From: Streptomyces sp. NBC_00490
GTDB lineage: Bacteria > Actinomycetota > Actinomycetes > Streptomycetales > Streptomycetaceae
DNA: 64,000 bases
NCBI RefSeq assembly: GCF_036013645.1
Contig: NZ_CP107869.1
Coordinates: forward strand, 9,238,001-9,302,000
Direction: 5' to 3'
The notes under the pieces are model-generated. The model did not search any database, was not told where the DNA came from, and saw nothing but the letters and a program-made list of their open reading frames with translations. The position numbers and the translations under genes are program-made. Shown here piece after piece: positions 1 to 64,000 of the stretch (within the stretch, counting starts at the first letter, position 1; each line of letters opens with the position of its first letter).

Positions 1-258
1 GACACCGAGGGAGGTGCGGAGGAACCCCCTTCTGTTCACGGCGAGTTCACTGACCGACGACGTGGAGCGGGGCCCGGCGGATGACGGCATGCTGCTGCCT
101 CTCTTGAGTTCTTCGGCCGTGCGGCCGGGGGAGTCGTGCGATGACAGCCCGTGGGGCGCGGGAGGAGGAGCGAGCCGCGAGGTGCCCCCTGAGGCCTACG
201 AGCGAAGATCTACGGGCGGGTCGTGTCGGACGGGGGTGGGCCCGGCGTCCGGCGGGTG
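1..258. other. No supported gene upstream of the kinase
   Basis: This stretch lies downstream of the stop codon of the kinase gene. Open frames run through it on both strands, but their translations are arginine, glycine and proline rich without any motif, as expected for non-coding GC-rich DNA. I see no hairpin, tRNA or family signature here. Confidence 0.5.
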
Positions 259-1167
259 TCACAGGAGTGAACGCGCCAGCGCCACCGCCCCCTGGACCGG
301 CGGTACCCGCAGCGGTTGTGGCCGGGCCGCGGGCACCCTGTCCGAGAGGGCGGAGGTGAAGGCGTCGTAGAGGAGGGGCTGGGCGAGGACGGTACTGCCC
401 GCGATCACCACGTCGTCCACCGCGACTCCGCGTGCGGCGAGCCGTCCGACGAGAGCGGCCAGCGACCGGCCGCCCTCCTCGATGACCGCGAGGGCGAGCG
501 GTGAGCCCGCCTCGGCGGCGGCGAACACGGCCGGGGCGTGCCGGCCCCACTCGGCGGAGATGTCCTTGGCGGCTTCCATCGCCGCCCCGATCGCGGGGAC
601 TTCGGCGACCTCGAAGGAGGCGACGAGGCCGTGCGCGAGAGCGTCGGGCTCCTCGCCGCGGTCATGGGCCGCCCAGACGGCGCGTGCGGCCTCACGGACG
701 AGACCGGCGGCGCCGCCCTCGTCGCCGAGGACCGCGCCCCAGCCGCCGACCTGGGCCGGGCGTCCGTCGGGGAAGCGGCCCACCGCGACCGAACCGGTAC
801 CGGCCACCAGGCCGACCCCCTTGTCCAGGCCCGCCGCGGGCACGAGGAGTTCGGCGTCGCCCACGACCAGCGCGGGCGCGTCGAAGTGGAGTTGCAGGGC
901 GGTGCGGATCTGAGCGCACTGGCGAGGGGTCTCGCAGGCATGTCCGCCGACCGCCAGAGCGGACGGGCGGGCGCCCGCCGGCAGGGCGTCGGCGGCCAGC
1001 GCGGCGAGCCAGCCGGCGGCGGTCACGGGGTCGTGCGGCCGCCAGCCGCTGCTGGAGCGGACGTGGTCGGCGACCGGGGTGTCGCCCGCGAAGGCGCGCA
1101 GATGCGTCTTGGTGCCGCCCACGTCGATACCGACCACGAGCGGGCCAGAGGGAGTGGCGTCCTGCAC
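259..1167 (-). CDS. BadF/BadG-type sugar kinase (N-acetylglucosamine kinase-like)
   Basis: This 302-residue cytoplasmic protein belongs to the BadF/BadG/BcrA/BcrD ATPase family, whose members include N-acetylglucosamine and glucosamine kinases that make the sugar 6-phosphate. The phosphate-1 loop GIDVGGTKT is at residues 13-21, GDAELL with the candidate catalytic Asp at 103-108, and GTGSVAVG at 123-130. The GTG start is chosen because AGAGGA sits five bases upstream; an upstream ATG (1197) lacks a comparable ribosome site. The gene diverges from a ROK regulator and sugar ABC genes, so it probably phosphorylates the imported sugar. Its promoter lies under a palindromic operator. The exact substrate (GlcNAc, GlcN or another amino sugar) cannot be read from the sequence. 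Confidence 0.85.
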   Translation of the reverse strand: MQDATPSGPLVVGIDVGGTKTHLRAFAGDTPVADHVRSSSGWRPHDPVTAAGWLAALAADALPAGARPSALAVGGHACETPRQCAQIRTALQLHFDAPALVVGDAELLVPAAGLDKGVGLVAGTGSVAVGRFPDGRPAQVGGWGAVLGDEGGAAGLVREAARAVWAAHDRGEEPDALAHGLVASFEVAEVPAIGAAMEAAKDISAEWGRHAPAVFAAAEAGSPLALAVIEEGGRSLAALVGRLAARGVAVDDVVIAGSTVLAQPLLYDAFTSALSDRVPAARPQPLRVPPVQGAVALARSLL

Positions 1168-1297
1168 GGATCCTCTTTCGTCGGTGCGCTGAAGCATGCG
1201 ACGGCGGGCGAAACCGTGCCGGAGGAAGGGCAGTTGAAGCACTAGGGAAGCCCCGGGACGGGCCTCTGACGGACCACGGCAGGCGAGTACCGTGACG

Positions 1298-1321
1298 TTC
1301 GTTAGGAAGTTAACTAACGAA
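1298..1321. promoter_or_regulatory. Palindromic ROK-type operator
   Basis: TTCGTTAG, eight bases, then CTAACGAA form a perfect 8-bp inverted repeat between the divergent kinase and ROK genes. ROK regulators of actinobacteria commonly bind AT-richer dyads of the GTTAG...CTAAC kind. The site overlaps the predicted kinase promoter, so repression of the kinase, and perhaps of the ROK gene, by the adjacent regulator is the simplest reading. A related dyad lies upstream of the chitosanase gene at 54935-54957. Confidence 0.65.
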
Positions 1322-1335
1322 GTACAGTGCGTCAA
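1307..1335 (-). promoter_or_regulatory. Candidate promoter of the sugar kinase gene
   Basis: On the minus strand TTGACG (1335-1330) is followed after exactly 17 bases by TAACTT (1312-1307), a good match to a housekeeping-type promoter. Transcription would begin near 1300 and leave a leader of about 130 bases before the GTG start. The palindrome at 1298-1321 covers the -10 element and most of the spacer. Confidence 0.55.
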
Positions 1336-1465
1336 GAGAAATCGCGCACTCGACCACCGCAGGGCCGCTGCGGGGCGGGAACGCGTGACGTCATGGCATC
1401 CCATCGCCGCACCCCGTGAAGACGCTTCGACCGGGGGCGCGGCGCTCGACCTCCGTGGGAGAACT

Positions 1466-2608
1466 GTGGAACACGACGTGGCGGAAGCCCCCCGTCTGAC
1501 CGAGAGCGCCAGCGCTGTCTTCGCCGTGCTGGCACAGGCCGGCACGGCTACCCGCCCGCAGCTCGCGAGCCTTGCGGGCCTGTCGAAGCCGACGGTGTCC
1601 TCCGCCGTCGCGGAACTCGAGAGCGCCCGCCTCGCCGCCCACTCCGGCACCGCCTCCGGCGCCACCGGGCGCTCCGCCGCCGTATACGGCCTGGGACCGG
1701 CCGCCGGAGCGGTGCTCGCCGTCGACCTCGGCCCCGCCCTCACCCGGGTGCGCGGCTGCGCCCTGGACGGCACCCTGCTCGCCCAGGCCACCGGCTCCCG
1801 GGACGAGGCCGCGGACGTCGTGCGCGAGGCCGTCTTCGCGCTGCCCGACGGCGCTCCGCTGCGCTCCATCGTCGTCGCCGTCGGTGACGTCACCGCGGAG
1901 CAGGACGGCGCGGGAGCCCGCCCCGCCACCGCCAAGGCGGGGCCCGTCTTCGACGCCATGGCCGTCGCGCTGCCGAAGGGCGTCCCGGTCCATCTCGAGA
2001 ACAACGTCAATTGCGCCGCGCTGGCCGAGCTGCACGAGGGCGCCGCCCGGGGCCGCGCCTCCTTCGGCTATCTGCGGATCGGCGTCGGTATCGGTCTCGG
2101 CATCGTCGTCGGCGGCCACGTGCTGCGCGGGGCCAATGGGGCCGCCGGTGAGCTCGCCCGGCTGCCATACCCCTGGGACGAGGGCGTTCAGCCGCGTCAG
2201 GAGGCCCTGGAGGAGTACATCGGTGCCCGCTCGCTGGTACGCCGGGCCGCCGATGCCTGGACGGAGGCCGACGGGCCCTGCCCGCGCACCCCGGACGAGC
2301 TCTTCGCCCTGGCCCAGGAGGGCCGGGCGGCGGCCCGTACGGTCGTGGACCGGCACGCCGCCGACATCGGCCGCCTGGCCGCCGCGGTGACCGCCGTACT
2401 GGACCCCGGACTGATCGTGCTGGGCGGCAGCACCGGCGCCGATCCCCAGCTGCTGGCGGGGGTGCGGGCGGAGATGGCGCGGCTGAGCTGGCCCACCGAG
2501 GTGGTCAGCAGCACGGTGGGTGATCTCGGCACCGTCGTGGGTGCTTCCCGGCTCGCTGTGGCCCGGGGAGTCCAAACCGTGACCGATGTGGCGCGGGCCA
2601 AGGATTGA
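1466..2608 (+). CDS. ROK-family transcriptional regulator
   Basis: This 380-residue regulator has an N-terminal winged helix-turn-helix (about 12-60, with LASLAGLSKPTVSSAVAELE) followed by a ROK sugar-kinase-like domain (about 75-380; GVGIGLGIVVGG and GANGAAGELA). The cysteine-rich zinc motif usual after GAAGE-type sequences in ROK proteins is absent; YPWDEGVQPRQE stands there instead, so the inducer pocket may lack the structural zinc. The GTG start at 1466 is chosen for the GGGAGA ribosome site just before it. The frame is open upstream to 1292, but that extension would run through the operator and looks non-coding. It probably represses the divergent kinase and perhaps the downstream transporter genes. 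Confidence 0.85.
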   Translation: MEHDVAEAPRLTESASAVFAVLAQAGTATRPQLASLAGLSKPTVSSAVAELESARLAAHSGTASGATGRSAAVYGLGPAAGAVLAVDLGPALTRVRGCALDGTLLAQATGSRDEAADVVREAVFALPDGAPLRSIVVAVGDVTAEQDGAGARPATAKAGPVFDAMAVALPKGVPVHLENNVNCAALAELHEGAARGRASFGYLRIGVGIGLGIVVGGHVLRGANGAAGELARLPYPWDEGVQPRQEALEEYIGARSLVRRAADAWTEADGPCPRTPDELFALAQEGRAAARTVVDRHAADIGRLAAAVTAVLDPGLIVLGGSTGADPQLLAGVRAEMARLSWPTEVVSSTVGDLGTVVGASRLAVARGVQTVTDVARAKD

Positions 2609-2650
2609 CGGGTTCCGGCTCGGTCTGCCAATGTCCGGACAAGCGCTTTC
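2605..2650 (+). promoter_or_regulatory. Candidate promoter and LacI-like operator of the sugar ABC operon
   Basis: TTGACG overlaps the ROK stop codon region (2605-2610) and is followed after 18 bases by CAATGT. Immediately downstream lies AAGCGCTT (2641-2648), an 8-bp palindrome with the central CG of LacI/GalR-type operators. The dyad differs from the ROK operator at 1298, so the transporter genes may answer to a second regulator. The remaining leader up to 2884 has no clear structure. Confidence 0.35.
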
Positions 2651-2884
2651 TAAGTCGGCCGGGACGCCGGCTTGGAGCGAGCGTCCCGCCCGTACTCGAC
2701 GTACGGCAACCGCACGAGGGCGTGCCCGTGCGGTGACGGCCATGAAGGCCGGGGATCCTCGCCCGTCAGGATGACGCGGCCGGGCGAGGCCGCGCCCCCG
2801 GAAAGTGACTTCTCCTGCAAAATGCACCCGTGCCGCCATGATCGGCGCCGTGCTCCGTCCCCTGCGACGAAAAAGGGATCGAAG

Positions 2885-4204
2885 ATGACCAATGTAGGTG
2901 TACGGCGCTCCAGCCGACTCGGCCGCGGCATGCGCCGCATGGTTCCCCTCGCCGCCGTTGCCTCGGCCGGCGCCCTGCTGCTCTCCGCCTGCGGAGGGGG
3001 CTCCGACTCGGGCGGTACCTCCAAGTCGCTGACGTTCTGGATCTCGACGGTTCCGGGGCAGGACGCGGGCTGGAAGAAGATGGTGGCGCAGTACAAGAAG
3101 GAGACCGGCGTCGCCGTCAAGCTCGTCAACATCCCCTACGACGGCTACACGACGAAGCTGCACAACGCCGCGCAGGCGAACTCGCTGCCCGACGTGGCGG
3201 CCGTGCCGGCGCTGGACCCGATCTGGTCGAACAAGCTGATCGACCTCGGCTCCATCGCCAACAACAAGACCAACAAGATCAACGCCAACTTCGTCGCCAA
3301 GGACTCGTCCGGGAAGGTGCTGTCCATCCCCTCGGACGTCACCGCGTCCGGCATGTTCATCAACAAGTCCCTCTTCGAGAAGGCCGGTGTCTCCTTCCCG
3401 ACCTCGCCCTCGAAGACCTGGACCTGGACGGAGTTCATCAAGGCGGCGAACGAGGTCCGGGAGAAGACCGACGCCAAGTACTCCCTGACGTTCGACCAGT
3501 CGCCCTCCCGGCTGCGCGCCATGGTGTACGAGATGGGCGGTCAGTACGTCCACGCGGACTCCTCCGGCAAGTTCTCGGTGGACGCGGCGACCAAGAAGGC
3601 CGTGAACACCTTCGTCGGCTGGAACGACGACAAGACCATGCCGAAGTCGGTGTGGACCAGCGGTGCCGACCCGTCGGCCATGTTCCAGAGCGGTGACGTC
3701 GTCGCCTACTGGTCCGGTGTGTGGCAGGTTCCCGCCTTCGCCGACAGCATCAAGAAGTTCGAGTGGGCGAGCGTCCCGACGCCCGCCCAGCCGGTGCAGG
3801 CCAGCGACGTCAACAGTGGTGGCATGACGGTGGGCTTCAACAACAACAAGGACGCGTCCGCCGCCGCGACGAAGTTCCTGTCCTGGCTGTACGAGCCGGC
3901 CCACTACCAGGCGCTGTGCGAGGCGTCCGGGTTCCTGCCGGTCGAGAGCGGTCTGAACCCGAAGTACCCCTTCAAGTCCGAGGCGGCGCAGGCGGCGTTC
4001 AAGCTCTACAACGAGTCGATCCCGCTCTACGCCCCGATCTCCGGCTACTTCAACAGCGCGCAGACGAACTGGGTGCTGAAGGGCAAGAGCCTCACCGAGG
4101 ACCCGACCAAGACGGAGCTCGGCAAGGCGATCAACGGCCAGCAGTCGGCCGACAAGGCCCTGCAGAACATCGTGGACGGCTACAACCAGCAGGTCGGCGG
4201 CTGA
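2885..4204 (+). CDS. Sugar ABC transporter substrate-binding lipoprotein
   Basis: This 439-residue protein is an extracellular solute-binding protein of family 1 type. It starts with basic residues, a hydrophobic stretch and the lipobox LLLSAC with the lipidated Cys at 36, followed by a glycine/serine linker. The mature part begins LTFWISTVPGQD, as in carbohydrate-binding members. ATG 2885 is chosen over the longer frame from 2672 because the signal peptide begins here and AAAAGGG lies upstream. It would capture an oligosaccharide at the outer membrane face and hand it to the two permeases that follow. The lysine- and asparagine-rich sequence is usual for secreted binding proteins and does not suggest transfer. 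Confidence 0.92.
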   Translation: MTNVGVRRSSRLGRGMRRMVPLAAVASAGALLLSACGGGSDSGGTSKSLTFWISTVPGQDAGWKKMVAQYKKETGVAVKLVNIPYDGYTTKLHNAAQANSLPDVAAVPALDPIWSNKLIDLGSIANNKTNKINANFVAKDSSGKVLSIPSDVTASGMFINKSLFEKAGVSFPTSPSKTWTWTEFIKAANEVREKTDAKYSLTFDQSPSRLRAMVYEMGGQYVHADSSGKFSVDAATKKAVNTFVGWNDDKTMPKSVWTSGADPSAMFQSGDVVAYWSGVWQVPAFADSIKKFEWASVPTPAQPVQASDVNSGGMTVGFNNNKDASAAATKFLSWLYEPAHYQALCEASGFLPVESGLNPKYPFKSEAAQAAFKLYNESIPLYAPISGYFNSAQTNWVLKGKSLTEDPTKTELGKAINGQQSADKALQNIVDGYNQQVGG

Positions 4205-4325
4205 TCGTCGGCCACAGGGGCGGGCGGCGGGTCCGACACACCGCCGCCCGGCCCTGGGCGCCGCATGACGCCGGGCCCATGGCGTGAGCCCACCGCAATC
4301 CATCCACCAGCACGGAGTCAGGAAG

Positions 4326-5237
4326 ATGACAAAACGCGCCTCGGACGTGTCCGTGAGCCCGCCCAGGAGACGCAGTAAGTACACCCTTGCGCCGCTCGTC
4401 CTCATCGCGGCCAATGTCGTGCTCTTCTCGCTGTTCTTCGTCTGGCCGGCGGTGATCGGGCTCGTCTACTCCTTCACGAACTACACGGGCGTAGGGGCGT
4501 TCCAGTTCGTCGGTCTGGACAACTACCAGAACCTGTTCGGCGACTCCATCTTCTACGACGCGCTGGGCCGGACACTGCTGTACGCCGTGCTCGTCGTGCC
4601 GCTGAACTTCGTGCTCTCGCTGCTCATCGCCAACCTGGTGGTCAGCAAGCAGGCCAAGGGCGCGTCGATCGCCCGTGTCGTCTTCTTCATCCCGTGGCTC
4701 ATCTCGCCCATCGTCGTGGGCGTGCTGTGGCGGTGGCTGTTCGGCGAGAACTTCGGACTGATCAACTACGTCATAGAGAAGCTCGGCGGGGACCCGATCG
4801 CGTGGCAGTCGAACGCGGACCTGTCGCTGGGCGTGGTCGTGATGGCGGGCGCCTGGTGGGGCACGGCCTTCTCGATGCTGCTGTTCATCGCCGCGATCAA
4901 GAACGTGCCCACCTCGTACTACGAGGCGGCCTCACTCGACGGCGCGGGCCCCTGGCGCCAGTTCATCAGCATCACCCTGCCGAGCATCGCGCCGACCTCC
5001 TTCATCGTCATCCTGCTCAACACGATCAACGCGATGAAGGAATACCCGCTCTTCCTCGCCCTCAACAACGGCGGACCGGGCACGTCGAACAACCTGCTCG
5101 TCCAGTACATCTACCAAACCGGCTTCAAAACGGGCCAGATCGGCTACGCGAGCGCCGCGTCGTTCGTGCTCATGCTCATCCTGATGGCCGTCGCGATCAT
5201 CCAGCTGATCGTCAACCGGCGGATGGAGAACCGATGA
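4326..5237 (+). CDS. Sugar ABC transporter permease (MalF-like)
   Basis: This 303-residue inner-membrane protein has about six transmembrane helices, the first at residues 18-42. The cytoplasmic EAA loop (YYEAASLDGAGPWRQFISIT) is near residues 200-219 and contacts the ATPase. ATG 4326 follows GTCAGGAAG; the frame opens slightly earlier at 4284 but that part is not signal-like. It overlaps the next permease gene by ATGA, so translation is probably coupled. No ATPase gene is in the operon; in Streptomyces such importers normally share the multitasking ATPase MsiK, which would be encoded elsewhere. Confidence 0.92.
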   Translation: MTKRASDVSVSPPRRRSKYTLAPLVLIAANVVLFSLFFVWPAVIGLVYSFTNYTGVGAFQFVGLDNYQNLFGDSIFYDALGRTLLYAVLVVPLNFVLSLLIANLVVSKQAKGASIARVVFFIPWLISPIVVGVLWRWLFGENFGLINYVIEKLGGDPIAWQSNADLSLGVVVMAGAWWGTAFSMLLFIAAIKNVPTSYYEAASLDGAGPWRQFISITLPSIAPTSFIVILLNTINAMKEYPLFLALNNGGPGTSNNLLVQYIYQTGFKTGQIGYASAASFVLMLILMAVAIIQLIVNRRMENR

Positions 5238-6136
5238 CCACCACAGACACGCCGCGCAAGATCGACGCCGGTTCCGTACGGGCCGTCTCCAAGAAGCGGC
5301 CCCGCGGGGTGAGCAGCGGCGGGCTCCGGCGCGCGGTGCCCGCGACGACACTGCTGTGGATCCTGGCCGCCCTCTACGGGCTGCCGGTGCTGTGGTTCGT
5401 CCTCAGCTCCTTCAAGCCGGCGGGAGACCTGTTCTCCCTTCCGCTGACGGTGCTTCCGCACGACCCCACCCTGTCGGGTTACAAGGCGGCGTGGGACAGC
5501 GCCAACTTCTCCCAGTACTTCGTCAACACGGCCATCGTGTGCGTGGTCACCACGGTCCTCACCGTGGGAGCCAGCTGCTGCACCGGGTACGCGCTGGCCA
5601 AGTACGACAACAAGTGGCTCAAGTTCTTCTTCATCTGCATCCTGGCCACCACGATGCTGCCGGGCGAGGTCATGCTCGCCCCGGAGTTCCTGGTCGTCCG
5701 CGACCTCGGCCTCTACAACTCCTTCGGCGGCATCATCCTCCCGGCGGTGCTCACCGCGACCGGCTGCTTCATGTTCCGCCAGTTCTTCCTGACGGTGCCC
5801 GACGAACTCATCGAGGCCGCCCGCATCGACGGGGCGCGTGAGCTGTCGATCTTCCTGAGGATCATGGTGCCGATCTCCCGGCCCATCATGCTGACGCTCG
5901 CCATCCTGTCGTTCCAGTGGCGGTGGAACGACTACATCTGGCCGCTGCTGATGCTCAACGACCCCGACAAGTTCACCGTGCAGATCGGCATCCAGAGCCT
6001 CGTCGGGGCACAGAACATCAACTGGTCGGTGCTGCTCGGCGGATCGGTCATCTCCATGATCCCGCTGATCGCCGTCTTCCTGGTGTTCCAGCGTTACGTC
6101 ATGAGCGCCGACATCAACGCCGGACTGAAGGACTGA
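5234..6136 (+). CDS. Sugar ABC transporter permease (MalG-like)
   Basis: This 300-residue second permease of the importer carries an N-terminal basic tail, six predicted membrane helices, and the EAA loop IEAARIDGARELSIFLRIMV near residues 195-214. The ATG overlaps the stop of the preceding gene. The longer open frame reaching back to 4694 is only a shadow of the first permease. With the upstream lipoprotein and permease it forms a CUT1-type carbohydrate importer. The next gene begins two bases after its stop codon, so the enzymes that follow are almost certainly co-transcribed. Confidence 0.92.
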   Translation: MTTTDTPRKIDAGSVRAVSKKRPRGVSSGGLRRAVPATTLLWILAALYGLPVLWFVLSSFKPAGDLFSLPLTVLPHDPTLSGYKAAWDSANFSQYFVNTAIVCVVTTVLTVGASCCTGYALAKYDNKWLKFFFICILATTMLPGEVMLAPEFLVVRDLGLYNSFGGIILPAVLTATGCFMFRQFFLTVPDELIEAARIDGARELSIFLRIMVPISRPIMLTLAILSFQWRWNDYIWPLLMLNDPDKFTVQIGIQSLVGAQNINWSVLLGGSVISMIPLIAVFLVFQRYVMSADINAGLKD

Positions 6137-6138
6137 CC

Positions 6139-7857
6139 GTGCCCAGCCCGCTCGACCACGAGTTCGTCCGGTCGGCGGCCCGCGCCGCCGACCGGACGGC
6201 CGCCCCGCTGGCGGCCGGCCCCGACGAGGAACCCACCGGCGTGCCGCACCGTGGTCTGGCGCGCCGGGTGAAGACCCTGGTCGCGGCGTACCGCTCCCCG
6301 GACTCGGCACTGCACGGCAGCGCACAGGCCGTCGCCGCCGCGATGACCCACCTCCGCGCCCTGCGGTCCGTGCAGACGGCCTCCGGCCTCTTCGCGGGCG
6401 GCGACAACGTCCAGTCACCGCCGGACTCCGCCTTCACCGTCAACGACGTGTGCGACGCGCACGTCCTCGCCGCCGGCGCGGGTCCGGAACTGGGCGACGT
6501 CACGGCAGCGCTCGCCGAGATCGCCGGCGCCGCCACCGAGAGTCTCCTGACCGGTGGCGTGCACACCCCGAACCACCGCTGGGAGCTGTCCGCGGCGCTC
6601 GCCCGTCTGCACCGGTCCTTCCCGGACGACCGGCTGCTCGCCCGCGTCGAGGAGTGGCTCGCCGAGGGCGTCGACATCGACACGGAGGGCCTGTACTCGG
6701 AACGCAGTGCCGTCTACGCGTCCATCGTGACCAACCCGGCGCTGCTGTTGCTGGCCGAGGTGCTCGGGCGCACCGACCTGCTGGACGCCGTCGAACGCAA
6801 CCTTGCTGCGACCCTGGACCTGATCAGGCCGGACGGCACGGTGGAGACCGTCCACTCGCGCCGCCAGGACCAGAGGCTTTCGTTCGCGCTGTGGCCCTAC
6901 CTGCCGCACTACCGGCTGCTCGCGATCCGCACCGGCCGGGGCGACTTCGCCCGCGCGGCCCGCCTGGCGGCCGCCGACGGCATCGACGACCCCGACCTGC
7001 TCGCCCAGACCCTCCTCACCCCGGACCTGTGCCGAGCCCTGCCGGCCCCGGACGCGGAGAAGCTCCCGCGCCACCGGTACCTCCCCACCGCACGCCTCGC
7101 CGCGCACACCTCGGCCGCCGCGCACACCGTGGTGTACGGCGGCTCCGACGTGCCCGAGCACCGGCGCATCCGCTCGGGCCTCGCCTGCAACCCCACCTTC
7201 CTGCGGCTGTTCGCCGGTGCCGCCGTCCTCGACTCGGTCCGCGTCTCGCGGGCGTTCTTCGACCTGGGCCCGTTCCGTGCCGCCGACATGGAACAGCTCG
7301 CCGACAACCGGTACCGGCTCACCCAGACCCTCACCACCGCCTACTACCAGCCGCTCCCGAAGGACCGGAGGCGCGACGACGGCGCCTACCGCCTGGTGGA
7401 CGAGGGCCGCTTCTCCGCGGCGATGGCCTTCCCCGACCGCCCTCAGGACGAGGTCTCCCACGCGACCCAGGTCGAGGTCGACCTGCGGGAGGACGGGGCC
7501 GACCTGCGGATCGACATCACCGGACCACCCGTGCCCTGGGCCCTCGAACTGACCTTCCGCCCGGGTGGCGTGCCCGTGGGCGCCGTACCGATCGGCGACG
7601 GACGCTGGTGCCTGACGAGCGGGCCGATGACCTACCGGGTAGGCGACGACGAGATCCGCGTCGAGGCCGACGTCGAGGCGGGCGAACCGTTGGCCGGGCC
7701 GGACCGGAGCGACGTACTACGGTACGACCCGGGCCAGGACTACACCGTGGTCGGCGGCACCGATGAGACGGCCGGGAACCGTGTCTACCTCGGTGGAGTC
7801 GGCCCGCACACACTGACCGTCGCACTGCGCGCCCGCCGGCCCGCACCTCCCGTGTGA
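6139..7857 (+). CDS. Cytoplasmic toroid-type glycan enzyme, unknown family (1)
   Basis: This 572-residue protein has no signal peptide. The first two thirds are helical with the look of an alpha/alpha toroid (NHRWELSAALARL near 145-157; YSERSAVYASIVTNPALLLL near 190-209). The last third is rich in beta strands and resembles the C-terminal sandwich of heparinase II/III-like lyases and related hydrolases. I do not recognise a named family and cannot assign catalytic residues; conserved His, Glu and Tyr in those helices are candidates. The GTG start lies two bases after the permease stop, so the product probably acts inside the cell on the imported oligosaccharide, either as a lyase or an exo-glycosidase. 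Confidence 0.6.
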   Translation: MPSPLDHEFVRSAARAADRTAAPLAAGPDEEPTGVPHRGLARRVKTLVAAYRSPDSALHGSAQAVAAAMTHLRALRSVQTASGLFAGGDNVQSPPDSAFTVNDVCDAHVLAAGAGPELGDVTAALAEIAGAATESLLTGGVHTPNHRWELSAALARLHRSFPDDRLLARVEEWLAEGVDIDTEGLYSERSAVYASIVTNPALLLLAEVLGRTDLLDAVERNLAATLDLIRPDGTVETVHSRRQDQRLSFALWPYLPHYRLLAIRTGRGDFARAARLAAADGIDDPDLLAQTLLTPDLCRALPAPDAEKLPRHRYLPTARLAAHTSAAAHTVVYGGSDVPEHRRIRSGLACNPTFLRLFAGAAVLDSVRVSRAFFDLGPFRAADMEQLADNRYRLTQTLTTAYYQPLPKDRRRDDGAYRLVDEGRFSAAMAFPDRPQDEVSHATQVEVDLREDGADLRIDITGPPVPWALELTFRPGGVPVGAVPIGDGRWCLTSGPMTYRVGDDEIRVEADVEAGEPLAGPDRSDVLRYDPGQDYTVVGGTDETAGNRVYLGGVGPHTLTVALRARRPAPPV

Positions 7858-7908
7858 CCCCGACGACCCACGCCATGGCCATCTCCGGCATGAAGGGCTG
7901 ATCCACCC

Positions 7909-9738
7909 GTGCACCTCCCCCACCAGCGCGGCCCGCTGCACGACCTCCCGGACACCCCGGAGGCCTATGACGCCGTCCTCGCCGACGTCGTCGAGCAGGC
8001 CCTGGCCCGGCTCACGCCGGAGGGCAACCTCGAACACCCCGACTGTGTCGACGACATCGGCGACACCTCCCTCGGCATCACCTCGCTCCTCGCGTTCGCC
8101 TGGCAGCGCACGAAGGACCCGAGGCTGCCGGAGGCGGTCCGCCGCAGCCTGGCCTTCCATCTGCGGGAGCGGGTGTACGTCGAGGACAACCCCGGCTACC
8201 CGAATCTGCGGGTCCGCAACTCCGGCCTGCCGTACGCCCGTTACACCCTCGCGGCAGGCGCGCACCCGATCGGTGACTGGCCCAGCACGGTGTGGGCGCT
8301 GCTCCAGGCCGTCAATGTGCTGGGCGCCGCGGACGGACTGGTCGACGACGCGCAGCGCGTCGAGCTGGTCGAGGTGGCGCGCGGCTACTGGCGCTGGCTG
8401 ACCGAGGCGACGTTCTTCAACCCGCAGGAGGCGGGCAACCAGGCGATCGGCTGCGTCGTGGGCGGGCTGATGCTGGCGAGCCATCTGCCCTCCCCGGAAC
8501 GGGAGTCGGTCCGCGGGCGGGCCGTGGAGCTGTACGTCGACGAGATCCGCGCCCACCGGGTCCGTGACCGCGGCGCCCTGCTGCCCCCCGAGCACGGTGG
8601 CGCCTACGACAACAACTACGGCCCGATCTCGCTGTCCTTCCTCGCCCAGGCCCACCGGGTCAGCGGCGAGGACATCTTCGCGGAGGACGGGGACGCCCTC
8701 GCCCGCTACATCGACGCCCGCCTCACAGGCGGCGGCTTCGACAACGGCGGCCCCCGCTACAGCGAGCAGCACTCCGCGTTCGAGTCGGTCCTGGGCCTGC
8801 GCTATTTCGGCGCCCGGATCGGCTCCGACCTGGGCCGCTACCGGGGCGACAGCCGCTGGGCCCGGCACGCGGTGAAGGCGGACGGCGGGGTCGACGGGCA
8901 CTTCGCGTGGATGCTGGTCTGGCAGATCGAGGACACGACGCGCTGGCACCGTACGCCGTCGGCCGCGCCCGCCCGTCACCAACTCCGGGCGGGAACCGTG
9001 TCGGTGGCCTTCGACAGCCACATGACGCCGTCGGTGATCGAGGCGGACGGCACGTACTGTCTGCCCGCCGCCGTCGACCGTCAGCACGGGTACGGTCCGG
9101 TCGTCGACGGCTTCGTGTTCTGCCGCCCGATGGGCGAGGTCCGGGTCCGTGACGTCCGTGCCGAGGGCTTGGTGGCCAAGCTGGTCACCAAGCCGGTCGT
9201 CGGCCGTGACCACGTCCTGCGGCACGTGCGGTCCCTGTACGTCACCGACGGCACGAGCCTGTGGGTGACGGTCGCCGTGGAACGCCTCCTCGGCAGGCCG
9301 TATCTGCTCGCCGGGATGCCGTACGCCGCGGACGACGGCGACCGGGTCCGCCGGACCGCCGAGGTCCAGGTCGCCTCCGTCGGTGAACTCCGGCTGACCC
9401 ACCCGGAGTCGGAGGTCGCCGACCACTTCGACGCCCGTTCGGAGACCACTCAGCAGCAGGCCGCCTTCGCGCTGGCCGCCGACCCCCGCGGTTACGGCAA
9501 CCCGGACGAGGGCTGGAGCCATCTGGTCTCCTCGACGGCCCTGGAGGCCGACCCGGTCCCGGACGCCCCCGAGGACCTGCATGTGTTCGCTGTGCGCTAC
9601 GGCCCCGGCGGCACGTTCACGGTGACGGCCGAGCAGGGCGCCGAGGGCCTGACGGTCCGGACCGAGGCGTTCACCGCCGTGATCGGTGACATCGCGGGCG
9701 ACGCCCTCGGCGAACCGGAGCTGGCGCTGCGCTCCTGA
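7909..9738 (+). CDS. Cytoplasmic toroid-type glycan enzyme, unknown family (2)
   Basis: This 609-residue protein also lacks a signal peptide. Its helical first part contains VEDNPGYPNLRVRNSGLPYA, FFNPQEAGNQAIG, YDNNYGPISLSFL and PRYSEQHSAFES, the Asn/Tyr/His-rich segments one expects lining the groove of an alpha/alpha toroid. From about residue 350 it becomes a beta-rich domain. The layout recalls heparinase II/III-like proteins, but I cannot place it in a family. It follows the first toroid protein after 51 bases, with GAAGG about 12 bases before the GTG start. It is not an obvious duplicate of its neighbour, so the two may act in sequence on one glycan. Confidence 0.6.
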   Translation: MHLPHQRGPLHDLPDTPEAYDAVLADVVEQALARLTPEGNLEHPDCVDDIGDTSLGITSLLAFAWQRTKDPRLPEAVRRSLAFHLRERVYVEDNPGYPNLRVRNSGLPYARYTLAAGAHPIGDWPSTVWALLQAVNVLGAADGLVDDAQRVELVEVARGYWRWLTEATFFNPQEAGNQAIGCVVGGLMLASHLPSPERESVRGRAVELYVDEIRAHRVRDRGALLPPEHGGAYDNNYGPISLSFLAQAHRVSGEDIFAEDGDALARYIDARLTGGGFDNGGPRYSEQHSAFESVLGLRYFGARIGSDLGRYRGDSRWARHAVKADGGVDGHFAWMLVWQIEDTTRWHRTPSAAPARHQLRAGTVSVAFDSHMTPSVIEADGTYCLPAAVDRQHGYGPVVDGFVFCRPMGEVRVRDVRAEGLVAKLVTKPVVGRDHVLRHVRSLYVTDGTSLWVTVAVERLLGRPYLLAGMPYAADDGDRVRRTAEVQVASVGELRLTHPESEVADHFDARSETTQQQAAFALAADPRGYGNPDEGWSHLVSSTALEADPVPDAPEDLHVFAVRYGPGGTFTVTAEQGAEGLTVRTEAFTAVIGDIAGDALGEPELALRS

Positions 9739-9796
9739 GCCCTTCCGGGGTTCCGCGTCCCAGTCGACGGCGACGTCCAACCCCGTGCGGTAGGTC

Positions 9797-10642
9797 CTAC
9801 CGGAACATGGCGGCGTGCCGTCGCGCCCAGTCGGCGAACGTGCCCGGCGAACGGCCGGTGACGCGCTCGACGTCGGGGCTGACGCGCTGTTCGGCGGGGG
9901 TCGGGGCGCCCAGGATGTCGAGGGTGGTGTCCACCACGGGCTCGGGCATGAACCCCAGCATCTGCGCGCGGGCCTCGTCCCGGCTCCACTCGACGAACTT
10001 GACCGGCTCGCCCAGCGCCTCGCCGAGGGCCGCGGCCTGCTGTCGGGGAGTGACACGGGCGGGGCCGGTCAACTCGTAGACCTGTCCGGCGTGTTCGGCC
10101 GAGCGCAGCGTCACCGCGGCCACCGCCGCGATGTCGGCCGGGTCGACCGTGGGCAGTCCGACGTCCCCGAACGGCGCGGCCACGGTGCGCTGCGCGCGTA
10201 CGGACCCGGCCCAGGCGAAGGCGTTGGAGTGGAAGCCGCCCGGGCGCAGCAACGTCCAGTCCAGGCCCGACTGCCGTACGGCCTCCTCGATGCCTTGCCC
10301 GATGCGTCCGTGCGAGTCGGACTCCGGGCGGGTCACGACCCCCTGCGACGACAGCAGGACGACCCGCTCCACCCCGCCGGCCTTGGCGACGTCCAAGAGG
10401 TGCGGGACGTCGAGCAGATGGGCGCTGGGACCCCCGTTCTGCAGGAACAGGGCGTCCGCGCCGTCGAACACGGGGCGCAGGCTCTCCGCGTCGACCAGGT
10501 CCGCCGGCCGGTGTCGTACGCCGTCCGGAACGTCGGCGGACGTGATCTGCCGGGATGTCGCGACTGCCTCGGCACCGGATTCCGCCAGCGCCCGAACGAG
10601 CTCCCGGCCGACGTTGCCCGTTGCCCCCGTCACCACGATCAT
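9797..10642 (-). CDS. NmrA-family NAD(P)-binding oxidoreductase
   Basis: This 281-residue Rossmann-fold protein begins MIVVTGATGNVGREL, whose GATGNVG loop binds NAD(P). Proteins of this NmrA/quinone-reductase-like group are atypical short-chain reductases or redox sensors. The ATG at 10642 has AAGGGAG six bases upstream; a TTG two codons earlier is less likely. It diverges from an HxlR-type regulator across about 100 bases holding a 10-bp palindrome, the classic arrangement in which the regulator responds to electrophiles or quinones and controls the reductase. Substrate unknown. Confidence 0.85.
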   Translation of the reverse strand: MIVVTGATGNVGRELVRALAESGAEAVATSRQITSADVPDGVRHRPADLVDAESLRPVFDGADALFLQNGGPSAHLLDVPHLLDVAKAGGVERVVLLSSQGVVTRPESDSHGRIGQGIEEAVRQSGLDWTLLRPGGFHSNAFAWAGSVRAQRTVAAPFGDVGLPTVDPADIAAVAAVTLRSAEHAGQVYELTGPARVTPRQQAAALGEALGEPVKFVEWSRDEARAQMLGFMPEPVVDTTLDILGAPTPAEQRVSPDVERVTGRSPGTFADWARRHAAMFR

Positions 10643-10705
10643 GAACAACTCCCTTGTGAAACCGGCGTTGTTGCCGATGAAGGGACGCTAACAGCGTGGA
10701 TATAG

Positions 10706-10715
10706 TAGGTACCTA
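10706..10715. promoter_or_regulatory. HxlR-type operator palindrome
   Basis: TAGGTACCTA is a perfect 10-bp palindrome between the divergent NmrA and HxlR genes. TATAGT at 10701-10706, a plausible -10 element for the HxlR gene, touches it. HxlR-family regulators bind GTAC-centred dyads, so this is the likely shared operator. Confidence 0.6.
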
Positions 10716-10745
10716 GAGGAAAGTGGCTATCCCGGAGGGATGCGC

Positions 10746-11111
10746 ATGAAGGTCGAGACGACCACCGACCCCGCAATCGCCTGTCCCATAAGCCCGGTCG
10801 TGGACATCGTGTTCAGCCGCTGGACCACGCCGATCCTGTGGAGCCTGCACGCACACGGACGGCAGCGCTTCGTCGAACTGGAGCGGCGCATCACGAAGAT
10901 CACCCCGAAGGTCCTCACCCAGCGGCTGCGGCAGTTGGAGCGGGACGGGCTGGTCGTGCGCACGTACCACCCAGAGGTCCCGCCCAGGGTCGAGTACGAG
11001 ATCAGCGAGCTGGGCCGCAGCCTCGCCCCGCTCTTCGCGCACCTCGCCGACTGGTCCGCCGACCACCTCGACGCCGTCGAGCGGGCCCGGCAGGACTACG
11101 ACACCGCCTGA
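10746..11111 (+). CDS. HxlR-family transcriptional regulator
   Basis: This 121-residue winged-helix protein carries the family hallmarks: an N-terminal CPISPVVDIVFSRW segment with a potentially redox-active Cys near 15, PILWSL, then RFVELERRITKITPKVLTQRLRQLERDGLV as helix-turn-helix and wing. ATG 10746 is preferred to ATG 10740 because GGAGGG lies six bases before it. It probably controls itself and the divergent NmrA oxidoreductase. Its last 16 bases overlap the end of the convergent kinase-like gene. Confidence 0.9.
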   Translation: MKVETTTDPAIACPISPVVDIVFSRWTTPILWSLHAHGRQRFVELERRITKITPKVLTQRLRQLERDGLVVRTYHPEVPPRVEYEISELGRSLAPLFAHLADWSADHLDAVERARQDYDTA

Positions 11112-11764
11112 CGGCCCTTGGGCGTCATGGCCGGCACGATCAGATCCGCCCGGTCCCGGGTCGCCGCCACCAGGTCGGCGTTGCGCTGGTCCGTGCGCTG
11201 CACCCAGGCCACGGCCTCCTCGTGTCCCTTGCCGAACTCCTCGTGCCGGGCGACCAGCCGCCGGATCCGCTCCTGTTCGTCCAGCTCGCAGAACCACACC
11301 TCGTCCAGCTGCTGCCGCACCCGCACCCAGGCGCCCGTGTCCAGCAGCAGGTAGTTGCCCTCGGTCACCACCAGGCGGGCCGTCGGCGGCACCGGCACGG
11401 CGCCCGCGATCGGCTGCTCCAGCACCCGCTCGAAGCCGGGCGCGTACACGATGGCACCGCCCTCCTCGTCCTCCGCGCGCAGCCGCCGCAGCAGCGCCGC
11501 GTATCCCGCCGCGTCGAAGGTGTCCGGCGCGCCCTTGCGGTCACGGAGTCCGAGCCGGTCCAGTTCCACGTCGGCGAGGTGGAAGCCGTCCATGGGGACG
11601 TGCGCCACCCATGGCTCCCCGCCCGCGTCGAGTTCCCGCACCAGGGTCTGGGCGAGTGTCGTCTTGCCCGAGCCGGGGCTGCCCGCGATGCCGAGGATCG
11701 CGCGCCGGTCGCCCCGCGCGAGGGCGCGGGCGCGGATGAGCAGGTCGTCGAATGTCAGCGGCAC
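11096..11764 (-). CDS. Uridine kinase-like P-loop phosphotransferase
   Basis: This 222-residue protein has a Walker A loop, GSPGSGKTT, at residues 28-36, a following HVPMDGFHLADVELDRLGLRD segment typical of phosphoribulokinase/uridine kinase relatives (the PanK/YggC type), and EGNYLLLD further on. These enzymes phosphorylate nucleosides, pantothenate or sugars; the substrate here is unknown. The GTG start at 11764 begins the natural N-terminus, whereas the longer frame to 12241 is a shadow of the SnoaL gene. It converges on the HxlR gene with a 16-bp overlap and diverges from the SnoaL-like gene. Confidence 0.85.
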   Translation of the reverse strand: MPLTFDDLLIRARALARGDRRAILGIAGSPGSGKTTLAQTLVRELDAGGEPWVAHVPMDGFHLADVELDRLGLRDRKGAPDTFDAAGYAALLRRLRAEDEEGGAIVYAPGFERVLEQPIAGAVPVPPTARLVVTEGNYLLLDTGAWVRVRQQLDEVWFCELDEQERIRRLVARHEEFGKGHEEAVAWVQRTDQRNADLVAATRDRADLIVPAMTPKGRQAVS

Positions 11765-11851
11765 ACCGCAGAGTGTGTCACCCACCGCCGCGCGGGGACC
11801 CAGGGCGACGAGGAGGATGGCTGGGGGAGGACACAGGAGGGAGCCGCCACC

Positions 11852-12247
11852 GTGCCCGACGACGCCGCACAGATCCGTGCCCTGATCACGAACTGGGCCG
11901 ACGCCGTCCACCGGGGCGACCTCGACGGTGTCCTGGCCGACCACGCCGAGGACATCGTCATGTACGACGTCCCGCCGCCCCACCACGGCATCCACGGACT
12001 GGCCGCCTACGGTGCCGCCTGGCCACCCTTCTTCGCCTGGCAGGCCCAGGGCGCCTGCTTCGACATCGAGTCCCTCGACGTCACCGCAGGCTCCGAGGTC
12101 GCCTACGCCCACGCCCTCCTGCGCTGCGCGACCCCCGAGGAACTCGCCGAACACCCCGGTCTCCGCCTGCGCCTGACGTTCGGGCTGCGTAAACAGGACG
12201 GCCGCTGGCTCGTCGCCCACGAACACCACTCGTTCCCGCACGACTGA
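11852..12247 (+). CDS. SnoaL-like/NTF2-fold protein
   Basis: This 131-residue protein shows the SgcJ/EcaC-type NTF2 pattern: IRALITNWADAVHRGDLDGVLADHAEDIVMYD at the start and WLVAHEHHSFP at the end, forming a cone-shaped pocket in relatives. Members range from polyketide cyclases to uncharacterised stress proteins. The GTG start has GGAGG about ten bases upstream. It stands alone, divergent from the kinase-like gene, so its substrate cannot be inferred. Confidence 0.85.
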   Translation: MPDDAAQIRALITNWADAVHRGDLDGVLADHAEDIVMYDVPPPHHGIHGLAAYGAAWPPFFAWQAQGACFDIESLDVTAGSEVAYAHALLRCATPEELAEHPGLRLRLTFGLRKQDGRWLVAHEHHSFPHD

Positions 12248-12413
12248 CGCGACGGTTGCGCCGATAATCGGACGAAATATCGGGCACCTGGCCGAACATC
12301 GCGCTGCGCATCGACAGAACGCGGGTTAGTTTGTCCGTGTTTTCTCTATTTCCCCAACGCATGGTCTTGGGGTCTCACAAACCCTGCGACGCGTAGGGGT
12401 GAAGGGGTGGACG

Positions 12414-13889
12414 ATGGTGCACGGCGCGAACGCGACGCTCGTGAGTGTGCGACGGCGCGACACGGCGACCGTGCCCGGTACGGTCCGGCACAGGCGCGGT
12501 GACCTTCTGCTCGCCGTGGTGGCCGGCGCGTTCGTCCTCGCCCAATTGGCCCTCGTACGCCCATGGATGGGCCTCGGCTGGGACGAGACCGTGTACGTCA
12601 GCCAGGTCAGTGCCCAGGCACCCCCCTCCTACTTCAGCGCACCACGCGCGCGGGGCATCTCGCTGCTGGTGTCGCCCATCGCCTCCTGGTCGACGTCCAC
12701 CTCACTGCTGCGCGTCTACCTGGCCGTGCTGTCGGGCATCGGCCTCTATCTCGCCCTGCGCGTCTGGCGCGGGGTCTTTCCGGCCCGTGTCCTCGCCGGC
12801 GCCGGGGCGCTCTTCGCCTCCCTGTGGGTGACGGTCTACTACGGCCCCCAGGCCATGCCCAACTACTGGGTGGCGATCGGCGCGCTGGTCTGCGTCGGCT
12901 CCTTCCTGCGCGCCCCGGCCAACCTGTGGGGTGTCGCGGCGGGGGCCGCCCTCATGGCGCTCATGCGCCCCACCGACGCCGTATGGGTGACCCTGCCCCT
13001 GCTCGCCCTCACCGTGGCGCTGCGCCACTGGCGCCTGTTCGCCGCCCTCCTCGCGGGAGCCGCCCTCGGGGCCGCCCAGTGGGTGGTGGAGGCGTACCTC
13101 AGCTACGGCGGTCTGGAGCAGCGACTGCACGACGGCTCCCGCATCCAGGGCGGACTCGGCTGGAACCTCGCCGTCGACGACCAGATGCGCAGCCTCGTCG
13201 GGCGCACCCTGTGCCGGCCGTGCACCGGTTCGATGCCCAACCCCGCGATCACCCTGTGGTGGTACGCCCTTCCGCTGCTCGCCCTCCTCGGCCTCGTCGT
13301 CGCCGTCCGGGCCGGGCGCACCGCACGCACGCTCGTCACGCTGGCCTGCGCCGCGTCGGCGGCCTTCCCGTATCTGTTCCTGATCGGATACGCGGCCCCC
13401 CGCTTCCTCCTGCCCGCCTACGCGCTGCTGGCCATCCCGGTCGCCGACGGGCTGCTCCAGCTGGTCACCGCGCCGGGCGGCAAGTGGCGACCGGTGGCCA
13501 CGACCCTGGTCGCGCTCGGGCTGGCCGGGCACCTGGCCGTGCAGTACGCGGTCCTGGACCGCACCGTCAGCCGCAGTACCGCCGACCGGCAGGCCTGGGC
13601 GCGCACCGCGGCCGACCTGAACCGCCTGGGCGTCCGGCCGCCCTGTCTGCTCACCGGAGAAGAGGCGCTCCCCATCGCCTACTACGCGGGGTGCTCCTCC
13701 GCGGCGGTCAGCGGCCCCAACGCCAACTCCACGGCGGCGGAGATCAAGGACACCGCCCGCCGGATCCCGGTCGCCCACCTCGTCCGGGCGCACCGCGGCC
13801 CGGCCGGGTACGCGCGCGACTGGACCGCGTACCGGATCGACGGGCTCGAGGTGCGGATCGGGCCCGCGGGGGAGGACGGCGGCCCATGA
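12414..13889 (+). CDS. Polytopic membrane protein, GT-C glycosyltransferase-like
   Basis: This 491-residue protein has around ten hydrophobic helices. After the first helix comes GLGWDETVYVSQVS, an acidic first-loop motif of the kind used by GT-C glycosyltransferases that take polyprenyl-phosphate sugars. A large C-terminal extracytoplasmic part includes CLLTGEEALPIAYYAGCSS. ATG 12414 is chosen for the AAGGGG in front of it. Its end overlaps the next gene by ATGA. The partner resembles UPF0104 flippase-like proteins, so the pair may modify or export a lipid-linked sugar. Family membership is inferred from topology and the WDE motif only. Confidence 0.65.
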   Translation: MVHGANATLVSVRRRDTATVPGTVRHRRGDLLLAVVAGAFVLAQLALVRPWMGLGWDETVYVSQVSAQAPPSYFSAPRARGISLLVSPIASWSTSTSLLRVYLAVLSGIGLYLALRVWRGVFPARVLAGAGALFASLWVTVYYGPQAMPNYWVAIGALVCVGSFLRAPANLWGVAAGAALMALMRPTDAVWVTLPLLALTVALRHWRLFAALLAGAALGAAQWVVEAYLSYGGLEQRLHDGSRIQGGLGWNLAVDDQMRSLVGRTLCRPCTGSMPNPAITLWWYALPLLALLGLVVAVRAGRTARTLVTLACAASAAFPYLFLIGYAAPRFLLPAYALLAIPVADGLLQLVTAPGGKWRPVATTLVALGLAGHLAVQYAVLDRTVSRSTADRQAWARTAADLNRLGVRPPCLLTGEEALPIAYYAGCSSAAVSGPNANSTAAEIKDTARRIPVAHLVRAHRGPAGYARDWTAYRIDGLEVRIGPAGEDGGP

Positions 13890-14821
13890 CGTCCGAACCG
13901 GTCGTCGTCGCCCCGAGCCGAAGACGCGTCTACTGGCACAGCGCGCTCACCCTCGTCGTCCTGGTGGGTACGGTCTGCCTCGCCCAGCGGCACTGGCCGG
14001 TCCTCGAACGCGGGGCCGTGCGGCTCGCCGTCGCCGACCAGGGCTGGCTGCTGGTGGGCGGTACGGCCGCCGCCGCGACCTGGGGCTGCGCGGCGCTCGC
14101 CCAGCAGGGCGCGGTTCTCCGGCACCTGCCCCAAGGGCGGCTCGTGGCAGCGCAGTTCGCCGCCTCCGCCGCCAACCATCTGCTGCCCGCCGGGCTCGGC
14201 GCGGGCGCGGTCAACCTGCGTTTCCTCATGCGCTGCGGGCTGTCGGCCGGCCGCGCGGCGACCGCCCTCGCCGTCAAGGGCACAGCCGCCGCGGTGGTGC
14301 GGGTCGTCCTGGTCGTGGCGCTCGCACTGGCCTGCCCGGGTGTGCTGCGGTTCCCGCAGCTGTCCGGAGCGATCCTCGTCGCCCTCCTCGCCGCCGCGGT
14401 CTGCGTGGCCGGCGTGCTGGCGTGGCCGCGGTGCCGGCGCGCCCTGGCCGCCGTCGCCGCCGACATCCGGGCCGTGCACGCGAACCCGCCCCGGGCGGCC
14501 GCTCTGTGGGGCGGTTCGCTGGCCTTCGCCGCCCTGCACGCCCTCGTCCTGATCGCCGTCACACAGGCCGTCGCGCTCCCCCTGCCGCCGGCCCGGGTGG
14601 CGCTGCTGTATCTCGCCGCCAGCAGTGCCGCCGCCCTGCTGCCCACCCCCGGCGGCCTCGGCTCCCTCGACGCCGCCCTGGCCTTCGCCCTCACCACCGC
14701 GGGCGCCCCGGCCGCCGCGGCCGCCTCCGCCGTTCTCGGCTACCGGCTCCTGACCGTGTGGCTGCCGCTGGTGCCGGGCCTGGTGGTGCTCGGCGTGCTG
14801 GTGCGACGCAAGGCCCTGTGA
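13886..14821 (+). CDS. UPF0104/lysylphosphatidylglycerol synthase-type membrane protein
   Basis: This 311-residue protein has eight or so membrane helices and the family-like segments ANHLLPAGLGAGAVNLRFL and LLPTPGGLGSLDAALAFAL. The latter PTPGGLG...E/D pattern is typical of the UPF0104 transmembrane domain found in MprF flippase halves and AglD-like proteins. No soluble aminoacyl-transferase domain is attached. Translation is coupled to the upstream GT-C-like gene by an ATGA overlap, which suggests one process on a lipid-linked substrate. Confidence 0.75.
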   Translation: MTSEPVVVAPSRRRVYWHSALTLVVLVGTVCLAQRHWPVLERGAVRLAVADQGWLLVGGTAAAATWGCAALAQQGAVLRHLPQGRLVAAQFAASAANHLLPAGLGAGAVNLRFLMRCGLSAGRAATALAVKGTAAAVVRVVLVVALALACPGVLRFPQLSGAILVALLAAAVCVAGVLAWPRCRRALAAVAADIRAVHANPPRAAALWGGSLAFAALHALVLIAVTQAVALPLPPARVALLYLAASSAAALLPTPGGLGSLDAALAFALTTAGAPAAAAASAVLGYRLLTVWLPLVPGLVVLGVLVRRKAL

Positions 14822-14930
14822 GCACAACAGGTGCGTCCCGGGCGTGAGTGGTGATCCCGGGCGGGTGTTTCCCGTCCGTTCGCTTCTGGTAGGACTCGGA
14901 TGTCGGACCGGGGACACGAGGGGGAGCGTC

Positions 14931-15785
14931 ATGACGGAGAGCGAGCACGGCGGACGGCTGGGGGAGGAGTTCTTCACTCCGGGAAGCGCGTCCTTCACCG
15001 AGTTCCTCCGCTCCCACCGGCCCGCCCTGCTGCCCACCCGCAGACCCTTCCCCGACGGAGTGCGCGCCGCCCCCGACCGGTTCCCGCACGGCACCACCGT
15101 GCTGGCCCTCACCTACCGCGACGGCGTGCTGATCGCCGGCGACCGCAGGGCCACGATGGGCAACCTCATCGCCCAGCGCGACCTGGAGAAGGTGCATCCC
15201 GCCGACGACCACACCGCCGTCGCCTTCGCGGGCACCGTCGGTCTCGCCCTGGACATGGTGAAGCTGTACCAGGTCGAGCTCACGCACTTCGAGAAGATCG
15301 AGGGCGCGCCGATGTCCCTCAACGCCAAGGCCCGGCGCCTGGCGAACATGATCCGGCAGAACCTCGGCCAGGCCATGCAGGGCCTCGCCGTCGTCCCCCT
15401 CCTCACCGGCTACGACCACACGGCCGACGACGGCGAGCAGGGACGCATCTTCAGCTTCGACGTCGCCGGGGGCCTGTACGAGAAGCGGGACTTCCACGCC
15501 GAGGGCTCCGGCTCGCCGTACGCCCGCGGTGCGCTGAAGAAGCTGTTCCAGCGGGGCATGTCCCGGCGCGATGCCGCGCTCGCCGCCCTCCAGGCCCTGT
15601 GGGACGCGGCGGACGACGACTCCGCGACCGGCGGCCCCGACCTCAACCGGCGGATCTTCCCGATCGTCTCGGTCATCACCGAGGACGGCTTCGAGCGGCT
15701 GCCCGAATCGGAGACCGAGCAGCTCACCCGGGAGATGGTCGAGCAGCGCGGCAGCCGTCCGGACGGCCCGAACGCCACGGCCTGA
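14931..15785 (+). CDS. Orphan proteasome beta-subunit paralogue
   Basis: This 284-residue protein is clearly a 20S proteasome beta subunit. A propeptide of about 54 residues ends at HGTTVLAL, giving the catalytic N-terminal Thr at 55. ADGDRRATMG-like sequence (IAGDRRATMGNLIAQRDLEK), the Lys about 33 residues on, and GSGSPYARGALKKLF are conserved, so it looks active. In actinobacteria prcB normally sits next to prcA with pup, dop and pafA nearby; none of these is here, and flanking genes are unrelated. It is probably a second beta subunit in addition to a canonical prcBA elsewhere. ATG 14931 follows GGGGGAG. Alternative roles include a substitute subunit under special conditions. Confidence 0.88.
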   Translation: MTESEHGGRLGEEFFTPGSASFTEFLRSHRPALLPTRRPFPDGVRAAPDRFPHGTTVLALTYRDGVLIAGDRRATMGNLIAQRDLEKVHPADDHTAVAFAGTVGLALDMVKLYQVELTHFEKIEGAPMSLNAKARRLANMIRQNLGQAMQGLAVVPLLTGYDHTADDGEQGRIFSFDVAGGLYEKRDFHAEGSGSPYARGALKKLFQRGMSRRDAALAALQALWDAADDDSATGGPDLNRRIFPIVSVITEDGFERLPESETEQLTREMVEQRGSRPDGPNATA

Positions 15786-15824
15786 CGCCCCGCACCGGCC
15801 GCGACCGCGCTCGGAGCGAGCGCG

Positions 15825-16784
15825 TCAGGCGCGCAGCCCGACCTCCTTGCGCCACTTGGCGATCTGCTTGTCCGGCTCCCCGGTGTAGGACCAGGGAGTG
15901 CGGGTGGCCCGCCGCCCCAGCATCCGGAACAGCGGTCCCGCGACCTCCGTGAGGCCCGCGTGACAGGCCGCGTGCGTCAGGTAGTTGAGGTCACGCAGCT
16001 CGGCGGGGGCGACCGGGGCCTCGGGCCGGCCGGCGATCCAGCGCTGCCAGGTGCGGCGTACGTCGCTGACGGCACCGTCGTTGCTCCAGTGCTGGGCGAG
16101 CGCCACCGCGGACTGCCGGCCCTTGGCCGCGTCCAGCGCGAACCGGTACTCCTCGACCCGGGCGTACTGCACCAGCACCGGCAGCGCGCAGCCCGGCGGT
16201 GCCACTCCGGCCGCGTCGCGGGCGAAGTCGTACATCAGGCCGTGGGTGCCGTGCCAGCGGGCCGAGTAGTAGTGCAGCACCTGGAGGTGCCCCTCCACGC
16301 TGTAGGGGTCGCGCTGGTGCAACTCGTCCCACCAGCGCGCCAGTTCCTGCCTCCGGACGCCCGCCGGGTACAGCCGTGCCACGGAGATCAGGGAGATCCA
16401 CGGGGTGGGGTCCTCCGGGTACGCGTCGGCGGCCTGGAGGCTCGCCATCACCGCGGTGTCGACGCGGTGCTGGTCGATCGGCACGCCGCGCCCCGCGGCG
16501 ATCGCCAGGTTGAAGGCCCGGGCCGTCTCGGTCGCCGCCCGCAGCACCAGCGCGTCGGCGCTGTGCGGTTCGGCGGCCAGCCATGACTCCGCCGTCGAAC
16601 TGCCCGCGCAGGCCTGGGCGAGCAGCCGGACCCGGTGGCCGCGGACCGGCCAGTCGGGTCCGGTCGCCCGTAGCAGTTCCCTCAGACCCTGCCAGCGTCC
16701 GATGACGATGTCCTGGCGGGCAGTGGTGAGGGGTACGTCCCCGCAGTCGGGGTCGAAGTCGGGAGCGAAGCGATCCCGCGTCAT
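15825..16784 (-). CDS. Helical repeat-like protein of unknown function
   Basis: This 319-residue protein is soluble and mostly helical, with tetratricopeptide-like spacing of alanine and leucine (for example SADALVLRAATETARAFNLAIAA and PTPWISLISVARLYPAG) and a WHGTHGLMYDFARDAAG segment. I do not recognise a named domain. ATG 16784 has GAGGG eight bases upstream. It starts 11 bases after the stop of the APC permease, so the two are probably one operon and it may assist or process the permease substrate. Confidence 0.7.
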   Translation of the reverse strand: MTRDRFAPDFDPDCGDVPLTTARQDIVIGRWQGLRELLRATGPDWPVRGHRVRLLAQACAGSSTAESWLAAEPHSADALVLRAATETARAFNLAIAAGRGVPIDQHRVDTAVMASLQAADAYPEDPTPWISLISVARLYPAGVRRQELARWWDELHQRDPYSVEGHLQVLHYYSARWHGTHGLMYDFARDAAGVAPPGCALPVLVQYARVEEYRFALDAAKGRQSAVALAQHWSNDGAVSDVRRTWQRWIAGRPEAPVAPAELRDLNYLTHAACHAGLTEVAGPLFRMLGRRATRTPWSYTGEPDKQIAKWRKEVGLRA

Positions 16785-16795
16785 CGCCACATCCC

Positions 16796-18268
16796 TCAGA
16801 AGTCGGTGGAGAGACCCTCGTGGGCACGGGACTGCGCGGGCACGGCGCCGGCGGGGACATAGTCCGCCTCGATGGTGTGGGTGGCGTCGAGTGTGGCGGG
16901 CCGGTAGTAGTCGCTGCCCTTCCTCCAGTACCAGAGCATCGGGACCAGCCCGGCGGCGAGTCCGCCGACGCCGATCGTGACGGCGGCCCGGCTGAGCTCG
17001 CCCAGCGACTCGATGAAGATCCAGAACATGAACAGGGCGCCCAGCAGCGGCCACAGGCCGCCGAAGAAGAAGTTGGCGGCGGACTTCAGCAGCATCTTTC
17101 GATAGGCGACGACGGCCGCGAGGCCCGCCAGACCGTAGTAGACGGCGATCTGCAGACCGATCGCCGAGATCGCGTCGGAGAGGATGTCGCCCACCGAGCC
17201 GAGCGCGTTGGAGGCGATGAACATCACCAGCGCCACGGCGCCGACCACGACGATGGCGACCCAGGGCGTGTTCCACTCGCGGTGCACCCTGCCCAGCGCG
17301 GCCGGCATCGTACGGTCGCGGCCCATCGCGAACAGCGAGCGGGTGACCTGGATCAGCGTGGTCTCCAGCGTGGCGATGGTGGACAGCATCACCGCGACGA
17401 TCAGCAGTTTGCCGCCCCAGCCCGGCCAGATCTCCTCGCCCAGCACCGCGAGCACGTTGGCCTCGTTCTCCCGGACCTGTGCCGAGGACAGCACGACGTT
17501 CACCGCGATGGTGAACACCTCGAACAGCAGGAAGACGATGCCGACCCCGATCAGGCCCGCGAGTCCGGTCGTACGGCGGCTGTTGCGGGTCTCCTCGCTG
17601 AGGTTGCTGGTCACGTCCCAGCCCCAGTAGTAGAACGCGGCGATCAGCGCGCCGGACGCGAAGCCGGCCATGCCGTCGAACTGGCCGAAGCCGAACCAGG
17701 ACCAGTCGAAGGCGCGGGCGTTGTCCGTGTGCAGGAAGGCCAGGATCGCGAACAGGGCCAGTATCACGAGCTCGACGCCGGACATGAGGAGCTGGGCGCG
17801 GACGGTGAGCCGGGCGCCGCCGAGCACGACCAGCAGCATGGCCACGAACCAGGCGGCGCCGACGAGTGTGGACAGCGCGGTGTCGTCGGCGAGGCCCTCG
17901 TCGAACAGGGCGAGCGTCATCGAACCGGCCGGCAGTGAACCGGCGACCATGAAGATGGTCGCCGAGACCACGAGCGCCCAGCCGCTGAGAAAGCCCAGGA
18001 ACGGGTGGAGAGTTCGCCCCACCCATGAGTAACTGGCGCCCGCGTTGACGTCGATGCGGCTGAGATAGCTGAACGCCAGCGCGATGCCCAGCATGGGGAT
18101 CGCGCAATACAGGAGGGCGGCCGGGCTGGCGAGACCCACCGCGCCGACAAGGACGGCGGTGGTGGCGGCGATCGAGTAGGCCGGGGCGCTTCCCGCGACC
18201 GCCATCACCACCGTGTCGAACATGCCGAGGGCGTTGGCCTGCAACCCTCTGCCCCTGCTGTTGCTCAT
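16796..18268 (-). CDS. APC-family amino acid permease
   Basis: This 490-residue protein has 12 predicted membrane helices and the amino acid/polyamine/organocation pattern: NALGMFDTVVMAVAGSAPAYS in helix 1, GASYSWVGRTLHPFLGFLSGW in helices 2-3, and GWDVTSNLSEETRNSRR after helix 6. It would import or exchange an amino acid or amine across the cytoplasmic membrane. The ATG at 18268 begins just before helix 1. A soluble protein of unknown function follows in the same operon. A 15-bp dyad lies about 165 bases upstream of the start. Substrate unknown. Confidence 0.88.
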   Translation of the reverse strand: MSNSRGRGLQANALGMFDTVVMAVAGSAPAYSIAATTAVLVGAVGLASPAALLYCAIPMLGIALAFSYLSRIDVNAGASYSWVGRTLHPFLGFLSGWALVVSATIFMVAGSLPAGSMTLALFDEGLADDTALSTLVGAAWFVAMLLVVLGGARLTVRAQLLMSGVELVILALFAILAFLHTDNARAFDWSWFGFGQFDGMAGFASGALIAAFYYWGWDVTSNLSEETRNSRRTTGLAGLIGVGIVFLLFEVFTIAVNVVLSSAQVRENEANVLAVLGEEIWPGWGGKLLIVAVMLSTIATLETTLIQVTRSLFAMGRDRTMPAALGRVHREWNTPWVAIVVVGAVALVMFIASNALGSVGDILSDAISAIGLQIAVYYGLAGLAAVVAYRKMLLKSAANFFFGGLWPLLGALFMFWIFIESLGELSRAAVTIGVGGLAAGLVPMLWYWRKGSDYYRPATLDATHTIEADYVPAGAVPAQSRAHEGLSTDF

Positions 18269-18592
18269 GCTGAAGCTGCTTTCCGTCGTGCACGACGCGA
18301 GGGCGACCAGGCCTCGACGGCGTAGGGGGGTGGGGGGTGGAACCCGCCGCGGACCGAGGAGGGATGGCCTCGGCCGGCGGCGGCACATGTGGGGGCGGCG
18401 GACACCGTTCAGCGTCGCGTCGGCAGACGGTCACACACCGTGTGTGCGAGTGATGATAGCCCTACCGGATCGCCTTTCAAGATTGACCGGAGGGTAACCT
18501 CCCGCTTCCAACTCCGCCGCAGGTCAGGGGCTTTGACGAGGCTCCGCGACGGAGAACAGCGGTTCGGAAGGGCGGATCGGGAGCGGGTTCCC
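18269..18592. promoter_or_regulatory. Upstream region of the APC permease with an inverted repeat
   Basis: No gene is seen in these 324 bases. CACACAC, one base, GTGTGTG form a perfect 7-bp dyad at 18432-18446, suitable for a GntR-type or similar repressor of the permease operon. A short GGAGG...CCTCC repeat lies near 18490-18500. No convincing promoter hexamers were found. Confidence 0.4.
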
Positions 18593-19996
18593 TCAGTCCC
18601 CGATGCGGTCGATCTGCCGGAGTTTGTTCGTGGCGTCGAGGGCGGCGACCTTGTAGGACTCCGCGAGCGTCGGGTAGTTGAACACCGCGTCGACGAGATA
18701 GTCGACCGTGCCGCCGCAGCCCATCACGGACTGGCCGATGTGGATGAGCTCGGTGGCGCCGGTGCCGAAGCAGTGCACGCCGAGCAGCGTGCGGTCCTCG
18801 GGGGAGACCAGCAGTTTCAGCATCCCGTGCGAGTCGCCGATGATCTGTCCGCGGGCCAGTTCGCGGTAGCGGGAGATGCCGACCTCGAACGGGACACTGT
18901 CCTCGGTGAGTTGATCCTCCGTCCGGCCCACGAAGCTGATCTCCGGGATGGTGTAGATGCCGATCGGCTGGAGGTGGTGCATCCGCCCGACGGTCTCCCC
19001 GCAGGCGTGGTAGGCCGCCGACCGGCCCTGCTCCATCGAGGTCGCGGCCAGCGCCGGGAAGCCGATGACGTCGCCGACGGCGTAGATGTGCGGCACCTCG
19101 GTGCGGTAGTGCTCGTCGACCGTGATCCTGCCCCGGCGGTCCGCCGCCAGCCCCGCCTTGTCGAGATCGAGGTCGTCGGTGAGCCCCTGCCGTCCCGCCG
19201 AGTACATCACCGCGTCGGCGGGGATCTTCTTGCCGCTCTCCAGAATGGTGAGCGTGCCCCGGGGGTGCCGCTCGACCGCGGCCACCGTCTCCCCGAACCG
19301 GAATGTCACGGCGAGGTCCCGCAGGTGGTACTTGAGCGACTCGATCACCTCGACGTCACACATGTCGAGCATCCCGGCCCGTTTCTCGACCACGGTGATC
19401 TTGCTGCCGAGCGCGGCGAACATGGACGCGTACTCCATGCCGATGACTCCCGCGCCGACGATGACCATGGACCGCGGAACGTGTTCCAGGGCGAGGACGT
19501 TGTCCGAATCCAGGATCGTCCGCTCGTCGAACTCGACCGTGTCCGGCCGGGCGGGCCGGGTGCCGGTGGCGATGACGATGTGCTCGGCGCTGATCATCCG
19601 TTCATGGCCGGTCACCTCGCGCAGGGCGACGGTGTGGGCGTCGACGAAACGGCCGGTGCCGGCGTAGAGGGCGACGTGGTTGCGGGAGAGCTGGCTGCGG
19701 ATGACGTCGACCTCCCGGCCGACCACGTGCTGGGTACGGGCGGTCAGGTCGGCGACGGTGATGTCCTCCTTCAGCCGGTAGCTCTGCCCGTACAGATCGC
19801 GCTGGGTGAGACCGGTGAGGTACAGCACCGCCTCGCGCAGCGTCTTGGAGGGAATGGTGCCGGTGTGGATGGAGACCCCGCCGACCATGTCGGGGCGGTC
19901 GATGACGGCCACTCGGCGGCCCAGCTTGGCCGCGGCGATGGCGGCCTTCTGGCCACCCGGTCCTGATCCGATGACAAGCATGTCGAAGTCGGGCAC
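18593..19996 (-). CDS. sthA: Soluble NAD(P)+ transhydrogenase
   Basis: This 467-residue flavoprotein matches the length of E. coli SthA (466). It has the FAD loop [21 protein letters not shown] at the N-terminus, the second dinucleotide loop [14 protein letters not shown] near 178-191 and the dimer interface [18 protein letters not shown] near the C-terminus. The redox disulfide of the dihydrolipoamide dehydrogenase family is lost: HTGTIPSK replaces the CxxxxC motif, which is diagnostic of Si-specific transhydrogenases. It equilibrates NADPH and NAD+ in the cytoplasm. The GTG start has GGAAG just upstream. It diverges from the molybdoenzyme gene across 91 bases. Confidence 0.92.
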
Positions 19997-20087
19997 CTTC
20001 CGCAGTCTGGCAGTTCGAGGGCCCGCTTCGTAAGGGTGAACCGGCAAGCAGCGTGCAAGGGTTGGCTCGCGGCGCGACACTGGTGTC

Positions 20088-21218
20088 ATGGGTCATCGAC
20101 TCGGAGACGTGAGCGCACCCGCCCGGCTGGCCGCCCCCGACGAGGGCATCGGCCCGGACGAACTCGCCCTCGCCACCCGCAACCACGGACTGCCCCTGGA
20201 AGCCCTGCGGCACGACCTCACCCCGCCGGGCCTGCACTATGTGCTGACGCACTACGACATCCCCTACGTCCCCGACGCCGCCGCGTGGCAGCTCACTCTC
20301 GGCGGCCTGGTCCGCCGCCCGCTGCGCCTGGACCTGGCCGGACTGCGGGCGTTCCCCCAGGTCACCACCCGGGTGACGTTGGAGTGCGCCGGCAACGGGC
20401 GGGCCCTGCTGACGCCCCGGCCGGTGAGCCAGCCCTGGCTCGTCGAAGCGGTCGGCACCGCCGAGTGGACCGGCGTGCCGCTGCGGCTGCTGCTGGCGGA
20501 GGCCGGCATCGAGCCCGGTGCCGTCGACGTGGTCTTCACCGGCGCCGATCACGGGGTGGAGCGCGGGGTGGAGCAGGACTACCAGCGCTCCCTGTCCGTC
20601 GAGGACGCCACGGGCGGCGAGCCCGAGGTGCTGGTGGCGTACGCGATGAACGGCGCCCCGCTGCCGCCGCAGCACGGGTATCCCCTGCGGCTGGTGGTGC
20701 CCGGCTGGTACGGCATGGCCCACGTGAAGTGGCTGCGCGACGTGAGCGTCGTCGACGAGCCGTTCACCGGGTTCCAGCAGGCCGTCGCCTACCGCCTGCG
20801 GGAACGCCCCGAGGACCCGGGCGAACCCGTCACCCGTATTGCGCCACGCGCCCTGCTGGTGCCGCCAGGCTTCCCGGACTTCATGTCACGGACCCGGGTG
20901 GTGCGGCCGGGCGAGGTCCCGCTGGAGGGACGCGCCTGGTCCGGGCGGGCCCCGGTGACCCGGGTCGAGGTGAGCACGGACGCCGGACGCACCTGGCACG
21001 AGACCGAACTGGAGCCGGACGCCGGGCACCGCTGGGCATGGCGCCGCTGGCGCCTCACCTGGACGGCGACGCCCGGCCAGCACCTGCTGGGCGCCCGGGC
21101 CACCGACGCCGAGGGGCACACCCAGCCGCTGGACCAGTCCTGGAACCGGGGTGGGTTCGCCAGCAACCTGGTCCAGCGGGTTCCGGTGCTTTGCCTGGAC
21201 GAGGACGCACCGGTCTGA
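20088..21218 (+). CDS. Sulfite oxidase-like molybdopterin oxidoreductase
   Basis: This 376-residue protein belongs to the sulfite oxidase family. The molybdenum-ligating Cys is in TLECAGNGR (Cys100), [12 protein letters not shown] precedes it, and MAHVKWL with cofactor-binding residues lies near 219. The C-terminal 120 residues form the Mo-co dimerisation domain. There is no Tat signal or haem domain, so it is cytoplasmic and must use an external acceptor. Its last 64 codons are the first unit of a three-copy 194-bp tandem repeat, and the stop codon lies at the unit boundary. The C-terminus may therefore have been replaced during the duplication. Substrate could be sulfite or another oxyanion. 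Confidence 0.87.
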
Positions 21219-21606
21219 CGGGCCCGGACGGCAGGTGCCGCTGGCGTCTCGCCTGGACGGCGGCGCCCGGCGAGTGTCTGCTGAGCGTGCGGGCCACCGA
21301 CGCCGAGGGGCACACCCAGCCGCTGGACCAGTCCTGGAACCGGGGTGGGTTCGCCGCCAACCTGGTCCGGCGGGTTCCGGTGCTTTGCCTGGACGAGGAC
21401 GCACCGGTCTGACGGGCCCGGACGGCGGGCGGCGCTGGCGTCTCGCCTGGACGGCGGCGCCCGGCGAGCACCTGCTGAGCGTGCGGGCCACCGACGCCGA
21501 AGGGCGCACCCTGCCGCTGGAGCAGCCCTGGAACCGGGGTGGTTTCGCCGGCAACCTGGTCCAGCGGGTTCCGGTGCTCTGCCTGGATGAGCACGCACCG
21601 GGCTCG
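21025..21606 (+). repeat. Three-copy 194-bp tandem repeat of the sulfite oxidase 3' end
   Basis: Landmarks recur at exactly 194-base intervals: GGACGG at 21061, 21255 and 21449, and TTCCGGTGCT at 21181, 21375 and 21569. Units are about 21025-21218, 21219-21412 and 21413-21606. They differ by scattered substitutions, so they are not an assembly collapse or expansion of identical sequence. Since 194 is not a multiple of three, each copy lies in a different frame (coding frame shifts by two bases per unit), yet each keeps the peptide pattern RATDAEG..LPL, WNRGGFA and RVPVLCLDE. Confidence 0.92.
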
Positions 21607-21633
21607 GGCGGTGGCCCGCCGGACAGGCGCTAG
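21219..21633 (+). pseudogene. Two untranslated copies of the sulfite oxidase C-terminal segment
   Basis: Unit 2 (to TGA 21412) and unit 3 (to TAG 21633) each encode the last part of the dimerisation domain without start codons or ribosome sites. Unit 2 ends DEDAPV, as unit 1 does. Unit 3 ends differently, DEHAPGSGGGPPDRR, which may be the original tail of the gene. The copies keep protein-like substitutions, so they diverged either before duplication (unequal exchange between relatives) or by conversion. Its last four bases overlap the next gene on the other strand. Confidence 0.75.
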
Positions 21634-21836
21634 GGCAGCAGCTTCTCCATGGCGGCCGGTCCCTCGGCTTCCAGCTTGCGCCTGGCCCACTCCAGGTTGC
21701 GCGGGGTGAGGTCCCTGCCTGCGGCGAGCACCAGGTCCTCGGGCGACACCTCGGTGCCGGTGCGGGTGTGGAGCAGGGCGTCCGGGGTGGCGCGGTCCTC
21801 GGACGGACCGGACGCGTCGGGCTGTGACGTCGGCAT
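21630..21836 (-). CDS. Small hypothetical protein
   Basis: This 68-residue protein begins MPTSQPDASGPSEDRATPDAL and ends with a charged helix, EWARRKLEAEGPAAMEKLLP. ATG 21836 has GAGGAG about nine bases upstream; ATG 21860 is a weaker alternative. I do not recognise a family. Two-domain layout (disordered N-terminus, helical C-terminus) is all that can be said. It sits between the molybdoenzyme repeat and the divergent MMPL transporter. Confidence 0.6.
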   Translation of the reverse strand: MPTSQPDASGPSEDRATPDALLHTRTGTEVSPEDLVLAAGRDLTPRNLEWARRKLEAEGPAAMEKLLP

Positions 21837-21977
21837 GATCTCTGCTCCTCGGGTCGTCATCGGGTCCGATATCACCATTCACCCCGGGAGCGCCGTGTGC
21901 ATCCGGAGCGGTCGCACCCGGGATGCCGAGGAGATCACGCGGGCGTGTAATGGGGGGAGCGAACAAAGGTCCAGGAC

Positions 21978-24209
21978 ATGTCACCCACCCGAGGTACCGC
22001 AGGGGACGAGGGGACCGCCGCCGTCGGGGCATTGCGACGGCTGGGCCAGTGGTGTGCCCGGCACTTCGTGATCGTCATCGTGGCCTGGCTGGTCGCGCTG
22101 GTCGCCCTCCAGGCCCTGAACCGGTCCGTCGGCGGGGAGTACGAGGACAACTTCTCCCTGCCCGACGTGCAGTCCCAACAGGGCCTGGACGTCCTGAAGA
22201 AGCACGACCCGGCGGCGGGCGGCTACAGCAGCCAGATCGTCGTGCACGACGGCGACAAGGCCCTCACCTCGCTGGACTCCCAGATGTCGACGACCGTCGG
22301 CGACCTCCAGAAACTCCCGCACGTCCTGGCCGTCCAGAACCCGCTGACCGCCACCGCCTCGCCCGTCGGACCGCTCTCCTCCGACGCGAAGACGGCGTAC
22401 ATCACCGTCCGCTTCGACGTACAGCCCTCCACCCTGGGCGACGAGTACCTGGACGGGGTGGACACCTCGGTGCAGCCGCTGCGGTCGGCCGGCGCCGACG
22501 TCGAGTACGGCGGACCGCTCGGCGAGCTGGCGCGGCCCGCCGCCGACGACCGGGTGAGCGAGTTGATCGGTTTCGCGGTGGCGATCGTCGTCCTGCTCGT
22601 CGGCTTCGGCAGCGTGATCGCCGCGGGTCTGCCGCTGCTGACCGCGTTGATCAGTGTGATCGGCGGGCTCGCCTGCCTCGGACTGCTCGCCGCCGCGTTC
22701 ACCTTCGCGACCGTCTCGCCGACCCTGGCCACGATGATCGGACTGGGCGTCGGCATCGACTACGCCCTGTTCCTGATCACCCGTCATCGCCAGCACCTGA
22801 TGAACGGCGCCGACCCGGTCACCGCGGCGGGCCGGGCCACCGCGACCAGTGGCCGTGCCGTGCTCGTCTCCGGCTGCACGGTCATCGTCGCGCTCGCGGG
22901 CCTGTCCGCCTCCGGTGTCTCCTTCATCAGCAAACTCGGTCTCGCCGCCGCCGTGACGGTCGTCTCCGCCGTGCTCGGCGCGCTCACCCTGGTCCCGGCC
23001 CTGCTCGGGCTGATCGGCACCCGTATCGACCGCTACCGGGTGCGCCGCCCCGTCGCCGAGACCGACGCCGGGGAGGGCGCCGAGCCGCACGGCACCTGGC
23101 ACCGCTACGCGCTCCGCGTGGAACACCACCCGCTGCGCTATCTGGCCGTGGGCGTGGCAGCCGTCGCCGTCCTCGCCATCCCGGTGTTCTCCATCCAGCT
23201 CGGTCACATCGGCGACGGCGCCGACCCCACCTCCTTCACCGACCGGCGCGCCTACGACCTGATGACCGACGCGTTCGGCCCCGGCTCCAACGGCCCGCTC
23301 ACCGTCGTCATCGACCAGACCTCCGTATCGGACGCCGACCGCTCCGCCCTCACCTCACAGGCCCAGAAGACCCTCGACGGTGTCGCCGGCGCGGCCACCG
23401 TCACCCCGCTGACGACCACCAAGGACGGCGACGTCCTGATCGGCACGGTCTACTCGAAGACGTCCCCGCAGAGCGCCGCCACCACGGACCTGACCAACCG
23501 CCTGATCGACGACACCCTGCCCGCCGCGGTGTCCGGCACCGACGCCCAGGGCTACGTCACCGGCACCACCGCGGCCCAGGTCGACTTCCGCGACATCGTC
23601 TCCAGCCGGCTGCCCCTCATCATCGGCGTCGTGGTCGCCCTGGCCTTCCTGATCATCCTCGCGGTCTTCCGCGGTCTGCTCGTCGCGATCAAGGCTGCCG
23701 TCCTCAACGTCCTGTCGATCGCCGCTTCCTACGGGGTCGTCGTCGCCGTCTTCCAGTGGGGCTGGGGCGGTCCCGCGCTGGGGGTCTCCGGCAAGGTGCC
23801 CATCGAGAGCTATGTCCCGATGATGATGTTCGCGATCATCTTCGGACTGAGCATGGACTACGAGATCTTCCTGCTGTCCCGGGTGCACGAGGCCTGGCTG
23901 CGCACCGGGGACGCCAAGGCGTCGGTCGCCCACGCCCTGGAGATCACCGCGAGGGTCATCACCTGCGCGGCACTGATCATGGTGAGCGTCTTCGCGGCGT
24001 TCATCGTCAGCGACAACATCGTGGTCAAGATGCTCGGCCTGGGGCTCGCCGTGAGCGTGCTGATCGACGCGACCATCGTCCGGCTGCTCATGGTTCCGGC
24101 GGTCATGACGCTGCTGGGCCGGCACGCCTGGTGGACCCCGAGGTGGCTGGACCGGATCCTGCCACACATCGACGCCGAAGGGGAGCGTGAACCGGTCAGA
24201 CAGGACTGA
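21978..24209 (+). CDS. MMPL/RND-family membrane transporter
   Basis: This 743-residue protein has the two-fold MMPL layout: a helix at about 32-50, a large extracytoplasmic loop, five helices (about 195-350), a cytoplasmic linker, another loop and five more helices (about 550-720). [13 protein letters not shown] near 258 and [20 protein letters not shown] near 625 are the paired proton-relay helices with conserved Asp-Tyr. Relatives export lipids or drugs, using proton motive force. ATG 21978 follows CCAGGA. Its 3' end overlaps the convergent phosphatase gene by 14 bases. Substrate unknown. Confidence 0.9.
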
Positions 24210-25284
24210 GGACGAGCATCGTCACATCGTCCAGGACGGTTCCGCCGTACCCCCTCAGATCGCGCCACACATGCCGCACCATGACCGCGGGATCGTCATC
24301 GGCGAACCCGGTGAGCCGGTCGAGCAGCGGATAGAAGGCACCGTCGGCACCCCTGGCCTCGGAGACACCGTCGGACGCGAGGAAGAGCCGGTCACCGGCG
24401 CGCAACGGCACCGTGACCCCCACCGCCGGGCCGGCCCCGGACAGCCCCAGCCCCAGCGGTACACCCGCCGTCACCTCCAGCTCCGCCACCCGCCCCTCGC
24501 GCAGCAGCAGCGGCGCCGGATGCCCGCACACGACGATGCGCACGGCCCGTGCGTCGGCGGAGAACTCCAGCACCACGGCCGTGGCGAACAGCTCGGCGTG
24601 CGGCACGTCCGCGGAATCCACCACCAGCCTGCGGTCGAGCCGGGCCGCCACCGATTCCGGGTCCGGCTCGTCCAGCACCGCCTCCCGGAACGCGCCCAGC
24701 AGGGAGGCGACCGTCGCGACGGCCGACAGCCCGTGCCCCTGCACATCGCCCATCACCGCACGCACACCGTGCGGGCCTCGCCGTACGTCGAAGAAGTCAC
24801 CGCCGACGAGCGTGCCGCGCTGTGCCGCCCGGTACAGCCCCGCACACCCCACCGGCCCCACCCGCTCCGGCAGCGGCGGCACCACGGCCCGCTGGGCGGC
24901 CTCGGCGACCGCCCGTTCGGTGACCAGCTGGGCGTCGCGCCTGCTCCGTACGTAGGACACCAGCACACTCAGCGCGGCGACGAAGGAGACGGTCAGCAGA
25001 TCGGTGGTGCCGGGGTCGTTGAGCCGGAACGCCGGGACCACCAGCACGGTCCCCACGAGGGTGCCGAGGAGCGCGGTGCCGGCGGGGCCGTAGGACAGTA
25101 CGGCCAGCGGCGGGATGGCCCCCAGCAGGAAGCCGATGTCGAGGGGGTCGGGGCTGGCCAGGGTCACCGCGCACACCCCCGCGAGCAGGGCGGGCGGCAG
25201 CACACGTACCCAGCCGGGCGGCGGTGCGCCGTGCAACCAGCCGCGTCGGTCCCGGTGGTCCCGTGTGACCTGCGCCTTTCCCAC
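24196..25284 (-). CDS. Membrane-anchored PP2C/SpoIIE-type serine phosphatase
   Basis: This 362-residue protein has four hydrophobic segments between about 27 and 110 and a C-terminal SpoIIE domain with GGDFFDV, GDVQGHG, GHPAPLL and SDGVSE, the Asp residues of which bind two metal ions. Such RsbU/RsbP-like phosphatases dephosphorylate anti-anti-sigma factors in partner-switching. The GTG start at 25284 has AGAGG only two or three bases away, so translation may be weak or start differently. It is the first of four such phosphatases in this window and the only one without a PAS, GAF or sensor domain. Confidence 0.87.
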
Positions 25285-25405
25285 GCCTCTACGGTCCTCC
25301 GACCCGGTGCGCCGCGCACGCCGGGGAAATTCGCTGGACGCCGCCCGCGGGAGCTTCTAACGTGAGCGCGTCACGCCCCGAGACCGACGGAAGGAGGCGA
25401 GTGCC

Positions 25406-25462
25406 GTGCAGTACACCGACATCCCGCGCTCCCTTTCCGTCGCCCCCGGCGTGCGCCTCTGA
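25406..25462 (+). CDS. Micro-ORF, possible leader peptide before the acetyltransferase
   Basis: A GTG with a near-perfect ribosome site (GGAAGGAGG, eight bases upstream) opens an 18-codon frame, MQYTDIPRSLSVAPGVRL, ending 40 bases before the acetyltransferase ATG. The peptide has no run of a single amino acid, so classic attenuation is not obvious. Between its stop and the next gene lies GGGAGCGCTCC. It could be a translated leader, a small protein or a chance frame; the strong ribosome site favours translation. Confidence 0.45.
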   Translation: MQYTDIPRSLSVAPGVRL

Positions 25463-25468
25463 GCTTCC

Positions 25469-25482
25469 CGGGAGCGCTCCAC
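25469..25482. promoter_or_regulatory. CebR-like/LacI-type operator candidate
   Basis: The 14-mer here contains GGGAGCGCTCC and matches 11 of 14 positions of the CebR-box palindrome TGGGAGCGCTCCCA. It lies between the micro-ORF and the acetyltransferase gene. A perfect version occurs at 49029-49042 before a second acetyltransferase gene. Position inside a presumed transcript argues for roadblock or a downstream promoter, or for coincidence. Confidence 0.3.
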
Positions 25483-25502
25483 GCAGCATCCCGGAGGAAT
25501 CC

Positions 25503-26402
25503 ATGACCGCAACGGTCATCCGCCAGCTCGACGACAGCACCGCCCATGAGTTCGACTCCCTGCCCGACCCGCTCGGGGTGCGCGCCGCGCACCCGCTGAC
25601 CCGGCACCGCCCCGACTGGCAGCGCGTGGCACTGCGCGACGGCCGGATCGTCGCCAGGGCCGCCTGGTGGGGCGGCCCCGACGACACCGAACCGCTCTGC
25701 GTCGACCGGCTCGACATGGCCGACGGCGAGACGGAGGCGGCCGCGGAACTCCTGCGCTCGGCGCCCTGGCGGGTCGACATCGACTTCAGCCTGCCGCCCG
25801 GCTGGCGCGAGGACCCGGGCCTGCGCACCGCGGTCGATGCCCGCTTCACCGCCGCACGGGCGGCCGGATACGAGCTTCTGGTCGAACGCTTCAACTACCG
25901 CTGGACCCCCGCCTGCGGGTTGCCCGAACGGCCCGGACGTCTGGTCTTCAGCGCCGAACCCGACGACGCCGTCTTCTTCGACGCGCTGCGCCGCATCCAC
26001 TCCGCCACCTTGGACGCCCACGCGCTGAAGGCCGTCGAGGAGGGCGGCATCGACAAGGCGGCGCAGGAGGAGCTCGACTTCTTCCGCTGGTGCCCGTCGC
26101 CGCGCGAGTGGTGGCAGGTCGCGTACACGCCGGAAGGAGAGCTGGTGGGGATCCACATCCCGGCCCGCAACCACCAGGCCCCGATCGTCGGCTTCATCGG
26201 CGTCGTGCCCGAACAGCGCGGACACGGCTACGCCTACGACCTGCTGACCGAGTGCACCCACCACCTCGTCGCGCAGGGCGCCGAGTTCATCGTCGCCGCG
26301 ACGGACCAGGGCAACGTCCCGATGGCCGCGCACTTCGCCAAGGCCGGCTACCCGGTCACACGCGAACGCGTCAACTTCCATCTGCCGGCGGACGCGCGGT
26401 AG
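25503..26402 (+). CDS. GNAT-family N-acetyltransferase
   Basis: This 299-residue protein has a divergent N-terminal half and a C-terminal GNAT domain with IVGFIGVVPEQRGHGYAYDLLTECTHHL, containing the acetyl-CoA loop (QRGHGYA) near residues 239-245, then AATDQGNVPMAAHFAKAGY. ATG 25503 follows GGAGGAATCC. The acceptor cannot be predicted. It may be co-transcribed with the micro-ORF upstream and with the small protein 70 bases downstream. Confidence 0.88.
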   Translation: MTATVIRQLDDSTAHEFDSLPDPLGVRAAHPLTRHRPDWQRVALRDGRIVARAAWWGGPDDTEPLCVDRLDMADGETEAAAELLRSAPWRVDIDFSLPPGWREDPGLRTAVDARFTAARAAGYELLVERFNYRWTPACGLPERPGRLVFSAEPDDAVFFDALRRIHSATLDAHALKAVEEGGIDKAAQEELDFFRWCPSPREWWQVAYTPEGELVGIHIPARNHQAPIVGFIGVVPEQRGHGYAYDLLTECTHHLVAQGAEFIVAATDQGNVPMAAHFAKAGYPVTRERVNFHLPADAR

Positions 26403-26472
26403 GCCAGGGCGCCGCTGTCAGTGCCGGATGGCAAGGTGTCCATGAGAGTCGGCACCGGGTGACGGAGGCGTA

Positions 26473-26787
26473 GTGGGGTTCGACAGCCAGGTGTGGCATC
26501 TGCACAGCGGCGACGTCCCGGTCGGGGAGATCCTGATCGACGAGGCCGACTTCCCCTGGCTGTCGGGCCGCTTCACGGCCGCTCCGGCCTTCGACGGCCT
26601 GCGGGAGCTGTTCGTCCGCGAACTCGCCCTGACCGAGGACCTGGGAGAGGAATGGGAGCGGGCCTACGACGAGATCCGGCGACGCGTGTCCCTGACCTCG
26701 CCGGACGGCCCGGTCCCCGAGTTCCTGCTGCACATCGAGGGCGACCGGGCCTGGTTCCGCTGGAGCGACAAACCCTTCGACGAGTAG
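26473..26787 (+). CDS. Hypothetical protein, 104 residues
   Basis: This acidic, soluble protein begins MGFDSQVWHLHSGDVPVGEILIDEADFPWLSGRF and has many Trp, Phe and acidic residues. ACGGAGG precedes the GTG start. The pattern (compact, aromatic-rich, ending FRWSDKPFDE) is common in streptomycete hypothetical proteins; I do not know a function. The next gene starts 48 bases downstream, suggesting an operon with the phosphotransferase. Confidence 0.75.
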   Translation: MGFDSQVWHLHSGDVPVGEILIDEADFPWLSGRFTAAPAFDGLRELFVRELALTEDLGEEWERAYDEIRRRVSLTSPDGPVPEFLLHIEGDRAWFRWSDKPFDE

Positions 26788-26835
26788 GTGCCCTTCCTGC
26801 GATCTTGGGTGGTTGAGACGCATGGAGGAGATCTG

Positions 26836-27804
26836 ATGCAGAGCGCCGCGGACCTGATCGCCGACACCTACGCACTGGGCGACGGGCCCTGGACGATGAC
26901 GCCCGTCACCCGCGGCGCCCTGGGGCAGATCTGGAAGCTGACCGGGAACGGCACGTCGTGGGCGGTGAAGGAACTGATCTTCGGCGGCACCGAGGAGCAG
27001 TTCCGGTACGAGATCGCCCTGCGCGACGCCACCGAGGGTCTGGGGATCTCCGCACCTCGGCTCCTGCCCAACCGCGACGGCACGCACGTCTCGCAGCTCG
27101 ACGGGTCCGCCGTGAAGCTCTACGACTGGGTCACCGGAACCCAGGCGGACCCCACCGACCCGGACATCCTGAGCTGGTGCGGCCGGACCCTGGCTCTCCT
27201 GCACCGGGCGGGCCGGGGCGCGACCGACACCCCGAACGCCTGGTACGAGGAGTGCCCCCGGGACACCGACTGGACGGAGCTCCACAAGGAGGTCCGCCGG
27301 GCCGGAATGCCGTGGGCCGACGAGCTCGGCCGGTTCATCGACACCACGGCGCCCGAACTCGCGCGGTACGTCTCCCCGTCCGGCCCCGGTGAGCTGGTGG
27401 TGTCGCATCTCGACATGCACCCGCAGAACGTCCTGGTCGGCCCGGCCGGCCCGGCCCTCCTGGACTGGGACAACGCCGGACCCATCGCGGCCGAACGCGA
27501 ACTCGCCCGGGTCCTGTACGCATGGGCGGGCGGCAACGACTTCGCCGCCGGATCCGCGCGCCGGCTCGTGCGGGCGTACGTGGACGCCGGCGGCCCTGCG
27601 ACGGTCAGGAGCCTGGACGCGTTCTCGATGCTGTTCGCGACGGATCTGAACTTCGTCAAGGTGCAGGCCGAGGGTGCGATCGATCCGGACGCGACCACCG
27701 CACAACGCGAGTTCGCGAGCGGGAAGGTCGTCGACACGCTGGCGAGTCTGCCGGATCCGGCCGCCGTCTCCCGGCTGACGGAGGCCGTCGAGGGGGAGTG
27801 GTGA
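26836..27804 (+). CDS. Aminoglycoside phosphotransferase-like kinase
   Basis: This 322-residue protein has the bilobal APH fold. The ATP-lobe Lys is in WAVKEL (about residue 41), the catalytic loop is HLDMHPQNVL (about 195-204) and the metal-binding motif is LLDWDN (about 213-218). Relatives phosphorylate aminoglycosides, choline, homoserine or unknown small molecules. ATG 26836 follows GGAGGAGATCTG. There is no resistance or biosynthesis context, so an antibiotic substrate should not be assumed. Confidence 0.87.
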   Translation: MQSAADLIADTYALGDGPWTMTPVTRGALGQIWKLTGNGTSWAVKELIFGGTEEQFRYEIALRDATEGLGISAPRLLPNRDGTHVSQLDGSAVKLYDWVTGTQADPTDPDILSWCGRTLALLHRAGRGATDTPNAWYEECPRDTDWTELHKEVRRAGMPWADELGRFIDTTAPELARYVSPSGPGELVVSHLDMHPQNVLVGPAGPALLDWDNAGPIAAERELARVLYAWAGGNDFAAGSARRLVRAYVDAGGPATVRSLDAFSMLFATDLNFVKVQAEGAIDPDATTAQREFASGKVVDTLASLPDPAAVSRLTEAVEGEW

Positions 27805-27810
27805 GCGGCG

Positions 27811-28689
27811 TCAGCCGCCCAGCAGGGCCTCAGCCGTCGCCAGGATCTCGGTGACCCGCAGCCCGAACGTGGCGTCGCACGGATGCGGACGGCCGCTGCG
27901 AGCGGCGGCGAGCAGCGCGTCCGCGGCCCGTTCGAGCGCGGGAACGGCACCGTCCGGGCTGCGGGGGAGGAGCGTGACCCCGCCCTCGCCGCGCAGTTCG
28001 ACCGACGCACCCGCCGCCGCGGGCGGCGCCGTCAGGCTCAGCGTCAGCGTGCTGGACGCGCCACCGGTGTGGTGGAGGACCAGGTGCACGGTGTCCGCGG
28101 GACCGCGCACCGCGGCGGCCACCTGCCGTACGTCGCCCAGGACCGGCAGCAGCACCGACAGGGCGTGCGGCCCGACGTCCCACAGCGCACCCTTCTCCCG
28201 CCGCCACGGTGAGGCGCCGAACGGACTGTCCGTGGTGAACACCGCGCCGAGCCACTCGGCCCGCGCGGTGAACCAGCCCTCGACGGCGGACTGTTCGGTG
28301 ATCCATGCGTCGGTCACGCTCTGGAACCGGGTCGTGAAGAAGACGACCGAGGCGACCTGCGCCTCCTGGACGGCCGCGACGACGGCCCGGCCCTCCTCGA
28401 CCGTCGGCGCGAGCGGCTTGTCCAGCAGCAGATGGCAGCCCGCACGCGCCGCCCGCACCGCCAGACCGGCCTGGACGGCGGGCGGCAGCGCCACCGCGAC
28501 GGCGTCCACATCGGCGAGCAGCGCGTCGACGTCGTCGTAGGCCCGTGTGCCGAAGCGGCCCGCCAACTCCTTGGCCGCTTCCGGACGGCGGCCCCAGACT
28601 CCGACGAAATCCAGCTCGCGGTGTGAGCTCAGGGCGGGCGCGTGCGCCCCCTCGGCCCATGAGCCCGTGCCGAGCAGTCCGATGCGCAT
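27811..28689 (-). CDS. Gfo/Idh/MocA-family oxidoreductase
   Basis: This 292-residue protein begins MRIGLLGTGSWAEG, the NAD(P)-binding Rossmann loop, and continues with the DKPLAPTVEEGRAVV segment containing the conserved Lys-Pro of the family near residues 91-105. The C-terminal half is a beta-sheet substrate domain. Relatives oxidise sugars, inositols or sugar-nucleotides, or reduce biliverdin. ATG 28689 has GGCGGGG upstream. It converges with the phosphotransferase gene, six bases between stop codons. Substrate unknown. Confidence 0.88.
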   Translation of the reverse strand: MRIGLLGTGSWAEGAHAPALSSHRELDFVGVWGRRPEAAKELAGRFGTRAYDDVDALLADVDAVAVALPPAVQAGLAVRAARAGCHLLLDKPLAPTVEEGRAVVAAVQEAQVASVVFFTTRFQSVTDAWITEQSAVEGWFTARAEWLGAVFTTDSPFGASPWRREKGALWDVGPHALSVLLPVLGDVRQVAAAVRGPADTVHLVLHHTGGASSTLTLSLTAPPAAAGASVELRGEGGVTLLPRSPDGAVPALERAADALLAAARSGRPHPCDATFGLRVTEILATAEALLGG

Positions 28690-29063
28690 GGCCCCGCCTT
28701 TCCACACCCCGAAGGTCCAGCCAGAGAGTGCCACACGCACCTGAGGGCCGCGCAACCGGAATGCGGGGAAAGATCGATGACCTGTCCGGGCCTGGCACCG
28801 GAGCGTCCGGATACGTCGGAGTCGGCCCGGTTGCGAGCGGTGGCGTGGCCGGGTTCGGCCCGATGTCTCGACGGGCCCGCCCTCGCCGTGCTCCGGGCAG
28901 GCGGAACGCCTGCGGTGATTCAGTCCTCGCGGTGCTGAATACGTTCGTGTTCTTCTATTGGACCTGCGGGCCGGGGCGGGTTCAGGCTGGTGTGCGACCG
29001 GTGCGGTGCAACCGCTTGCCGGTGCCCATCGTCCCGCGACAGCCCGGAAGAGGTCACGAGCCC
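28690..29063. other. Intergenic region without a recognisable gene
   Basis: These 374 bases separate the divergent Gfo/Idh/MocA and aldo/keto reductase genes. The frame of the reductase is open through most of it, but the translation is arginine/glycine rich and lacks any signature. It includes a locally AT-richer stretch near 28930-28965 that could hold a promoter; I find no convincing hexamer pair. Confidence 0.5.
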
Positions 29064-29921
29064 ATGCACACGCGACGCATCGGTGATGTCGAGGTCAGTG
29101 CGATCGGTCTGGGCGGGATGCCCATGTCGATCGAGGGACGGCCGGACGAGGCCCGCTCGCTCGCCACGCTGCACGCCGCCCTCGACGCGGGCGTGACGCT
29201 GATCGACACCGCGGACGCCTACCACCGCGACGCCGACGAGGTCGGCCACAACGAGTCCCTGATCGCCAAGGCCCTCGCCTCCCACGACCGGGGCGCCGAT
29301 GTCCTGGTCGCCACCAAGGGCGGCCATCTGCGTCCCGGTGACGGGAGCTGGACCCTGGACGGCAGCCCGCGGTACCTCAAGGAGGCCTGTGAGGCGTCCC
29401 TGCGCCGGCTCGGTGTGGAGGCCATCGGGCTCTACCAGTTCCACCGCCCCGACCCACGCGTGCCGTACGCGGAGTCGGTCGGCGCCGTGCGGGACCTGCT
29501 GGACGAGGGCAAGATCCGCCTGGCGGGCATCTCCAACGCGAATCCGGAGCAGATCCGGCAGGCCCAGGACATCCTCGGCGGTCGACTCGTCTCCGTACAG
29601 AACCAGTTCTCCCCGGCCTTTCGCTCCAGCGAGCCCGAGCTGCGCCTGTGCGACGAGCTCGGTATCGCGTTCCTGCCCTGGAGCCCCCTCGGCGGGATCT
29701 CCCGGGCCGGTGAACTGGGCTCCGTCTACGCGCCGTTCGCCCGGATCGCCGAGGAGCACGGGGTGAGCCCGCAGCGTGTGTGCCTGGCCTGGATGCTCGC
29801 CAAGTCGCCCGTCGTCGTACCGATCCCGGGCGCCAGCCGCCCCGAGACGATCCGCGACTCGGTCGCCGCGGCCGACCTGGTCCTGACCGCGGACGAGATC
29901 GCCGTGCTGGACGCGGTGTAA
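29064..29921 (+). CDS. Aldo/keto reductase
   Basis: This 285-residue TIM-barrel oxidoreductase carries LIDTADAYHRDADEVGHNESLIAKAL (catalytic Asp and Tyr near 50-55), the Lys of VATKGGH near 83-87, the His of YQFHRPDP and the NADPH-binding PIPGASRPETIRDSV near the C-terminus. The family reduces aldehydes and ketones with NADPH. ATG 29064 lies after a GAAGAGG-containing stretch. An ABC exporter gene follows 72 bases later with a LacI-like box between them, so co-regulation is possible but not certain. Confidence 0.92.
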   Translation: MHTRRIGDVEVSAIGLGGMPMSIEGRPDEARSLATLHAALDAGVTLIDTADAYHRDADEVGHNESLIAKALASHDRGADVLVATKGGHLRPGDGSWTLDGSPRYLKEACEASLRRLGVEAIGLYQFHRPDPRVPYAESVGAVRDLLDEGKIRLAGISNANPEQIRQAQDILGGRLVSVQNQFSPAFRSSEPELRLCDELGIAFLPWSPLGGISRAGELGSVYAPFARIAEEHGVSPQRVCLAWMLAKSPVVVPIPGASRPETIRDSVAAADLVLTADEIAVLDAV

Positions 29922-29940
29922 TCCGGCACGGCGCGGGGAG

Positions 29941-29950
29941 TAAGCGCTTG
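29941..29950. promoter_or_regulatory. LacI-like palindrome before the ABC exporter
   Basis: AAGCGCTT (29942-29949) is an 8-bp palindrome with a central CG step, identical to the core at 2641-2648. It lies 44 bases before the exporter start. A regulatory role is suggested only by the repeat of the motif in front of two transport genes. Confidence 0.3.
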
Positions 29951-29993
29951 CTGAAGGCCCCATGATCCGACCGCCCGGAAGGAACCGCCGCCA

Positions 29994-31766
29994 GTGGCCT
30001 CGCCGTTGGAGAGACCGCTCGACCACCGCTACCGGGGCGAGCATCCCGTCCGTACCCTCGCCTATCTGTTCCGTGCCGACCGCAAGCGCCTGGCCGCAGC
30101 GGTCGGCATCTTCACGGTCAAGCACAGCCCCGTCTGGCTGCTGCCGCTGATCACCGCGTCCATCATCGACACCGTCGTCGAGCACCGGGCGATCACCGAA
30201 CTCTGGCTCAGCACCGGGATCATCCTGCTGATCCTGCTCGTCAACTACCCCCTGCACATCCTCTACGTCCGTCTCCTGTACGGCAGCGTGCGCCGCATGG
30301 GCACCTCGCTGCGCTCCGCGCTCTGCATCCGGATGCAGCAGCTGTCCATCGGCTACCACTCCCGCGTCAGCGCCGGTGTGCTCCAGGCCAAGGTGGTGCG
30401 GGACGTGGAGACCGTGGAGCAGATGGTGCAGCAGACCGCCGAGACCGGGCTCGGGGCGGGCACCGTGCTCATCGGCGGCCTCGTCATCATCGGCATCCGC
30501 ACACCGGAGTTCCTCCCGGTCTTCCTCGTCGTCGTGCCCGCCGCCGCCCTCGTCGTGGCCCGCCTCCGCGCCCGGCTGCGCACCCACAACGAGCACTTCC
30601 GGCACGAGGTCGAGACCCTGTCCTCCCGCGTGACCGAGATGACCCGTCTCATCCCGGTCACCCGCGCCCACGGCCTGGAGGGCAAGGCGCTGCGCCGCAT
30701 GGACGGCACCCTGCACCGGCTGCTCACCTCCGGGATGCGCCTCGACCTCGTCAACGGCCGCTTCGGCTCGCTGGCCTGGGTGGTGCTCAACGTCGTCGGT
30801 GTACTGGTCCTCGCCGGTGCGGCGCTGGTGTCGTACTACGACGTCTGGGGTGTCACCGCCGGCGACGTCGTCATGCTCAGCGCCTTCCTGACCACGCTCA
30901 CCAACTCCACGACCACGCTGGCGGGTCTCGCCCCGGTCATCACCAAGGGCCTGGAGTCCGTCCGCTCGGTCGGCGAGGTCCTCCAGGCGCCCGAACTGGA
31001 GGACAACGAGGGCAAGTCGGAGGTCTCCGAGGTGCGCGGGGCCGTGGCCTTCGAGCAGGCCGGCCACGTCTACGGGGACGGCGAGCGGCCCGCCGTGCAC
31101 GACTTCACCCTCTCCGTGCGGCCGGGCGAGACCATCGCCCTGGTCGGCGCGTCCGGGGCGGGCAAGTCCACCGTCCTCAACCTGGTCATCGGTTTCATCC
31201 GCCCGACCTCGGGTCGGCTGCTGCTCGACGGCACCGACATGAACACCCTCGACCTGCGCACTTACCGGCGGTTCGTCTCGGTCGTGCCGCAGGAGTCGAT
31301 CCTCTTCGACGGCACGATCCGCGAGAACGTCGCCTACGGCATGGAGGACGAGGCAGACGAGCAGGCGGTGCGCGCGGCGCTGCGGGACGCCAACGCGCTG
31401 GAGTTCGTGGAGCAGTTGCCGCAGGGCCTGGACACCCTCGTCGGCGAGCGGGGCGCCCGGCTGTCCGGCGGGCAGCGCCAGCGCCTCGCCATCGCCCGCG
31501 CGCTGATCAGGAACCCCAGGGTGCTGGTCCTCGACGAGGCGACCTCCGCCCTCGACACCCGCTCCGAGGCGCTGGTGCAGCAGGCGCTCGCCCGGCTGCT
31601 GCGCGGACGGACCACGTTCGTGGTGGCGCACCGGCTGTCCACCGTGCGGGGCGCCGACCGGATCGTGGTCATGGGCGACGGCCGAATCCAGGAGATCGGC
31701 ACGCACGACGAACTCCTGCGCCGGGGAGGGGCGTACACGGCGCTGCACAGCGGGCAGGCCGCCTGA
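29994..31766 (+). CDS. ABC exporter with fused membrane and ATPase domains
   Basis: This 590-residue half-transporter has six membrane helices (about 30-310) and an ATPase domain with Walker A GASGAGKST near 386-394, Q-loop VPQESILFDG, signature LSGGQRQR near 487-494, Walker B VLVLDEATSALD and the switch His in AHRLSTV. It should homodimerise, or pair with an unlinked partner. Such type-IV exporters move lipids, peptides or drugs. GGAAGGA is about ten bases before the GTG start. Its last codons form half of a bidirectional terminator hairpin. Confidence 0.93.
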   Translation: MASPLERPLDHRYRGEHPVRTLAYLFRADRKRLAAAVGIFTVKHSPVWLLPLITASIIDTVVEHRAITELWLSTGIILLILLVNYPLHILYVRLLYGSVRRMGTSLRSALCIRMQQLSIGYHSRVSAGVLQAKVVRDVETVEQMVQQTAETGLGAGTVLIGGLVIIGIRTPEFLPVFLVVVPAAALVVARLRARLRTHNEHFRHEVETLSSRVTEMTRLIPVTRAHGLEGKALRRMDGTLHRLLTSGMRLDLVNGRFGSLAWVVLNVVGVLVLAGAALVSYYDVWGVTAGDVVMLSAFLTTLTNSTTTLAGLAPVITKGLESVRSVGEVLQAPELEDNEGKSEVSEVRGAVAFEQAGHVYGDGERPAVHDFTLSVRPGETIALVGASGAGKSTVLNLVIGFIRPTSGRLLLDGTDMNTLDLRTYRRFVSVVPQESILFDGTIRENVAYGMEDEADEQAVRAALRDANALEFVEQLPQGLDTLVGERGARLSGGQRQRLAIARALIRNPRVLVLDEATSALDTRSEALVQQALARLLRGRTTFVVAHRLSTVRGADRIVVMGDGRIQEIGTHDELLRRGGAYTALHSGQAA

Positions 31767-31789
31767 CGTCACCGCACCCGTCAGGCGGC
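31758..31789. terminator. Bidirectional terminator hairpin shared by two gene ends
   Basis: GCCGCCTGACG and CGTCAGGCGGC form a perfect 11-bp stem with a 10-base loop. The left arm includes the last codons and stop of the ABC exporter; the right arm includes those of the convergent gene. Both proteins end Ala-Ala as a result. There is no U-tract, as is usual in Streptomyces. Confidence 0.75.
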
Positions 31790-32113
31790 GCTGCTCCGGG
31801 GGACGCGGTGCGGACAGGCCGCGTCGTGCTCGGTGCCGCAGCTCGTCCACCAGCGTTCGCAGCACGCGGCGTCGAGCTCGGTGCGCACGACGTCGTCGTC
31901 CGTACCGGGCCCGAGGCCCCGCAGCCGCCGTTCGGCCACCGGCGTACGCGGGTCGGCCTCGCGGACGACGGCGACCAGGGGGACGAGGCTCGCGGCGGCG
32001 AAGAGACCCGCGGCCCACCAGGGGCCGTGACGGAACTCGTGGACCGTGGTCAGGGCGAGTCCGGAGCTCGTGCTGACGTAGAGCGCGCAGAGCAGGCGCT
32101 GGGGGCAGTTCAT
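31781..32113 (-). CDS. Small membrane protein, unknown
   Basis: This 110-residue protein has two hydrophobic segments (about 6-25 and 32-50) and a cysteine-containing tail (DAACCERWWTSCGTEHDAACPHR) that might bind metal or form disulfides. ATG 32113 starts MNCPQRLLCALYVS. I recognise no family. It faces the ABC exporter and shares its terminator. Confidence 0.6.
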   Translation of the reverse strand: MNCPQRLLCALYVSTSSGLALTTVHEFRHGPWWAAGLFAAASLVPLVAVVREADPRTPVAERRLRGLGPGTDDDVVRTELDAACCERWWTSCGTEHDAACPHRVPRSSAA

Positions 32114-32363
32114 GGGCGTACACCGTTCGTGCGTCCGTGCTGAGGGGCTGCCCCCTGTTCAACTGCCCGCGGCCCCGGCGGGAAGCGGGTCGGCGCGGTA
32201 CCCGCCGAAACGTCACTCCTGTGGGTTTCGCACCGGCCGGATTCGAGCGTCAGTCGGGTGCTCGGCGACAGGATCCCGTCAATCGCGAGCCGGAGAGCGG
32301 GAGATGAGATTGGTCTCCCATCGCCCGGGCATACGCAGCGGAAAATCGAGAAAGGGGCTCTTC

Positions 32364-32618
32364 GTGCTCGTTCCGGATCCGAAGGTCGTCAGAGAACTGC
32401 TGACGCGGTACGCATCGCTGCGGATCGCCGACGCGGAGCGGGGCAACCCCGCGACGACAAGGGAGTTGGAGGATGTCAGCTACACCCTCTGCGTCATGAT
32501 GGGCACCACCGGCATCCGCGAGGCGGTCGCGAAGGCGGACGCCCTCCTCCTCGGCGTGGGTCGGACGGCGTCCACGACGCGGGAACCGGCGGGACGCGGC
32601 GGCCTGTTGGCCGTGTGA
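32364..32618 (+). CDS. DUF5133-type small protein
   Basis: This 84-residue protein begins MLVPDPKVVRELLTRYASLRIADAE and continues ELEDVSYTLCVMMGTTGIREAVAKAD, the pattern of streptomycete DUF5133 proteins, whose function is unknown. GTG 32364 is chosen because AAAGGGG lies seven bases before it and family members start at this residue; the frame is open further upstream. It stands alone and converges on the GlxA-type regulator. Confidence 0.8.
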   Translation: MLVPDPKVVRELLTRYASLRIADAERGNPATTRELEDVSYTLCVMMGTTGIREAVAKADALLLGVGRTASTTREPAGRGGLLAV

Positions 32619-32645
32619 GACCTCGTCGGCACCAGGTCCGCAGGC

Positions 32646-33617
32646 TCAGACGCGCGCTGCCGGGGAACCCTGCTTCCCGTGGAAAGCCGAGCGATAGCCC
32701 TGCGGACTGGTGCCGACCACCCGGCGGAACCGCTCGCGGAACGCGGTCGGTGAACCGAACCCCGCCTGCTGCGCGATCCGTTCGATCGTGTGGTCGCTGT
32801 TCTCCAGCAGGTACTGGGCGCGCCGCACCCGCGCCCGCAGCAGCCACTGCAGCGGTGTGGTGCCCGTCTGCTCGCGGAAGCGGCGGCTGAAGGTGCGCTC
32901 GCTCATCCCCGACCGGGACGCCAGCGCGCCCAGGGTGATCTCGCGGGCCAGATTGTCCTCGATCCACTCCAGGACCGGTTCGAGGGTCGAGCCGCGCGGC
33001 ACGGGCGGATGGTCATGGACGATGAACTGGGCCTGTCCGCCCTCCCGTTCGAGAGGCATGACGGACATCCGGGCGGAGTGCGCGGCGACCGCCGAGCCGA
33101 AGTCGCGGCGGATCATGTGCAGACACATGTCGAGGCCCGCGGCGGCACCGGCCGAGGTGAGGATCTGCCCGTTGTCGACGTAGAGGACGTCCGGTTCCAC
33201 CCGTACGTCCGGAAAGCGGCGCGCCAGCTCCTGCGCGGCCACCCAGTGCGTGGTGGCGCGCAGCCCGTCCAGCAGCCCGGCCTCGGCCAGCACGAAGGCA
33301 CCCACGCACACCGAGGCGATCCGGGTGCCCGCCGCGGCCGCCTGGCGCAGCGCCTCCAGAACGGGCGCGGGCGTCGGTCCGGCCGCCGGGGAGCAGCCCG
33401 GCACGACGATGGTGTCCGCGTCCGCCAGCGTCTCCAGCCCGTGCTCGACGCGCAGCGAGAAGCCGCCGTCGGCACGTACCTCCGGCGACGCGGCGCACAG
33501 CCGGATCCGGTAGGGAGAGCGGCCGTCGGGCAGCCGCGTCCAGTCGAAGACCTGCATGGGCGCCGCCATGTCGAACGGCACCACCTGGTCGAGAGCCAGG
33601 ATCGCCACAGTGTGCAT
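32646..33617 (-). CDS. GlxA-family AraC-type regulator with DJ-1/PfpI domain
   Basis: This 323-residue regulator has an N-terminal class I glutamine amidotransferase-like domain (1-185; the nucleophile-elbow Cys is in IASVCVGAF near 103) and two AraC helix-turn-helix motifs (about 215-315; ITLGALASRSGMSERTFSRRF and IERIAQQAGFGSPTAFRERF). Members respond to small metabolites. The ATG at 33617 starts MHTVAILALD; a GTG three codons upstream is also possible. Its neighbour on the other strand is a small DUF2269 membrane protein, a possible target. Confidence 0.88.
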   Translation of the reverse strand: MHTVAILALDQVVPFDMAAPMQVFDWTRLPDGRSPYRIRLCAASPEVRADGGFSLRVEHGLETLADADTIVVPGCSPAAGPTPAPVLEALRQAAAAGTRIASVCVGAFVLAEAGLLDGLRATTHWVAAQELARRFPDVRVEPDVLYVDNGQILTSAGAAAGLDMCLHMIRRDFGSAVAAHSARMSVMPLEREGGQAQFIVHDHPPVPRGSTLEPVLEWIEDNLAREITLGALASRSGMSERTFSRRFREQTGTTPLQWLLRARVRRAQYLLENSDHTIERIAQQAGFGSPTAFRERFRRVVGTSPQGYRSAFHGKQGSPAARV

Positions 33618-33795
33618 GAACGACACGATAGGCGGATTCCCGCCAGCCCCACTATGCGGAGTCCAGGCAAGAGCACCAGGTCGGAGCGGTTGGCGAGAAT
33701 CCGTCGGAAGCTGTCGTTCCAGCCTCTGGGCGACGCGGTACGGAGATCCCTAGCGTGGGCGGCCGCACACCTCCGAACCACCCTGGACGCCACCC

Positions 33796-34251
33796 ATGAC
33801 GAAGTTCCTGCTGTCCCTCCATGTCCTGGCCGCCATCGTCGCCATCGGTCCCGTGACCGTCGCGGCCAGCATGTTCCCGCCCGCCGTACGCCGCGCGGAC
33901 CCCTCCGGGACGGCGGCGGACACCGTCGCCCTGCTGCACCGCATCTGCCGGGTCTACGCCCGCTTCGGCCTGGCCGTGCCCGTGTTCGGCCTCGCCACCG
34001 CCCTCGCGATGGGTGTCCTGGGGGACGCCTGGCTCGTCACCTCCATCACTCTGACCGCCGTGGCCGCCGGGGTCCTGGTCGCCTTCGTGCTGCCCCGTCA
34101 GGAGGAGCTCCTCGAAGAGCTGGGCGCCCGGCAGCCGGTCGAGCGCGCCCACACCGTCCAACTCGCCATGTTCACCGGCATCTTCAACCTGCTGTGGGCC
34201 GCGGTCACCGTTTTGATGATCGTCCGCCCCGGTTCCACGACGGGGGCCTGA
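33796..34251 (+). CDS. DUF2269-type integral membrane protein
   Basis: This 151-residue protein has four membrane helices: LLSLHVLAAIVAIGPVTVAAS, FGLAVPVFGLATALAMGVLG, a third at WLVTSITLTAVAAGVLVAF and a fourth at MFTGIFNLLWAAVTVLMIV. The opening K-F-L-x-LH-V pattern matches DUF2269 proteins of unknown function. It diverges from the GlxA-type regulator over 178 bases, so that regulator may control it. Confidence 0.8.
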   Translation: MTKFLLSLHVLAAIVAIGPVTVAASMFPPAVRRADPSGTAADTVALLHRICRVYARFGLAVPVFGLATALAMGVLGDAWLVTSITLTAVAAGVLVAFVLPRQEELLEELGARQPVERAHTVQLAMFTGIFNLLWAAVTVLMIVRPGSTTGA

Positions 34252-34353
34252 GTCAAGTCGAACGGTGGAATTCACCCCGCAGGGTGCAGGGGCGCCTAGA
34301 CTCGGCAGCTGCGCCCATACCTATGGGCCGTCACACGAAAGGCACGTTGACGG

Positions 34354-34569
34354 GTGTTCCAGGATTCCCCCATCTATGACCGGCTCATCGCGGAGCGCGG
34401 TGACGTTCCCACTCAGGTTCGCAGGGAGGCCGAGCGAGTCAGCAGGGAACTGGAGTTCGTCATGCAGCCTCTCCGCTCCATGGACCGCTCCCACTACGGA
34501 GAACTGCCCTCCGCGCCGCCCGCGCCGCAGTGGCAGCGGGCGGCCCTGCCCGGACCCGGGCAGAGGTGA
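34354..34569 (+). CDS. Small hypothetical protein, 71 residues
   Basis: A GTG start opens MFQDSPIYDRLIAERGDVPTQVRREAERVSRELEFVM and then a proline-rich tail. It is predicted as one charged helix followed by disorder. The codon pattern and Arg/Glu periodicity look like a real gene. Its stop lies four bases from the end of the convergent tgmB gene. Function unknown. Confidence 0.6.
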   Translation: MFQDSPIYDRLIAERGDVPTQVRREAERVSRELEFVMQPLRSMDRSHYGELPSAPPAPQWQRAALPGPGQR

Positions 34570-34572
34570 GGC

Positions 34573-35547
34573 TCAGGGGACCACGGTGTCCCTGCCGTTG
34601 ACGAGCCCCGCCCCGTCCGGCACGGGCCGGGCCAGCCACTCGGCGATCGAGCGGGCGATCGGCTGACCCGTCTCCACCTCGACGAAGCCGAACTGCCCCG
34701 ACTGATTGCACTCCAGGAACCACCACGTCCCGTCGGCGTCCTCGGCGAAATCGAAGGCGCCGTAAGCCAGTTCGGCGTCGCGCATGTACGCGCGCACCGC
34801 TTCGGCGACCCGTGGCGGCACGTCGGTGGGGCGCCACGGAGTGGCGGGGGAGGCGAAACGGACGTCCACCTCGTCGTCCTCCGCGGTCGTCTTGCGCGCG
34901 GCCAGCATCCTCTCGCCCACCACCGTGAGCCGTATGTCCGCCCGCTTGGCGACCCGCCGCTGGAGCAGCGTGGGGCCGAACGCGACGGCGGAGAAGTCCG
35001 TGTCCGGCGTGACCCGGCTGGTCGGCACCGCCCTCGGTGGGTCCTGCGGATGCGCCCCGGAGACCGGTTTGACCACCAGGTCCGGATAGCGCGCGGAGAA
35101 CTCGCGGGCGGCCTGCGGAAAGGTCGTGATCAGCGTGGCCGGCACGGGCAGCCCGCAGCGCTGGGCGTGCCGCAGCTGCCAGGGCTTGTGCCGGGCCCGG
35201 CGGGAGGCGTCGGGGTGGTTCATCCAGCGCGCCCCCGAACTGCGCAGCATCCCGTACAGCGCCTGTGACGACTCCTCGGTCAGCCACCCGGACGGCTCCG
35301 CGGCCCGGGCCGCCGCGGTGCCCGGCCGGCGCACCCAGACGGACCGCAGCCCGTTCATGCTCACCAGCCGGCCCCCCGCCGACAGATGGCCCCGGAAGGC
35401 GCCGTGCACGTACTCGCCCGACAGCGCCACCCCCTCGGTCAGGTCGGCGGGGTCGAGACGGACCACCGGAACGCCTGTCGTATGGAGGTGGACGACCACC
35501 ATGTCGGCGGTGACGTCCGCTTCACAGGTCAGGATCAACACGGTCAT
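34573..35547 (-). CDS. tgmB: ATP-grasp peptide maturase, graspetide type
   Basis: This 324-residue enzyme is an ATP-grasp ligase of the TgmB kind, which activates acidic side chains of a precursor peptide and makes omega-ester (or amide) crosslinks. MTVLILTCEADVTADMVVVHL opens the N-terminal domain; PDLVVKPVSGAHP near 155-167 and WFLECNQSGQFGF near 270-282 are the nucleotide and magnesium-binding regions. It lies 16 bases downstream of the precursor gene. The methyltransferase (TgmC or PIMT type) often found with such pairs is not adjacent, nor is a dedicated exporter. Confidence 0.9.
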   Translation of the reverse strand: MTVLILTCEADVTADMVVVHLHTTGVPVVRLDPADLTEGVALSGEYVHGAFRGHLSAGGRLVSMNGLRSVWVRRPGTAAARAAEPSGWLTEESSQALYGMLRSSGARWMNHPDASRRARHKPWQLRHAQRCGLPVPATLITTFPQAAREFSARYPDLVVKPVSGAHPQDPPRAVPTSRVTPDTDFSAVAFGPTLLQRRVAKRADIRLTVVGERMLAARKTTAEDDEVDVRFASPATPWRPTDVPPRVAEAVRAYMRDAELAYGAFDFAEDADGTWWFLECNQSGQFGFVEVETGQPIARSIAEWLARPVPDGAGLVNGRDTVVP

Positions 35548-35563
35548 CGGTGTCTGCCCGTGT

Positions 35564-35755
35564 TCAGTCGTCGAAGTGCGTCTTCGACCCCGCCGTTGAG
35601 GTCGTGGTCCCGAACTCTCTCAGCAGCGCGTGGTCGTGGGCGGCGATCCGCCCGTCCGAGAGCACGTTCAACTGCAGTCCGGTGTCGTAGGCGTACGGAG
35701 CGGTGACCTCCGACTCCGCTGCCGGACGTGCGTAGTTGAGCGCGAACGGTTGCAT
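35564..35755 (-). CDS. tgmA: ATP-grasp-modified RiPP precursor peptide
   Basis: This 63-residue peptide matches the putative ATP-grasp target RiPP family (TIGR04186-type). The leader carries MQPFALNYARP and YAYDTGLQLNVL, segments recognised by the maturase; the core is LLREFGTTTSTAGSKTHFDD. Thr50-52, Ser53, Thr54, Ser57 and Thr59 are possible donors and Asp62-Asp63 possible acceptors of omega-ester links. GAGGGAGAG precedes ATG 35755. An AT-rich TATAAG lies near 35840-35850 upstream on this strand, but no good -35 accompanies it. The mature product and its role are unknown. Confidence 0.88.
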   Translation of the reverse strand: MQPFALNYARPAAESEVTAPYAYDTGLQLNVLSDGRIAAHDHALLREFGTTTSTAGSKTHFDD

Positions 35756-35933
35756 CGTCTCTCCCTCGTGGGTCCTGCGCCGATCCAGCGATGGTCACCT
35801 TGCGCCGTCGCTCGGGCCGCCGACTCCCGTCGGCTTCCTGAGACTTATACGAATCGAACGGGTGATTGGTTTCCTTACGCTGCGTAGTTGTTGGCGGTTC
35901 GTCGTCCGGACAATGGGGGAGACGTGGGTGAAG

Positions 35934-36209
35934 TCAGGCAGGTTCACTGCCCGAGTGCCTGCGCATCGTGCGCAACGCGAGCAGCAGGACACCGATGTCG
36001 TCGAGGTACACGGGGTCGGGCACCAGGTCGGCCGGCAGGAAGAAGTACGCGAGAGCTCCCCAGAAGACCCAGCGCGGGCCGGTCGGAAGTCCGGCCTGCC
36101 GCAGACCCCGCCGGGCCCGGACCAGCCGTACGAACACCGCGACGGCAACGGCGAGGACGGCCGCCGCGAGGAGCACGGCGACAGCGATCCATCGGGTGGT
36201 GATGTCCAA
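35934..36209 (-). CDS. YkvA/DUF1232-type membrane protein
   Basis: This 91-residue protein has an N-terminal membrane helix (WIAVAVLLAAAVLAVAVAVFV) and then the DUF1232 signature WGALAYFFLPADLVPDPVYLDDIGVLLLALR. A TTG at 36209 is taken as start because GAGGAGG lies five or six bases before it; the open frame extends further but the extra part is arginine-rich and lacks a start context. The tgmA gene follows 178 bases downstream on the same strand and is probably separate. Confidence 0.78.
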   Translation of the reverse strand: MDITTRWIAVAVLLAAAVLAVAVAVFVRLVRARRGLRQAGLPTGPRWVFWGALAYFFLPADLVPDPVYLDDIGVLLLALRTMRRHSGSEPA

Positions 36210-36477
36210 CGGGCCCTCCTCGTTCCGGGGCGCCCCGCGAAGCGCGCGCGAAGTATCGGATTCCCGTTCGGGGCGCCGGTATTGCCTGCCAGGGCCAAAC
36301 CGGTGCACTCGAACACCAGTGGGAGTGGCGGGGCGGGGGCGTCGAAGCGGGAGTCATACCTGTGGCGCACCCGAGTGGCGCCCTGGGCGCGGACGCCCGG
36401 TAATGGTCACCGTAAGGTCGCGTGTCGCGCGTCGGGGGCGCAACAGCGGCCGTATCCCCTCGCTTGGAGAGCCGCGC

Positions 36478-37497
36478 ATGACCACTCCCTCGTCAATCCC
36501 GCAGTCGAACGATCCCGCCATACCCGCGACGGAGATCACCGGCTCCCTGAGCCCTGCGCCCGTTGCCGTCGGGGGAAGCGGTCCGGCCTACGGCGATCCG
36601 GTGGACGGCCTGGTCCGTGCCGCCGTGGCCGACCGGCCGCTGGAAGAGGTGGCCCAGCTCATCACGCTGCTCGAACAGTCTCCTCTGTACGCCCGGGCCA
36701 CGGTCGACGCGCTCCGCGCGGTCGGGGTGAACCGGTCCGTGGACGACGTCACCCGGCTGGTCGTCCTGCTCACCCGGCCGCCGCGGGAGGCGGCGAGCGC
36801 GGACGAGGCGATCCGTGCCGCGGCCGAGACCCGCCCGGTCGAGGACGTGACCCGGCTGATGGCCCTGCTGCAACAGGCGCCGCTCGAGCCGCACTGCGGG
36901 CAGGAGGCGGTCAGGGCGGCCGCCACCGGCCGGTCCGTCGAGGAACTCGTGGAGCTGATCGGCCGCCTGGCCGAGGAGCGCAAGGGAGCCCCTCCGTCGC
37001 AGGCCACGGAAGCGCCGGTGGACGACGTGGACGACGCCGGCCGGCACCGTGACCCGGCGGCCCGCCCCGGCCTCGTACGCCGCCGGCCCGCCCGACCTCC
37101 CGTCTGGCCCACCCGCCTCACCGCGGTGGCCCTGCTCGTCTGCGCCGTGGCCCATGTCCCGGTGTACCAGGACGGGGTGTCCCCGCGCCGCTACGGCCTC
37201 GTCCTCGGCCTGGCCGGGCTGTGCCTGCTGCTGGCTCCGCTGGTGGTCGTGCGTCCGGCGGTGCCGGTACTGGTCGCGGCGGTCCTGGTGCCGGCGGCCC
37301 TGGCCGCGGCCCAGCTGTACGCGAGCCGCTTCGACTCGGGCCGGCTGTCCGCCGCTCTCGACCTCACGCTCGCACCGGCCTGGATCGCCGGCCTCGCCGC
37401 CGTCTGCGCGGCACTCGCGGCACTGGCCGCCCTGGCCGTCCGCCTGGCCTCGCACACACCGGGGCGGAGCGCGGCGGACCGTCTGCCGGTGGACTGA
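36478..37497 (+). CDS. Membrane protein with four tandem helical repeats
   Basis: This 339-residue protein has a disordered start (1-40), four imperfect 33-34-residue repeats (about 42-76, 77-108, 109-141, 142-168), a linker, and four membrane helices (about 205-330). Each repeat has the pattern ALRAxxxxRxVEDVTRLxxLLxxxP, so pairs of helices could stack into a solenoid. I do not recognise the family. ATG 36478 follows GGAGAG. The cytoplasmic repeats could be a protein-binding scaffold. It converges on the gene at 37566. Confidence 0.7.
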   Translation: MTTPSSIPQSNDPAIPATEITGSLSPAPVAVGGSGPAYGDPVDGLVRAAVADRPLEEVAQLITLLEQSPLYARATVDALRAVGVNRSVDDVTRLVVLLTRPPREAASADEAIRAAAETRPVEDVTRLMALLQQAPLEPHCGQEAVRAAATGRSVEELVELIGRLAEERKGAPPSQATEAPVDDVDDAGRHRDPAARPGLVRRRPARPPVWPTRLTAVALLVCAVAHVPVYQDGVSPRRYGLVLGLAGLCLLLAPLVVVRPAVPVLVAAVLVPAALAAAQLYASRFDSGRLSAALDLTLAPAWIAGLAAVCAALAALAALAVRLASHTPGRSAADRLPVD

Positions 37498-37506
37498 TCA
37501 CGCGGT

Positions 37507-37555
37507 GGGCGCTGCGGCCGACGGTGACCAGGATGCCGTCGTGACCGCGGCGCCC
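37507..37555. terminator. Imperfect hairpin between convergent genes
   Basis: GGGCGCTGCGG pairs with CCGCGGCGCCC (one G-U) across a 27-base loop that has its own short pairing. It lies ten bases after the stop of the repeat protein. A terminator role is plausible from position only. Confidence 0.35.
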
Positions 37556-37565
37556 GCGGCGGCTA

Positions 37566-38624
37566 TCAGGCTCCGTTCTCGTCCCGTGGGGGCCGGCGGG
37601 GCTTGAAGCGTTCCAGGGTCCGGGTCAGCTGCTGCAGCGGCGAGCCAGGCTGTTCGGCGGGCGGTCTCGGTGCCTCGGCGCCCGCCTCCCGGTAGGCGGC
37701 CAGCGCCTCGTTGGCGCGTTCGGCGGCCTCCCGGTACAGGTCGCGGGAGTTCGTCATCGCCTCGAGCGCCTCGGCGTACATGGCGACCAGCTCGCGCTGG
37801 CGGACCAGCTCCTCCTCGGCGGTCGTCAGTCGCCACTGCTCGCGCAGCGCGGTGAGAGCCTCCTCGGCCCCCTCCGGCAGCGGCCTCGGCAGCCCGGCGA
37901 AGCGGGTCACGGCGTCGATGAGTTCCGTGGGCGGGGTGCCGTCCAGGAAGACACTGCGGACGGAGAAGTCGTCGGCGTCGGTGTCGCGGTCGAGCGGCAG
38001 CGGGGACAGGACGACGGCTCCGCCGCGCGGGACCTGGACGTCGAACTCCTTCAGCGCCCAGTTGACGGCCCGCAGCTGATGCGGCGCGGCCCGGTGCTCC
38101 ACCACGCGGTGACGCAGACCCGGCGGCAGATGCCCGGTCAGCGGCCGGCGGCCGCGCTCGTCGGGGGTCATGGCCTCGTGGACGACGATGTGCAGCGCCC
38201 AGGAGTCCCGCACGCAGTCCCGCAGCAGCCGCCGCAGCTCCTTGTCGTCCTCGGGCAGCCGGTTGACGTCCCGGAAGCGCAGTCCGGCGACGGTGTCGTG
38301 GTCCCAGCCGGCGTCCGGCTCCAGCGGCCAGAACATGCCGACCGGGGAGGCCCATGCCGCCTGCCACGGCTGTTCCGCCTCCGCGACCAGGACCCACTCC
38401 CCGTCGGCCCCGAGCGTCAGCCGGGCCCGTACGGTCACCTCGCCGTCGACCCGCCAGCGGGCCTCGAAGACCTGCTCCTCCTTGAGCTCCAGGAAGTCGT
38501 CGACGACCGCGCCGTCCTTGAGCTGCCGGAGGTTGACGCGGAGCACGTCCGCGGCGGCGGATCCGACGTGGCGGCCGCGGGCCGGCCACACGGTGGGGGG
38601 AAGGGCTGCGGGGGAGGTCTGCAT
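37566..38624 (-). CDS. Hypothetical protein with C-terminal coiled coil
   Basis: This 352-residue soluble protein has a mixed N-terminal part (VNLRQLKDGAVVDDFLELKEE, then a beta-rich segment around WVLVAEAEQPWQAAW) and a helical C-terminus (about 265-325) with heptad-like spacing: ALTALREQWRLTTAEEELVRQ and SRDLYREAAERANEALAAYRE. I recognise no domain. ATG 38624 begins MQTSPAALPP; the longer frame reaching 38804 is arginine-rich and unlikely. Function unknown. Confidence 0.7.
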   Translation of the reverse strand: MQTSPAALPPTVWPARGRHVGSAAADVLRVNLRQLKDGAVVDDFLELKEEQVFEARWRVDGEVTVRARLTLGADGEWVLVAEAEQPWQAAWASPVGMFWPLEPDAGWDHDTVAGLRFRDVNRLPEDDKELRRLLRDCVRDSWALHIVVHEAMTPDERGRRPLTGHLPPGLRHRVVEHRAAPHQLRAVNWALKEFDVQVPRGGAVVLSPLPLDRDTDADDFSVRSVFLDGTPPTELIDAVTRFAGLPRPLPEGAEEALTALREQWRLTTAEEELVRQRELVAMYAEALEAMTNSRDLYREAAERANEALAAYREAGAEAPRPPAEQPGSPLQQLTRTLERFKPRRPPRDENGA

Positions 38625-38813
38625 GAGTCCATCTGTGGGGCGGGGTTCCGTGCGACCACCAGTATCGTCACCGCCGGTCCGCGGCGGTCGGGCGGGGTCG
38701 GTATCCCGCCATCGCCCGGTGCGAACCGCGCACCCGGGGTGTGCGCGATCCACTTCGCGTGGCCACGGTTCACCCATGTCCGCGAGGCGATCCGCGCACC
38801 ACAATGTCTGGAC

Positions 38814-38856
38814 GAACAGGGTCCGCCCACCATCCGCATTGGGGCGGACCCTGTTC
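38814..38856. terminator. Strong terminator of the tct operon
   Basis: GAACAGGGTCCGCCC and GGGCGGACCCTGTTC form a perfect 15-bp stem with a 13-base loop, 20 bases beyond the stop codon of the universal stress protein gene. It ends the minus-strand operon 42323-38876. There is no U-tract. Confidence 0.85.
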
Positions 38857-38875
38857 CCGGCGAGGTGCGCGACGG

Positions 38876-39271
38876 CTACAGCGCGGCCTTCACGGCGAGG
38901 ACCGGGCAGCCGGTACCGAGCAGGATCTGCTGTGCGGCCGAGCCCGTGATCAGCTTGCCGACCGCACTACGCCGCCGCAGCCCGATCACCACCAGGGACA
39001 CGTCCGCCTGCTCCGCCAGCTCGATGATCTCCTCGGCGGCGTCGCCCCCGCCCAGCACCTGACGGATGTCGAACTCGACGCCGAGCGCGGCGAGATCCTC
39101 CCGGACATGGGCCAGTTCCGGCTCCTGCGCGAACCGCGGGTCCACATAGGCGTCCCCGCGCGAGGTGTTCACCACCATCAGCTTCTCGCCGCGCAGCCGG
39201 GCCTCGTCGATCCCTGCCCGTAGCGCGGCCTCACCCTCGGGTGAGGGTACGTATCCGACCAGTACGGTCAT
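38876..39271 (-). CDS. Universal stress protein (UspA family)
   Basis: This 131-residue single-domain protein starts [20 protein letters not shown] and ends with the ATP-binding pattern [35 protein letters not shown], the G-x2-G-x9-G-S/T motif of the ATP-binding Usp class. The ATG overlaps the stop of tctA, so it is translationally coupled to the transporter. Usp proteins fused to or encoded with transporters can sense ATP; here it may gate the Tct importer. It is the last gene of the operon before the hairpin. Confidence 0.9.
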
Positions 39272-40785
39272 GTCTGCTCTTCCTCTCGGGCTCTTCGCTC
39301 ACGCGGGGGACGCACGACGAACCGCCGGACCAGCGGCCAGGCGAGCACCAGCACGATCGTCGTGTACACGGCGTAGGAGACCGGCCCGCCCACCAGTCCC
39401 GACAGTTCACCGCCGGACAGCTGCAGGGAGCGCCGCCCCTGCAGTTCGGCCCGCGGGCCGAGGATGACGCCGACGATGAGGGGCAGCACCGGCAGTCCGA
39501 ACCGTCGCATCCCGAAGCCGAGGAGCCCGAGGAGCAACAGCAGGAACAGGTCCAGGGGCTGGGCGTTGACGGCGTAGGCGCCCATCGACGCGAAGAACAG
39601 GATCCCGGCGTACAGATAGGGGCGCGGTATCTGGAGCAGCTTCGCCCAGGCGGGCGCCAGTGGCAGGTTGAGCACGAGCAGCAGCAGATTGCCGACGAAG
39701 AGGCTGGCGATCAGCACCCACACCAGGCTCGCCTCACGCTCGAAGAGGAGGGGGCCGGGCTGGATGCCGTACGACTGGAAGGCGGCCAGCATGACGGCGG
39801 CGGTGGCGTTCGTCGGCAGGCCGATGGCCAGCATGGGGACCAGGGTGCCGGCGGCGGAGGCGTTGTTCGCGGCCTCCGGACCGGCCACCCCCTCGATGGC
39901 CCCCTTGCCGAACTCCTCGGGGTGCCTGGTCAGCTGTTTCTCCGTGGCGTACGACAGGAAGGTCGGGATCTCCGCGCCGCCGGCCGGCAGCGCGCCGAAC
40001 GGGAAGCCGAGGGCCGTGCCCCGCAGCCAGGGCTTCCAGGACCGCTTGAAGTCCTGCTTCCCCATCCACGGGGTGCCGACCGGGATGATCTCGGCGGGCT
40101 TGCGCCGCAGATGCGCGGCCACCCACATCGCCTCGCCGACGGCGAAGATGCCGACCGCGACGACGACCACGTCGATGCCGTCCGCGAGTTGGGGGATGCC
40201 CAGGGTGAGCCGCTGCTGTCCGGAGACCGCGTCGATGCCGACCAGGCCGAGCGTCAGACCCAACAGCAGCGAGATCAGTCCCCGGATCCGGGAGGCGCCC
40301 AGCACGGAGGTGACCGCGATGAACGACAGCAGCATGAGGGCGAAGTAGTCCGGCGCGCCCAGACTGACCGCGAAGTCGACCACGAACGGGGTGACCAGAA
40401 CCAGCAGCAGGGTCCCGATGGTGCCCGCCACGAAGGAACCGATCGCGGCGGTCGCGAGCGCCTGGGCGGCCCGGCCCGACTTGGCCATCCTGTTGCCCTC
40501 GATGGCCGTCACCACCGAGGACGACTCGCCGGGGGTGTTGAGCAGGATCGAGGTGGTCGACCCGCCGTACATCCCGCCGTAGAAGATGCCGGCGAACATG
40601 ATGAACGCCTGCACCGGCTCCATGCCGTAGGTGACCGGCAGCAGCAGGGCCACGGTCATCGCCGGGCCGATCCCCGGCAGTACGCCCACCGCGGTGCCGA
40701 TGACGACACCGACGAGCGCCAGCAGCAGGTTCATCGGGGCGACGACGTCCGCGAAGCCCCCCATGAGGTTGTCGAGGTTGTCCAT
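39268..40785 (-). CDS. tctA: Tripartite tricarboxylate transporter, large permease TctA
   Basis: This 505-residue protein has about 12 membrane helices and the TctA hallmarks [22 protein letters not shown] near 32-53 and a second related loop, [22 protein letters not shown], near 260-281. TctA and TctB form the membrane part of a secondary, binding-protein-dependent importer for citrate-like di- and tricarboxylates. ATG 40785 immediately follows the stop codon of tctB. The divergent CitA/DcuS-type two-component system presumably induces it. Confidence 0.93.
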
Positions 40786-41322
40786 CTACAGGATCCCTTG
40801 CAGCACACCGGCCGGGAGGTTCACACCGAGCCCGATCGCGAAGGCGTAGAACGTGGTGAGGGACAGCGTCACCGCGATCAGCAGATCGCGTACGCAGTGC
40901 CGGTTGCCGAGGGCGAACGCCGTCCCCCAGAACAGCAGCGCGCCGCTGATCACCCAGCCGAGCCGCTCGATCAGCACCGCGTTCACCACGAACGCGGTGA
41001 TCAGCAGCAGTACCGTGCGCCAGTCGCTGCCCCGGGACAGGTCGACGTCCTCCCCGGCCTCCGGCTCACCGCGGCCGCCGCGGGCGACGTCGACCGCGTA
41101 CACCGCCGCGGCCACCAGGAGCAGTACGCCGAGGATGACCGGCACCGCGCGTGGTCCGACCGGGTCGGTGCCGCTGGTGATGTGCGGGATCCCCAGCCCG
41201 TCCACGATCACCGCGGTGCCCAGCAGGACGAGGAACGCGCACACTCCGTACTGGGCGCGGTCCCCGTCCCGGGGCGGACGGGCGTCCGCCACGGTGTGGT
41301 CGTCCGTCACCTGGGAGCTCAT
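40786..41322 (-). CDS. tctB: Tripartite tricarboxylate transporter, small permease TctB
   Basis: This 178-residue protein has four membrane helices, as usual for TctB: YGVCAFLVLLGTAVIVDGLGI, VPVILGVLLLVAAAVYAVDVA, LLLITAFVVNAVLIERLGWVI and LIAVTLSLTTFYAFAIGLGV. It is longer at its N-terminus than minimal members by about 20 hydrophilic residues. It is encoded between tctC (4-base overlap) and tctA (no gap), so the three are made together. Confidence 0.9.
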   Translation of the reverse strand: MSSQVTDDHTVADARPPRDGDRAQYGVCAFLVLLGTAVIVDGLGIPHITSGTDPVGPRAVPVILGVLLLVAAAVYAVDVARGGRGEPEAGEDVDLSRGSDWRTVLLLITAFVVNAVLIERLGWVISGALLFWGTAFALGNRHCVRDLLIAVTLSLTTFYAFAIGLGVNLPAGVLQGIL

Positions 41323-42323
41323 GCCAGCCCGAGCTCTGCCAGCAGACCGGCGACGGACTTGTCCTGGTCCTTCAGATAGGTGCCGAACTCGTCACCGGTG
41401 ACGAAGGCGTCGGTCCAGCCGCGCTTGGTCAGCTCGGCCTTCCACTCCTTCGACTCGTGCATCGTGGTCAGGGCGTCGATCCAGGACGTCTTCTGTGCGG
41501 CGGTGATCCCCGGAGGGGCCACGAAGCCGCGCCAGTTGGTGAAGACCAGGTCGATCCCGGAACCCTTGAGGGTGGGCGCGTCCTCGACCGCCGCGATCGG
41601 CTCCTCGCTGGTGACCGCCAGGACCCGCACCTGCCCGGCCTCGATCTGGTCGAGGAACTCGCCGAACCCGCTGGCACCGAAGGCGATCTTGTTGCCGAGG
41701 ATCGCGGGCAGGAGCTCGCCGCCGCCGTCGTACGAGACGTAGTTGACGTCCTTCGGCTCGATGCCGACCGCCTTCGCGAGCTGCATCGGCAGCAGATGGT
41801 CGGGACCGCCCGGCGACGAACCGCCGCCCACGGCCACCTTCTTGGGGTTCTTCTTCCAGGCGGTCACGAGGTCGTCGATCGTCTTGTACGGGGAGTCCTT
41901 CGACACGACGATCGCGCCGGCCTCCTCGATCAGCTTGGCGAGGGGGGTGGTGTCGGTGAGCGTCGCCTTCGACTTCGAGGTGTACGCGGCTCCCACGACA
42001 CCCAGGCCCATCTGCATGGCCAGCTTGCCGTTGCCCTTCTCGTTGACCAGGCGCTGGAGCCCCACGGTGCCGCCGGCGCCGGGCAGGTTGTACACCTGGA
42101 CCCCGGAGGCCACCTCGGAATCCTGCATCACCTGGGCGACGGTCCGGGCGGTCACGTCGTACCCGCTGCCCGGGGTGTTGGGCACCATCAGGCGCAGACC
42201 GGTGGCGGCCTTGGACCCGCCGCTCCCCGAGTCCTCCTTCTCCGCGGTGGCACCGCAGGCGCTCACGGCGATCATCGACACGGTGGCAAGAGCGCCGAGA
42301 AGTGCGGCTCTGCGAGTTCTCAT
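41319..42323 (-). CDS. tctC: Tripartite tricarboxylate transporter, binding lipoprotein TctC
   Basis: This 334-residue protein has a lipoprotein signal ending in VSAC (Cys23). The mature part starts LRLMVPNTPGSGYDVTARTVAQVM and has GGGSSPGGPDHLLPMQLAKAVG, the two loops that hold the carboxylate groups in Bug/TctC proteins. It would capture a di- or tricarboxylate outside the membrane. It is the first gene of the operon and diverges from the sensor kinase gene over about 97 bases. Confidence 0.92.
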   Translation of the reverse strand: MRTRRAALLGALATVSMIAVSACGATAEKEDSGSGGSKAATGLRLMVPNTPGSGYDVTARTVAQVMQDSEVASGVQVYNLPGAGGTVGLQRLVNEKGNGKLAMQMGLGVVGAAYTSKSKATLTDTTPLAKLIEEAGAIVVSKDSPYKTIDDLVTAWKKNPKKVAVGGGSSPGGPDHLLPMQLAKAVGIEPKDVNYVSYDGGGELLPAILGNKIAFGASGFGEFLDQIEAGQVRVLAVTSEEPIAAVEDAPTLKGSGIDLVFTNWRGFVAPPGITAAQKTSWIDALTTMHESKEWKAELTKRGWTDAFVTGDEFGTYLKDQDKSVAGLLAELGLA

Positions 42324-42420
42324 GGCTCATCTCTTTCGCTCGGGCTGGTCCGGCGCCATGATTGTGCGGATTCTCGAACAGCCCGTCTGCCTTGTGTGAC
42401 CATTGAAGGTTGAGTTCATA

Positions 42421-44070
42421 GTGGTCGTGAGATCGCGCCGCCCCACGCTCGCCGGTGAGCTGCTGGTGCTTCAGCTCGCCATCGTGGTGGTCGTGCTGGT
42501 CGCGGTGGCGGCCGTCTCGCTCGCACAGTCCGAGGCCACGTTCGACCGGGTCGAGGGCCGCCGGGTGACCGCCCTCGCCGAGGAGATGGCCGGCAACCCC
42601 CTGCTGCGCACCCAGCTCGTGCTGCCCGCGCCCGGTGAGGTCCTGGCACCCCTGCTGCAGACCACGCGGACCCGGTCGAACGTCACCTCGGTCACCGTCG
42701 CCGACGCGGACGGCGAGATCGTGGCCGCCACCAACCCCACCCTGGTCGGCACCCGGCTCCCGGTCGAAGGGGCGAACGTGGCGCGGGCCCGCGGCTGGTC
42801 GGGAGAGCTCGCGGTGGCCGGGGGCCGGGAACTGGTCGCCCAGGCGCCGGTGCTCGCCGAGCACGTCGACCACGTCGGCGAGCACATCGGCACGGTCATG
42901 ATCGGACGGGCCTCACCGTCGGTCTGGCAGCGCCTGAGCGGGGCGTCCTCCTATCTGCTCGCTTACCTCGGCACCGCGAGCGTGCTCGGCGTGGCCGGAT
43001 CCTGGCTGCTGGCCCGCCGCATCAAACGGCAGACCCTCGGCCTGGAACCCCGCGAGATCGCCGGTCTCGCTGAGCACCGTGAGGCCATGCTGTTCGGGCT
43101 CGCCGAAGGAGTGGTCGCCCTCGACCCGCGGCTGCGGCTCACGCTGGTCAACGAGGTCGGCCGGGCCCTGCTGGACCTGCCCGAGAGCTGTGTCGGGATG
43201 AGCCTGGCCGACCTGGGGATCGAGGGCAGGCTGTACGACGTCCTGGCCGGGACCGGTGGTGACCGCGGCGCCGGGCAGCGCGACGAGGTGGTCGTGCGCC
43301 GGGGCAGGGTGCTGGTGATGAACCGTATGGAGGTCACCAAGGACGGCCGACGTCTCGGCTCGGTGACGACGCTCCGCGACCGCACCGAACTGGCCCGAAT
43401 GGAGCGGGAGTTGGGGTCCTTCCGCAGCAGCACCGAGCTGTTGCGCGCCCAGGCGCACGAGTTCTCCAACCAGCTGCACACCATCTCCGGGCTGATCCAG
43501 ATCGGCGAGCACGACGAGGTCGTACGGTATGTCCGCGCCCTGCGCAAGCACCGTGAGTCGCTCGACCTGACCCTCACCAGCCGGGTCCGCGACCGGGCCG
43601 TCGCCGCGCTGCTGATGGCCAAGTCCGCGCTGGCGGCGGAGCGCCGGGTGCAGCTGCGGATCTCCGAACGCACGGCCCTGGACCGGCTGGAGCCGATGGA
43701 CTCCGCGGACGTGGCCACTGTGCTCGGCAACCTCGTCGACAACGCCCTCGACGCGGCGGCGGCCTCGGAACGTGCCGACGGCGCCTGGGTGGAGGTCGAG
43801 CTGAGCCAGGACGCCTCCTGCGTGGAGATCGTGGTCCGCGACTCGGGCCCGGGGGTGGCTCCCGAGCTCGCCCAGGAGGTCTTCTCCCACGGCTTCACCA
43901 CGAAGGCCGCGCAGGGCGGTGTCCGCGGGATCGGCCTGGCCCTGACCCGGCTGGTCTGTACGCGCAGGGGCGGCGAGGTGTCGGTGACCAACACGGAGAC
44001 GGGCGCGGTGTTCACGGCCCGGATGTCCGTGGGCCGGCCGGCCGAGCGGGAGACGGAGGAGGTCCGGTGA
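42421..44070 (+). CDS. CitA/DcuS-type sensor histidine kinase
   Basis: This 549-residue kinase has membrane helices at about 13-35 and 177-198, an extracytoplasmic single-Cache domain between them, a PAS domain (about 220-330), a dimerisation helix with AHEFSNQLHTISGL (phosphorylated His346) and an ATPase domain with NLVDNALDA. This is the citrate/dicarboxylate sensor layout. The start is uncertain: GTG 42421 has GAAGG 11 bases upstream, but a TTG at 42403 is in frame. It overlaps the response regulator by four bases and diverges from tctCBA, which it most likely controls. Confidence 0.9.
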   Translation: MVVRSRRPTLAGELLVLQLAIVVVVLVAVAAVSLAQSEATFDRVEGRRVTALAEEMAGNPLLRTQLVLPAPGEVLAPLLQTTRTRSNVTSVTVADADGEIVAATNPTLVGTRLPVEGANVARARGWSGELAVAGGRELVAQAPVLAEHVDHVGEHIGTVMIGRASPSVWQRLSGASSYLLAYLGTASVLGVAGSWLLARRIKRQTLGLEPREIAGLAEHREAMLFGLAEGVVALDPRLRLTLVNEVGRALLDLPESCVGMSLADLGIEGRLYDVLAGTGGDRGAGQRDEVVVRRGRVLVMNRMEVTKDGRRLGSVTTLRDRTELARMERELGSFRSSTELLRAQAHEFSNQLHTISGLIQIGEHDEVVRYVRALRKHRESLDLTLTSRVRDRAVAALLMAKSALAAERRVQLRISERTALDRLEPMDSADVATVLGNLVDNALDAAAASERADGAWVEVELSQDASCVEIVVRDSGPGVAPELAQEVFSHGFTTKAAQGGVRGIGLALTRLVCTRRGGEVSVTNTETGAVFTARMSVGRPAERETEEVR

Positions 44071-44744
44071 TCGACGTACTCGTGGTCGAGGACGACTTCA
44101 TGGTGGCGCGCATCCACCGTGGATTCGTCGACAGCGTCGATGGCTTCCGGGTCGTCGGCACGGCGAACTGCGGGGAACAGGCCCTCACCGCCGTCGCCGA
44201 CCTGGAGCCCGACCTGGTGCTGCTCGACCTCTATCTGCCCGACATCTTCGGCCTGGACGTCGTCCCCCGGCTGCGGACCGCCGGTCACGACTGCGACGTG
44301 ATGGTGATCAGCGCCGCCCGCGAGGCGGAGGCGGTGCGCCGGGCCGTACGCCAGGGTGTCGTGGACTATCTGCTGAAACCCTTTGACGCCGAGGAGCTCA
44401 AGGACCGGCTGGAGCGCTACAGCGCCCGGCGCGGCGACCTGTGCGCCGGGACGGTGAGCGGCCAGGCCGACGTCGACCGGGCGCTCGGTCGGGTCGCCGC
44501 GCCGACGGTGGCGCCCACGCTGCCGAAGGGCATGAGCGTGGAGACCTCGGAGCTGGTCGAACGTGCGCTGCGCGCGGTCGACGGAACCCTGTCCGCCGCG
44601 GAGTGCGCGGAACGGGTCGGTATCTCCCGGGTCAGCGCCCGCCGCTACCTCGAACACCTCACCGTCACAGGCCGAGCAGCGGTAACCCTGCGCTACGGCC
44701 ACGCGGGCCGCCCCGAACGCCGGTACCACTGGCACGGCGGGTGA
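44067..44744 (+). CDS. CitB/DcuR-type response regulator
   Basis: This 225-residue protein has a receiver domain with the phosphoacceptor Asp54 in LVLLDLYLPD and the Lys of YLLKPF near 104, then a C-terminal winged helix with LSAAECAERVGISRVSARRYLEHL. The GTG overlaps the kinase stop codon. It should activate the divergent tctCBA operon when the kinase senses its carboxylate. The DNA immediately after the stop becomes a GT-rich repeat region. Confidence 0.92.
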   Translation: MIDVLVVEDDFMVARIHRGFVDSVDGFRVVGTANCGEQALTAVADLEPDLVLLDLYLPDIFGLDVVPRLRTAGHDCDVMVISAAREAEAVRRAVRQGVVDYLLKPFDAEELKDRLERYSARRGDLCAGTVSGQADVDRALGRVAAPTVAPTLPKGMSVETSELVERALRAVDGTLSAAECAERVGISRVSARRYLEHLTVTGRAAVTLRYGHAGRPERRYHWHGG

Positions 44745-45471
44745 GCGAACGGGCGGACGGGCGACGGTGGTTGACGACGGGCGGGCGACGGTGGTTGGCG
44801 ATGGGCGGGCGGTGCCGGTGGGGGCGACGCCGGTTGGGTGACGGCCAGTGGTGATGGCGGGTGGGTGTCGACCGGTGTGTGGGGCCGGGGGTGTGCCGGG
44901 GGTCGGTGATGCCGGTCTGGTGGCGGCTGGTGGGGAGGGCCTTGTGGTGACGACGTGTGGGTGACGGCCGGTCGCCACGGCGGGTTGGCGATGGCGGACC
45001 GTGCAGAGGGTCGGTGGCGGCGGTCAGGTGACGGGTGGTGGTGATGGCGGTCTGGTGACGGGTGGTGGTGGCACTGGGCCGTGCCAGGGGTCGGTGCTGC
45101 CGGGCTGGTGCCGATGGCGGGGGGCAAGCTCGCCGGTTGTGACGGCCGGTGTGTGGGGCCGGGGGTGTGCCGGGGGTCGGTGATGCCGGTCTGGTGGCGG
45201 CTGGTGGGGAGGGCCTTGTGGTGACGACGTGTGGGTGACGGCCGGTGGTCACGGCGGGTTGGCGATGGCGGACCGTGCAGAGGGTCGGTGGCGGCGGTCA
45301 GGTGGCGGCTGGTGGTGATGGCGGGTGGCAAGCTCGCCGGTTGTGACGGCCGGTGTGTGGGGCCGGGGGTCGGTGATGCCGGTCGGGTGTCGCTGGGTGG
45401 AGGCAGGCCGGAGGTGGCGCCGGGCCGTGCCAGGGGTCGGTGACGGCGGTTGGGTGACGCCGGGCGGGGGC
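44745..45471 (+). repeat. GT-rich, strand-asymmetric repeat region
   Basis: The plus strand is made almost wholly of variants of GGTG, GACGG and GGCGG words. A block of about 159 bases at 44872-45030 recurs at 45146-45304 with a 274-base offset and only two mismatches. A third partial copy occurs near 45327-45370 with a 204-base offset to the second (GGCAAGCTCGCCGGTTGTGA is shared). Predicted peptides on either strand are low-complexity and change frame across copies, so I do not think it is coding. The array ends abruptly in the body of a hydrolase-like reading frame. Confidence 0.85.
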
Positions 45472-46005
45472 GGCTCGGACGCCTTCGGACTGCGCCCGCG
45501 CCTCAAGGGCATGGCGGAGCGGCTGGCCTCGGCGGGCTACACCGTCCTCGTCCCCAACGTCTTCCACCGCTCCGGCCGGGGGCACCCCTGGTGGAGTTGC
45601 CCGACTTCATCGACCCGGCGGAACGCCCGGAGATCATCGCGAGCCTCCGCCCGGCCGACCTGTCTCGACTGGCTCGCCCGGTCCCCGCCGGCCACCGACG
45701 GCAAGGTGGGCGTGACCGGCTACTGCGTGGGCGCGGGGCTCGCCCTGCGCACCGCCGGCACCCACCCCGACCCCGTCGCCGCGGCGGCCGGCTTCCACGG
45801 CGCGTTCCTCGCCACCGACGCCCCCGGACAGCCCCCACCTCCTCGCCGACCGCATCACCGCCGAGCTCCACTTCGGCCACGCCGACCAGGACTCCACCGA
45901 CCCGGCCGACCAGATAGCCCGCCTCGACCAGGCCCTCACCACGGCGGGCGTCCGCCACCGCGCCGAGGCGACGGACTGCTGGAGCTGCTGGGCCGCACGC
46001 TCTGA
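45472..46005 (+). pseudogene. Decayed dienelactone hydrolase-family gene
   Basis: The first 5' part of the gene is missing; similarity begins at SDAFGLRPRLKGMAERLASAGYTVLVPNVFHRSGR just after the repeat region. The reading then shifts frame (LVELPDFIDPAERPEIIASLRP), returns to the first frame for DWLARSPPATDGKVGVTGYCVGAG with the nucleophile Cys of the GYCxGxG elbow, shifts again near 45835 (HLLADRITAELHFGHADQDSTD) and ends GLLELLGRTL. Family members have an active His near GAHHGF that is deleted here. It is therefore a broken, shortened alpha/beta hydrolase. Confidence 0.85.
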
Positions 46006-46041
46006 CCCGGACAGCTACCGGAAGGGCGTGTCGCGCTCGCG

Positions 46042-46066
46042 GAATATATCGGGAGCCGATATATTC
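46042..46066. promoter_or_regulatory. Perfect 11-bp PadR operator with overlapping -10
   Basis: GAATATATCGG, three bases, CCGATATATTC form a perfect dyad ending six bases before the PadR ATG. TATATT at 46060-46065 is at the right distance (seven bases) for a -10 element of a leaderless transcript that begins at the ATG. Binding would block initiation directly, so autoregulation is likely. Confidence 0.75.
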
Positions 46067-46072
46067 AGTTAC

Positions 46073-46450
46073 ATGGCATCGAGGAACATGACACAGGCGG
46101 CGTTCTTCGTCCTCACCGCCCTGGCGGACGAACCGCGGCACGGTTACGGCATCCTGCGCGAGGTCGAGGAACTCTCCGCCGGAGCGGTGCAGATGCGGGT
46201 CGGCACGCTGTACGGCGTGCTGGACCGGCTCACCGCGGACGCTCTGATCGTGCTGGACCGCGAGGAGGTCCACGACGGCCGCCTCCGGCGCTACTACCGC
46301 CTCACCGACGAGGGCATGCGAGCCCTCGACGCCGAGGCGGAGCGGATGGCCGCGGGCGCCAGCGCCGCCAAGCAGCGGATCGCCGACGGCCGCAAGGCCA
46401 CCGGCACCCCACCCGTCACCGGACCGGGACTCGCGGGAGGCCTCGCATGA
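46073..46450 (+). CDS. PadR-family transcriptional regulator
   Basis: This 125-residue protein has the PadR winged helix: MTQAAFFVLTALADEPRHGYGILREVEELS, then RVGTLYGVLDRLTADALI and RRYYRLTDEGM. It ends in a short helical dimerisation tail. ATG 46073 has no ribosome site, and the dyad with a possible -10 lies directly in front, so the mRNA is probably leaderless. The stop overlaps the start of a membrane protein gene (ATGA), which is the usual partner of such PadR genes. Confidence 0.92.
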   Translation: MASRNMTQAAFFVLTALADEPRHGYGILREVEELSAGAVQMRVGTLYGVLDRLTADALIVLDREEVHDGRLRRYYRLTDEGMRALDAEAERMAAGASAAKQRIADGRKATGTPPVTGPGLAGGLA

Positions 46451-47451
46451 CGACCCTGCTCGAAGCGCGCTACCGCACCGTGCTGCGCCTGCTCCCCGCC
46501 TACTACCGCAGGGACCGGGAGGAGGAAATGGTCGAGGTCTATCTGTGGGACGTCGACCGCGACACCCAGGACCAGAGCAGGCCCACGCTCGGGGAGGTGG
46601 CCAGCATCGCCGCCCTCGCCGTGCGCAGCAGGCTGGCCACCGTCGGCGCGCCTCGCCGCTACGCCCTGCTCGGCTCCGCCGTCCGGCGTTTCGCGCTGTA
46701 CGCCGTACTGCTCCAGGCGGCCGCCGTCGTCTCCGACGAGATCCTGCGGGTGACCTGGTCGGCCTCCCGCGGCGCGCGTGAATGGGACATGTTCCTGACG
46801 GGCTTCGCCGGTGGCGGCCCGACGGAGACCGTCGTCACCGTCGCCGGCTGGGTGCTGCCGTTGCTGTGGACGGTCGGGTTCTTCGCTCTCGTCCACGACC
46901 GCCGGCGCCTCGCCCGGGCCGCCGTTCTGCTGGCCGCGCTGCCCTCACTGTGGCCGCTGATCGCGCCGCTGGTGAGCGACTGGTCGGCGTCCGACCCGTG
47001 GTTCGCCACCGCCAACGCACTGTTCGCCTGGCTGCCGGCCCTCGCCGTGTGCGCCGCGTACCACCGTGACGCGCCGCAGGCCACGCTGCCCGGCGATGCC
47101 CCCGGCCTCGCCTTCCTGGCCTGCTGCGTCGTCACGGGCGCCTCCGTCGCCGTCCTGCCCGCCATGGCGGACATCGCCTGGGCGCCCGCGACCTGCTTCG
47201 TGCTCGCCGTCCTGGGCTGGCTGCTGCTGGGTGCCCGCCGCGCGGAACCGGGCGCCGGGAGCAGTGCCCTGGCCCTGGCCGTACTGGGCCTGCTGATCCT
47301 CGCGGTGCGGGTGGCGGCCCTGTTCCCGTGGCTCGGCTTCCCGCTGCCCGCCGTGTTCCTCGTCGGGGCGGTCGCCCAGGCGGCCGCCCTCGCTCTGCTG
47401 GTCGTGGTGCTGGGAGTGCTGGCCAGGCGCGACCTCAGCTGTGGAACTTGA
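46447..47451 (+). CDS. PadR-linked polytopic membrane protein
   Basis: This 334-residue protein begins with a short cytoplasmic part (LEARYRTVLRLLPAYYRRDREEEMVEVYLWD), found at the start of many PadR-associated permease-like proteins, followed by about eight membrane helices. Its function is unknown; partners of this kind may sense envelope or membrane stress. It is translationally coupled to padR and shares 17 bases at its 3' end with the convergent secreted-protein gene. Confidence 0.8.
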   Translation: MTTLLEARYRTVLRLLPAYYRRDREEEMVEVYLWDVDRDTQDQSRPTLGEVASIAALAVRSRLATVGAPRRYALLGSAVRRFALYAVLLQAAAVVSDEILRVTWSASRGAREWDMFLTGFAGGGPTETVVTVAGWVLPLLWTVGFFALVHDRRRLARAAVLLAALPSLWPLIAPLVSDWSASDPWFATANALFAWLPALAVCAAYHRDAPQATLPGDAPGLAFLACCVVTGASVAVLPAMADIAWAPATCFVLAVLGWLLLGARRAEPGAGSSALALAVLGLLILAVRVAALFPWLGFPLPAVFLVGAVAQAAALALLVVVLGVLARRDLSCGT

Positions 47452-47929
47452 TGTAACCGTTCCCGTCCGGGTCGGAGCCGCTCTTGGTGTACGAGTGCAC
47501 GTCGGCCCGGCTGCCGGAGGGCTTGTAGAGGTAGATCGTGTCCTTGTCGTTGTTCCATATGAAGTTGCAGTTGTCGCGGTAGACGACGTTCTTGGCGTCG
47601 GAGTCGGAGCCGTTGCCGCCCCGGAGCTTCACGTAGTCACCGGGCTGGAGGTAGTGGTTCGCCGGGAACTCGAAGTAGTTGCCGACCGCGTCCTCGACGA
47701 CGTAGCCCTTCAGGTTCACGGTCTTGCTCGACGAGTAGTTCTTGACGGTCAGATACTCGTCCTTGGTGTTCCCCGTGGAGCAGCTGTTGGAGTCGCTGCC
47801 GGGCGCGTCGTACTGGACGCCGCGGAGCTTCAGCGCGGACGTGTACTCGGCGGCCTGGGCCGGTACGGCCGTGAGCGCGAGCAGTGTGCCCGCGGCGGCG
47901 GCGGTCGTGGCGGCAAGGCGTATACGCAT
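47435..47929 (-). CDS. Secreted lamin-tail domain protein
   Basis: This 164-residue protein has a Sec signal peptide (about 1-26, ending VPAQAAE) and a lamin-tail-like beta-sandwich with LTVKNYSSSKTVNLKGYVVEDAVGNYFEFP and LQPGDYVKLRGG. Two Cys pairs may be formed. Such small extracellular proteins are common in Streptomyces and their role is unknown. ATG 47929 begins MRIRLAATTAAAAG. The gene overlaps the end of the PadR-linked membrane protein by 17 bases. Confidence 0.87.
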   Translation of the reverse strand: MRIRLAATTAAAAGTLLALTAVPAQAAEYTSALKLRGVQYDAPGSDSNSCSTGNTKDEYLTVKNYSSSKTVNLKGYVVEDAVGNYFEFPANHYLQPGDYVKLRGGNGSDSDAKNVVYRDNCNFIWNNDKDTIYLYKPSGSRADVHSYTKSGSDPDGNGYIKFHS

Positions 47930-48023
47930 GACAAGGCCCCCCTTGTGAAGGTTCAGTGAAGAAGAACCTGGAGCGTATACAGCCTTGCCGTGCGATCACG
48001 GCGGATTCCCCGAAACGTGACCT

Positions 48024-48989
48024 TCAGTGCGGGTACGCGCGTGGTGGCCGCTGCCGTGGCAGTTCGTCACGGAAGTCCGCGATGACGGAACTGATCTGGC
48101 GCATCAGCGCGGTGTCCTCGAGCCGGTCCAGGTAGAGGTTGCGACGGGCGAGGGCCGGGGCGTCGACGCAGAAGTACAGGGCCATGAGCGGATTGATGAA
48201 CAGCTCGCTGTCGCGGGTGCGTTCGGTGAAGCGGACGTCCCCGAAGTCGCCGCGCACGGCCGCGGCGATGGAGCCGTTGACGATGCTCGGGTGCTCCGGG
48301 GTGCACTCCTGGGCATGGGCCACCGCGTCGAGGTAGAGGGCGCCTTCGCGGCTTTCGCGCGGCAGGGAGAACGCGCCCAGATAGCCGCCCTCGCGGTCCA
48401 GCGCGGCCAGGTTCTCCAGGACCAGGGAGTGGTTGACGCCGTGGTAGGCGTCCACCCCGAACCCGAGGCACGCCACGAGTCGTTCGGGTATGTCCGCCAG
48501 CCCCGCCACCGCGGCCAGGCTCGCCATGTCCTCCTCCGGGGTGCCGAGTCCGTGCTCGTCGCCCCGCAGCAGGATGTCGGTCCCGCCGTCCACCAGCACG
48601 ATCGCGTCCACCGGGCCGAGGTGGTCGAGGAGCGTGCGGTAGGCGGCCCGCAGCGGCTGTACGCCGGTGCGCGGGAAGGCGTAGACCGTCGCGGGCAGAC
48701 CCTGGTGGTCCAGCCACTGGGCCAGGGAGCGCTCGGGGAAGTAGTCACCGCGGGCGGCGGTGTCGGGGCGCACGGCCGCGACGTCCATGTCCAGCCACAC
48801 GTCCGTGTCGAGGCCGTACAGATCCGAGAACGACAGGTTGGCCAGATGTACTTCCTTTCCGGCCGCCCTCAGCGCGAGGGCCAGCGGAAGACCGGCGTAG
48901 ATGTCGAAACCGCCGCCCGCGCCGGCGACGAGTACCCGTCGCGCGGTACGAAGGCGAGTGAAGAGGGCAGGCTCATGGAGGGAGAACAC
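48024..48989 (-). CDS. DUF1152-type protein
   Basis: This 321-residue protein begins with a nucleotide-binding-like loop, RVLVAGAGGGFDIYAGLPLALAL, and has AIVLVDGGTDILLRGDEHGLGTPEEDMAS, a conserved acidic cluster of the DUF1152 family. The family is uncharacterised and I assign no reaction. ATG 48989 starts MFSLHEPALFTRL. It diverges from the OGA-like acetyltransferase gene, and the CebR-type box lies between them. Confidence 0.8.
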   Translation of the reverse strand: MFSLHEPALFTRLRTARRVLVAGAGGGFDIYAGLPLALALRAAGKEVHLANLSFSDLYGLDTDVWLDMDVAAVRPDTAARGDYFPERSLAQWLDHQGLPATVYAFPRTGVQPLRAAYRTLLDHLGPVDAIVLVDGGTDILLRGDEHGLGTPEEDMASLAAVAGLADIPERLVACLGFGVDAYHGVNHSLVLENLAALDREGGYLGAFSLPRESREGALYLDAVAHAQECTPEHPSIVNGSIAAAVRGDFGDVRFTERTRDSELFINPLMALYFCVDAPALARRNLYLDRLEDTALMRQISSVIADFRDELPRQRPPRAYPH

Positions 48990-49028
48990 CGCAGGACGCT
49001 AACAGGTGATCTTCCGTCCATGGGGTTG

Positions 49029-49042
49029 TGGGAGCGCTCCCA
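49029..49042. promoter_or_regulatory. Perfect CebR-type box
   Basis: TGGGAGCGCTCCCA is a perfect 14-bp palindrome identical to the CebR operator known from cellobiose utilisation genes of Streptomyces (a LacI-family repressor released by cellobiose and cellotriose). It lies 18 bases before the acetyltransferase ATG and 39 bases beyond the DUF1152 start on the other strand. No cellulose genes are nearby. Confidence 0.7.
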
Positions 49043-49060
49043 AGTATGCAGGATGCTGCG

Positions 49061-49696
49061 ATGACTTCGTCAGCCGTGATCCGCTCGTACCGTCCCGAGG
49101 ACCGAGCCGCCCTCGAGGACATCTGCATCCGCACCGCACACAACGGCCTGGACAGCCGCCCCGTGTACGCGGACCCCGGAATCCTTCCGGTGATCTTCGC
49201 GACTCCCTACGCCGAACTGGAACCGGACCTCGTGTTCGTGCTGGACGACGGGCAAGGGCAGGCGGTCGGCTACGTCCTCGGCACCGCCGACACGGCCCGC
49301 TTCGCCGACGACTTCCGCGAGAAGTGGCTCCCGCTGGTCGCCGACCGTTACCCGGAACGCAGCGGCCCGCCCGCCACCCCCGACGAGGCGATGATCCCGC
49401 TGCTGCATCACCCCGAGCGCATGGTCGTCCCCGAACTCGCCGCCTACCCCGCCCACTTGCACATCGACCTGCTCCCCGAGTGGCAGGGCCGCGGTCACGG
49501 CCGGGAGTTGATGCGGACCTTCCTGCGGGCCCTGCGGGATCGCGGGGTGCCGGCCGTGCATCTGGTGATGGCGACGGCCAACGTCCCGGCCCGCGCCTTC
49601 TACGACCGCCTCGGCTTCCATGAGATCGACGTTCCGGACCTGGGCGGCCCGGTCGCCTGCCTGGGGCGTACGACGGGAGAACTCGACCGTCTCTAG
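49061..49696 (+). CDS. OGA-like GNAT acetyltransferase
   Basis: This 211-residue protein resembles the acetyltransferase-like C-terminal domain of O-GlcNAcase and its bacterial single-domain relatives. SYRPEDRAALEDICIRTAHNG opens it; YADPGILPVIFATPYAELEPDLVFVLDD follows; the acetyl-CoA loop is WQGRGHGRELM near 144-154, and ATANVPARAFYDRLGF closes the domain. The bacterial relatives bind acetyl-CoA, but their substrate is unclear. ATG 49061 has AGGA upstream; ATG 49046 is possible. The CebR-type palindrome would control it. Confidence 0.85.
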   Translation: MTSSAVIRSYRPEDRAALEDICIRTAHNGLDSRPVYADPGILPVIFATPYAELEPDLVFVLDDGQGQAVGYVLGTADTARFADDFREKWLPLVADRYPERSGPPATPDEAMIPLLHHPERMVVPELAAYPAHLHIDLLPEWQGRGHGRELMRTFLRALRDRGVPAVHLVMATANVPARAFYDRLGFHEIDVPDLGGPVACLGRTTGELDRL

Positions 49697-49704
49697 GGGC
49701 TATT

Positions 49705-49754
49705 GAAGTACGGTGACTGTCGAACTACGGTAGTCATCGAACTTCAGGCTTCAG
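49705..49754 (+). repeat. 17-bp direct repeats before the oxidoreductase gene
   Basis: GAAGTACGGTGACTGTC (49705-49721) and GAACTACGGTAGTCATC (49722-49738) are adjacent and match at 12 or more of 17 positions; a third unit starts GAACTTC at 49739. They end about a dozen bases before the ribosome site of the next gene. Tandem spacing of 17 bases suggests cooperative binding of a regulator on nearly the same face of the helix. Confidence 0.5.
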
Positions 49755-49765
49755 GGGGATGCGTC

Positions 49766-50761
49766 ATGACCACAACCGTGCGGTTCCATGAACTCGGCGG
49801 GCCCGAGGTGCTGCGGCTGGAGAACGTGCCGGTCGGCGAACCCGGCGCCGGCGAGCTGCTGATCCGCGTGGACGCCATCGGTCTCAACCGGGCCGAAGTG
49901 CTGTTCCGCAGCGGCCAGTACATCGAACCCGCACGGCTCCCCGCCCGGCTCGGCATCGAGGCCGCGGGCATCGTCGAGGCGGTCGGCGCGGACGTGACGG
50001 GGTTCGCGACCGGCCAACAGGTCAGCGTGGTACCGGCGTTCTCCATGAACGACTACGGGGTCTACGCCGAGCGCGCCCTCGTCCCCGCCAGGGCGGTACT
50101 GCGCCGCCCCGACGGGCTAGACGCCATCGCCGGGGCCGCGGTGTGGATGCCGTACATGACGGCCTACGGCGCGCTGGTCGAGGTCGGCGGGATGCGGGCC
50201 GGGGACACCGTCGTCCTGACGGCCGCGTCCAGCAGCGTGGGCCTGGCCGCCATCCAGGTCGCCCGCAGCGTCGGCGCGGTCCCCGTCGCCACCACCCGCA
50301 CCCGCGCCAAGAGGGAGGCGCTGCTGAAGGCGGGCGCGGCCGAGGTGATCGTGACCGCGGAGGACGACGTCGTCGGCCGGGTGCTGGAGCTGACGGCGGG
50401 GCGCGGCGCCGAGTTCGTCTTCGACGCCGTCGCCGGTCCAGGGGTGGTGGACCTGGCCCGGGTGGTCGCCCCCGGCGGCACACTGTTCCTGTACGGCGCG
50501 TTGAGCGGGGAGCCGACCCCGTACCCCGGGTTCGACCTCGGCATGCCCGCGCTGAACATGCGTACCTACACCCTCCCCGAGACGACACGGGACCCCGAAC
50601 GGCTGCGCCGCGCCGAGGCGTTCGTCACCGCCGGTCTGAGCACAGGTGTGTTCGCACCTGTCGTGGACCGCGTCTTCGCCCTGGAGGAGATCGCCGAGGC
50701 GCACCGGTACATGGAGGCGGGCTCGCAGGTCGGGAAGATCGTCGTCACCGTGGAGCACTGA
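49766..50761 (+). CDS. Zinc-independent alcohol dehydrogenase/quinone oxidoreductase
   Basis: This 331-residue member of the medium-chain dehydrogenase superfamily has the catalytic domain (VRVDAIGLNRAEVLFRSGQY), the NADPH-binding loop AASSSVGLAAIQVARSVGAV near 158-177 and the FVFDAVAGPGVVDLARVVAPGGTLFLYG segment. The structural and catalytic zinc cysteines are absent, placing it with quinone reductases. ATG 49766 follows AGGGGG. Direct repeats in front suggest regulated expression. A strong hairpin lies just beyond its stop codon. Confidence 0.88.
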   Translation: MTTTVRFHELGGPEVLRLENVPVGEPGAGELLIRVDAIGLNRAEVLFRSGQYIEPARLPARLGIEAAGIVEAVGADVTGFATGQQVSVVPAFSMNDYGVYAERALVPARAVLRRPDGLDAIAGAAVWMPYMTAYGALVEVGGMRAGDTVVLTAASSSVGLAAIQVARSVGAVPVATTRTRAKREALLKAGAAEVIVTAEDDVVGRVLELTAGRGAEFVFDAVAGPGVVDLARVVAPGGTLFLYGALSGEPTPYPGFDLGMPALNMRTYTLPETTRDPERLRRAEAFVTAGLSTGVFAPVVDRVFALEEIAEAHRYMEAGSQVGKIVVTVEH

Positions 50762-50765
50762 GACG

Positions 50766-50803
50766 CGTGACGGGGCCGGGGGCGCACCCCCGGCCCCGTC
50801 ACG
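50766..50803. terminator. Strong bidirectional terminator
   Basis: A perfect 16-bp stem (GTGACGGGGCCGGGGG with its complement), extended by one more C-G pair, closes a CGCA tetraloop. It lies between the convergent quinone reductase and ferredoxin reductase genes and fits both directions. Confidence 0.9.
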
Positions 50804-50821
50804 TCGTACGGAACAACTCGC

Positions 50822-52186
50822 TTACGCGCCGCTCGCCTTGAGCATGTCCTCACGCTCGACGAGCTTCACGCGCTCGCGGCCCTGCGGCTCGCCCAGCGCC
50901 TTCTCGGCGGCGTCCAGCTTGTACCAGCCCTCCCAGGTGGTGACGCGGAGCTCGCGCTCGGCGAGGAACGCCTGCACGGCCTCCGGCTCGGGAGAGGCCG
51001 GCGTCTGCAGACGGTCGTTCGCGAAGTCGTCCAGCAGGTTCGCCACGGTCTCGTTGGCGTCGCCCTTGGTGTGGCCGATGAGGCCCACCGGACCGCGCCG
51101 GATCCAGCCGGTGACGTACACGGACGCAAGGTGCGCGCCGCTCTCCTGGATGACGCGGCCGCCCTCGTCCGGGACGGTGCCCGAGCCGATGTCCCAGGGC
51201 AGCTTGGGGAGCTTGTCGGAGAGGTAACCGACCGCGCGGTAGACCGCGTTGACGTCCCAGTCGGTGAACTGCCCGGTGCCCTTGACGTTGCCGGTGCCGT
51301 CCAGCTCGGTGCGCTCGGTGCGCAGACCGACGACCTTGCCGTCCTCGCCGAGTATCTCCGTCGGAGACTCGAAGAAGTGCAGGTAGAGCTTGTGCGGACG
51401 GTCGCCGATGTCGCGGATGGCCCAGTTCTCCAGGGTCTTGGCGACCATGTCGACCTGCTTGTTACCCCGCCGCTCGGCGATCGAGCCCTCGTCGTAGTCG
51501 ATGTCCTCGGGGTTGACGATGACCTCGATGTTGGGGGAGTGGTCCAGCTCGCGCAGCTCCATCGGGCTGAACTTCGCCTGCGCCGGGCCACGGCGGCCGA
51601 AGACGTGGATCTCGACGGCCTTGTTCGCCTTGAGGCCCTCGTAGACGTTCGGCGGGATCTCGGTCGGCAGCAGCTCGTCGGCCGTCTTTGCGAGGATGCG
51701 GGAGATGTCGAGCGCCACGTTGCCCACGCCCAGGACGGCGACCTTCTCGGCCTCCAGCGGCCAGGTGCGCGGCACGTCCGGGTGGCCGTCGTACCAGGAG
51801 GCGAAGTCGGCGGCGCCGTAGGAGCCGTCGAGCTCGACACCGGGGATCTTCAGCTCGCGGTCCGCCATGGCACCGGTCGAGAAGATCACGCCGTCGTAGA
51901 ACGCGCGCAGGTCGTCCAGGTGGATGTCGGTGCCGTAGTCCACGTTGCCGAAGAGACGGACCTGCGGCTTGTCGAGGACCTGGTGCAGGGCCTTGATGAT
52001 GCCCTTGATGCGGGGATGGTCAGGAGCGACGCCGTACCGGATCAGCCCGAACGGGGCGGGCATCCGCTCGAAGATGTCGATGGACACACCGGGCTCGGTG
52101 GCCACGTCGGACTTGAGCAGAGCGTCGGCGGCGTAGATGCCGGCCGGGCCGGCGCCGACGATGGCTACCCGCAGGGGGCGGGGCAT
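50822..52186 (-). CDS. fprA: FprA-type ferredoxin-NADP+ reductase
   Basis: This 454-residue flavoprotein matches mycobacterial FprA in layout. VAIVGAGPAGIYAADALL (7-24) binds FAD, FGLIRYGVAPDHPRIKGI follows, and VAVLGVGNVALDISRILAK near 148-166 binds NADP. The C-terminal RRGPVGLIGHTKGDANETV is a conserved FAD contact. It moves electrons between NADPH and ferredoxins. ATG 52186 has AAGGGAA seven or eight bases upstream. An iron box lies about 50 bases upstream of the start, so it is probably repressed by DmdR/IdeR when iron is sufficient. Confidence 0.93.
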   Translation of the reverse strand: MPRPLRVAIVGAGPAGIYAADALLKSDVATEPGVSIDIFERMPAPFGLIRYGVAPDHPRIKGIIKALHQVLDKPQVRLFGNVDYGTDIHLDDLRAFYDGVIFSTGAMADRELKIPGVELDGSYGAADFASWYDGHPDVPRTWPLEAEKVAVLGVGNVALDISRILAKTADELLPTEIPPNVYEGLKANKAVEIHVFGRRGPAQAKFSPMELRELDHSPNIEVIVNPEDIDYDEGSIAERRGNKQVDMVAKTLENWAIRDIGDRPHKLYLHFFESPTEILGEDGKVVGLRTERTELDGTGNVKGTGQFTDWDVNAVYRAVGYLSDKLPKLPWDIGSGTVPDEGGRVIQESGAHLASVYVTGWIRRGPVGLIGHTKGDANETVANLLDDFANDRLQTPASPEPEAVQAFLAERELRVTTWEGWYKLDAAEKALGEPQGRERVKLVEREDMLKASGA

Positions 52187-52237
52187 GATCAGGTTCCCTT
52201 CGAGTGGCGACAAAGCGATCTCGTCGGGAAGCCTAAA

Positions 52238-52253
52238 CTAAGGCAAGCCTAAG
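52238..52253. promoter_or_regulatory. Iron box (DmdR/IdeR-type) upstream of fprA
   Basis: CTAAGGCAAGCCTAAG, read on the minus strand as CTTAGGCTTGCCTTAG, is a 7-bp dyad with one mismatch that matches much of the TTAGGTTAGGCTAACCTAA iron box. A second TTTAGGC half lies just next to it at 52231-52237. The position fits repression of fprA by the iron regulator. Confidence 0.65.
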
Positions 52254-52272
52254 CTGGTACGCGGGTCCGATC

Positions 52273-52298
52273 TATGAGCTCATAAGGCTACTTTATGA
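52273..52298. promoter_or_regulatory. Three TTATGA half-sites between fprA and the sigma gene
   Basis: TATGAGCTCATA is a perfect 12-bp palindrome; its right half overlaps a second dyad, TCATAA, seven bases, TTATGA. Three copies of the half-site within 26 bases suggest a multi-site operator. Which of the two divergent genes it serves is unknown. Confidence 0.4.
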
Positions 52299-52398
52299 CC
52301 TCGACGGGCTGTGCGGGCACTCTCCCATGCCGGACGGGAACTCGATCGCGGGCATCGGCCAACAGCAGTCGACCATGCCCATGACTTGAGGGAACCGC

Positions 52399-53052
52399 AT
52401 GCAATCGACAGGCGATCCGAGCGTCGCAGACCTTCCCGACGTCGTCCCACGCGACGGCGTCGAGTCCGACGCCTCGGTCGTCGAGCGTTCGCGGGAGGAG
52501 CCCGATGCCTTCGAGATCCTCTTCCACCGCTACGCCGACGACATCCACCGCTACGCGGCCCGACGGCTCGGCGCCGAGGCGGCCGACGACCTGATGGCCG
52601 AGACCTTCGTCATCGCGTTCCAGCAGCGCCACCGCTACGACCTGTCCCGGCCACACGCCCGCCCGTGGCTCTACGGGATCGTCACCAACCTCGTCGGCCA
52701 GCACCGGCGCGCCGAGGCGCGACGGTTGAGGGCGTTCTCGCGCGTCGCCTCGACGGGGGCCGGTGACGGCGGCGAGGCGCTGGCCGACCGGGTCGTGGCG
52801 AAGGTCGGCGCCGAGCACTCCCGCGCCCAACTGGCAGGTGCGCTCGCCAAGTTGCCCGCACGCTACCGGGACGTGCTGCTGGTGATCGCCTGGGGCGATC
52901 TCGACTACGCCGAGGCCGCGGAGGCCCTCGGCATCCCCGTGGGCACCGTGCGCTCACGGCTCAACCGGGCGCGGACCAGGCTGCGCGACGCACTGGGCGG
53001 GGCGGACCCCACAGCCCTTCACGAGGAGAACGAGGAGACCGACCGTGGATGA
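52399..53052 (+). CDS. ECF-type RNA polymerase sigma factor
   Basis: This 217-residue protein has sigma region 2 (FEILFHRYADDIHRYAARRLGAEAADDLMAETFVIAF... RPWLYGIVTNLVGQHRR, about 35-105) and region 4 (ALAKLPARYRDVLLVIAWGDLDYAEAAEALGIPVGTVRSRLNRARTRLR, about 145-195). There is no region 3. ATG 52399 has GAGGG about seven bases upstream. Its end overlaps the next gene by eight bases, as in many actinobacterial ECF/CU044_5270 pairs. The overlapping partner is likely a regulator or anti-sigma-like protein. Confidence 0.9.
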   Translation: MQSTGDPSVADLPDVVPRDGVESDASVVERSREEPDAFEILFHRYADDIHRYAARRLGAEAADDLMAETFVIAFQQRHRYDLSRPHARPWLYGIVTNLVGQHRRAEARRLRAFSRVASTGAGDGGEALADRVVAKVGAEHSRAQLAGALAKLPARYRDVLLVIAWGDLDYAEAAEALGIPVGTVRSRLNRARTRLRDALGGADPTALHEENEETDRG

Positions 53053-54043
53053 CCTCACTGTGGTGCGCGAGTTCGAGGCCGACGTGGCCCCGCTCACCGA
53101 CGACGCCCGTTTCGCCGCCCGCGCCCGGCTGCGGCGTGAAATCGTCCGGGACGGCCGCTCGGGCGCGCTGTCCCGGCGGCTGATGCTCAGGGTCGCGGTG
53201 GTGGGGACCGCCACGGCGGCCGTCGCCGGTGGCGTGGTCGTGGCCGCCCGGCACGACGGAGACGGGGGCGCGGACACCTCGCGGATGGCGACGATGAGCG
53301 CGGCCGAGCTGCTGCACAAGGCCGCGGCGCGATCCCGTGCCGACAGCGCCGGGACGCCGGTCCCGCGCGACGACCAGTACGTCTACACCAAGATGTTCAT
53401 CACCCGGACCTTTGTGAAGGGCGGGAAGCACCGGACCTGGACGGACGAGAGCTGGATGTCCGTGGACGGCTCCAAGCCCTCCCGGCGCCAGGAGTACGGC
53501 AAGGTCCACCGCGATCCGCCGCTCGGCAGGAACGAGGTGATGTGGCCGCCGACCCAGTACGCCAAGCTGGCGGAGTGGCCGACGGACCCGGACAAGCTCC
53601 TGGACAGGCTGCGGATGGGCTTGAGCACCGACGACAAGCGGGTGAATGCGTCGGTGGGATCGGACAAGGCCCGGGAGGCGCCGATGAGCCAGGCCGACAT
53701 CGACGCCATGGCGTTCGCCAACGCCGTCCAGTTCTTCGTGGTTCCGCGGATCATGCCGCCCGGGCTGGAGGCGGCCACGTTCGAGGCGGTCGCCCGGATC
53801 CCCGGCATCCGGATCGACCGCGAGGCGGTGGACGGCCTCGGCCGCAAGGGAGTGGCCGTCTCCTACCCGAAGTTCGACTTCGCGTTCATCTTCGACGCGA
53901 CGGACTACGCGTACCTGGGGCTGCGTCTGAAGGGGAGCACCGCGGTCGTCGTCGACGGGAAGTTCCAGCATCGCGACCGGTACCACGAGATGCGTGCCCG
54001 GGAGGAGTTGGGCGTCGTGGACCGCATCGGTCAGCGTCCGTAG
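53045..54043 (+). CDS. CU044_5270-family membrane protein, sigma-linked
   Basis: This 332-residue protein has a cytoplasmic N-terminus (MDDLTVVREFEADVAPLTDDARFAARARLRREI), one membrane helix at about 48-68 and an extracytoplasmic domain with YVYTKMFITRTFVKGGKHRTWTDESWMS. It fits the CU044_5270 family, almost always encoded with ECF sigma factors. The N-terminus may bind the sigma factor and the external part may sense a signal; neither role is proved. The start overlaps the sigma gene, so both are made together. Confidence 0.82.
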   Translation: MDDLTVVREFEADVAPLTDDARFAARARLRREIVRDGRSGALSRRLMLRVAVVGTATAAVAGGVVVAARHDGDGGADTSRMATMSAAELLHKAAARSRADSAGTPVPRDDQYVYTKMFITRTFVKGGKHRTWTDESWMSVDGSKPSRRQEYGKVHRDPPLGRNEVMWPPTQYAKLAEWPTDPDKLLDRLRMGLSTDDKRVNASVGSDKAREAPMSQADIDAMAFANAVQFFVVPRIMPPGLEAATFEAVARIPGIRIDREAVDGLGRKGVAVSYPKFDFAFIFDATDYAYLGLRLKGSTAVVVDGKFQHRDRYHEMRAREELGVVDRIGQRP

Positions 54044-54068
54044 CCGGGACCGCGGTGCTCCGGGACGG

Positions 54069-54887
54069 TCAGCCGATGTGGTAACTGTCCCCGTACACCT
54101 TCCAGTCCAGCGGCGGGTTCAGGTCGAGGTTGCCCGCGCGCAGGAAGACCCGCTGGGCGGTGTCGACGCGGCTGGTGTCGCTGTGGGCCTCCTCCTGCTT
54201 CATGGCCCACACCCGCGCGTCCAGGAAGGCATGCAGGTAGGTGACCTCGTCGCCGCCCTGGGCCGGGGGCCTGGCCTGGTTCAGGGCGCGCTTTCGGATG
54301 TTGCGGAAGCTGGTCGGGTCGCTGCCGTCGCCGTGCATCACGATGGCGTCGTAGTAGGCGAACTGGCCCAGCACGCGCAGCCCGTCGGCCTTGCCCTGGC
54401 GCACGGCCGGGGTGAAGTACACGCGGTCGCGCTCGTCGTTCTGCGCCTGCCGGAACGCCTGGTCCTGGGCGGCCCGGCGCCAGTCCCGGGGGAAGTCCGG
54501 GTCGAGTCCGGCGTGCGAGTCGGTGCCGTCGACCCGGCGGAGCGCCGGCAGGTAGCGGGCGAGGACATTGCCGGGGCGGCGGTCGGCGTACAGCTCGACG
54601 AGGTCGAGCATGTCGCCGGTGCCGGAGCAGAAGCCGATGATGCCGGCGGTGTAGCCGCGGCCGTCGCCGATGTCCTCGATGTACCGGTACTGCGCCTTCC
54701 AGTCGAGCGAGGAGTTCTCCGCGCTCGACACCAGCTGCATGGCGATCTCCTTCTTCGCCGGGTCGTCGAGTCCCGTCGCGGTCGTGCGGGCCGCGGCGGC
54801 TGGGGAGGTGAGCAGGGGTGCTGTGGCGAGGGACGCGCCGATCAGGGTGAGGACGGTGCGGCGCGAGGCGTGCGTGGGGTGTTTCAC
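54069..54887 (-). CDS. csnA: Secreted GH46 chitosanase
   Basis: This 272-residue protein has a Tat-like signal (ASRRTVLTLIGAS, cleavage near 34) and a GH46 chitosanase domain. The acid catalyst Glu57 in SSAENSSLDW and the general base Asp75 in GDGRGYTAG are separated by 18 residues, exactly as the E22/D40 pair of the Streptomyces N174 enzyme. It cuts beta-1,4-glucosamine chains outside the cell. GGAG lies five bases before the GTG start. A ROK-like dyad lies about 50 bases upstream. Products would be chito-oligomers that need an importer. Confidence 0.95.
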   Translation of the reverse strand: MKHPTHASRRTVLTLIGASLATAPLLTSPAAAARTTATGLDDPAKKEIAMQLVSSAENSSLDWKAQYRYIEDIGDGRGYTAGIIGFCSGTGDMLDLVELYADRRPGNVLARYLPALRRVDGTDSHAGLDPDFPRDWRRAAQDQAFRQAQNDERDRVYFTPAVRQGKADGLRVLGQFAYYDAIVMHGDGSDPTSFRNIRKRALNQARPPAQGGDEVTYLHAFLDARVWAMKQEEAHSDTSRVDTAQRVFLRAGNLDLNPPLDWKVYGDSYHIG

Positions 54888-54934
54888 GGCGGCTCCAAAG
54901 GGAGGTGGGGGGTGGGGAGTTGGCCGTACGTGAA

Positions 54935-54957
54935 CTGATAGGAAGGTTTACTATCAG
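54935..54957. promoter_or_regulatory. ROK-like operator before the chitosanase gene
   Basis: CTGATAG, nine bases, CTATCAG form a perfect 7-bp dyad. The inside reads GGAAGGTTTA, and ATAGGAAG...TTTACTAT resembles TTAGGAAG...TTAACTAA of the site at 1298-1321. Chitosanase genes of Streptomyces are known to be repressed by the ROK protein CsnR, so a ROK repressor is the likely binder. Confidence 0.6.
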
Positions 54958-55019
54958 AGCCACGACACAATGAGAACCCGTCGCGTCAAAGGTTCGTACC
55001 TATGAACAAGGTGTGCCGG

Positions 55020-57698
55020 TTACGGCAGCGGCTGCTCCGCCCAGATGACCTTGCCCTCGGGTGTGTACCGCGTGCCCCAGCGCTCGGCGAGCTGCGCGAC
55101 GAGGAACAGGCCGCGGCCGCCCTCGTCCGTCATCGCCGCGTACCGCAGATGGGGCGAGGTGCTGCTGCTGTCGAAGACCTCGCAGATCAGGCTGCGGTCG
55201 CGCAGCACCCGCACGCGGATGGGCTCGCCGCCGTACCGGATCGCGTTGGTCACCAGCTCGCTCAGGATCAGCTCGGTGGCGAACTCCAGCTCCTCCAGCC
55301 CCCATCGGGACAGCTGCCGGGTGACGTCGGCGCGCACCTGTGCGACGGCCGCCGGGTCGGACGGCACGTCCCACTCGGCGACCTGGTCCGCGCCGAGCGC
55401 CCGGGTGCGGGCCACGATCAGGGCGATGTCGTCGACGGCCCGGGAGGTGAGCCGGGAGTCGAGCACGGTCCGGCAGGTGTCCTCCGGCGACTCACCGGCC
55501 CGCTCCAGGGCGGTCCGCAGGAGTTCCAGACCTACGTCGATGTCCCGCTCCCGGTCCTCGACCAGCCCGTCCGTGTAGAGCACGAGACGGCTGCCCTCGG
55601 CCAGTTCGAGGTCGGCCGTCTCGAACGGCAGCCCGCCGAGACCCAGCGGGGGACCCGCGGGCACGTCCGGGAACTCCACGCTGCCGTCCGGGTGGATCAG
55701 GGCGGGCGGCGGGTGTCCGGCGCGGGCGACGGTGCAGATCCGGGAGACCGGGTCGTAGACGGCGTACAGACAGGTCGCTCCGGTGACCGGGGCGCTGTCG
55801 CCGTCCTGGGTCTCGTCCTGGTCGATGCGGCTGACCAGTTCGTCCAGCAGGACCAGCAGTTCGTCGGGCGGCAGGTCGAGGGCGGAGAAGTTGTGGACCG
55901 CGGTACGCAGCCGGCCCATCGTCGCCGCCGCGTACAGTCCGTGGCCGACGACGTCCCCGACGATCAGCGCCACGCGCGCGCCGGACAGCGGCAGGACGTC
56001 GAACCAGTCGCCGCCCACCCCCGCCTGCGCGGGCAGGTAGCGATAGGCGATGTCGAGGGCGTTCTGCTCGGGCAGGTTGCGCGGCAGCAGACTGCGTTGC
56101 AGCGTCACCGCCATGGTGTGCTCGCGGGTGTAGCGGCGGGCGTTGTCGATGGAGACCGCGGCCCGGGCCACCAGCTCCTCCGCCAGGGCGAGTTCGTCGG
56201 TGTCGAAGGGCTCGGGCTTCTCCGAGCGCCAGAAGTTGACCACACCCAGGACCAGGGCGCCCGCGCGCAGCGGCACCGCGATCAGCGAGTGGATGCCGAA
56301 CTCCAGGACCTGCGCGGTCCGTTCGAGGTCCTGGGCCCGCCAGCCGGGGGACTCGGCCAGACGCGCTTCGAGGACAGCCTGCCCGGAGTGCAGCGCGCGG
56401 ATCTGCGGCGAGGACGCGACCAGCCGCATCCGGTCGCCCACCGAGTGGAGCGGCGCGTCCTTGCGGATCCCGCTGAACGCCGTGCGGCGCAGATCGGTGC
56501 CCGAGTCCGGCTGCCCGCCGCTCAGTACGGCGTCGAACAGGTCCACGGTGACGAAGTCCGCGAACCGGGGCACGGCCAGCTCGGCCAGTTCCTCGGCGGT
56601 CCGGGTCACGTCCAGGCTGGTGCCGATGCCCACCCCGGCGTCGTACAGCATGTTCAGGCGCTCCCGTGCCGTCTCGGCCCGGCCGGACAGGGCCCGCAGT
56701 TCCGTCGAGTCGCGCAGCGTCGCCACGCTGCCGGCCGGGCCGCCCTCCAGGTCCGTGAGCCGCTGGTTGACGGCCAGCAGCCGGTCGCCGACCAGGTGCA
56801 CCTCGTCCGTGGCGACCCGCCCCGAGGCCAGCAGGTCGGCGGTGTCCGCCGGAAGGCCGAGTTCGAGGACGTGGCGGCCCTCGGCGTCGGCGGGCAGATG
56901 GAGCAGCCGCTCGGCCTCGTCGTTGGCGAGCAACAGCACCCCCTCGCCGCTCACGATGAGCACGCCCTCGCGCACGGCGTGCAGCACCGCGTCGTGATGC
57001 TCGTACATCTTGGTCATCTCGTGCGGTCCCAGACCGTGCGTCTGGCGCCGCAGCCGCCTGCTGACCAGGGCCGTGCCCGCCGTGGCCAGGGCGAGGCCGC
57101 CCGCCGCGGCGCCCAGCAGGAGCGGCATCTGCTCGTCCGCGGTGCCGCCCACGTGCTCGGTGGTGATGCCGGCCGACACCATCCCCACGACCTTCCCGTC
57201 GGGCGCCTTGATCGGTACGACGGCCTGCACCAGCCGGCCGATGGTCCCGTCGACCTCCTCGGTCACGACCTTCCCCGCCAGTGCGGGCGCCAGGGTGCCG
57301 ACGAACTTCTTCCCGATGCGGTCCGGCTTGGGATGCGTGTAGCGGATCCCGTCGGTGTTCAGGACCACGATGAAGTCCACGCCGGTGGCCTTGCGCGCCG
57401 CTTCGGCCCGCGGCTGCAGGACCGCCGTGGGATCGGGGGCGTCGAGGGCTTCGCGGGTGCCCGGCGCGTTGGCGAACGCCTCGGCGACCGCGACCGAACG
57501 GTTGCGGGCCTCGATCGTGCTGTCGTGCCGCACCTGCAGCACCAGCGCCACCACCGCGGCCACGACCAGCAGCAGCACGATCGCGACCTGCGATACGAAC
57601 ACCTGTCCGGCTACGCTGCGTCCACCCAGCGCCGACCGGGCTTCGGCGACTCGCCCGCGCCGCGACCGGCCTGCGTCACGCTGCGAGAGTCGGGCCAT
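55020..57698 (-). CDS. CitA/DcuS-like sensor with PAS, GAF, PP2C and anti-sigma-type ATPase domains
   Basis: This 892-residue protein has membrane helices at about 31-55 and 191-212 around a single-Cache domain, then PAS (about 225-325), GAF (about 345-510), SpoIIE phosphatase (about 530-750; GGDWFDV, GDVVGHG, YTDGLVE) and a C-terminal HATPase of the RsbW/anti-sigma type (FATELILSELVTNAIRYGG). The front half resembles the Tct sensor kinase of this window. It may thus sense a carboxylate and switch an anti-anti-sigma partner both by phosphatase and kinase activities. ATG 57698. Confidence 0.9.
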   Translation of the reverse strand: MARLSQRDAGRSRRGRVAEARSALGGRSVAGQVFVSQVAIVLLLVVAAVVALVLQVRHDSTIEARNRSVAVAEAFANAPGTREALDAPDPTAVLQPRAEAARKATGVDFIVVLNTDGIRYTHPKPDRIGKKFVGTLAPALAGKVVTEEVDGTIGRLVQAVVPIKAPDGKVVGMVSAGITTEHVGGTADEQMPLLLGAAAGGLALATAGTALVSRRLRRQTHGLGPHEMTKMYEHHDAVLHAVREGVLIVSGEGVLLLANDEAERLLHLPADAEGRHVLELGLPADTADLLASGRVATDEVHLVGDRLLAVNQRLTDLEGGPAGSVATLRDSTELRALSGRAETARERLNMLYDAGVGIGTSLDVTRTAEELAELAVPRFADFVTVDLFDAVLSGGQPDSGTDLRRTAFSGIRKDAPLHSVGDRMRLVASSPQIRALHSGQAVLEARLAESPGWRAQDLERTAQVLEFGIHSLIAVPLRAGALVLGVVNFWRSEKPEPFDTDELALAEELVARAAVSIDNARRYTREHTMAVTLQRSLLPRNLPEQNALDIAYRYLPAQAGVGGDWFDVLPLSGARVALIVGDVVGHGLYAAATMGRLRTAVHNFSALDLPPDELLVLLDELVSRIDQDETQDGDSAPVTGATCLYAVYDPVSRICTVARAGHPPPALIHPDGSVEFPDVPAGPPLGLGGLPFETADLELAEGSRLVLYTDGLVEDRERDIDVGLELLRTALERAGESPEDTCRTVLDSRLTSRAVDDIALIVARTRALGADQVAEWDVPSDPAAVAQVRADVTRQLSRWGLEELEFATELILSELVTNAIRYGGEPIRVRVLRDRSLICEVFDSSSTSPHLRYAAMTDEGGRGLFLVAQLAERWGTRYTPEGKVIWAEQPLP

Positions 57699-57770
57699 GT
57701 GCCATGTCTACACTGCACGGCCCCATGAGGCGAGAGGCGTCACACACCGTCACAGAACAGCCACCGTTCC

Positions 57771-60227
57771 TCACCGCTGCCGCCTGCGGGTGGCGAGCAA
57801 CAGCGCGATGTCGTCGGGTCGCTCGACGGCCTGCCGGGCCGCCGCGGTGAGCCAGTCCGCCACACCCGCCAGACGTGCCGTGGGAGCCCCGGCCCGGGCC
57901 AGGGCCACGCGCAGCGCGCTGATGCCGTCGTCGATGTCGATGCCCGGCCGCTCGACCAGACCGTCGGTGTAGAGCGCCAGGACGGCACCCGGCTCGATCC
58001 GCAACTCCGTGACCGGGTAACGGGCGCCCGGGTCCACACCGAGCACGACGCCGCCGGGCAGGTCCAGGACGCGGGTGCTGCCGTCGGCGTTGCGCAGGAG
58101 GGGCGGCGGGTGTCCGGCGCGGGCCACCCGGGCGAGCCCGGTGACCGGGTCGAGGCGGATGTAGCAGCAACTGGCGAACTGGCCGGGGTCGAGGTCGATG
58201 AGGAGATGGTTCGTACCGCTCATCACCTCGTCGGGCGGCCGGTCGCCGAGCGCGAACGCCCTTACCGCGCTGCGCAGTTGGCCCATCGTCGCGGCGGCCT
58301 GCACACCGTGTCCCTGGACGTCCCCGATGACCAGGGCCAGACCGTCGCCCGCCTCCACGACGTCGTACCAGTCCCCGCCCACCTCCATGCCCTGGGTGCC
58401 CGGCAGATAGCGGCCCGCCGTCTCCACCAGCGGATGGTCCGTCAGACGGCGGGGGAGCAGGGCCTGTTGGAGACCACGGGCGAGCGCGGCCTCGCTCTCG
58501 TAGCGCTGTGCCTTGTCCATGGCGTGGGCGATCAGCCCGGCGAGCGCGGTGAGGACCGAGCGTTCCTCGCCGGTGAAGGTGCGGGGGCGGTCGAAGCCCA
58601 GGATGCAGGAGCCGACCGGACGCCCCGAGGCGATCAGCGGCAGGAAGGCACGGGCGCCCTCCGTCGCGTCCAGCGGGATGCCGGGGTAGGCGTCGGTGAG
58701 TTGCTGCATCGAGTCGAAGAACAGCGGCTTGCCGCTGGTGAGCGTCTCGACGCCGGGCAGATGCTCGTCGAGCCCCACGCCGTCGAACGGGGCGAGGAAC
58801 CCCGGCGGGAATCCGGACTCCCACGCCAGGTACAGATGCCGGTCCTGGAGGAGGTAGATCGCCAGCCGGCGGCCCCCGAACACGGGCAGCAGCTCCTTCA
58901 TGACCACGGCCGACACCTGACGGGCGGTGACCGCCTCGGTCAGCGCGATGGCCAGCACGATCGGGCGGTACAGCGGCGCCAGCGACGACGTACCGGTCTG
59001 GGCGGCCTCCGAGGAGTCGGCGGCCTCCGGCATCCGGCTCGTCGGCTGAACCGTGCAGGTCAGCACGTCCGGGCCGGGGTAGACGGACAGCGCGAGCCGG
59101 TCGCCCTCGTAGGCGGTGTCCGCGTCGGGCGGCCGCCGCACATGCAGATGCACCGGCTCGGGCGACAGCAGGGCGCCGCGCAGATGGTCCTCGAAGTCGG
59201 GCTGGGCCAGCCAGGGCACGCCGTCCCACAGCGGGCGGCCCAGGAGTACGTCCCGCGGCCGGTGCAGGAGCTGTGCGGCGCGGGGATTGGCGTAGGTGAC
59301 CAGCCCCAGCCGGTCCAGGCAGAAGACGCCCTCCGGCAGCAGATCGGCGGCGTCGGCCGTGGAACCGGGCCCGGGATCGAGGACGAAACCCCGGACGGGC
59401 CGTGCGCCGGACGCGGCGGTGGAGGCGTCGGGGGTCCAGAACTCGATGAGCCGCAGCCCGCCGTCCGCGGCCCGCAGATACAGCGGCAGCGACGGTGTGC
59501 TCGCGGCGGCCTCCCGCAGTGCCGCGAGGACACGCCGGGTGTCGTCGGGGGCCACGGCCCGGGCCAGCGCCTCGATCGTGCCGCCGAACTCCGTGGGGGC
59601 CACCCCCAGCAGGGCATGCAGATGCGCGTCCGCGGTGACCACGCCGGTCTCCGGATCCCAGGCGAACCGTCCGAGCCGTCCCGCCGACACCTGCGCGGTC
59701 GGCGGCCGCACGCACAGGGGTTCACCGTCCCAGGCGACCGGCTCGGTGTCCCCCAGCTCCTCGAGGCGGCGGGCCAGATCCTCCGCCACCCGCGCCACCC
59801 GTTCCCGCTCGGCCGGCACCTCGGTGGCGTCCGCGACGGAAGGACGCAGCACGGTCAGCACGCCGTAGGTCGCGGACCTCCCCACAACCGGTACGTACAA
59901 CGACCCGAACTGGAACGGCAGACCGGCCGCGAACTGCGGGTAGCGGCGCATGGTCTCCGTGGCGTTCGGCAGCACGACCTGCACCCCGAGCCGGTAGGCG
60001 TCGGCGACGGGGAACGGACGGTCGGCGTGCAGCCGCCACCACGGCCGGAACAATGGTCCCGGGAGCCCGGCGAGCACCGCCAGACGCAGCGTTCCGGGGG
60101 TGCTCGAACGCAGGTAGACGCCGCCGGCGTGACCACCGCCCGCGCCGATCGCCTCCGTCGAGGCGTCGATCAGCAGCGCGGCCAGCCGTCCCGGCGCCCG
60201 GTGCGCGTCCTCGCCGCTCCCAGTCAT
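57771..60227 (-). CDS. GAF/PAS-domain PP2C serine phosphatase
   Basis: This 818-residue soluble protein has an N-terminal GAF-like region (1-170), two PAS-like regions (about 190-300 and 300-410, with LLPEGVFCLDRLGLVTYANPRAAQLL), a second GAF (about 430-580) and a C-terminal SpoIIE domain with GGDWYDVVEAGDG, GDVQGHGVQAAATMGQL, GHPPPLLR and YTDGLVERPG. It probably dephosphorylates an anti-anti-sigma factor. ATG 60227 has AAGGCAGG upstream; the frame opens far beyond, to 61175, only because of GC-richness. It begins 73 bases before the sensor-phosphatase gene. Confidence 0.87.
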   Translation of the reverse strand: MTGSGEDAHRAPGRLAALLIDASTEAIGAGGGHAGGVYLRSSTPGTLRLAVLAGLPGPLFRPWWRLHADRPFPVADAYRLGVQVVLPNATETMRRYPQFAAGLPFQFGSLYVPVVGRSATYGVLTVLRPSVADATEVPAERERVARVAEDLARRLEELGDTEPVAWDGEPLCVRPPTAQVSAGRLGRFAWDPETGVVTADAHLHALLGVAPTEFGGTIEALARAVAPDDTRRVLAALREAAASTPSLPLYLRAADGGLRLIEFWTPDASTAASGARPVRGFVLDPGPGSTADAADLLPEGVFCLDRLGLVTYANPRAAQLLHRPRDVLLGRPLWDGVPWLAQPDFEDHLRGALLSPEPVHLHVRRPPDADTAYEGDRLALSVYPGPDVLTCTVQPTSRMPEAADSSEAAQTGTSSLAPLYRPIVLAIALTEAVTARQVSAVVMKELLPVFGGRRLAIYLLQDRHLYLAWESGFPPGFLAPFDGVGLDEHLPGVETLTSGKPLFFDSMQQLTDAYPGIPLDATEGARAFLPLIASGRPVGSCILGFDRPRTFTGEERSVLTALAGLIAHAMDKAQRYESEAALARGLQQALLPRRLTDHPLVETAGRYLPGTQGMEVGGDWYDVVEAGDGLALVIGDVQGHGVQAAATMGQLRSAVRAFALGDRPPDEVMSGTNHLLIDLDPGQFASCCYIRLDPVTGLARVARAGHPPPLLRNADGSTRVLDLPGGVVLGVDPGARYPVTELRIEPGAVLALYTDGLVERPGIDIDDGISALRVALARAGAPTARLAGVADWLTAAARQAVERPDDIALLLATRRRQR

Positions 60228-60502
60228 CGGCCTGCCTTGTCCTTGCACCGTCCCACGGGCGACACACAGCAAGAATGCGCCACGAGGGGCCTGCGGCGCA
60301 TCCGCGTGGCACAGATGCGAGGGAAGTCGGGCGGGGCGTCCGGTGCCCCGCGGCCCGAAGCCCCGGGTGCGGGGCGCGGGGCGCGGGCCCCTCCGGCGGG
60401 GCGGCCTCCACGACAGGGGCCCGCGCGCAGGACACTTGCCGGCCCCCGGTGCCCGGCCTCGTACCCGTGCGCGCTTCCGCGCTGCCCCTCCCACCCCCAG
60501 GC

Positions 60503-61609
60503 TCAGCCCGCGAGCCCCTGCAGTCCCTCGTAGGCCGCCATGACCAGTTCCAGGCCGCGCTGGTCCGACCCCGGCTGGCGCATCTGGTTCGTCACGTATG
60601 CCACCGTCAGCCGGGCGTCCGGGTCGATCATGACGAGTGAGCCGCCCCAGCCGCCCCAGCCGTATGTGGTGCCGAAGCGGCCGTAGCCGAGGCCCCAGCT
60701 CATCGGCATGCCCAGGATGCGGTCCTCGCCGGTGTACTGCTCCTCCCAGGCCCGTGCGCAGCCGGCCGGGGACAGCAGCCGGACCTCGCCCACCGTGCCC
60801 GCGCAGGCCATCGCCGACTGGACGAGGGCGACCGAGCGGGCGTTGCCGAAGCCGCTCGCCGCGGGGATCTGGGCCCGGCGCCAGGCCACGCTGTTGCCGT
60901 CCCGGAGCCGGATCCCGGTGGCCGTGGAGGGGGTCGGGTCCTGGCCCGCGGCCCCGGCGACGTAGTCCTCGTCCTGGCCGGTCGGCGGAACGGCGAGCGC
61001 GACGCGGTGGTCGTGCTCGGCGGACAGCCCCATCCGGAAGTCGGCGCCGAGCGGCCCGGCCACCTCCTCGGCGAAGTACGCGCCCGGCGTCCGGCCCGTG
61101 ATCCGGCGGAGGACCTCGCCGACGAGGAACCCCTGCGTCAGCGAGTGGTACCCGGCCGCGGTCCCGGGCTCCCACTGCGGCGCCAGCGCGGCCAGCCGGG
61201 CGGTGACCGCCGCCCAGTCGTACAGCTCCGCCACCGGCCCGTCGTAGTCCGGCAGCCCGGCGGTGTGCGAGAGGAGATGCCGTACCAGCACCTTCTCCTT
61301 GCCCGCCGCGGCGAACTCCGGCCAGTACCGGGCGACCGGCGCGTCCACGTCGAGATCACCCCGGTCCGCCAGCACCAGCGCGGACAGTGCCGTCATCGTC
61401 TTGGTGACCGACCAGACGTTGGTGACGGTGTCCCGCTCCCACGGCACCGTGCGGCCGGCGTCCGCGAAGCCGCCCCAGACGTCCACCACGGGCTCACCGT
61501 CCACGAAGACCGCGGCCGAGCCGCCGACGTCCCCGGCGTCGAGGAAACCGGCCAGCGCGTTCGGCACGGCGGTGAACAGATCGTCGTACGAGCCCCGAAT
61601 GTCTGCCAT
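60503..61609 (-). CDS. Serine hydrolase of the class C beta-lactamase/esterase family
   Basis: This 368-residue protein has the SxxK motif SVTK (Ser67, Lys70), GYHSLTQGF with the conserved Tyr near 153, and TYGWGGWGGS near 316, in the position of the KTG-like motif. It lacks a signal peptide, so it is likely a cytoplasmic esterase or peptidase (EstB-type) rather than a periplasmic antibiotic-destroying enzyme. ATG 61609. It diverges from the PAS-phosphatase gene across a region with an 18-base dyad. Confidence 0.87.
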   Translation of the reverse strand: MADIRGSYDDLFTAVPNALAGFLDAGDVGGSAAVFVDGEPVVDVWGGFADAGRTVPWERDTVTNVWSVTKTMTALSALVLADRGDLDVDAPVARYWPEFAAAGKEKVLVRHLLSHTAGLPDYDGPVAELYDWAAVTARLAALAPQWEPGTAAGYHSLTQGFLVGEVLRRITGRTPGAYFAEEVAGPLGADFRMGLSAEHDHRVALAVPPTGQDEDYVAGAAGQDPTPSTATGIRLRDGNSVAWRRAQIPAASGFGNARSVALVQSAMACAGTVGEVRLLSPAGCARAWEEQYTGEDRILGMPMSWGLGYGRFGTTYGWGGWGGSLVMIDPDARLTVAYVTNQMRQPGSDQRGLELVMAAYEGLQGLAG

Positions 61610-61650
61610 GCGCGGAATCTAGCCCGTGGGGACAGGGCCGGGGCAACCGA

Positions 61651-61668
61651 ATTACGGGCGCCCGTGAT
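61651..61668. promoter_or_regulatory. Inverted repeat in a divergent promoter region
   Basis: ACGGGCGCCCGT is a perfect 12-bp palindrome, and two further outer bases on each side pair after one mismatch. It is midway between the divergent hydrolase and PAS-phosphatase genes. GC-rich palindromes occur by chance in such DNA, so the call is tentative. Confidence 0.3.
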
Positions 61669-61746
61669 CTGCGAGAAGCGCCCGCGGGACACCGTCGACT
61701 CATATCGTGGGAAGTGATGCAATATCGGCAGTGAGGCGGCAGTGCC

Positions 61747-62976
61747 ATGGTGGACACGGGGATCGACTACGCAGCGGTGTTCCAGGCCCTGCCCGGCATG
61801 GTGGCGGTCCTGACCCCCGGTCTGGTGTACGTGGACGCCAACGAGGAGTTCGTCCGTATGTCCGGCCGCAGCCGGGAGCAGCTGGTCGGTCACTACCTCT
61901 TCGACGTCTTCCCGGACAACCCGGAGGACCCGGGCGCCTCCGGCATGCGCAATCTGGCCGCCTCCTTGCAGCGGGTCCTGACCACCGGCGAGCGCGACAC
62001 CATGGCCGTGCAGCGCTACGACGTCCGGTCCCTGGAGCTGCCGGGGCGCTGGGAGGAGCACTACTGGAGCCCGGTCAACGCCCCCGTGCTGGGCCCCGAC
62101 GGCGAGGTCGCGCTGCTGGTGCACCGGGTGGAGGAGGTCACCGAGTTCATCCGCGACCGCGGCGGGCCCGTCGGCACCCGAGCCCGGGCGCTGGAGGCCG
62201 AACTGTACATCCGTGCCCGGGAGTTGCAGGAGGTCAACGAGCGCCTGAGAAAGGCCCACGCCCGTGAGCGGGAGGTCGCGCTGGCGCTCCAGGAGGCCAT
62301 GCTGCCGACACCCCGGCTGAAGGGGGACCACCGGGTGGCCGTCCGCTACCGGCCCGCGGTCGGCGCGCTGAACGTGTGCGGCGACTGGTACGACCTCGTG
62401 GATCTGGTCGGCGGCGACCGTATCGGTGTCGCGGTCGGCGACGTCGTCGGCCACGGGCTGGCGGCGGCCTGCGCGATGGGTCAGCTGCGCAGCGCGCTGA
62501 GCGCCGCCTCGCGGGTGGCCGAGGGTCCCGCGCAGGCCCTGGACGTCCTGGGGCGCTACGCGCACGTGGTGGCCGGTGCGGAGTCCGCCACGGTGGTCAT
62601 CACGTTCATCGACTTCGACGCCCGCACCGTCACCTACAGCAGTGCGGGGCATCCTCCGCCGGCCCTGGTCCACGCCGACGGCAAGGTCGAGTTCCTCGAA
62701 GCGGCCACGGACCCGCCGCTGGATGCCAGCCCCGACCCGGTCCCGCGCCCGCAGGCGACGACCTCCTTCACCGCCGGCGCCACCCTGGTGCTCTACACCG
62801 ACGGCCTGGTGGAACGCCGCCGTGAGGACATCGAGATCGGTCTGGGGCGCCTTGCGGACTCCCTGACCCGCCACCGGGACGCCGATCCGGAGACGCTGGC
62901 GGACGCGGTCCTGGAGGAACTCCTCCCGCCGGAGGGCGCCACGGACGACACGGCCCTGATCGTCGTACGGCTGTGA
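61747..62976 (+). CDS. PAS-domain PP2C serine phosphatase
   Basis: This 409-residue protein has one PAS domain (about 8-125; VYVDANEEFVRMSGRSREQLVG), a helical linker with heptads (about 140-180) and a SpoIIE domain (about 185-405) with CGDWYDLVDL, GDVVGHGLAAACAMGQL, GHPPPALV and LYTDGLVERR. Likely an RsbU/RsbP-like activator in partner-switching. ATG 61747 lies after GAGGCGGCAGTGCC. It is the fourth such phosphatase in 40 kb. Confidence 0.9.
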   Translation: MVDTGIDYAAVFQALPGMVAVLTPGLVYVDANEEFVRMSGRSREQLVGHYLFDVFPDNPEDPGASGMRNLAASLQRVLTTGERDTMAVQRYDVRSLELPGRWEEHYWSPVNAPVLGPDGEVALLVHRVEEVTEFIRDRGGPVGTRARALEAELYIRARELQEVNERLRKAHAREREVALALQEAMLPTPRLKGDHRVAVRYRPAVGALNVCGDWYDLVDLVGGDRIGVAVGDVVGHGLAAACAMGQLRSALSAASRVAEGPAQALDVLGRYAHVVAGAESATVVITFIDFDARTVTYSSAGHPPPALVHADGKVEFLEAATDPPLDASPDPVPRPQATTSFTAGATLVLYTDGLVERRREDIEIGLGRLADSLTRHRDADPETLADAVLEELLPPEGATDDTALIVVRL

Positions 62977-62984
62977 GGAGCAGG

Positions 62985-63003
62985 CCCCGGGGAAGGGCCG
63001 GGG
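62985..63003. terminator. Short hairpin between convergent genes
   Basis: CCCCGG and CCGGGG pair across GGAAGGG between the ends of the PAS-phosphatase and MFS genes. A second small hairpin, AGCGC/GCGCT, follows. Together they may end transcription from both sides. Confidence 0.45.
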
Positions 63004-63038
63004 TAGCGCCCGCGCTCCGGAGGTGATCCGCTGCCGCT

Positions 63039-64000
63039 TCAGGCCGACGGCAGCGCGCGCCTGCCGAGCAGGAGCGGCGTGGCCAGGAGGAGGACTCCGG
63101 CCACGGCGATGGCGGTGCGGGTGGTGGTGAGGACGGCCAGCAGGCCCCACAGCGCGGTCAGGGCGGCGATGGTCAGTTTGGCGCTGATGGACCAGGCGGA
63201 GAGTGTGCGGGCGACACGGTCGGGCGGGGTGTGTTCGAGCCGGTAGGTGGCCAGGACCGGGTTGAAGACGCCGATGCAGGTGATGAGCCCGAGTTCGACG
63301 ACCATGACCAGCAGGAGCCCGGGTACACCGGGACCGACGAAGGCCAGCCCCAGTGGCCAGCACACCCGCAGGGTTCCGGCGGTGACGAGGACCTCGCGCC
63401 GGCCGAACCGTGCGACGAGCCGCCGGGAGATCCGTGCGCCGATCAGTCCGCCGACGCACGGCACCGCGAAGGCGAGGCTGTACTGCCAGGGCGCGAAATG
63501 GAGGCCGCCGAGCATGAGGACGGAGAGCAGCGGGGCGGCCACCATGATCAGCCCGTTGACGAGGACGGCGTTGAGGAACAGCGGGCGCAGCACCGGATCG
63601 GTGAGGATGAAGCGCCAGCCGTCGAGCAGGTCACGGCCCCTGAGCCGGTTTCCCGTCTCGGGCCGTATCGGGCGGACCTCCTTCTTCCCGCCCATGGCGC
63701 GGATCCCGACCGCCGAGAGCAGATAGCTGACGGCGTCGGCGACGACGGTCACCACGGGGCCGAGCAGCCCGATCGCCGCGCCGCCGAGGGGCGGCCCGAT
63801 CATGGTGGTGGTCCACATCGTGGCCTCGAACCGTCCGTTGGCGGTCAGTAGATCCTCCGGCGGCACCAACGCTTTGAGGCAGGCGCCGGAAGCGGCCGTG
63901 AAGGTGATGTCGGCCGCGGCGACGAGCACCGACACAACCAGAAGTTGTGCGAAGCTGAGGCGATCGAAGGCGTACGCCACGGGGACGCTCAGCAGCAGCG
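63039..64000 (-). CDS. MFS transporter, N-terminal part beyond window
   Basis: The gene runs off the window; its start and first helices are missing. The 320 or so visible residues cover about ten membrane helices with a cytoplasmic linker carrying MGGKKEVRPIRPETGNRLRGR. The pattern with LLTANGRFEATMWTTTMIGPPLGGAAIGLLGP resembles MFS_3/enterobactin exporter-like drug efflux proteins. No local regulator is visible in this window. Confidence 0.8.
   Translation of the reverse strand, partial: LLLSVPVAYAFDRLSFAQLLVVSVLVAAADITFTAASGACLKALVPPEDLLTANGRFEATMWTTTMIGPPLGGAAIGLLGPVVTVVADAVSYLLSAVGIRAMGGKKEVRPIRPETGNRLRGRDLLDGWRFILTDPVLRPLFLNAVLVNGLIMVAAPLLSVLMLGGLHFAPWQYSLAFAVPCVGGLIGARISRRLVARFGRREVLVTAGTLRVCWPLGLAFVGPGVPGLLLVMVVELGLITCIGVFNPVLATYRLEHTPPDRVARTLSAWSISAKLTIAALTALWGLLAVLTTTRTAIAVAGVLLLATPLLLGRRALPSA

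Follow-up and report, generated by a model that had tools for sequence, protein, structure and literature searches.

The window, by which we mean the whole stretch of 64,000 nucleotides analysed here (G000:C1:9238001-9302000, from the 10.8-Mb genome of Streptomyces sp. NBC_00490), carries near its beginning the genes for a sugar kinase, a ROK-family regulator, the binding lipoprotein (SBP) and the two permeases of a sugar ABC transporter, and two further proteins named ENZ1 and ENZ2 (Table 1). A sequence-only reading of this DNA had placed the kinase, the regulator, the importer and two proteins of 572 and 609 residues side by side, and both the open reading frames and their sizes were confirmed. 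The start codon of the ROK gene was picked by the conserved MEHD/MELD N-termini of its relatives. The same reading had called these genes mostly coupled, which holds for permease 1, permease 2 and ENZ1, since the permease genes overlap by 4 nt and ENZ1 follows after 2 nt. Tight coupling is limited to these three: ENZ2 is separated from ENZ1 by 51 nt, and the kinase gene is divergent, so that the co-directional block extends from ROK to ENZ2. Profile scans of the genes from 259 to 13889, except a small one near 11.9 kb, matched no ABC ATPase, in line with the earlier remark that the importer lacks an ATPase of its own. According to an excerpt of PMC6167110 on DasABC-MsiK, MsiK can act as a shared ATPase for sugar importers of Streptomyces; by analogy, the present importer would use a shared, MsiK-type ATPase encoded elsewhere.

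Table 1. Genes and operator-like boxes of the locus (positions within the window).
Feature	Position	Strand	Description
Kinase (KIN)	259..1167	-	BadF/NAGK-type sugar kinase, 302 aa; probable GlcN/GlcNAc kinase
Box 1	1298..1321		Inverted repeat TTCGTTAG-N8-CTAACGAA, in full TTCGTTAGGAAGTTAACTAACGAA; kinase-ROK gap
ROK-family transcriptional regulator	1466..2608	+	380 aa; N-terminal winged helix likely
Box 2	2632..2650		TGTCCGGACAAGCGCTTTC; ROK-SBP gap
SBP, binding lipoprotein of sugar ABC transporter	2885..4204	+	439 aa; PF01547
Permease 1, UgpA/MalF type	4326..5237	+	303 aa; PF00528
Permease 2, UgpE/MalG type	5234..6136	+	300 aa; PF00528
ENZ1, toroid + beta-sandwich enzyme (predicted fold)	6139..7857	+	572 aa
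ENZ2, probable toroid + beta-sandwich enzyme (low-confidence model)	7909..9738	+	609 aa

Profile searches assigned the kinase to the BcrAD_BadFG family (PF01869, E 3e-16; 60.2 bits against a Pfam cut-off of 31.5), which it shares with the BadF/NAGK-type GlcNAc kinases. Its best match among PDB sequences was the MurNAc/GlcNAc kinase 8zo3 (E 6e-15), and the GlcNAc kinase 2ch6 was matched at E 1e-9. It scored far under the cut-off of the NCBIfam NagK model NF046058 (57 bits against 370). The regulator matched the ROK family (PF00480, E 5e-26), and its N-terminus fell slightly short of the MarR_2 cut-off (24.5 against 27 bits, Pfam). The binding protein belongs to SBP_bac_1 (E 3e-31, Pfam), with a lipobox, LLSAC, read from the sequence. 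Each permease contains a BPD_transp_1 domain (Pfam); in NCBIfam, permease 1 was UgpA-like (E 2e-49) and permease 2 UgpE-like (E 4e-44), both under the cut-off of the respective model.

The conservation of the locus was followed through ENZ1 in the best 80 of 327 confirmed relatives, 79 of them named Streptomyces and one 'Actinobacteria bacterium'. In 73 of these 80 loci the kinase, ROK, SBP, both permeases and ENZ1 were all present at full length, and all 73 kept the order and strands of the window. Counted gene by gene, full-length copies numbered 73 for the kinase, 74 for ROK (plus one partial), 77 for SBP, 79 for permease 1, 79 for permease 2 (plus one partial) and 80 for ENZ1; ENZ2 was full in 66 loci, partial in 4 and absent from 10. 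Some of these absences correspond to contig ends. This gene set is kept together far beyond chance. A GH65 gene and a phosphoglucomutase-like gene lie downstream in 34 of the 80 loci, past other genes, and the pair was left out of the set.

Two operator-like boxes accompany these genes. Box 1 was found exactly in 65 of the 74 loci with a full ROK gene, and box 2 exactly in 75 of the 77 loci with a full SBP gene. In each of 8 whole genomes, a single place matched box 1 with at most 2 mismatches and a single place matched box 2 exactly, which suggests a local regulon. Searched with 3 mismatches, box 2 gave 10 sites against 14 control sites in the same genomes, that is, no excess; accordingly, no regulon member outside the locus was retained for either box. 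Box 1 is probably the operator of the ROK regulator, and box 2 is probably an operator or promoter element of the transport-enzyme operon; which protein would bind which box we can only infer. The pattern of sites suggests a locally confined regulon that would not include a secreted depolymerase.

The two enzymes had been described as signal-less and outside the families recognised, and both statements stand: inspection of the N-termini showed no signal peptide in ENZ1 or ENZ2, and no credible Pfam, NCBIfam or PDB-sequence match, nor any strong profile match to a lyase or hydrolase, was obtained for either. ENZ1 had no Pfam match at E 0.1 and none in NCBIfam, and phmmer against PDB sequences returned two chance-level matches only (E 0.44 and 0.55). 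A further search gave no PDB-sequence match to a lyase, the best hit being a 25-residue alignment to a circular tandem repeat protein. In an hhalign comparison with nine PL8 proteins from Streptomyces, ENZ1 showed no relation (probability 0.3%), and a search of the whole genome of the window with Hepar_II_III_C (PF07940) gave nothing at E 0.001. Public data hold at least 1328 relatives of ENZ1 and at least 489 of ENZ2; among the 120 listed per enzyme, those named by their source are mostly 'hypothetical protein', and some ENZ1 relatives are already named 'Heparinase II/III-like protein' in UniRef.

The model of ENZ1 (pLDDT 94.0) comprises a toroid followed by an antiparallel beta-sandwich, the (alpha/alpha)n toroid and antiparallel beta-sheet by which toroid polysaccharide lyases are recognised. 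Among the Foldseek matches listed, the nearest PDB folds were PL35, PL33, PL17 and PL8 lyases, the best whole-length ones were uronate lyases, and the best overall were mostly glycosaminoglycan (GAG) lyases. The toroid and beta-rich architecture proposed earlier for both proteins is thus well borne out for ENZ1. Across 70 sequences, the invariant positions included N90, H142, N145, H146 and Y193, and the motifs HTPNHRW, ERS and SRRQD; a relative from Subdoligranulum variabile, 27% identical, keeps all three motifs but lacks a Tyr193 in register. No His is conserved after residue 300, in the beta domain, so that the Asn, Tyr and beta-domain His set of toroid lyases is incomplete. In PMC12088678, the three residues are tabulated for PL35, PL12, PL17 and PL39 (Table 4), PL8 and PL23 have a His shortly before the Tyr in place of the beta-domain His, and a PL15 exo-heparinase, like PL17 and PL39, has Asn and His side by side. 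Since the beta-domain His is missing and the Asn-His pair and Tyr are kept, ENZ1 looks, on its model, like a toroid lyase whose catalytic set has changed, or like a protein of different activity on the same scaffold.

The second of these options could mean that ENZ1 and ENZ2 are glycoside hydrolases or epimerases whose substrate is a neutral or amino-sugar oligosaccharide. We regard this as unlikely, because among the 50 matches listed the beta domain of ENZ1 was spanned by only lyases and dermatan sulfate epimerase, and because its Asn-His pair and Tyr lie in the toroid as in lyases, as judged by spacing only.

ENZ2 is harder to place. It had no Pfam match at E 0.1, none in NCBIfam and none by phmmer against PDB sequences, and a profile comparison of 41 relatives gave no family match (best E 0.02). 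The hhalign comparisons showed no relation to PL8 and none to ENZ1 (probability 0.5 to 3%). Its AF2 model has low confidence (pLDDT 70.4); it looks like a toroid with a beta-sandwich and matched GAGase VII in Foldseek at E 1e-7, so that the earlier fold assignment holds less surely than for ENZ1. The residues N177, Y233 and H393 have a lyase-like spacing (56 and 160), yet 4625 of 20000 random placements fit too; this spacing is no better than chance because the alignment is shallow and many residues are conserved. The ENZ2 profile matched 3 of 396 genomes of the phylum, all in the genus of the window, which explains the shallow alignment and the weak model. Two apparent relatives outside the genus (G104 and G228) covered 72 and 79 residues only, resembled a transporter-like membrane protein by eye, and were set aside as chance. 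Within the genus, ENZ2 occurred in 41 of 199 genomes, near full length in 35 and in pieces only in 6; these pieces indicate that it is often decayed. As it stands, the locus is a ROK-controlled oligosaccharide uptake system, a known kind, combined with two enzyme families that have no assigned family. The scaffold of ENZ1 and the operon context are such that new carbohydrate-active enzyme families could follow.

The two enzymes do not always travel together. In four loci (L043, L157, L158 and L162, from G057, G347, G366 and G390), ROK and box 2 are followed by a different SBP and permeases and then by ENZ2, with box 2 upstream of this alternative transporter and no ENZ1 adjoining ENZ2. The alternative SBP and permeases of G057 are 28-35% identical to those of the window, and G057, the one of these genomes searched throughout, had no ENZ1 at E 1e-5. 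The kinase is full length in three of the four loci and a fragment in G390. These arrangements suggest that ENZ1 and ENZ2 can each pair with a transporter of its own, their products serving one kinase and regulator. Two arrangements fit such cassettes less well: L159 and L160 have ENZ2 without transporter, kinase or ROK, and G225 has ENZ1 with its transporter beside another ROK gene, with no kinase and neither box.

In a wider sample, ENZ1 was detected in 11 of 246 genomes of the class. Eleven ENZ1 loci, taken from 8 further genomes of this class, were then compared, each with two or three adjoining stretches. A homologous SBP and permease pair stood beside ENZ1 in 8 of the 11, a GH38 alpha-mannosidase lay in or adjoining the operon in 5 (in G209 only a piece was called), and a kinase homologue was present in 4. 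NagB-, NagA- or NagB-II-like genes were found in 3 loci, 3 had a Gfo/Idh/MocA oxidoreductase next to ENZ1, and 2, both from one family (f36), had inositol-catabolism genes. ENZ1 relatives also occur near GH95 and GH35. The most distant ENZ1 copies (G209b and G200b) had none of these genes by the homology test used. The amino-sugar substrate suggested earlier finds indirect support here, in the GlcNAc-kinase-type protein of the window and in the kinase and NagB/NagA-type genes beside some relatives. Since the SBP of the window is closest to that of G914 among six compared (71% identity, against 64% for G913 and 37-43% for the other four), the substrate is best judged from G914, the closest relative outside Streptomyces. 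There, a run in one direction contains SBP, permease 1, permease 2, a SIS protein, ENZ1, an oxidoreductase, iolC, a weak aldolase-type gene, an iolA-like (MMSDH) gene, iolB and iolD; GH38, ROK and a kinase homologue are encoded divergently. The SIS protein, weakly deaminase-like, is weakly NagB-II-like (33.9 bits against a cut-off of 430) and the oxidoreductase weakly IolG-like (49.5 against 355). By analogy, these neighbours hint that the imported chain may be built of glucosamine and a sugar acid, and perhaps of inositol as well.

The best Foldseek matches being mostly GAG lyases, the locus might scavenge GAGs: a secreted PL8-type lyase would cut hyaluronan, chondroitin or the like, unsaturated or GlcA-HexNAc oligosaccharides would be imported, ENZ1 and ENZ2 would serve as exolyases inside the cell, and the HexNAc that they release would go to the kinase. 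The genome of the window indeed encodes a PL8 lyase, judged by eye to have a Tat-like signal, some 9 kb upstream of the kinase gene (L046 2649-5111; PF08124, E 2e-90). However, a close orthologue (84-85%) lies near the locus, at about 6-10 kb, in just 4 of 20 chosen ENZ1/ENZ2 genomes, its own included, and it was judged accessory rather than a partner of the locus. In the genome of the window there is no further site for box 1 (at most 2 mismatches) or for box 2 (exact), so that no PL8 gene shares these operators. No GH88 match was found among the scanned neighbours, and GAGs would leave the GH38, GH95, GH35 and inositol genes beside ENZ1 relatives unexplained. We therefore consider GAG scavenging quite unlikely.

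The explanation that we prefer, and to which we give about even confidence, is a dedicated, locally regulated operon for the uptake and processing of a small amino-sugar oligosaccharide, most likely with a 4-O-substituted uronic acid, cleaved in the manner of a lyase by ENZ1 and/or ENZ2. The lipoprotein and the two permeases would import the oligosaccharide, energised by the MsiK-type ATPase. ENZ1 and/or ENZ2 would cut it in the cytoplasm, most likely by beta-elimination next to the uronate; the divergent kinase would phosphorylate the freed glucosamine or GlcNAc, and the ROK protein would sense a sugar and control the gene set. The analysis shows the gene content, its conservation, the predicted folds (good for ENZ1, weak for ENZ2) and the two conserved operator-like sites, which are unique in the genomes examined; the lyase chemistry, the substrate and the inducer are proposed.

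A more specific substrate would be the head group of plant glycosylinositol phosphorylceramides (GIPCs). As described in excerpts of PMC12498067 and PMC9113257, these heads carry Man, HexN or HexNAc on O-4 of a GlcA linked to myo-inositol, and according to an excerpt of PMC11496612 fungal attack releases inositol glycans from GIPCs. Such a head would jointly explain the kinase, the deaminase-like gene, GH38, the inositol genes and a 4-O-substituted uronate. From gene neighbourhood only, we hypothesize that the locus may take up and dismantle heads of the type GlcN(Ac)-/Man-(1,4)-GlcA-(1,2)-myo-inositol: ENZ1 would break the core (ENZ2 serving another head variant, with an exchangeable transporter), the kinase would trap glucosamine, and inositol would enter the iol pathway. 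This proposal is speculative and, in our view, rather unlikely; it is weakened by the restriction of inositol-catabolism genes to 2 of the 11 loci compared outside Streptomyces, both of one family, and no such genes were seen by the Streptomyces loci. Among its best matches, a literature search returned no bacterial catabolic system for an inositol glycan or GIPC glycan, and no heparinase/ROK operon of this kind. If true, it would mean that bacteria possess a catabolic pathway for a major head group of plant sphingolipids, and one could then ask how such heads are recycled by soil-dwelling and plant-associated bacteria.

Among known systems, the csnREFGHK locus of Streptomyces, as presented in excerpts of PMC6097792 and PMC5635096, has the same functional set: ROK, SBP and two permeases in order, an enzyme and a kinase. 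The likeness noted from the sequence thus holds for gene content and fails for the enzyme, which is the GH4 protein CsnH there and two toroid proteins without Pfam match here, and for regulation. The kinase gene is divergent here, the CsnR box AGGAAANTTTCCT was not found within 3 mismatches in positions 1-10000 of the window, and the conserved boxes 1 and 2 differ from it and are unrelated. That the locus is of the csnR kind, serving chitosan or chitin oligosaccharides with replaced enzymes, appears very unlikely. Compared with the PL35 GAGases (8khw, 8khv), PL33 (BtPL33HA), PL17 (Alg17c) and PL8, ENZ1 shares the fold over nearly its whole length and, within the toroid, an Asn-His pair and a Tyr that are invariant. 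It differs from them in its 8-16% identity in fold alignments, with sequence relation undetectable, in having no conserved beta-domain His, in showing no signal peptide, and in sitting within an ABC-transport operon. With plant GIPC heads, the resemblance is one of composition: the kinase, amino-sugar, GH38 and inositol-catabolism genes beside some ENZ1 relatives match the components of the head.

A PAP2 phosphatase that carries a PATR repeat of the autotransporter type is kept next to the kinase gene in 76 of the best 80 of 327 ENZ1 relatives' loci, though it is not evidently tied to sugar uptake. Downstream, many Streptomyces carry, at 34 of these 80 loci, a GH65 enzyme and a beta-phosphoglucomutase-like HAD gene, a pair that was not found among the called genes of the window's own neighbourhood. 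A pair of genes for a MocA oxidoreductase and a DUF993 protein recurs by ENZ1 in 2 genomes, the copies being 80–83% identical.

ENZ2 itself is reduced to fragments in several Streptomyces: it was present in pieces only in 6 of the 41 genomes with an ENZ2 match, and was partial in 4 of the same 80 loci. Near the two solitary ENZ2 copies, no transporter, kinase or ROK gene was found.

Features around ENZ1, ENZ2 and their relatives (L, genome loci read around these relatives; L046, the strain's own stretch)
Feature	Position	Remark
PAP2/PATR-repeat phosphatase	L030 993-2924; L046 12156-14039	adjoins kinase
GH65 enzyme and HAD gene	L030 12559-15647	downstream of locus
MocA/DUF993 pair	L036 10661-13040; L223/L037 border	near ENZ1
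ENZ2 fragments	L030 10718-11329; L094, L095, L115, L129, others	
Solitary ENZ2	L159 7900-9708; L160 8269-10134	
PL8 polysaccharide lyase	L046 2649-5111 = G000:C1:9226652-9229108 (own contig)	outside window
Tripartite tricarboxylate transporter set	window 38876-44744	TctC receptor by Pfam, remainder by eye

Elsewhere in the window, a sensor kinase/response regulator-like pair adjoins the tricarboxylate transporter set. The PL8 lyase, whose protein bears a Tat-like signal (by eye), lies upstream of the kinase gene, which follows about 9 kb downstream; of 20 chosen genomes with ENZ1 or ENZ2, 4 have a close orthologue in the vicinity of the locus, the strain's own genome being one of them.
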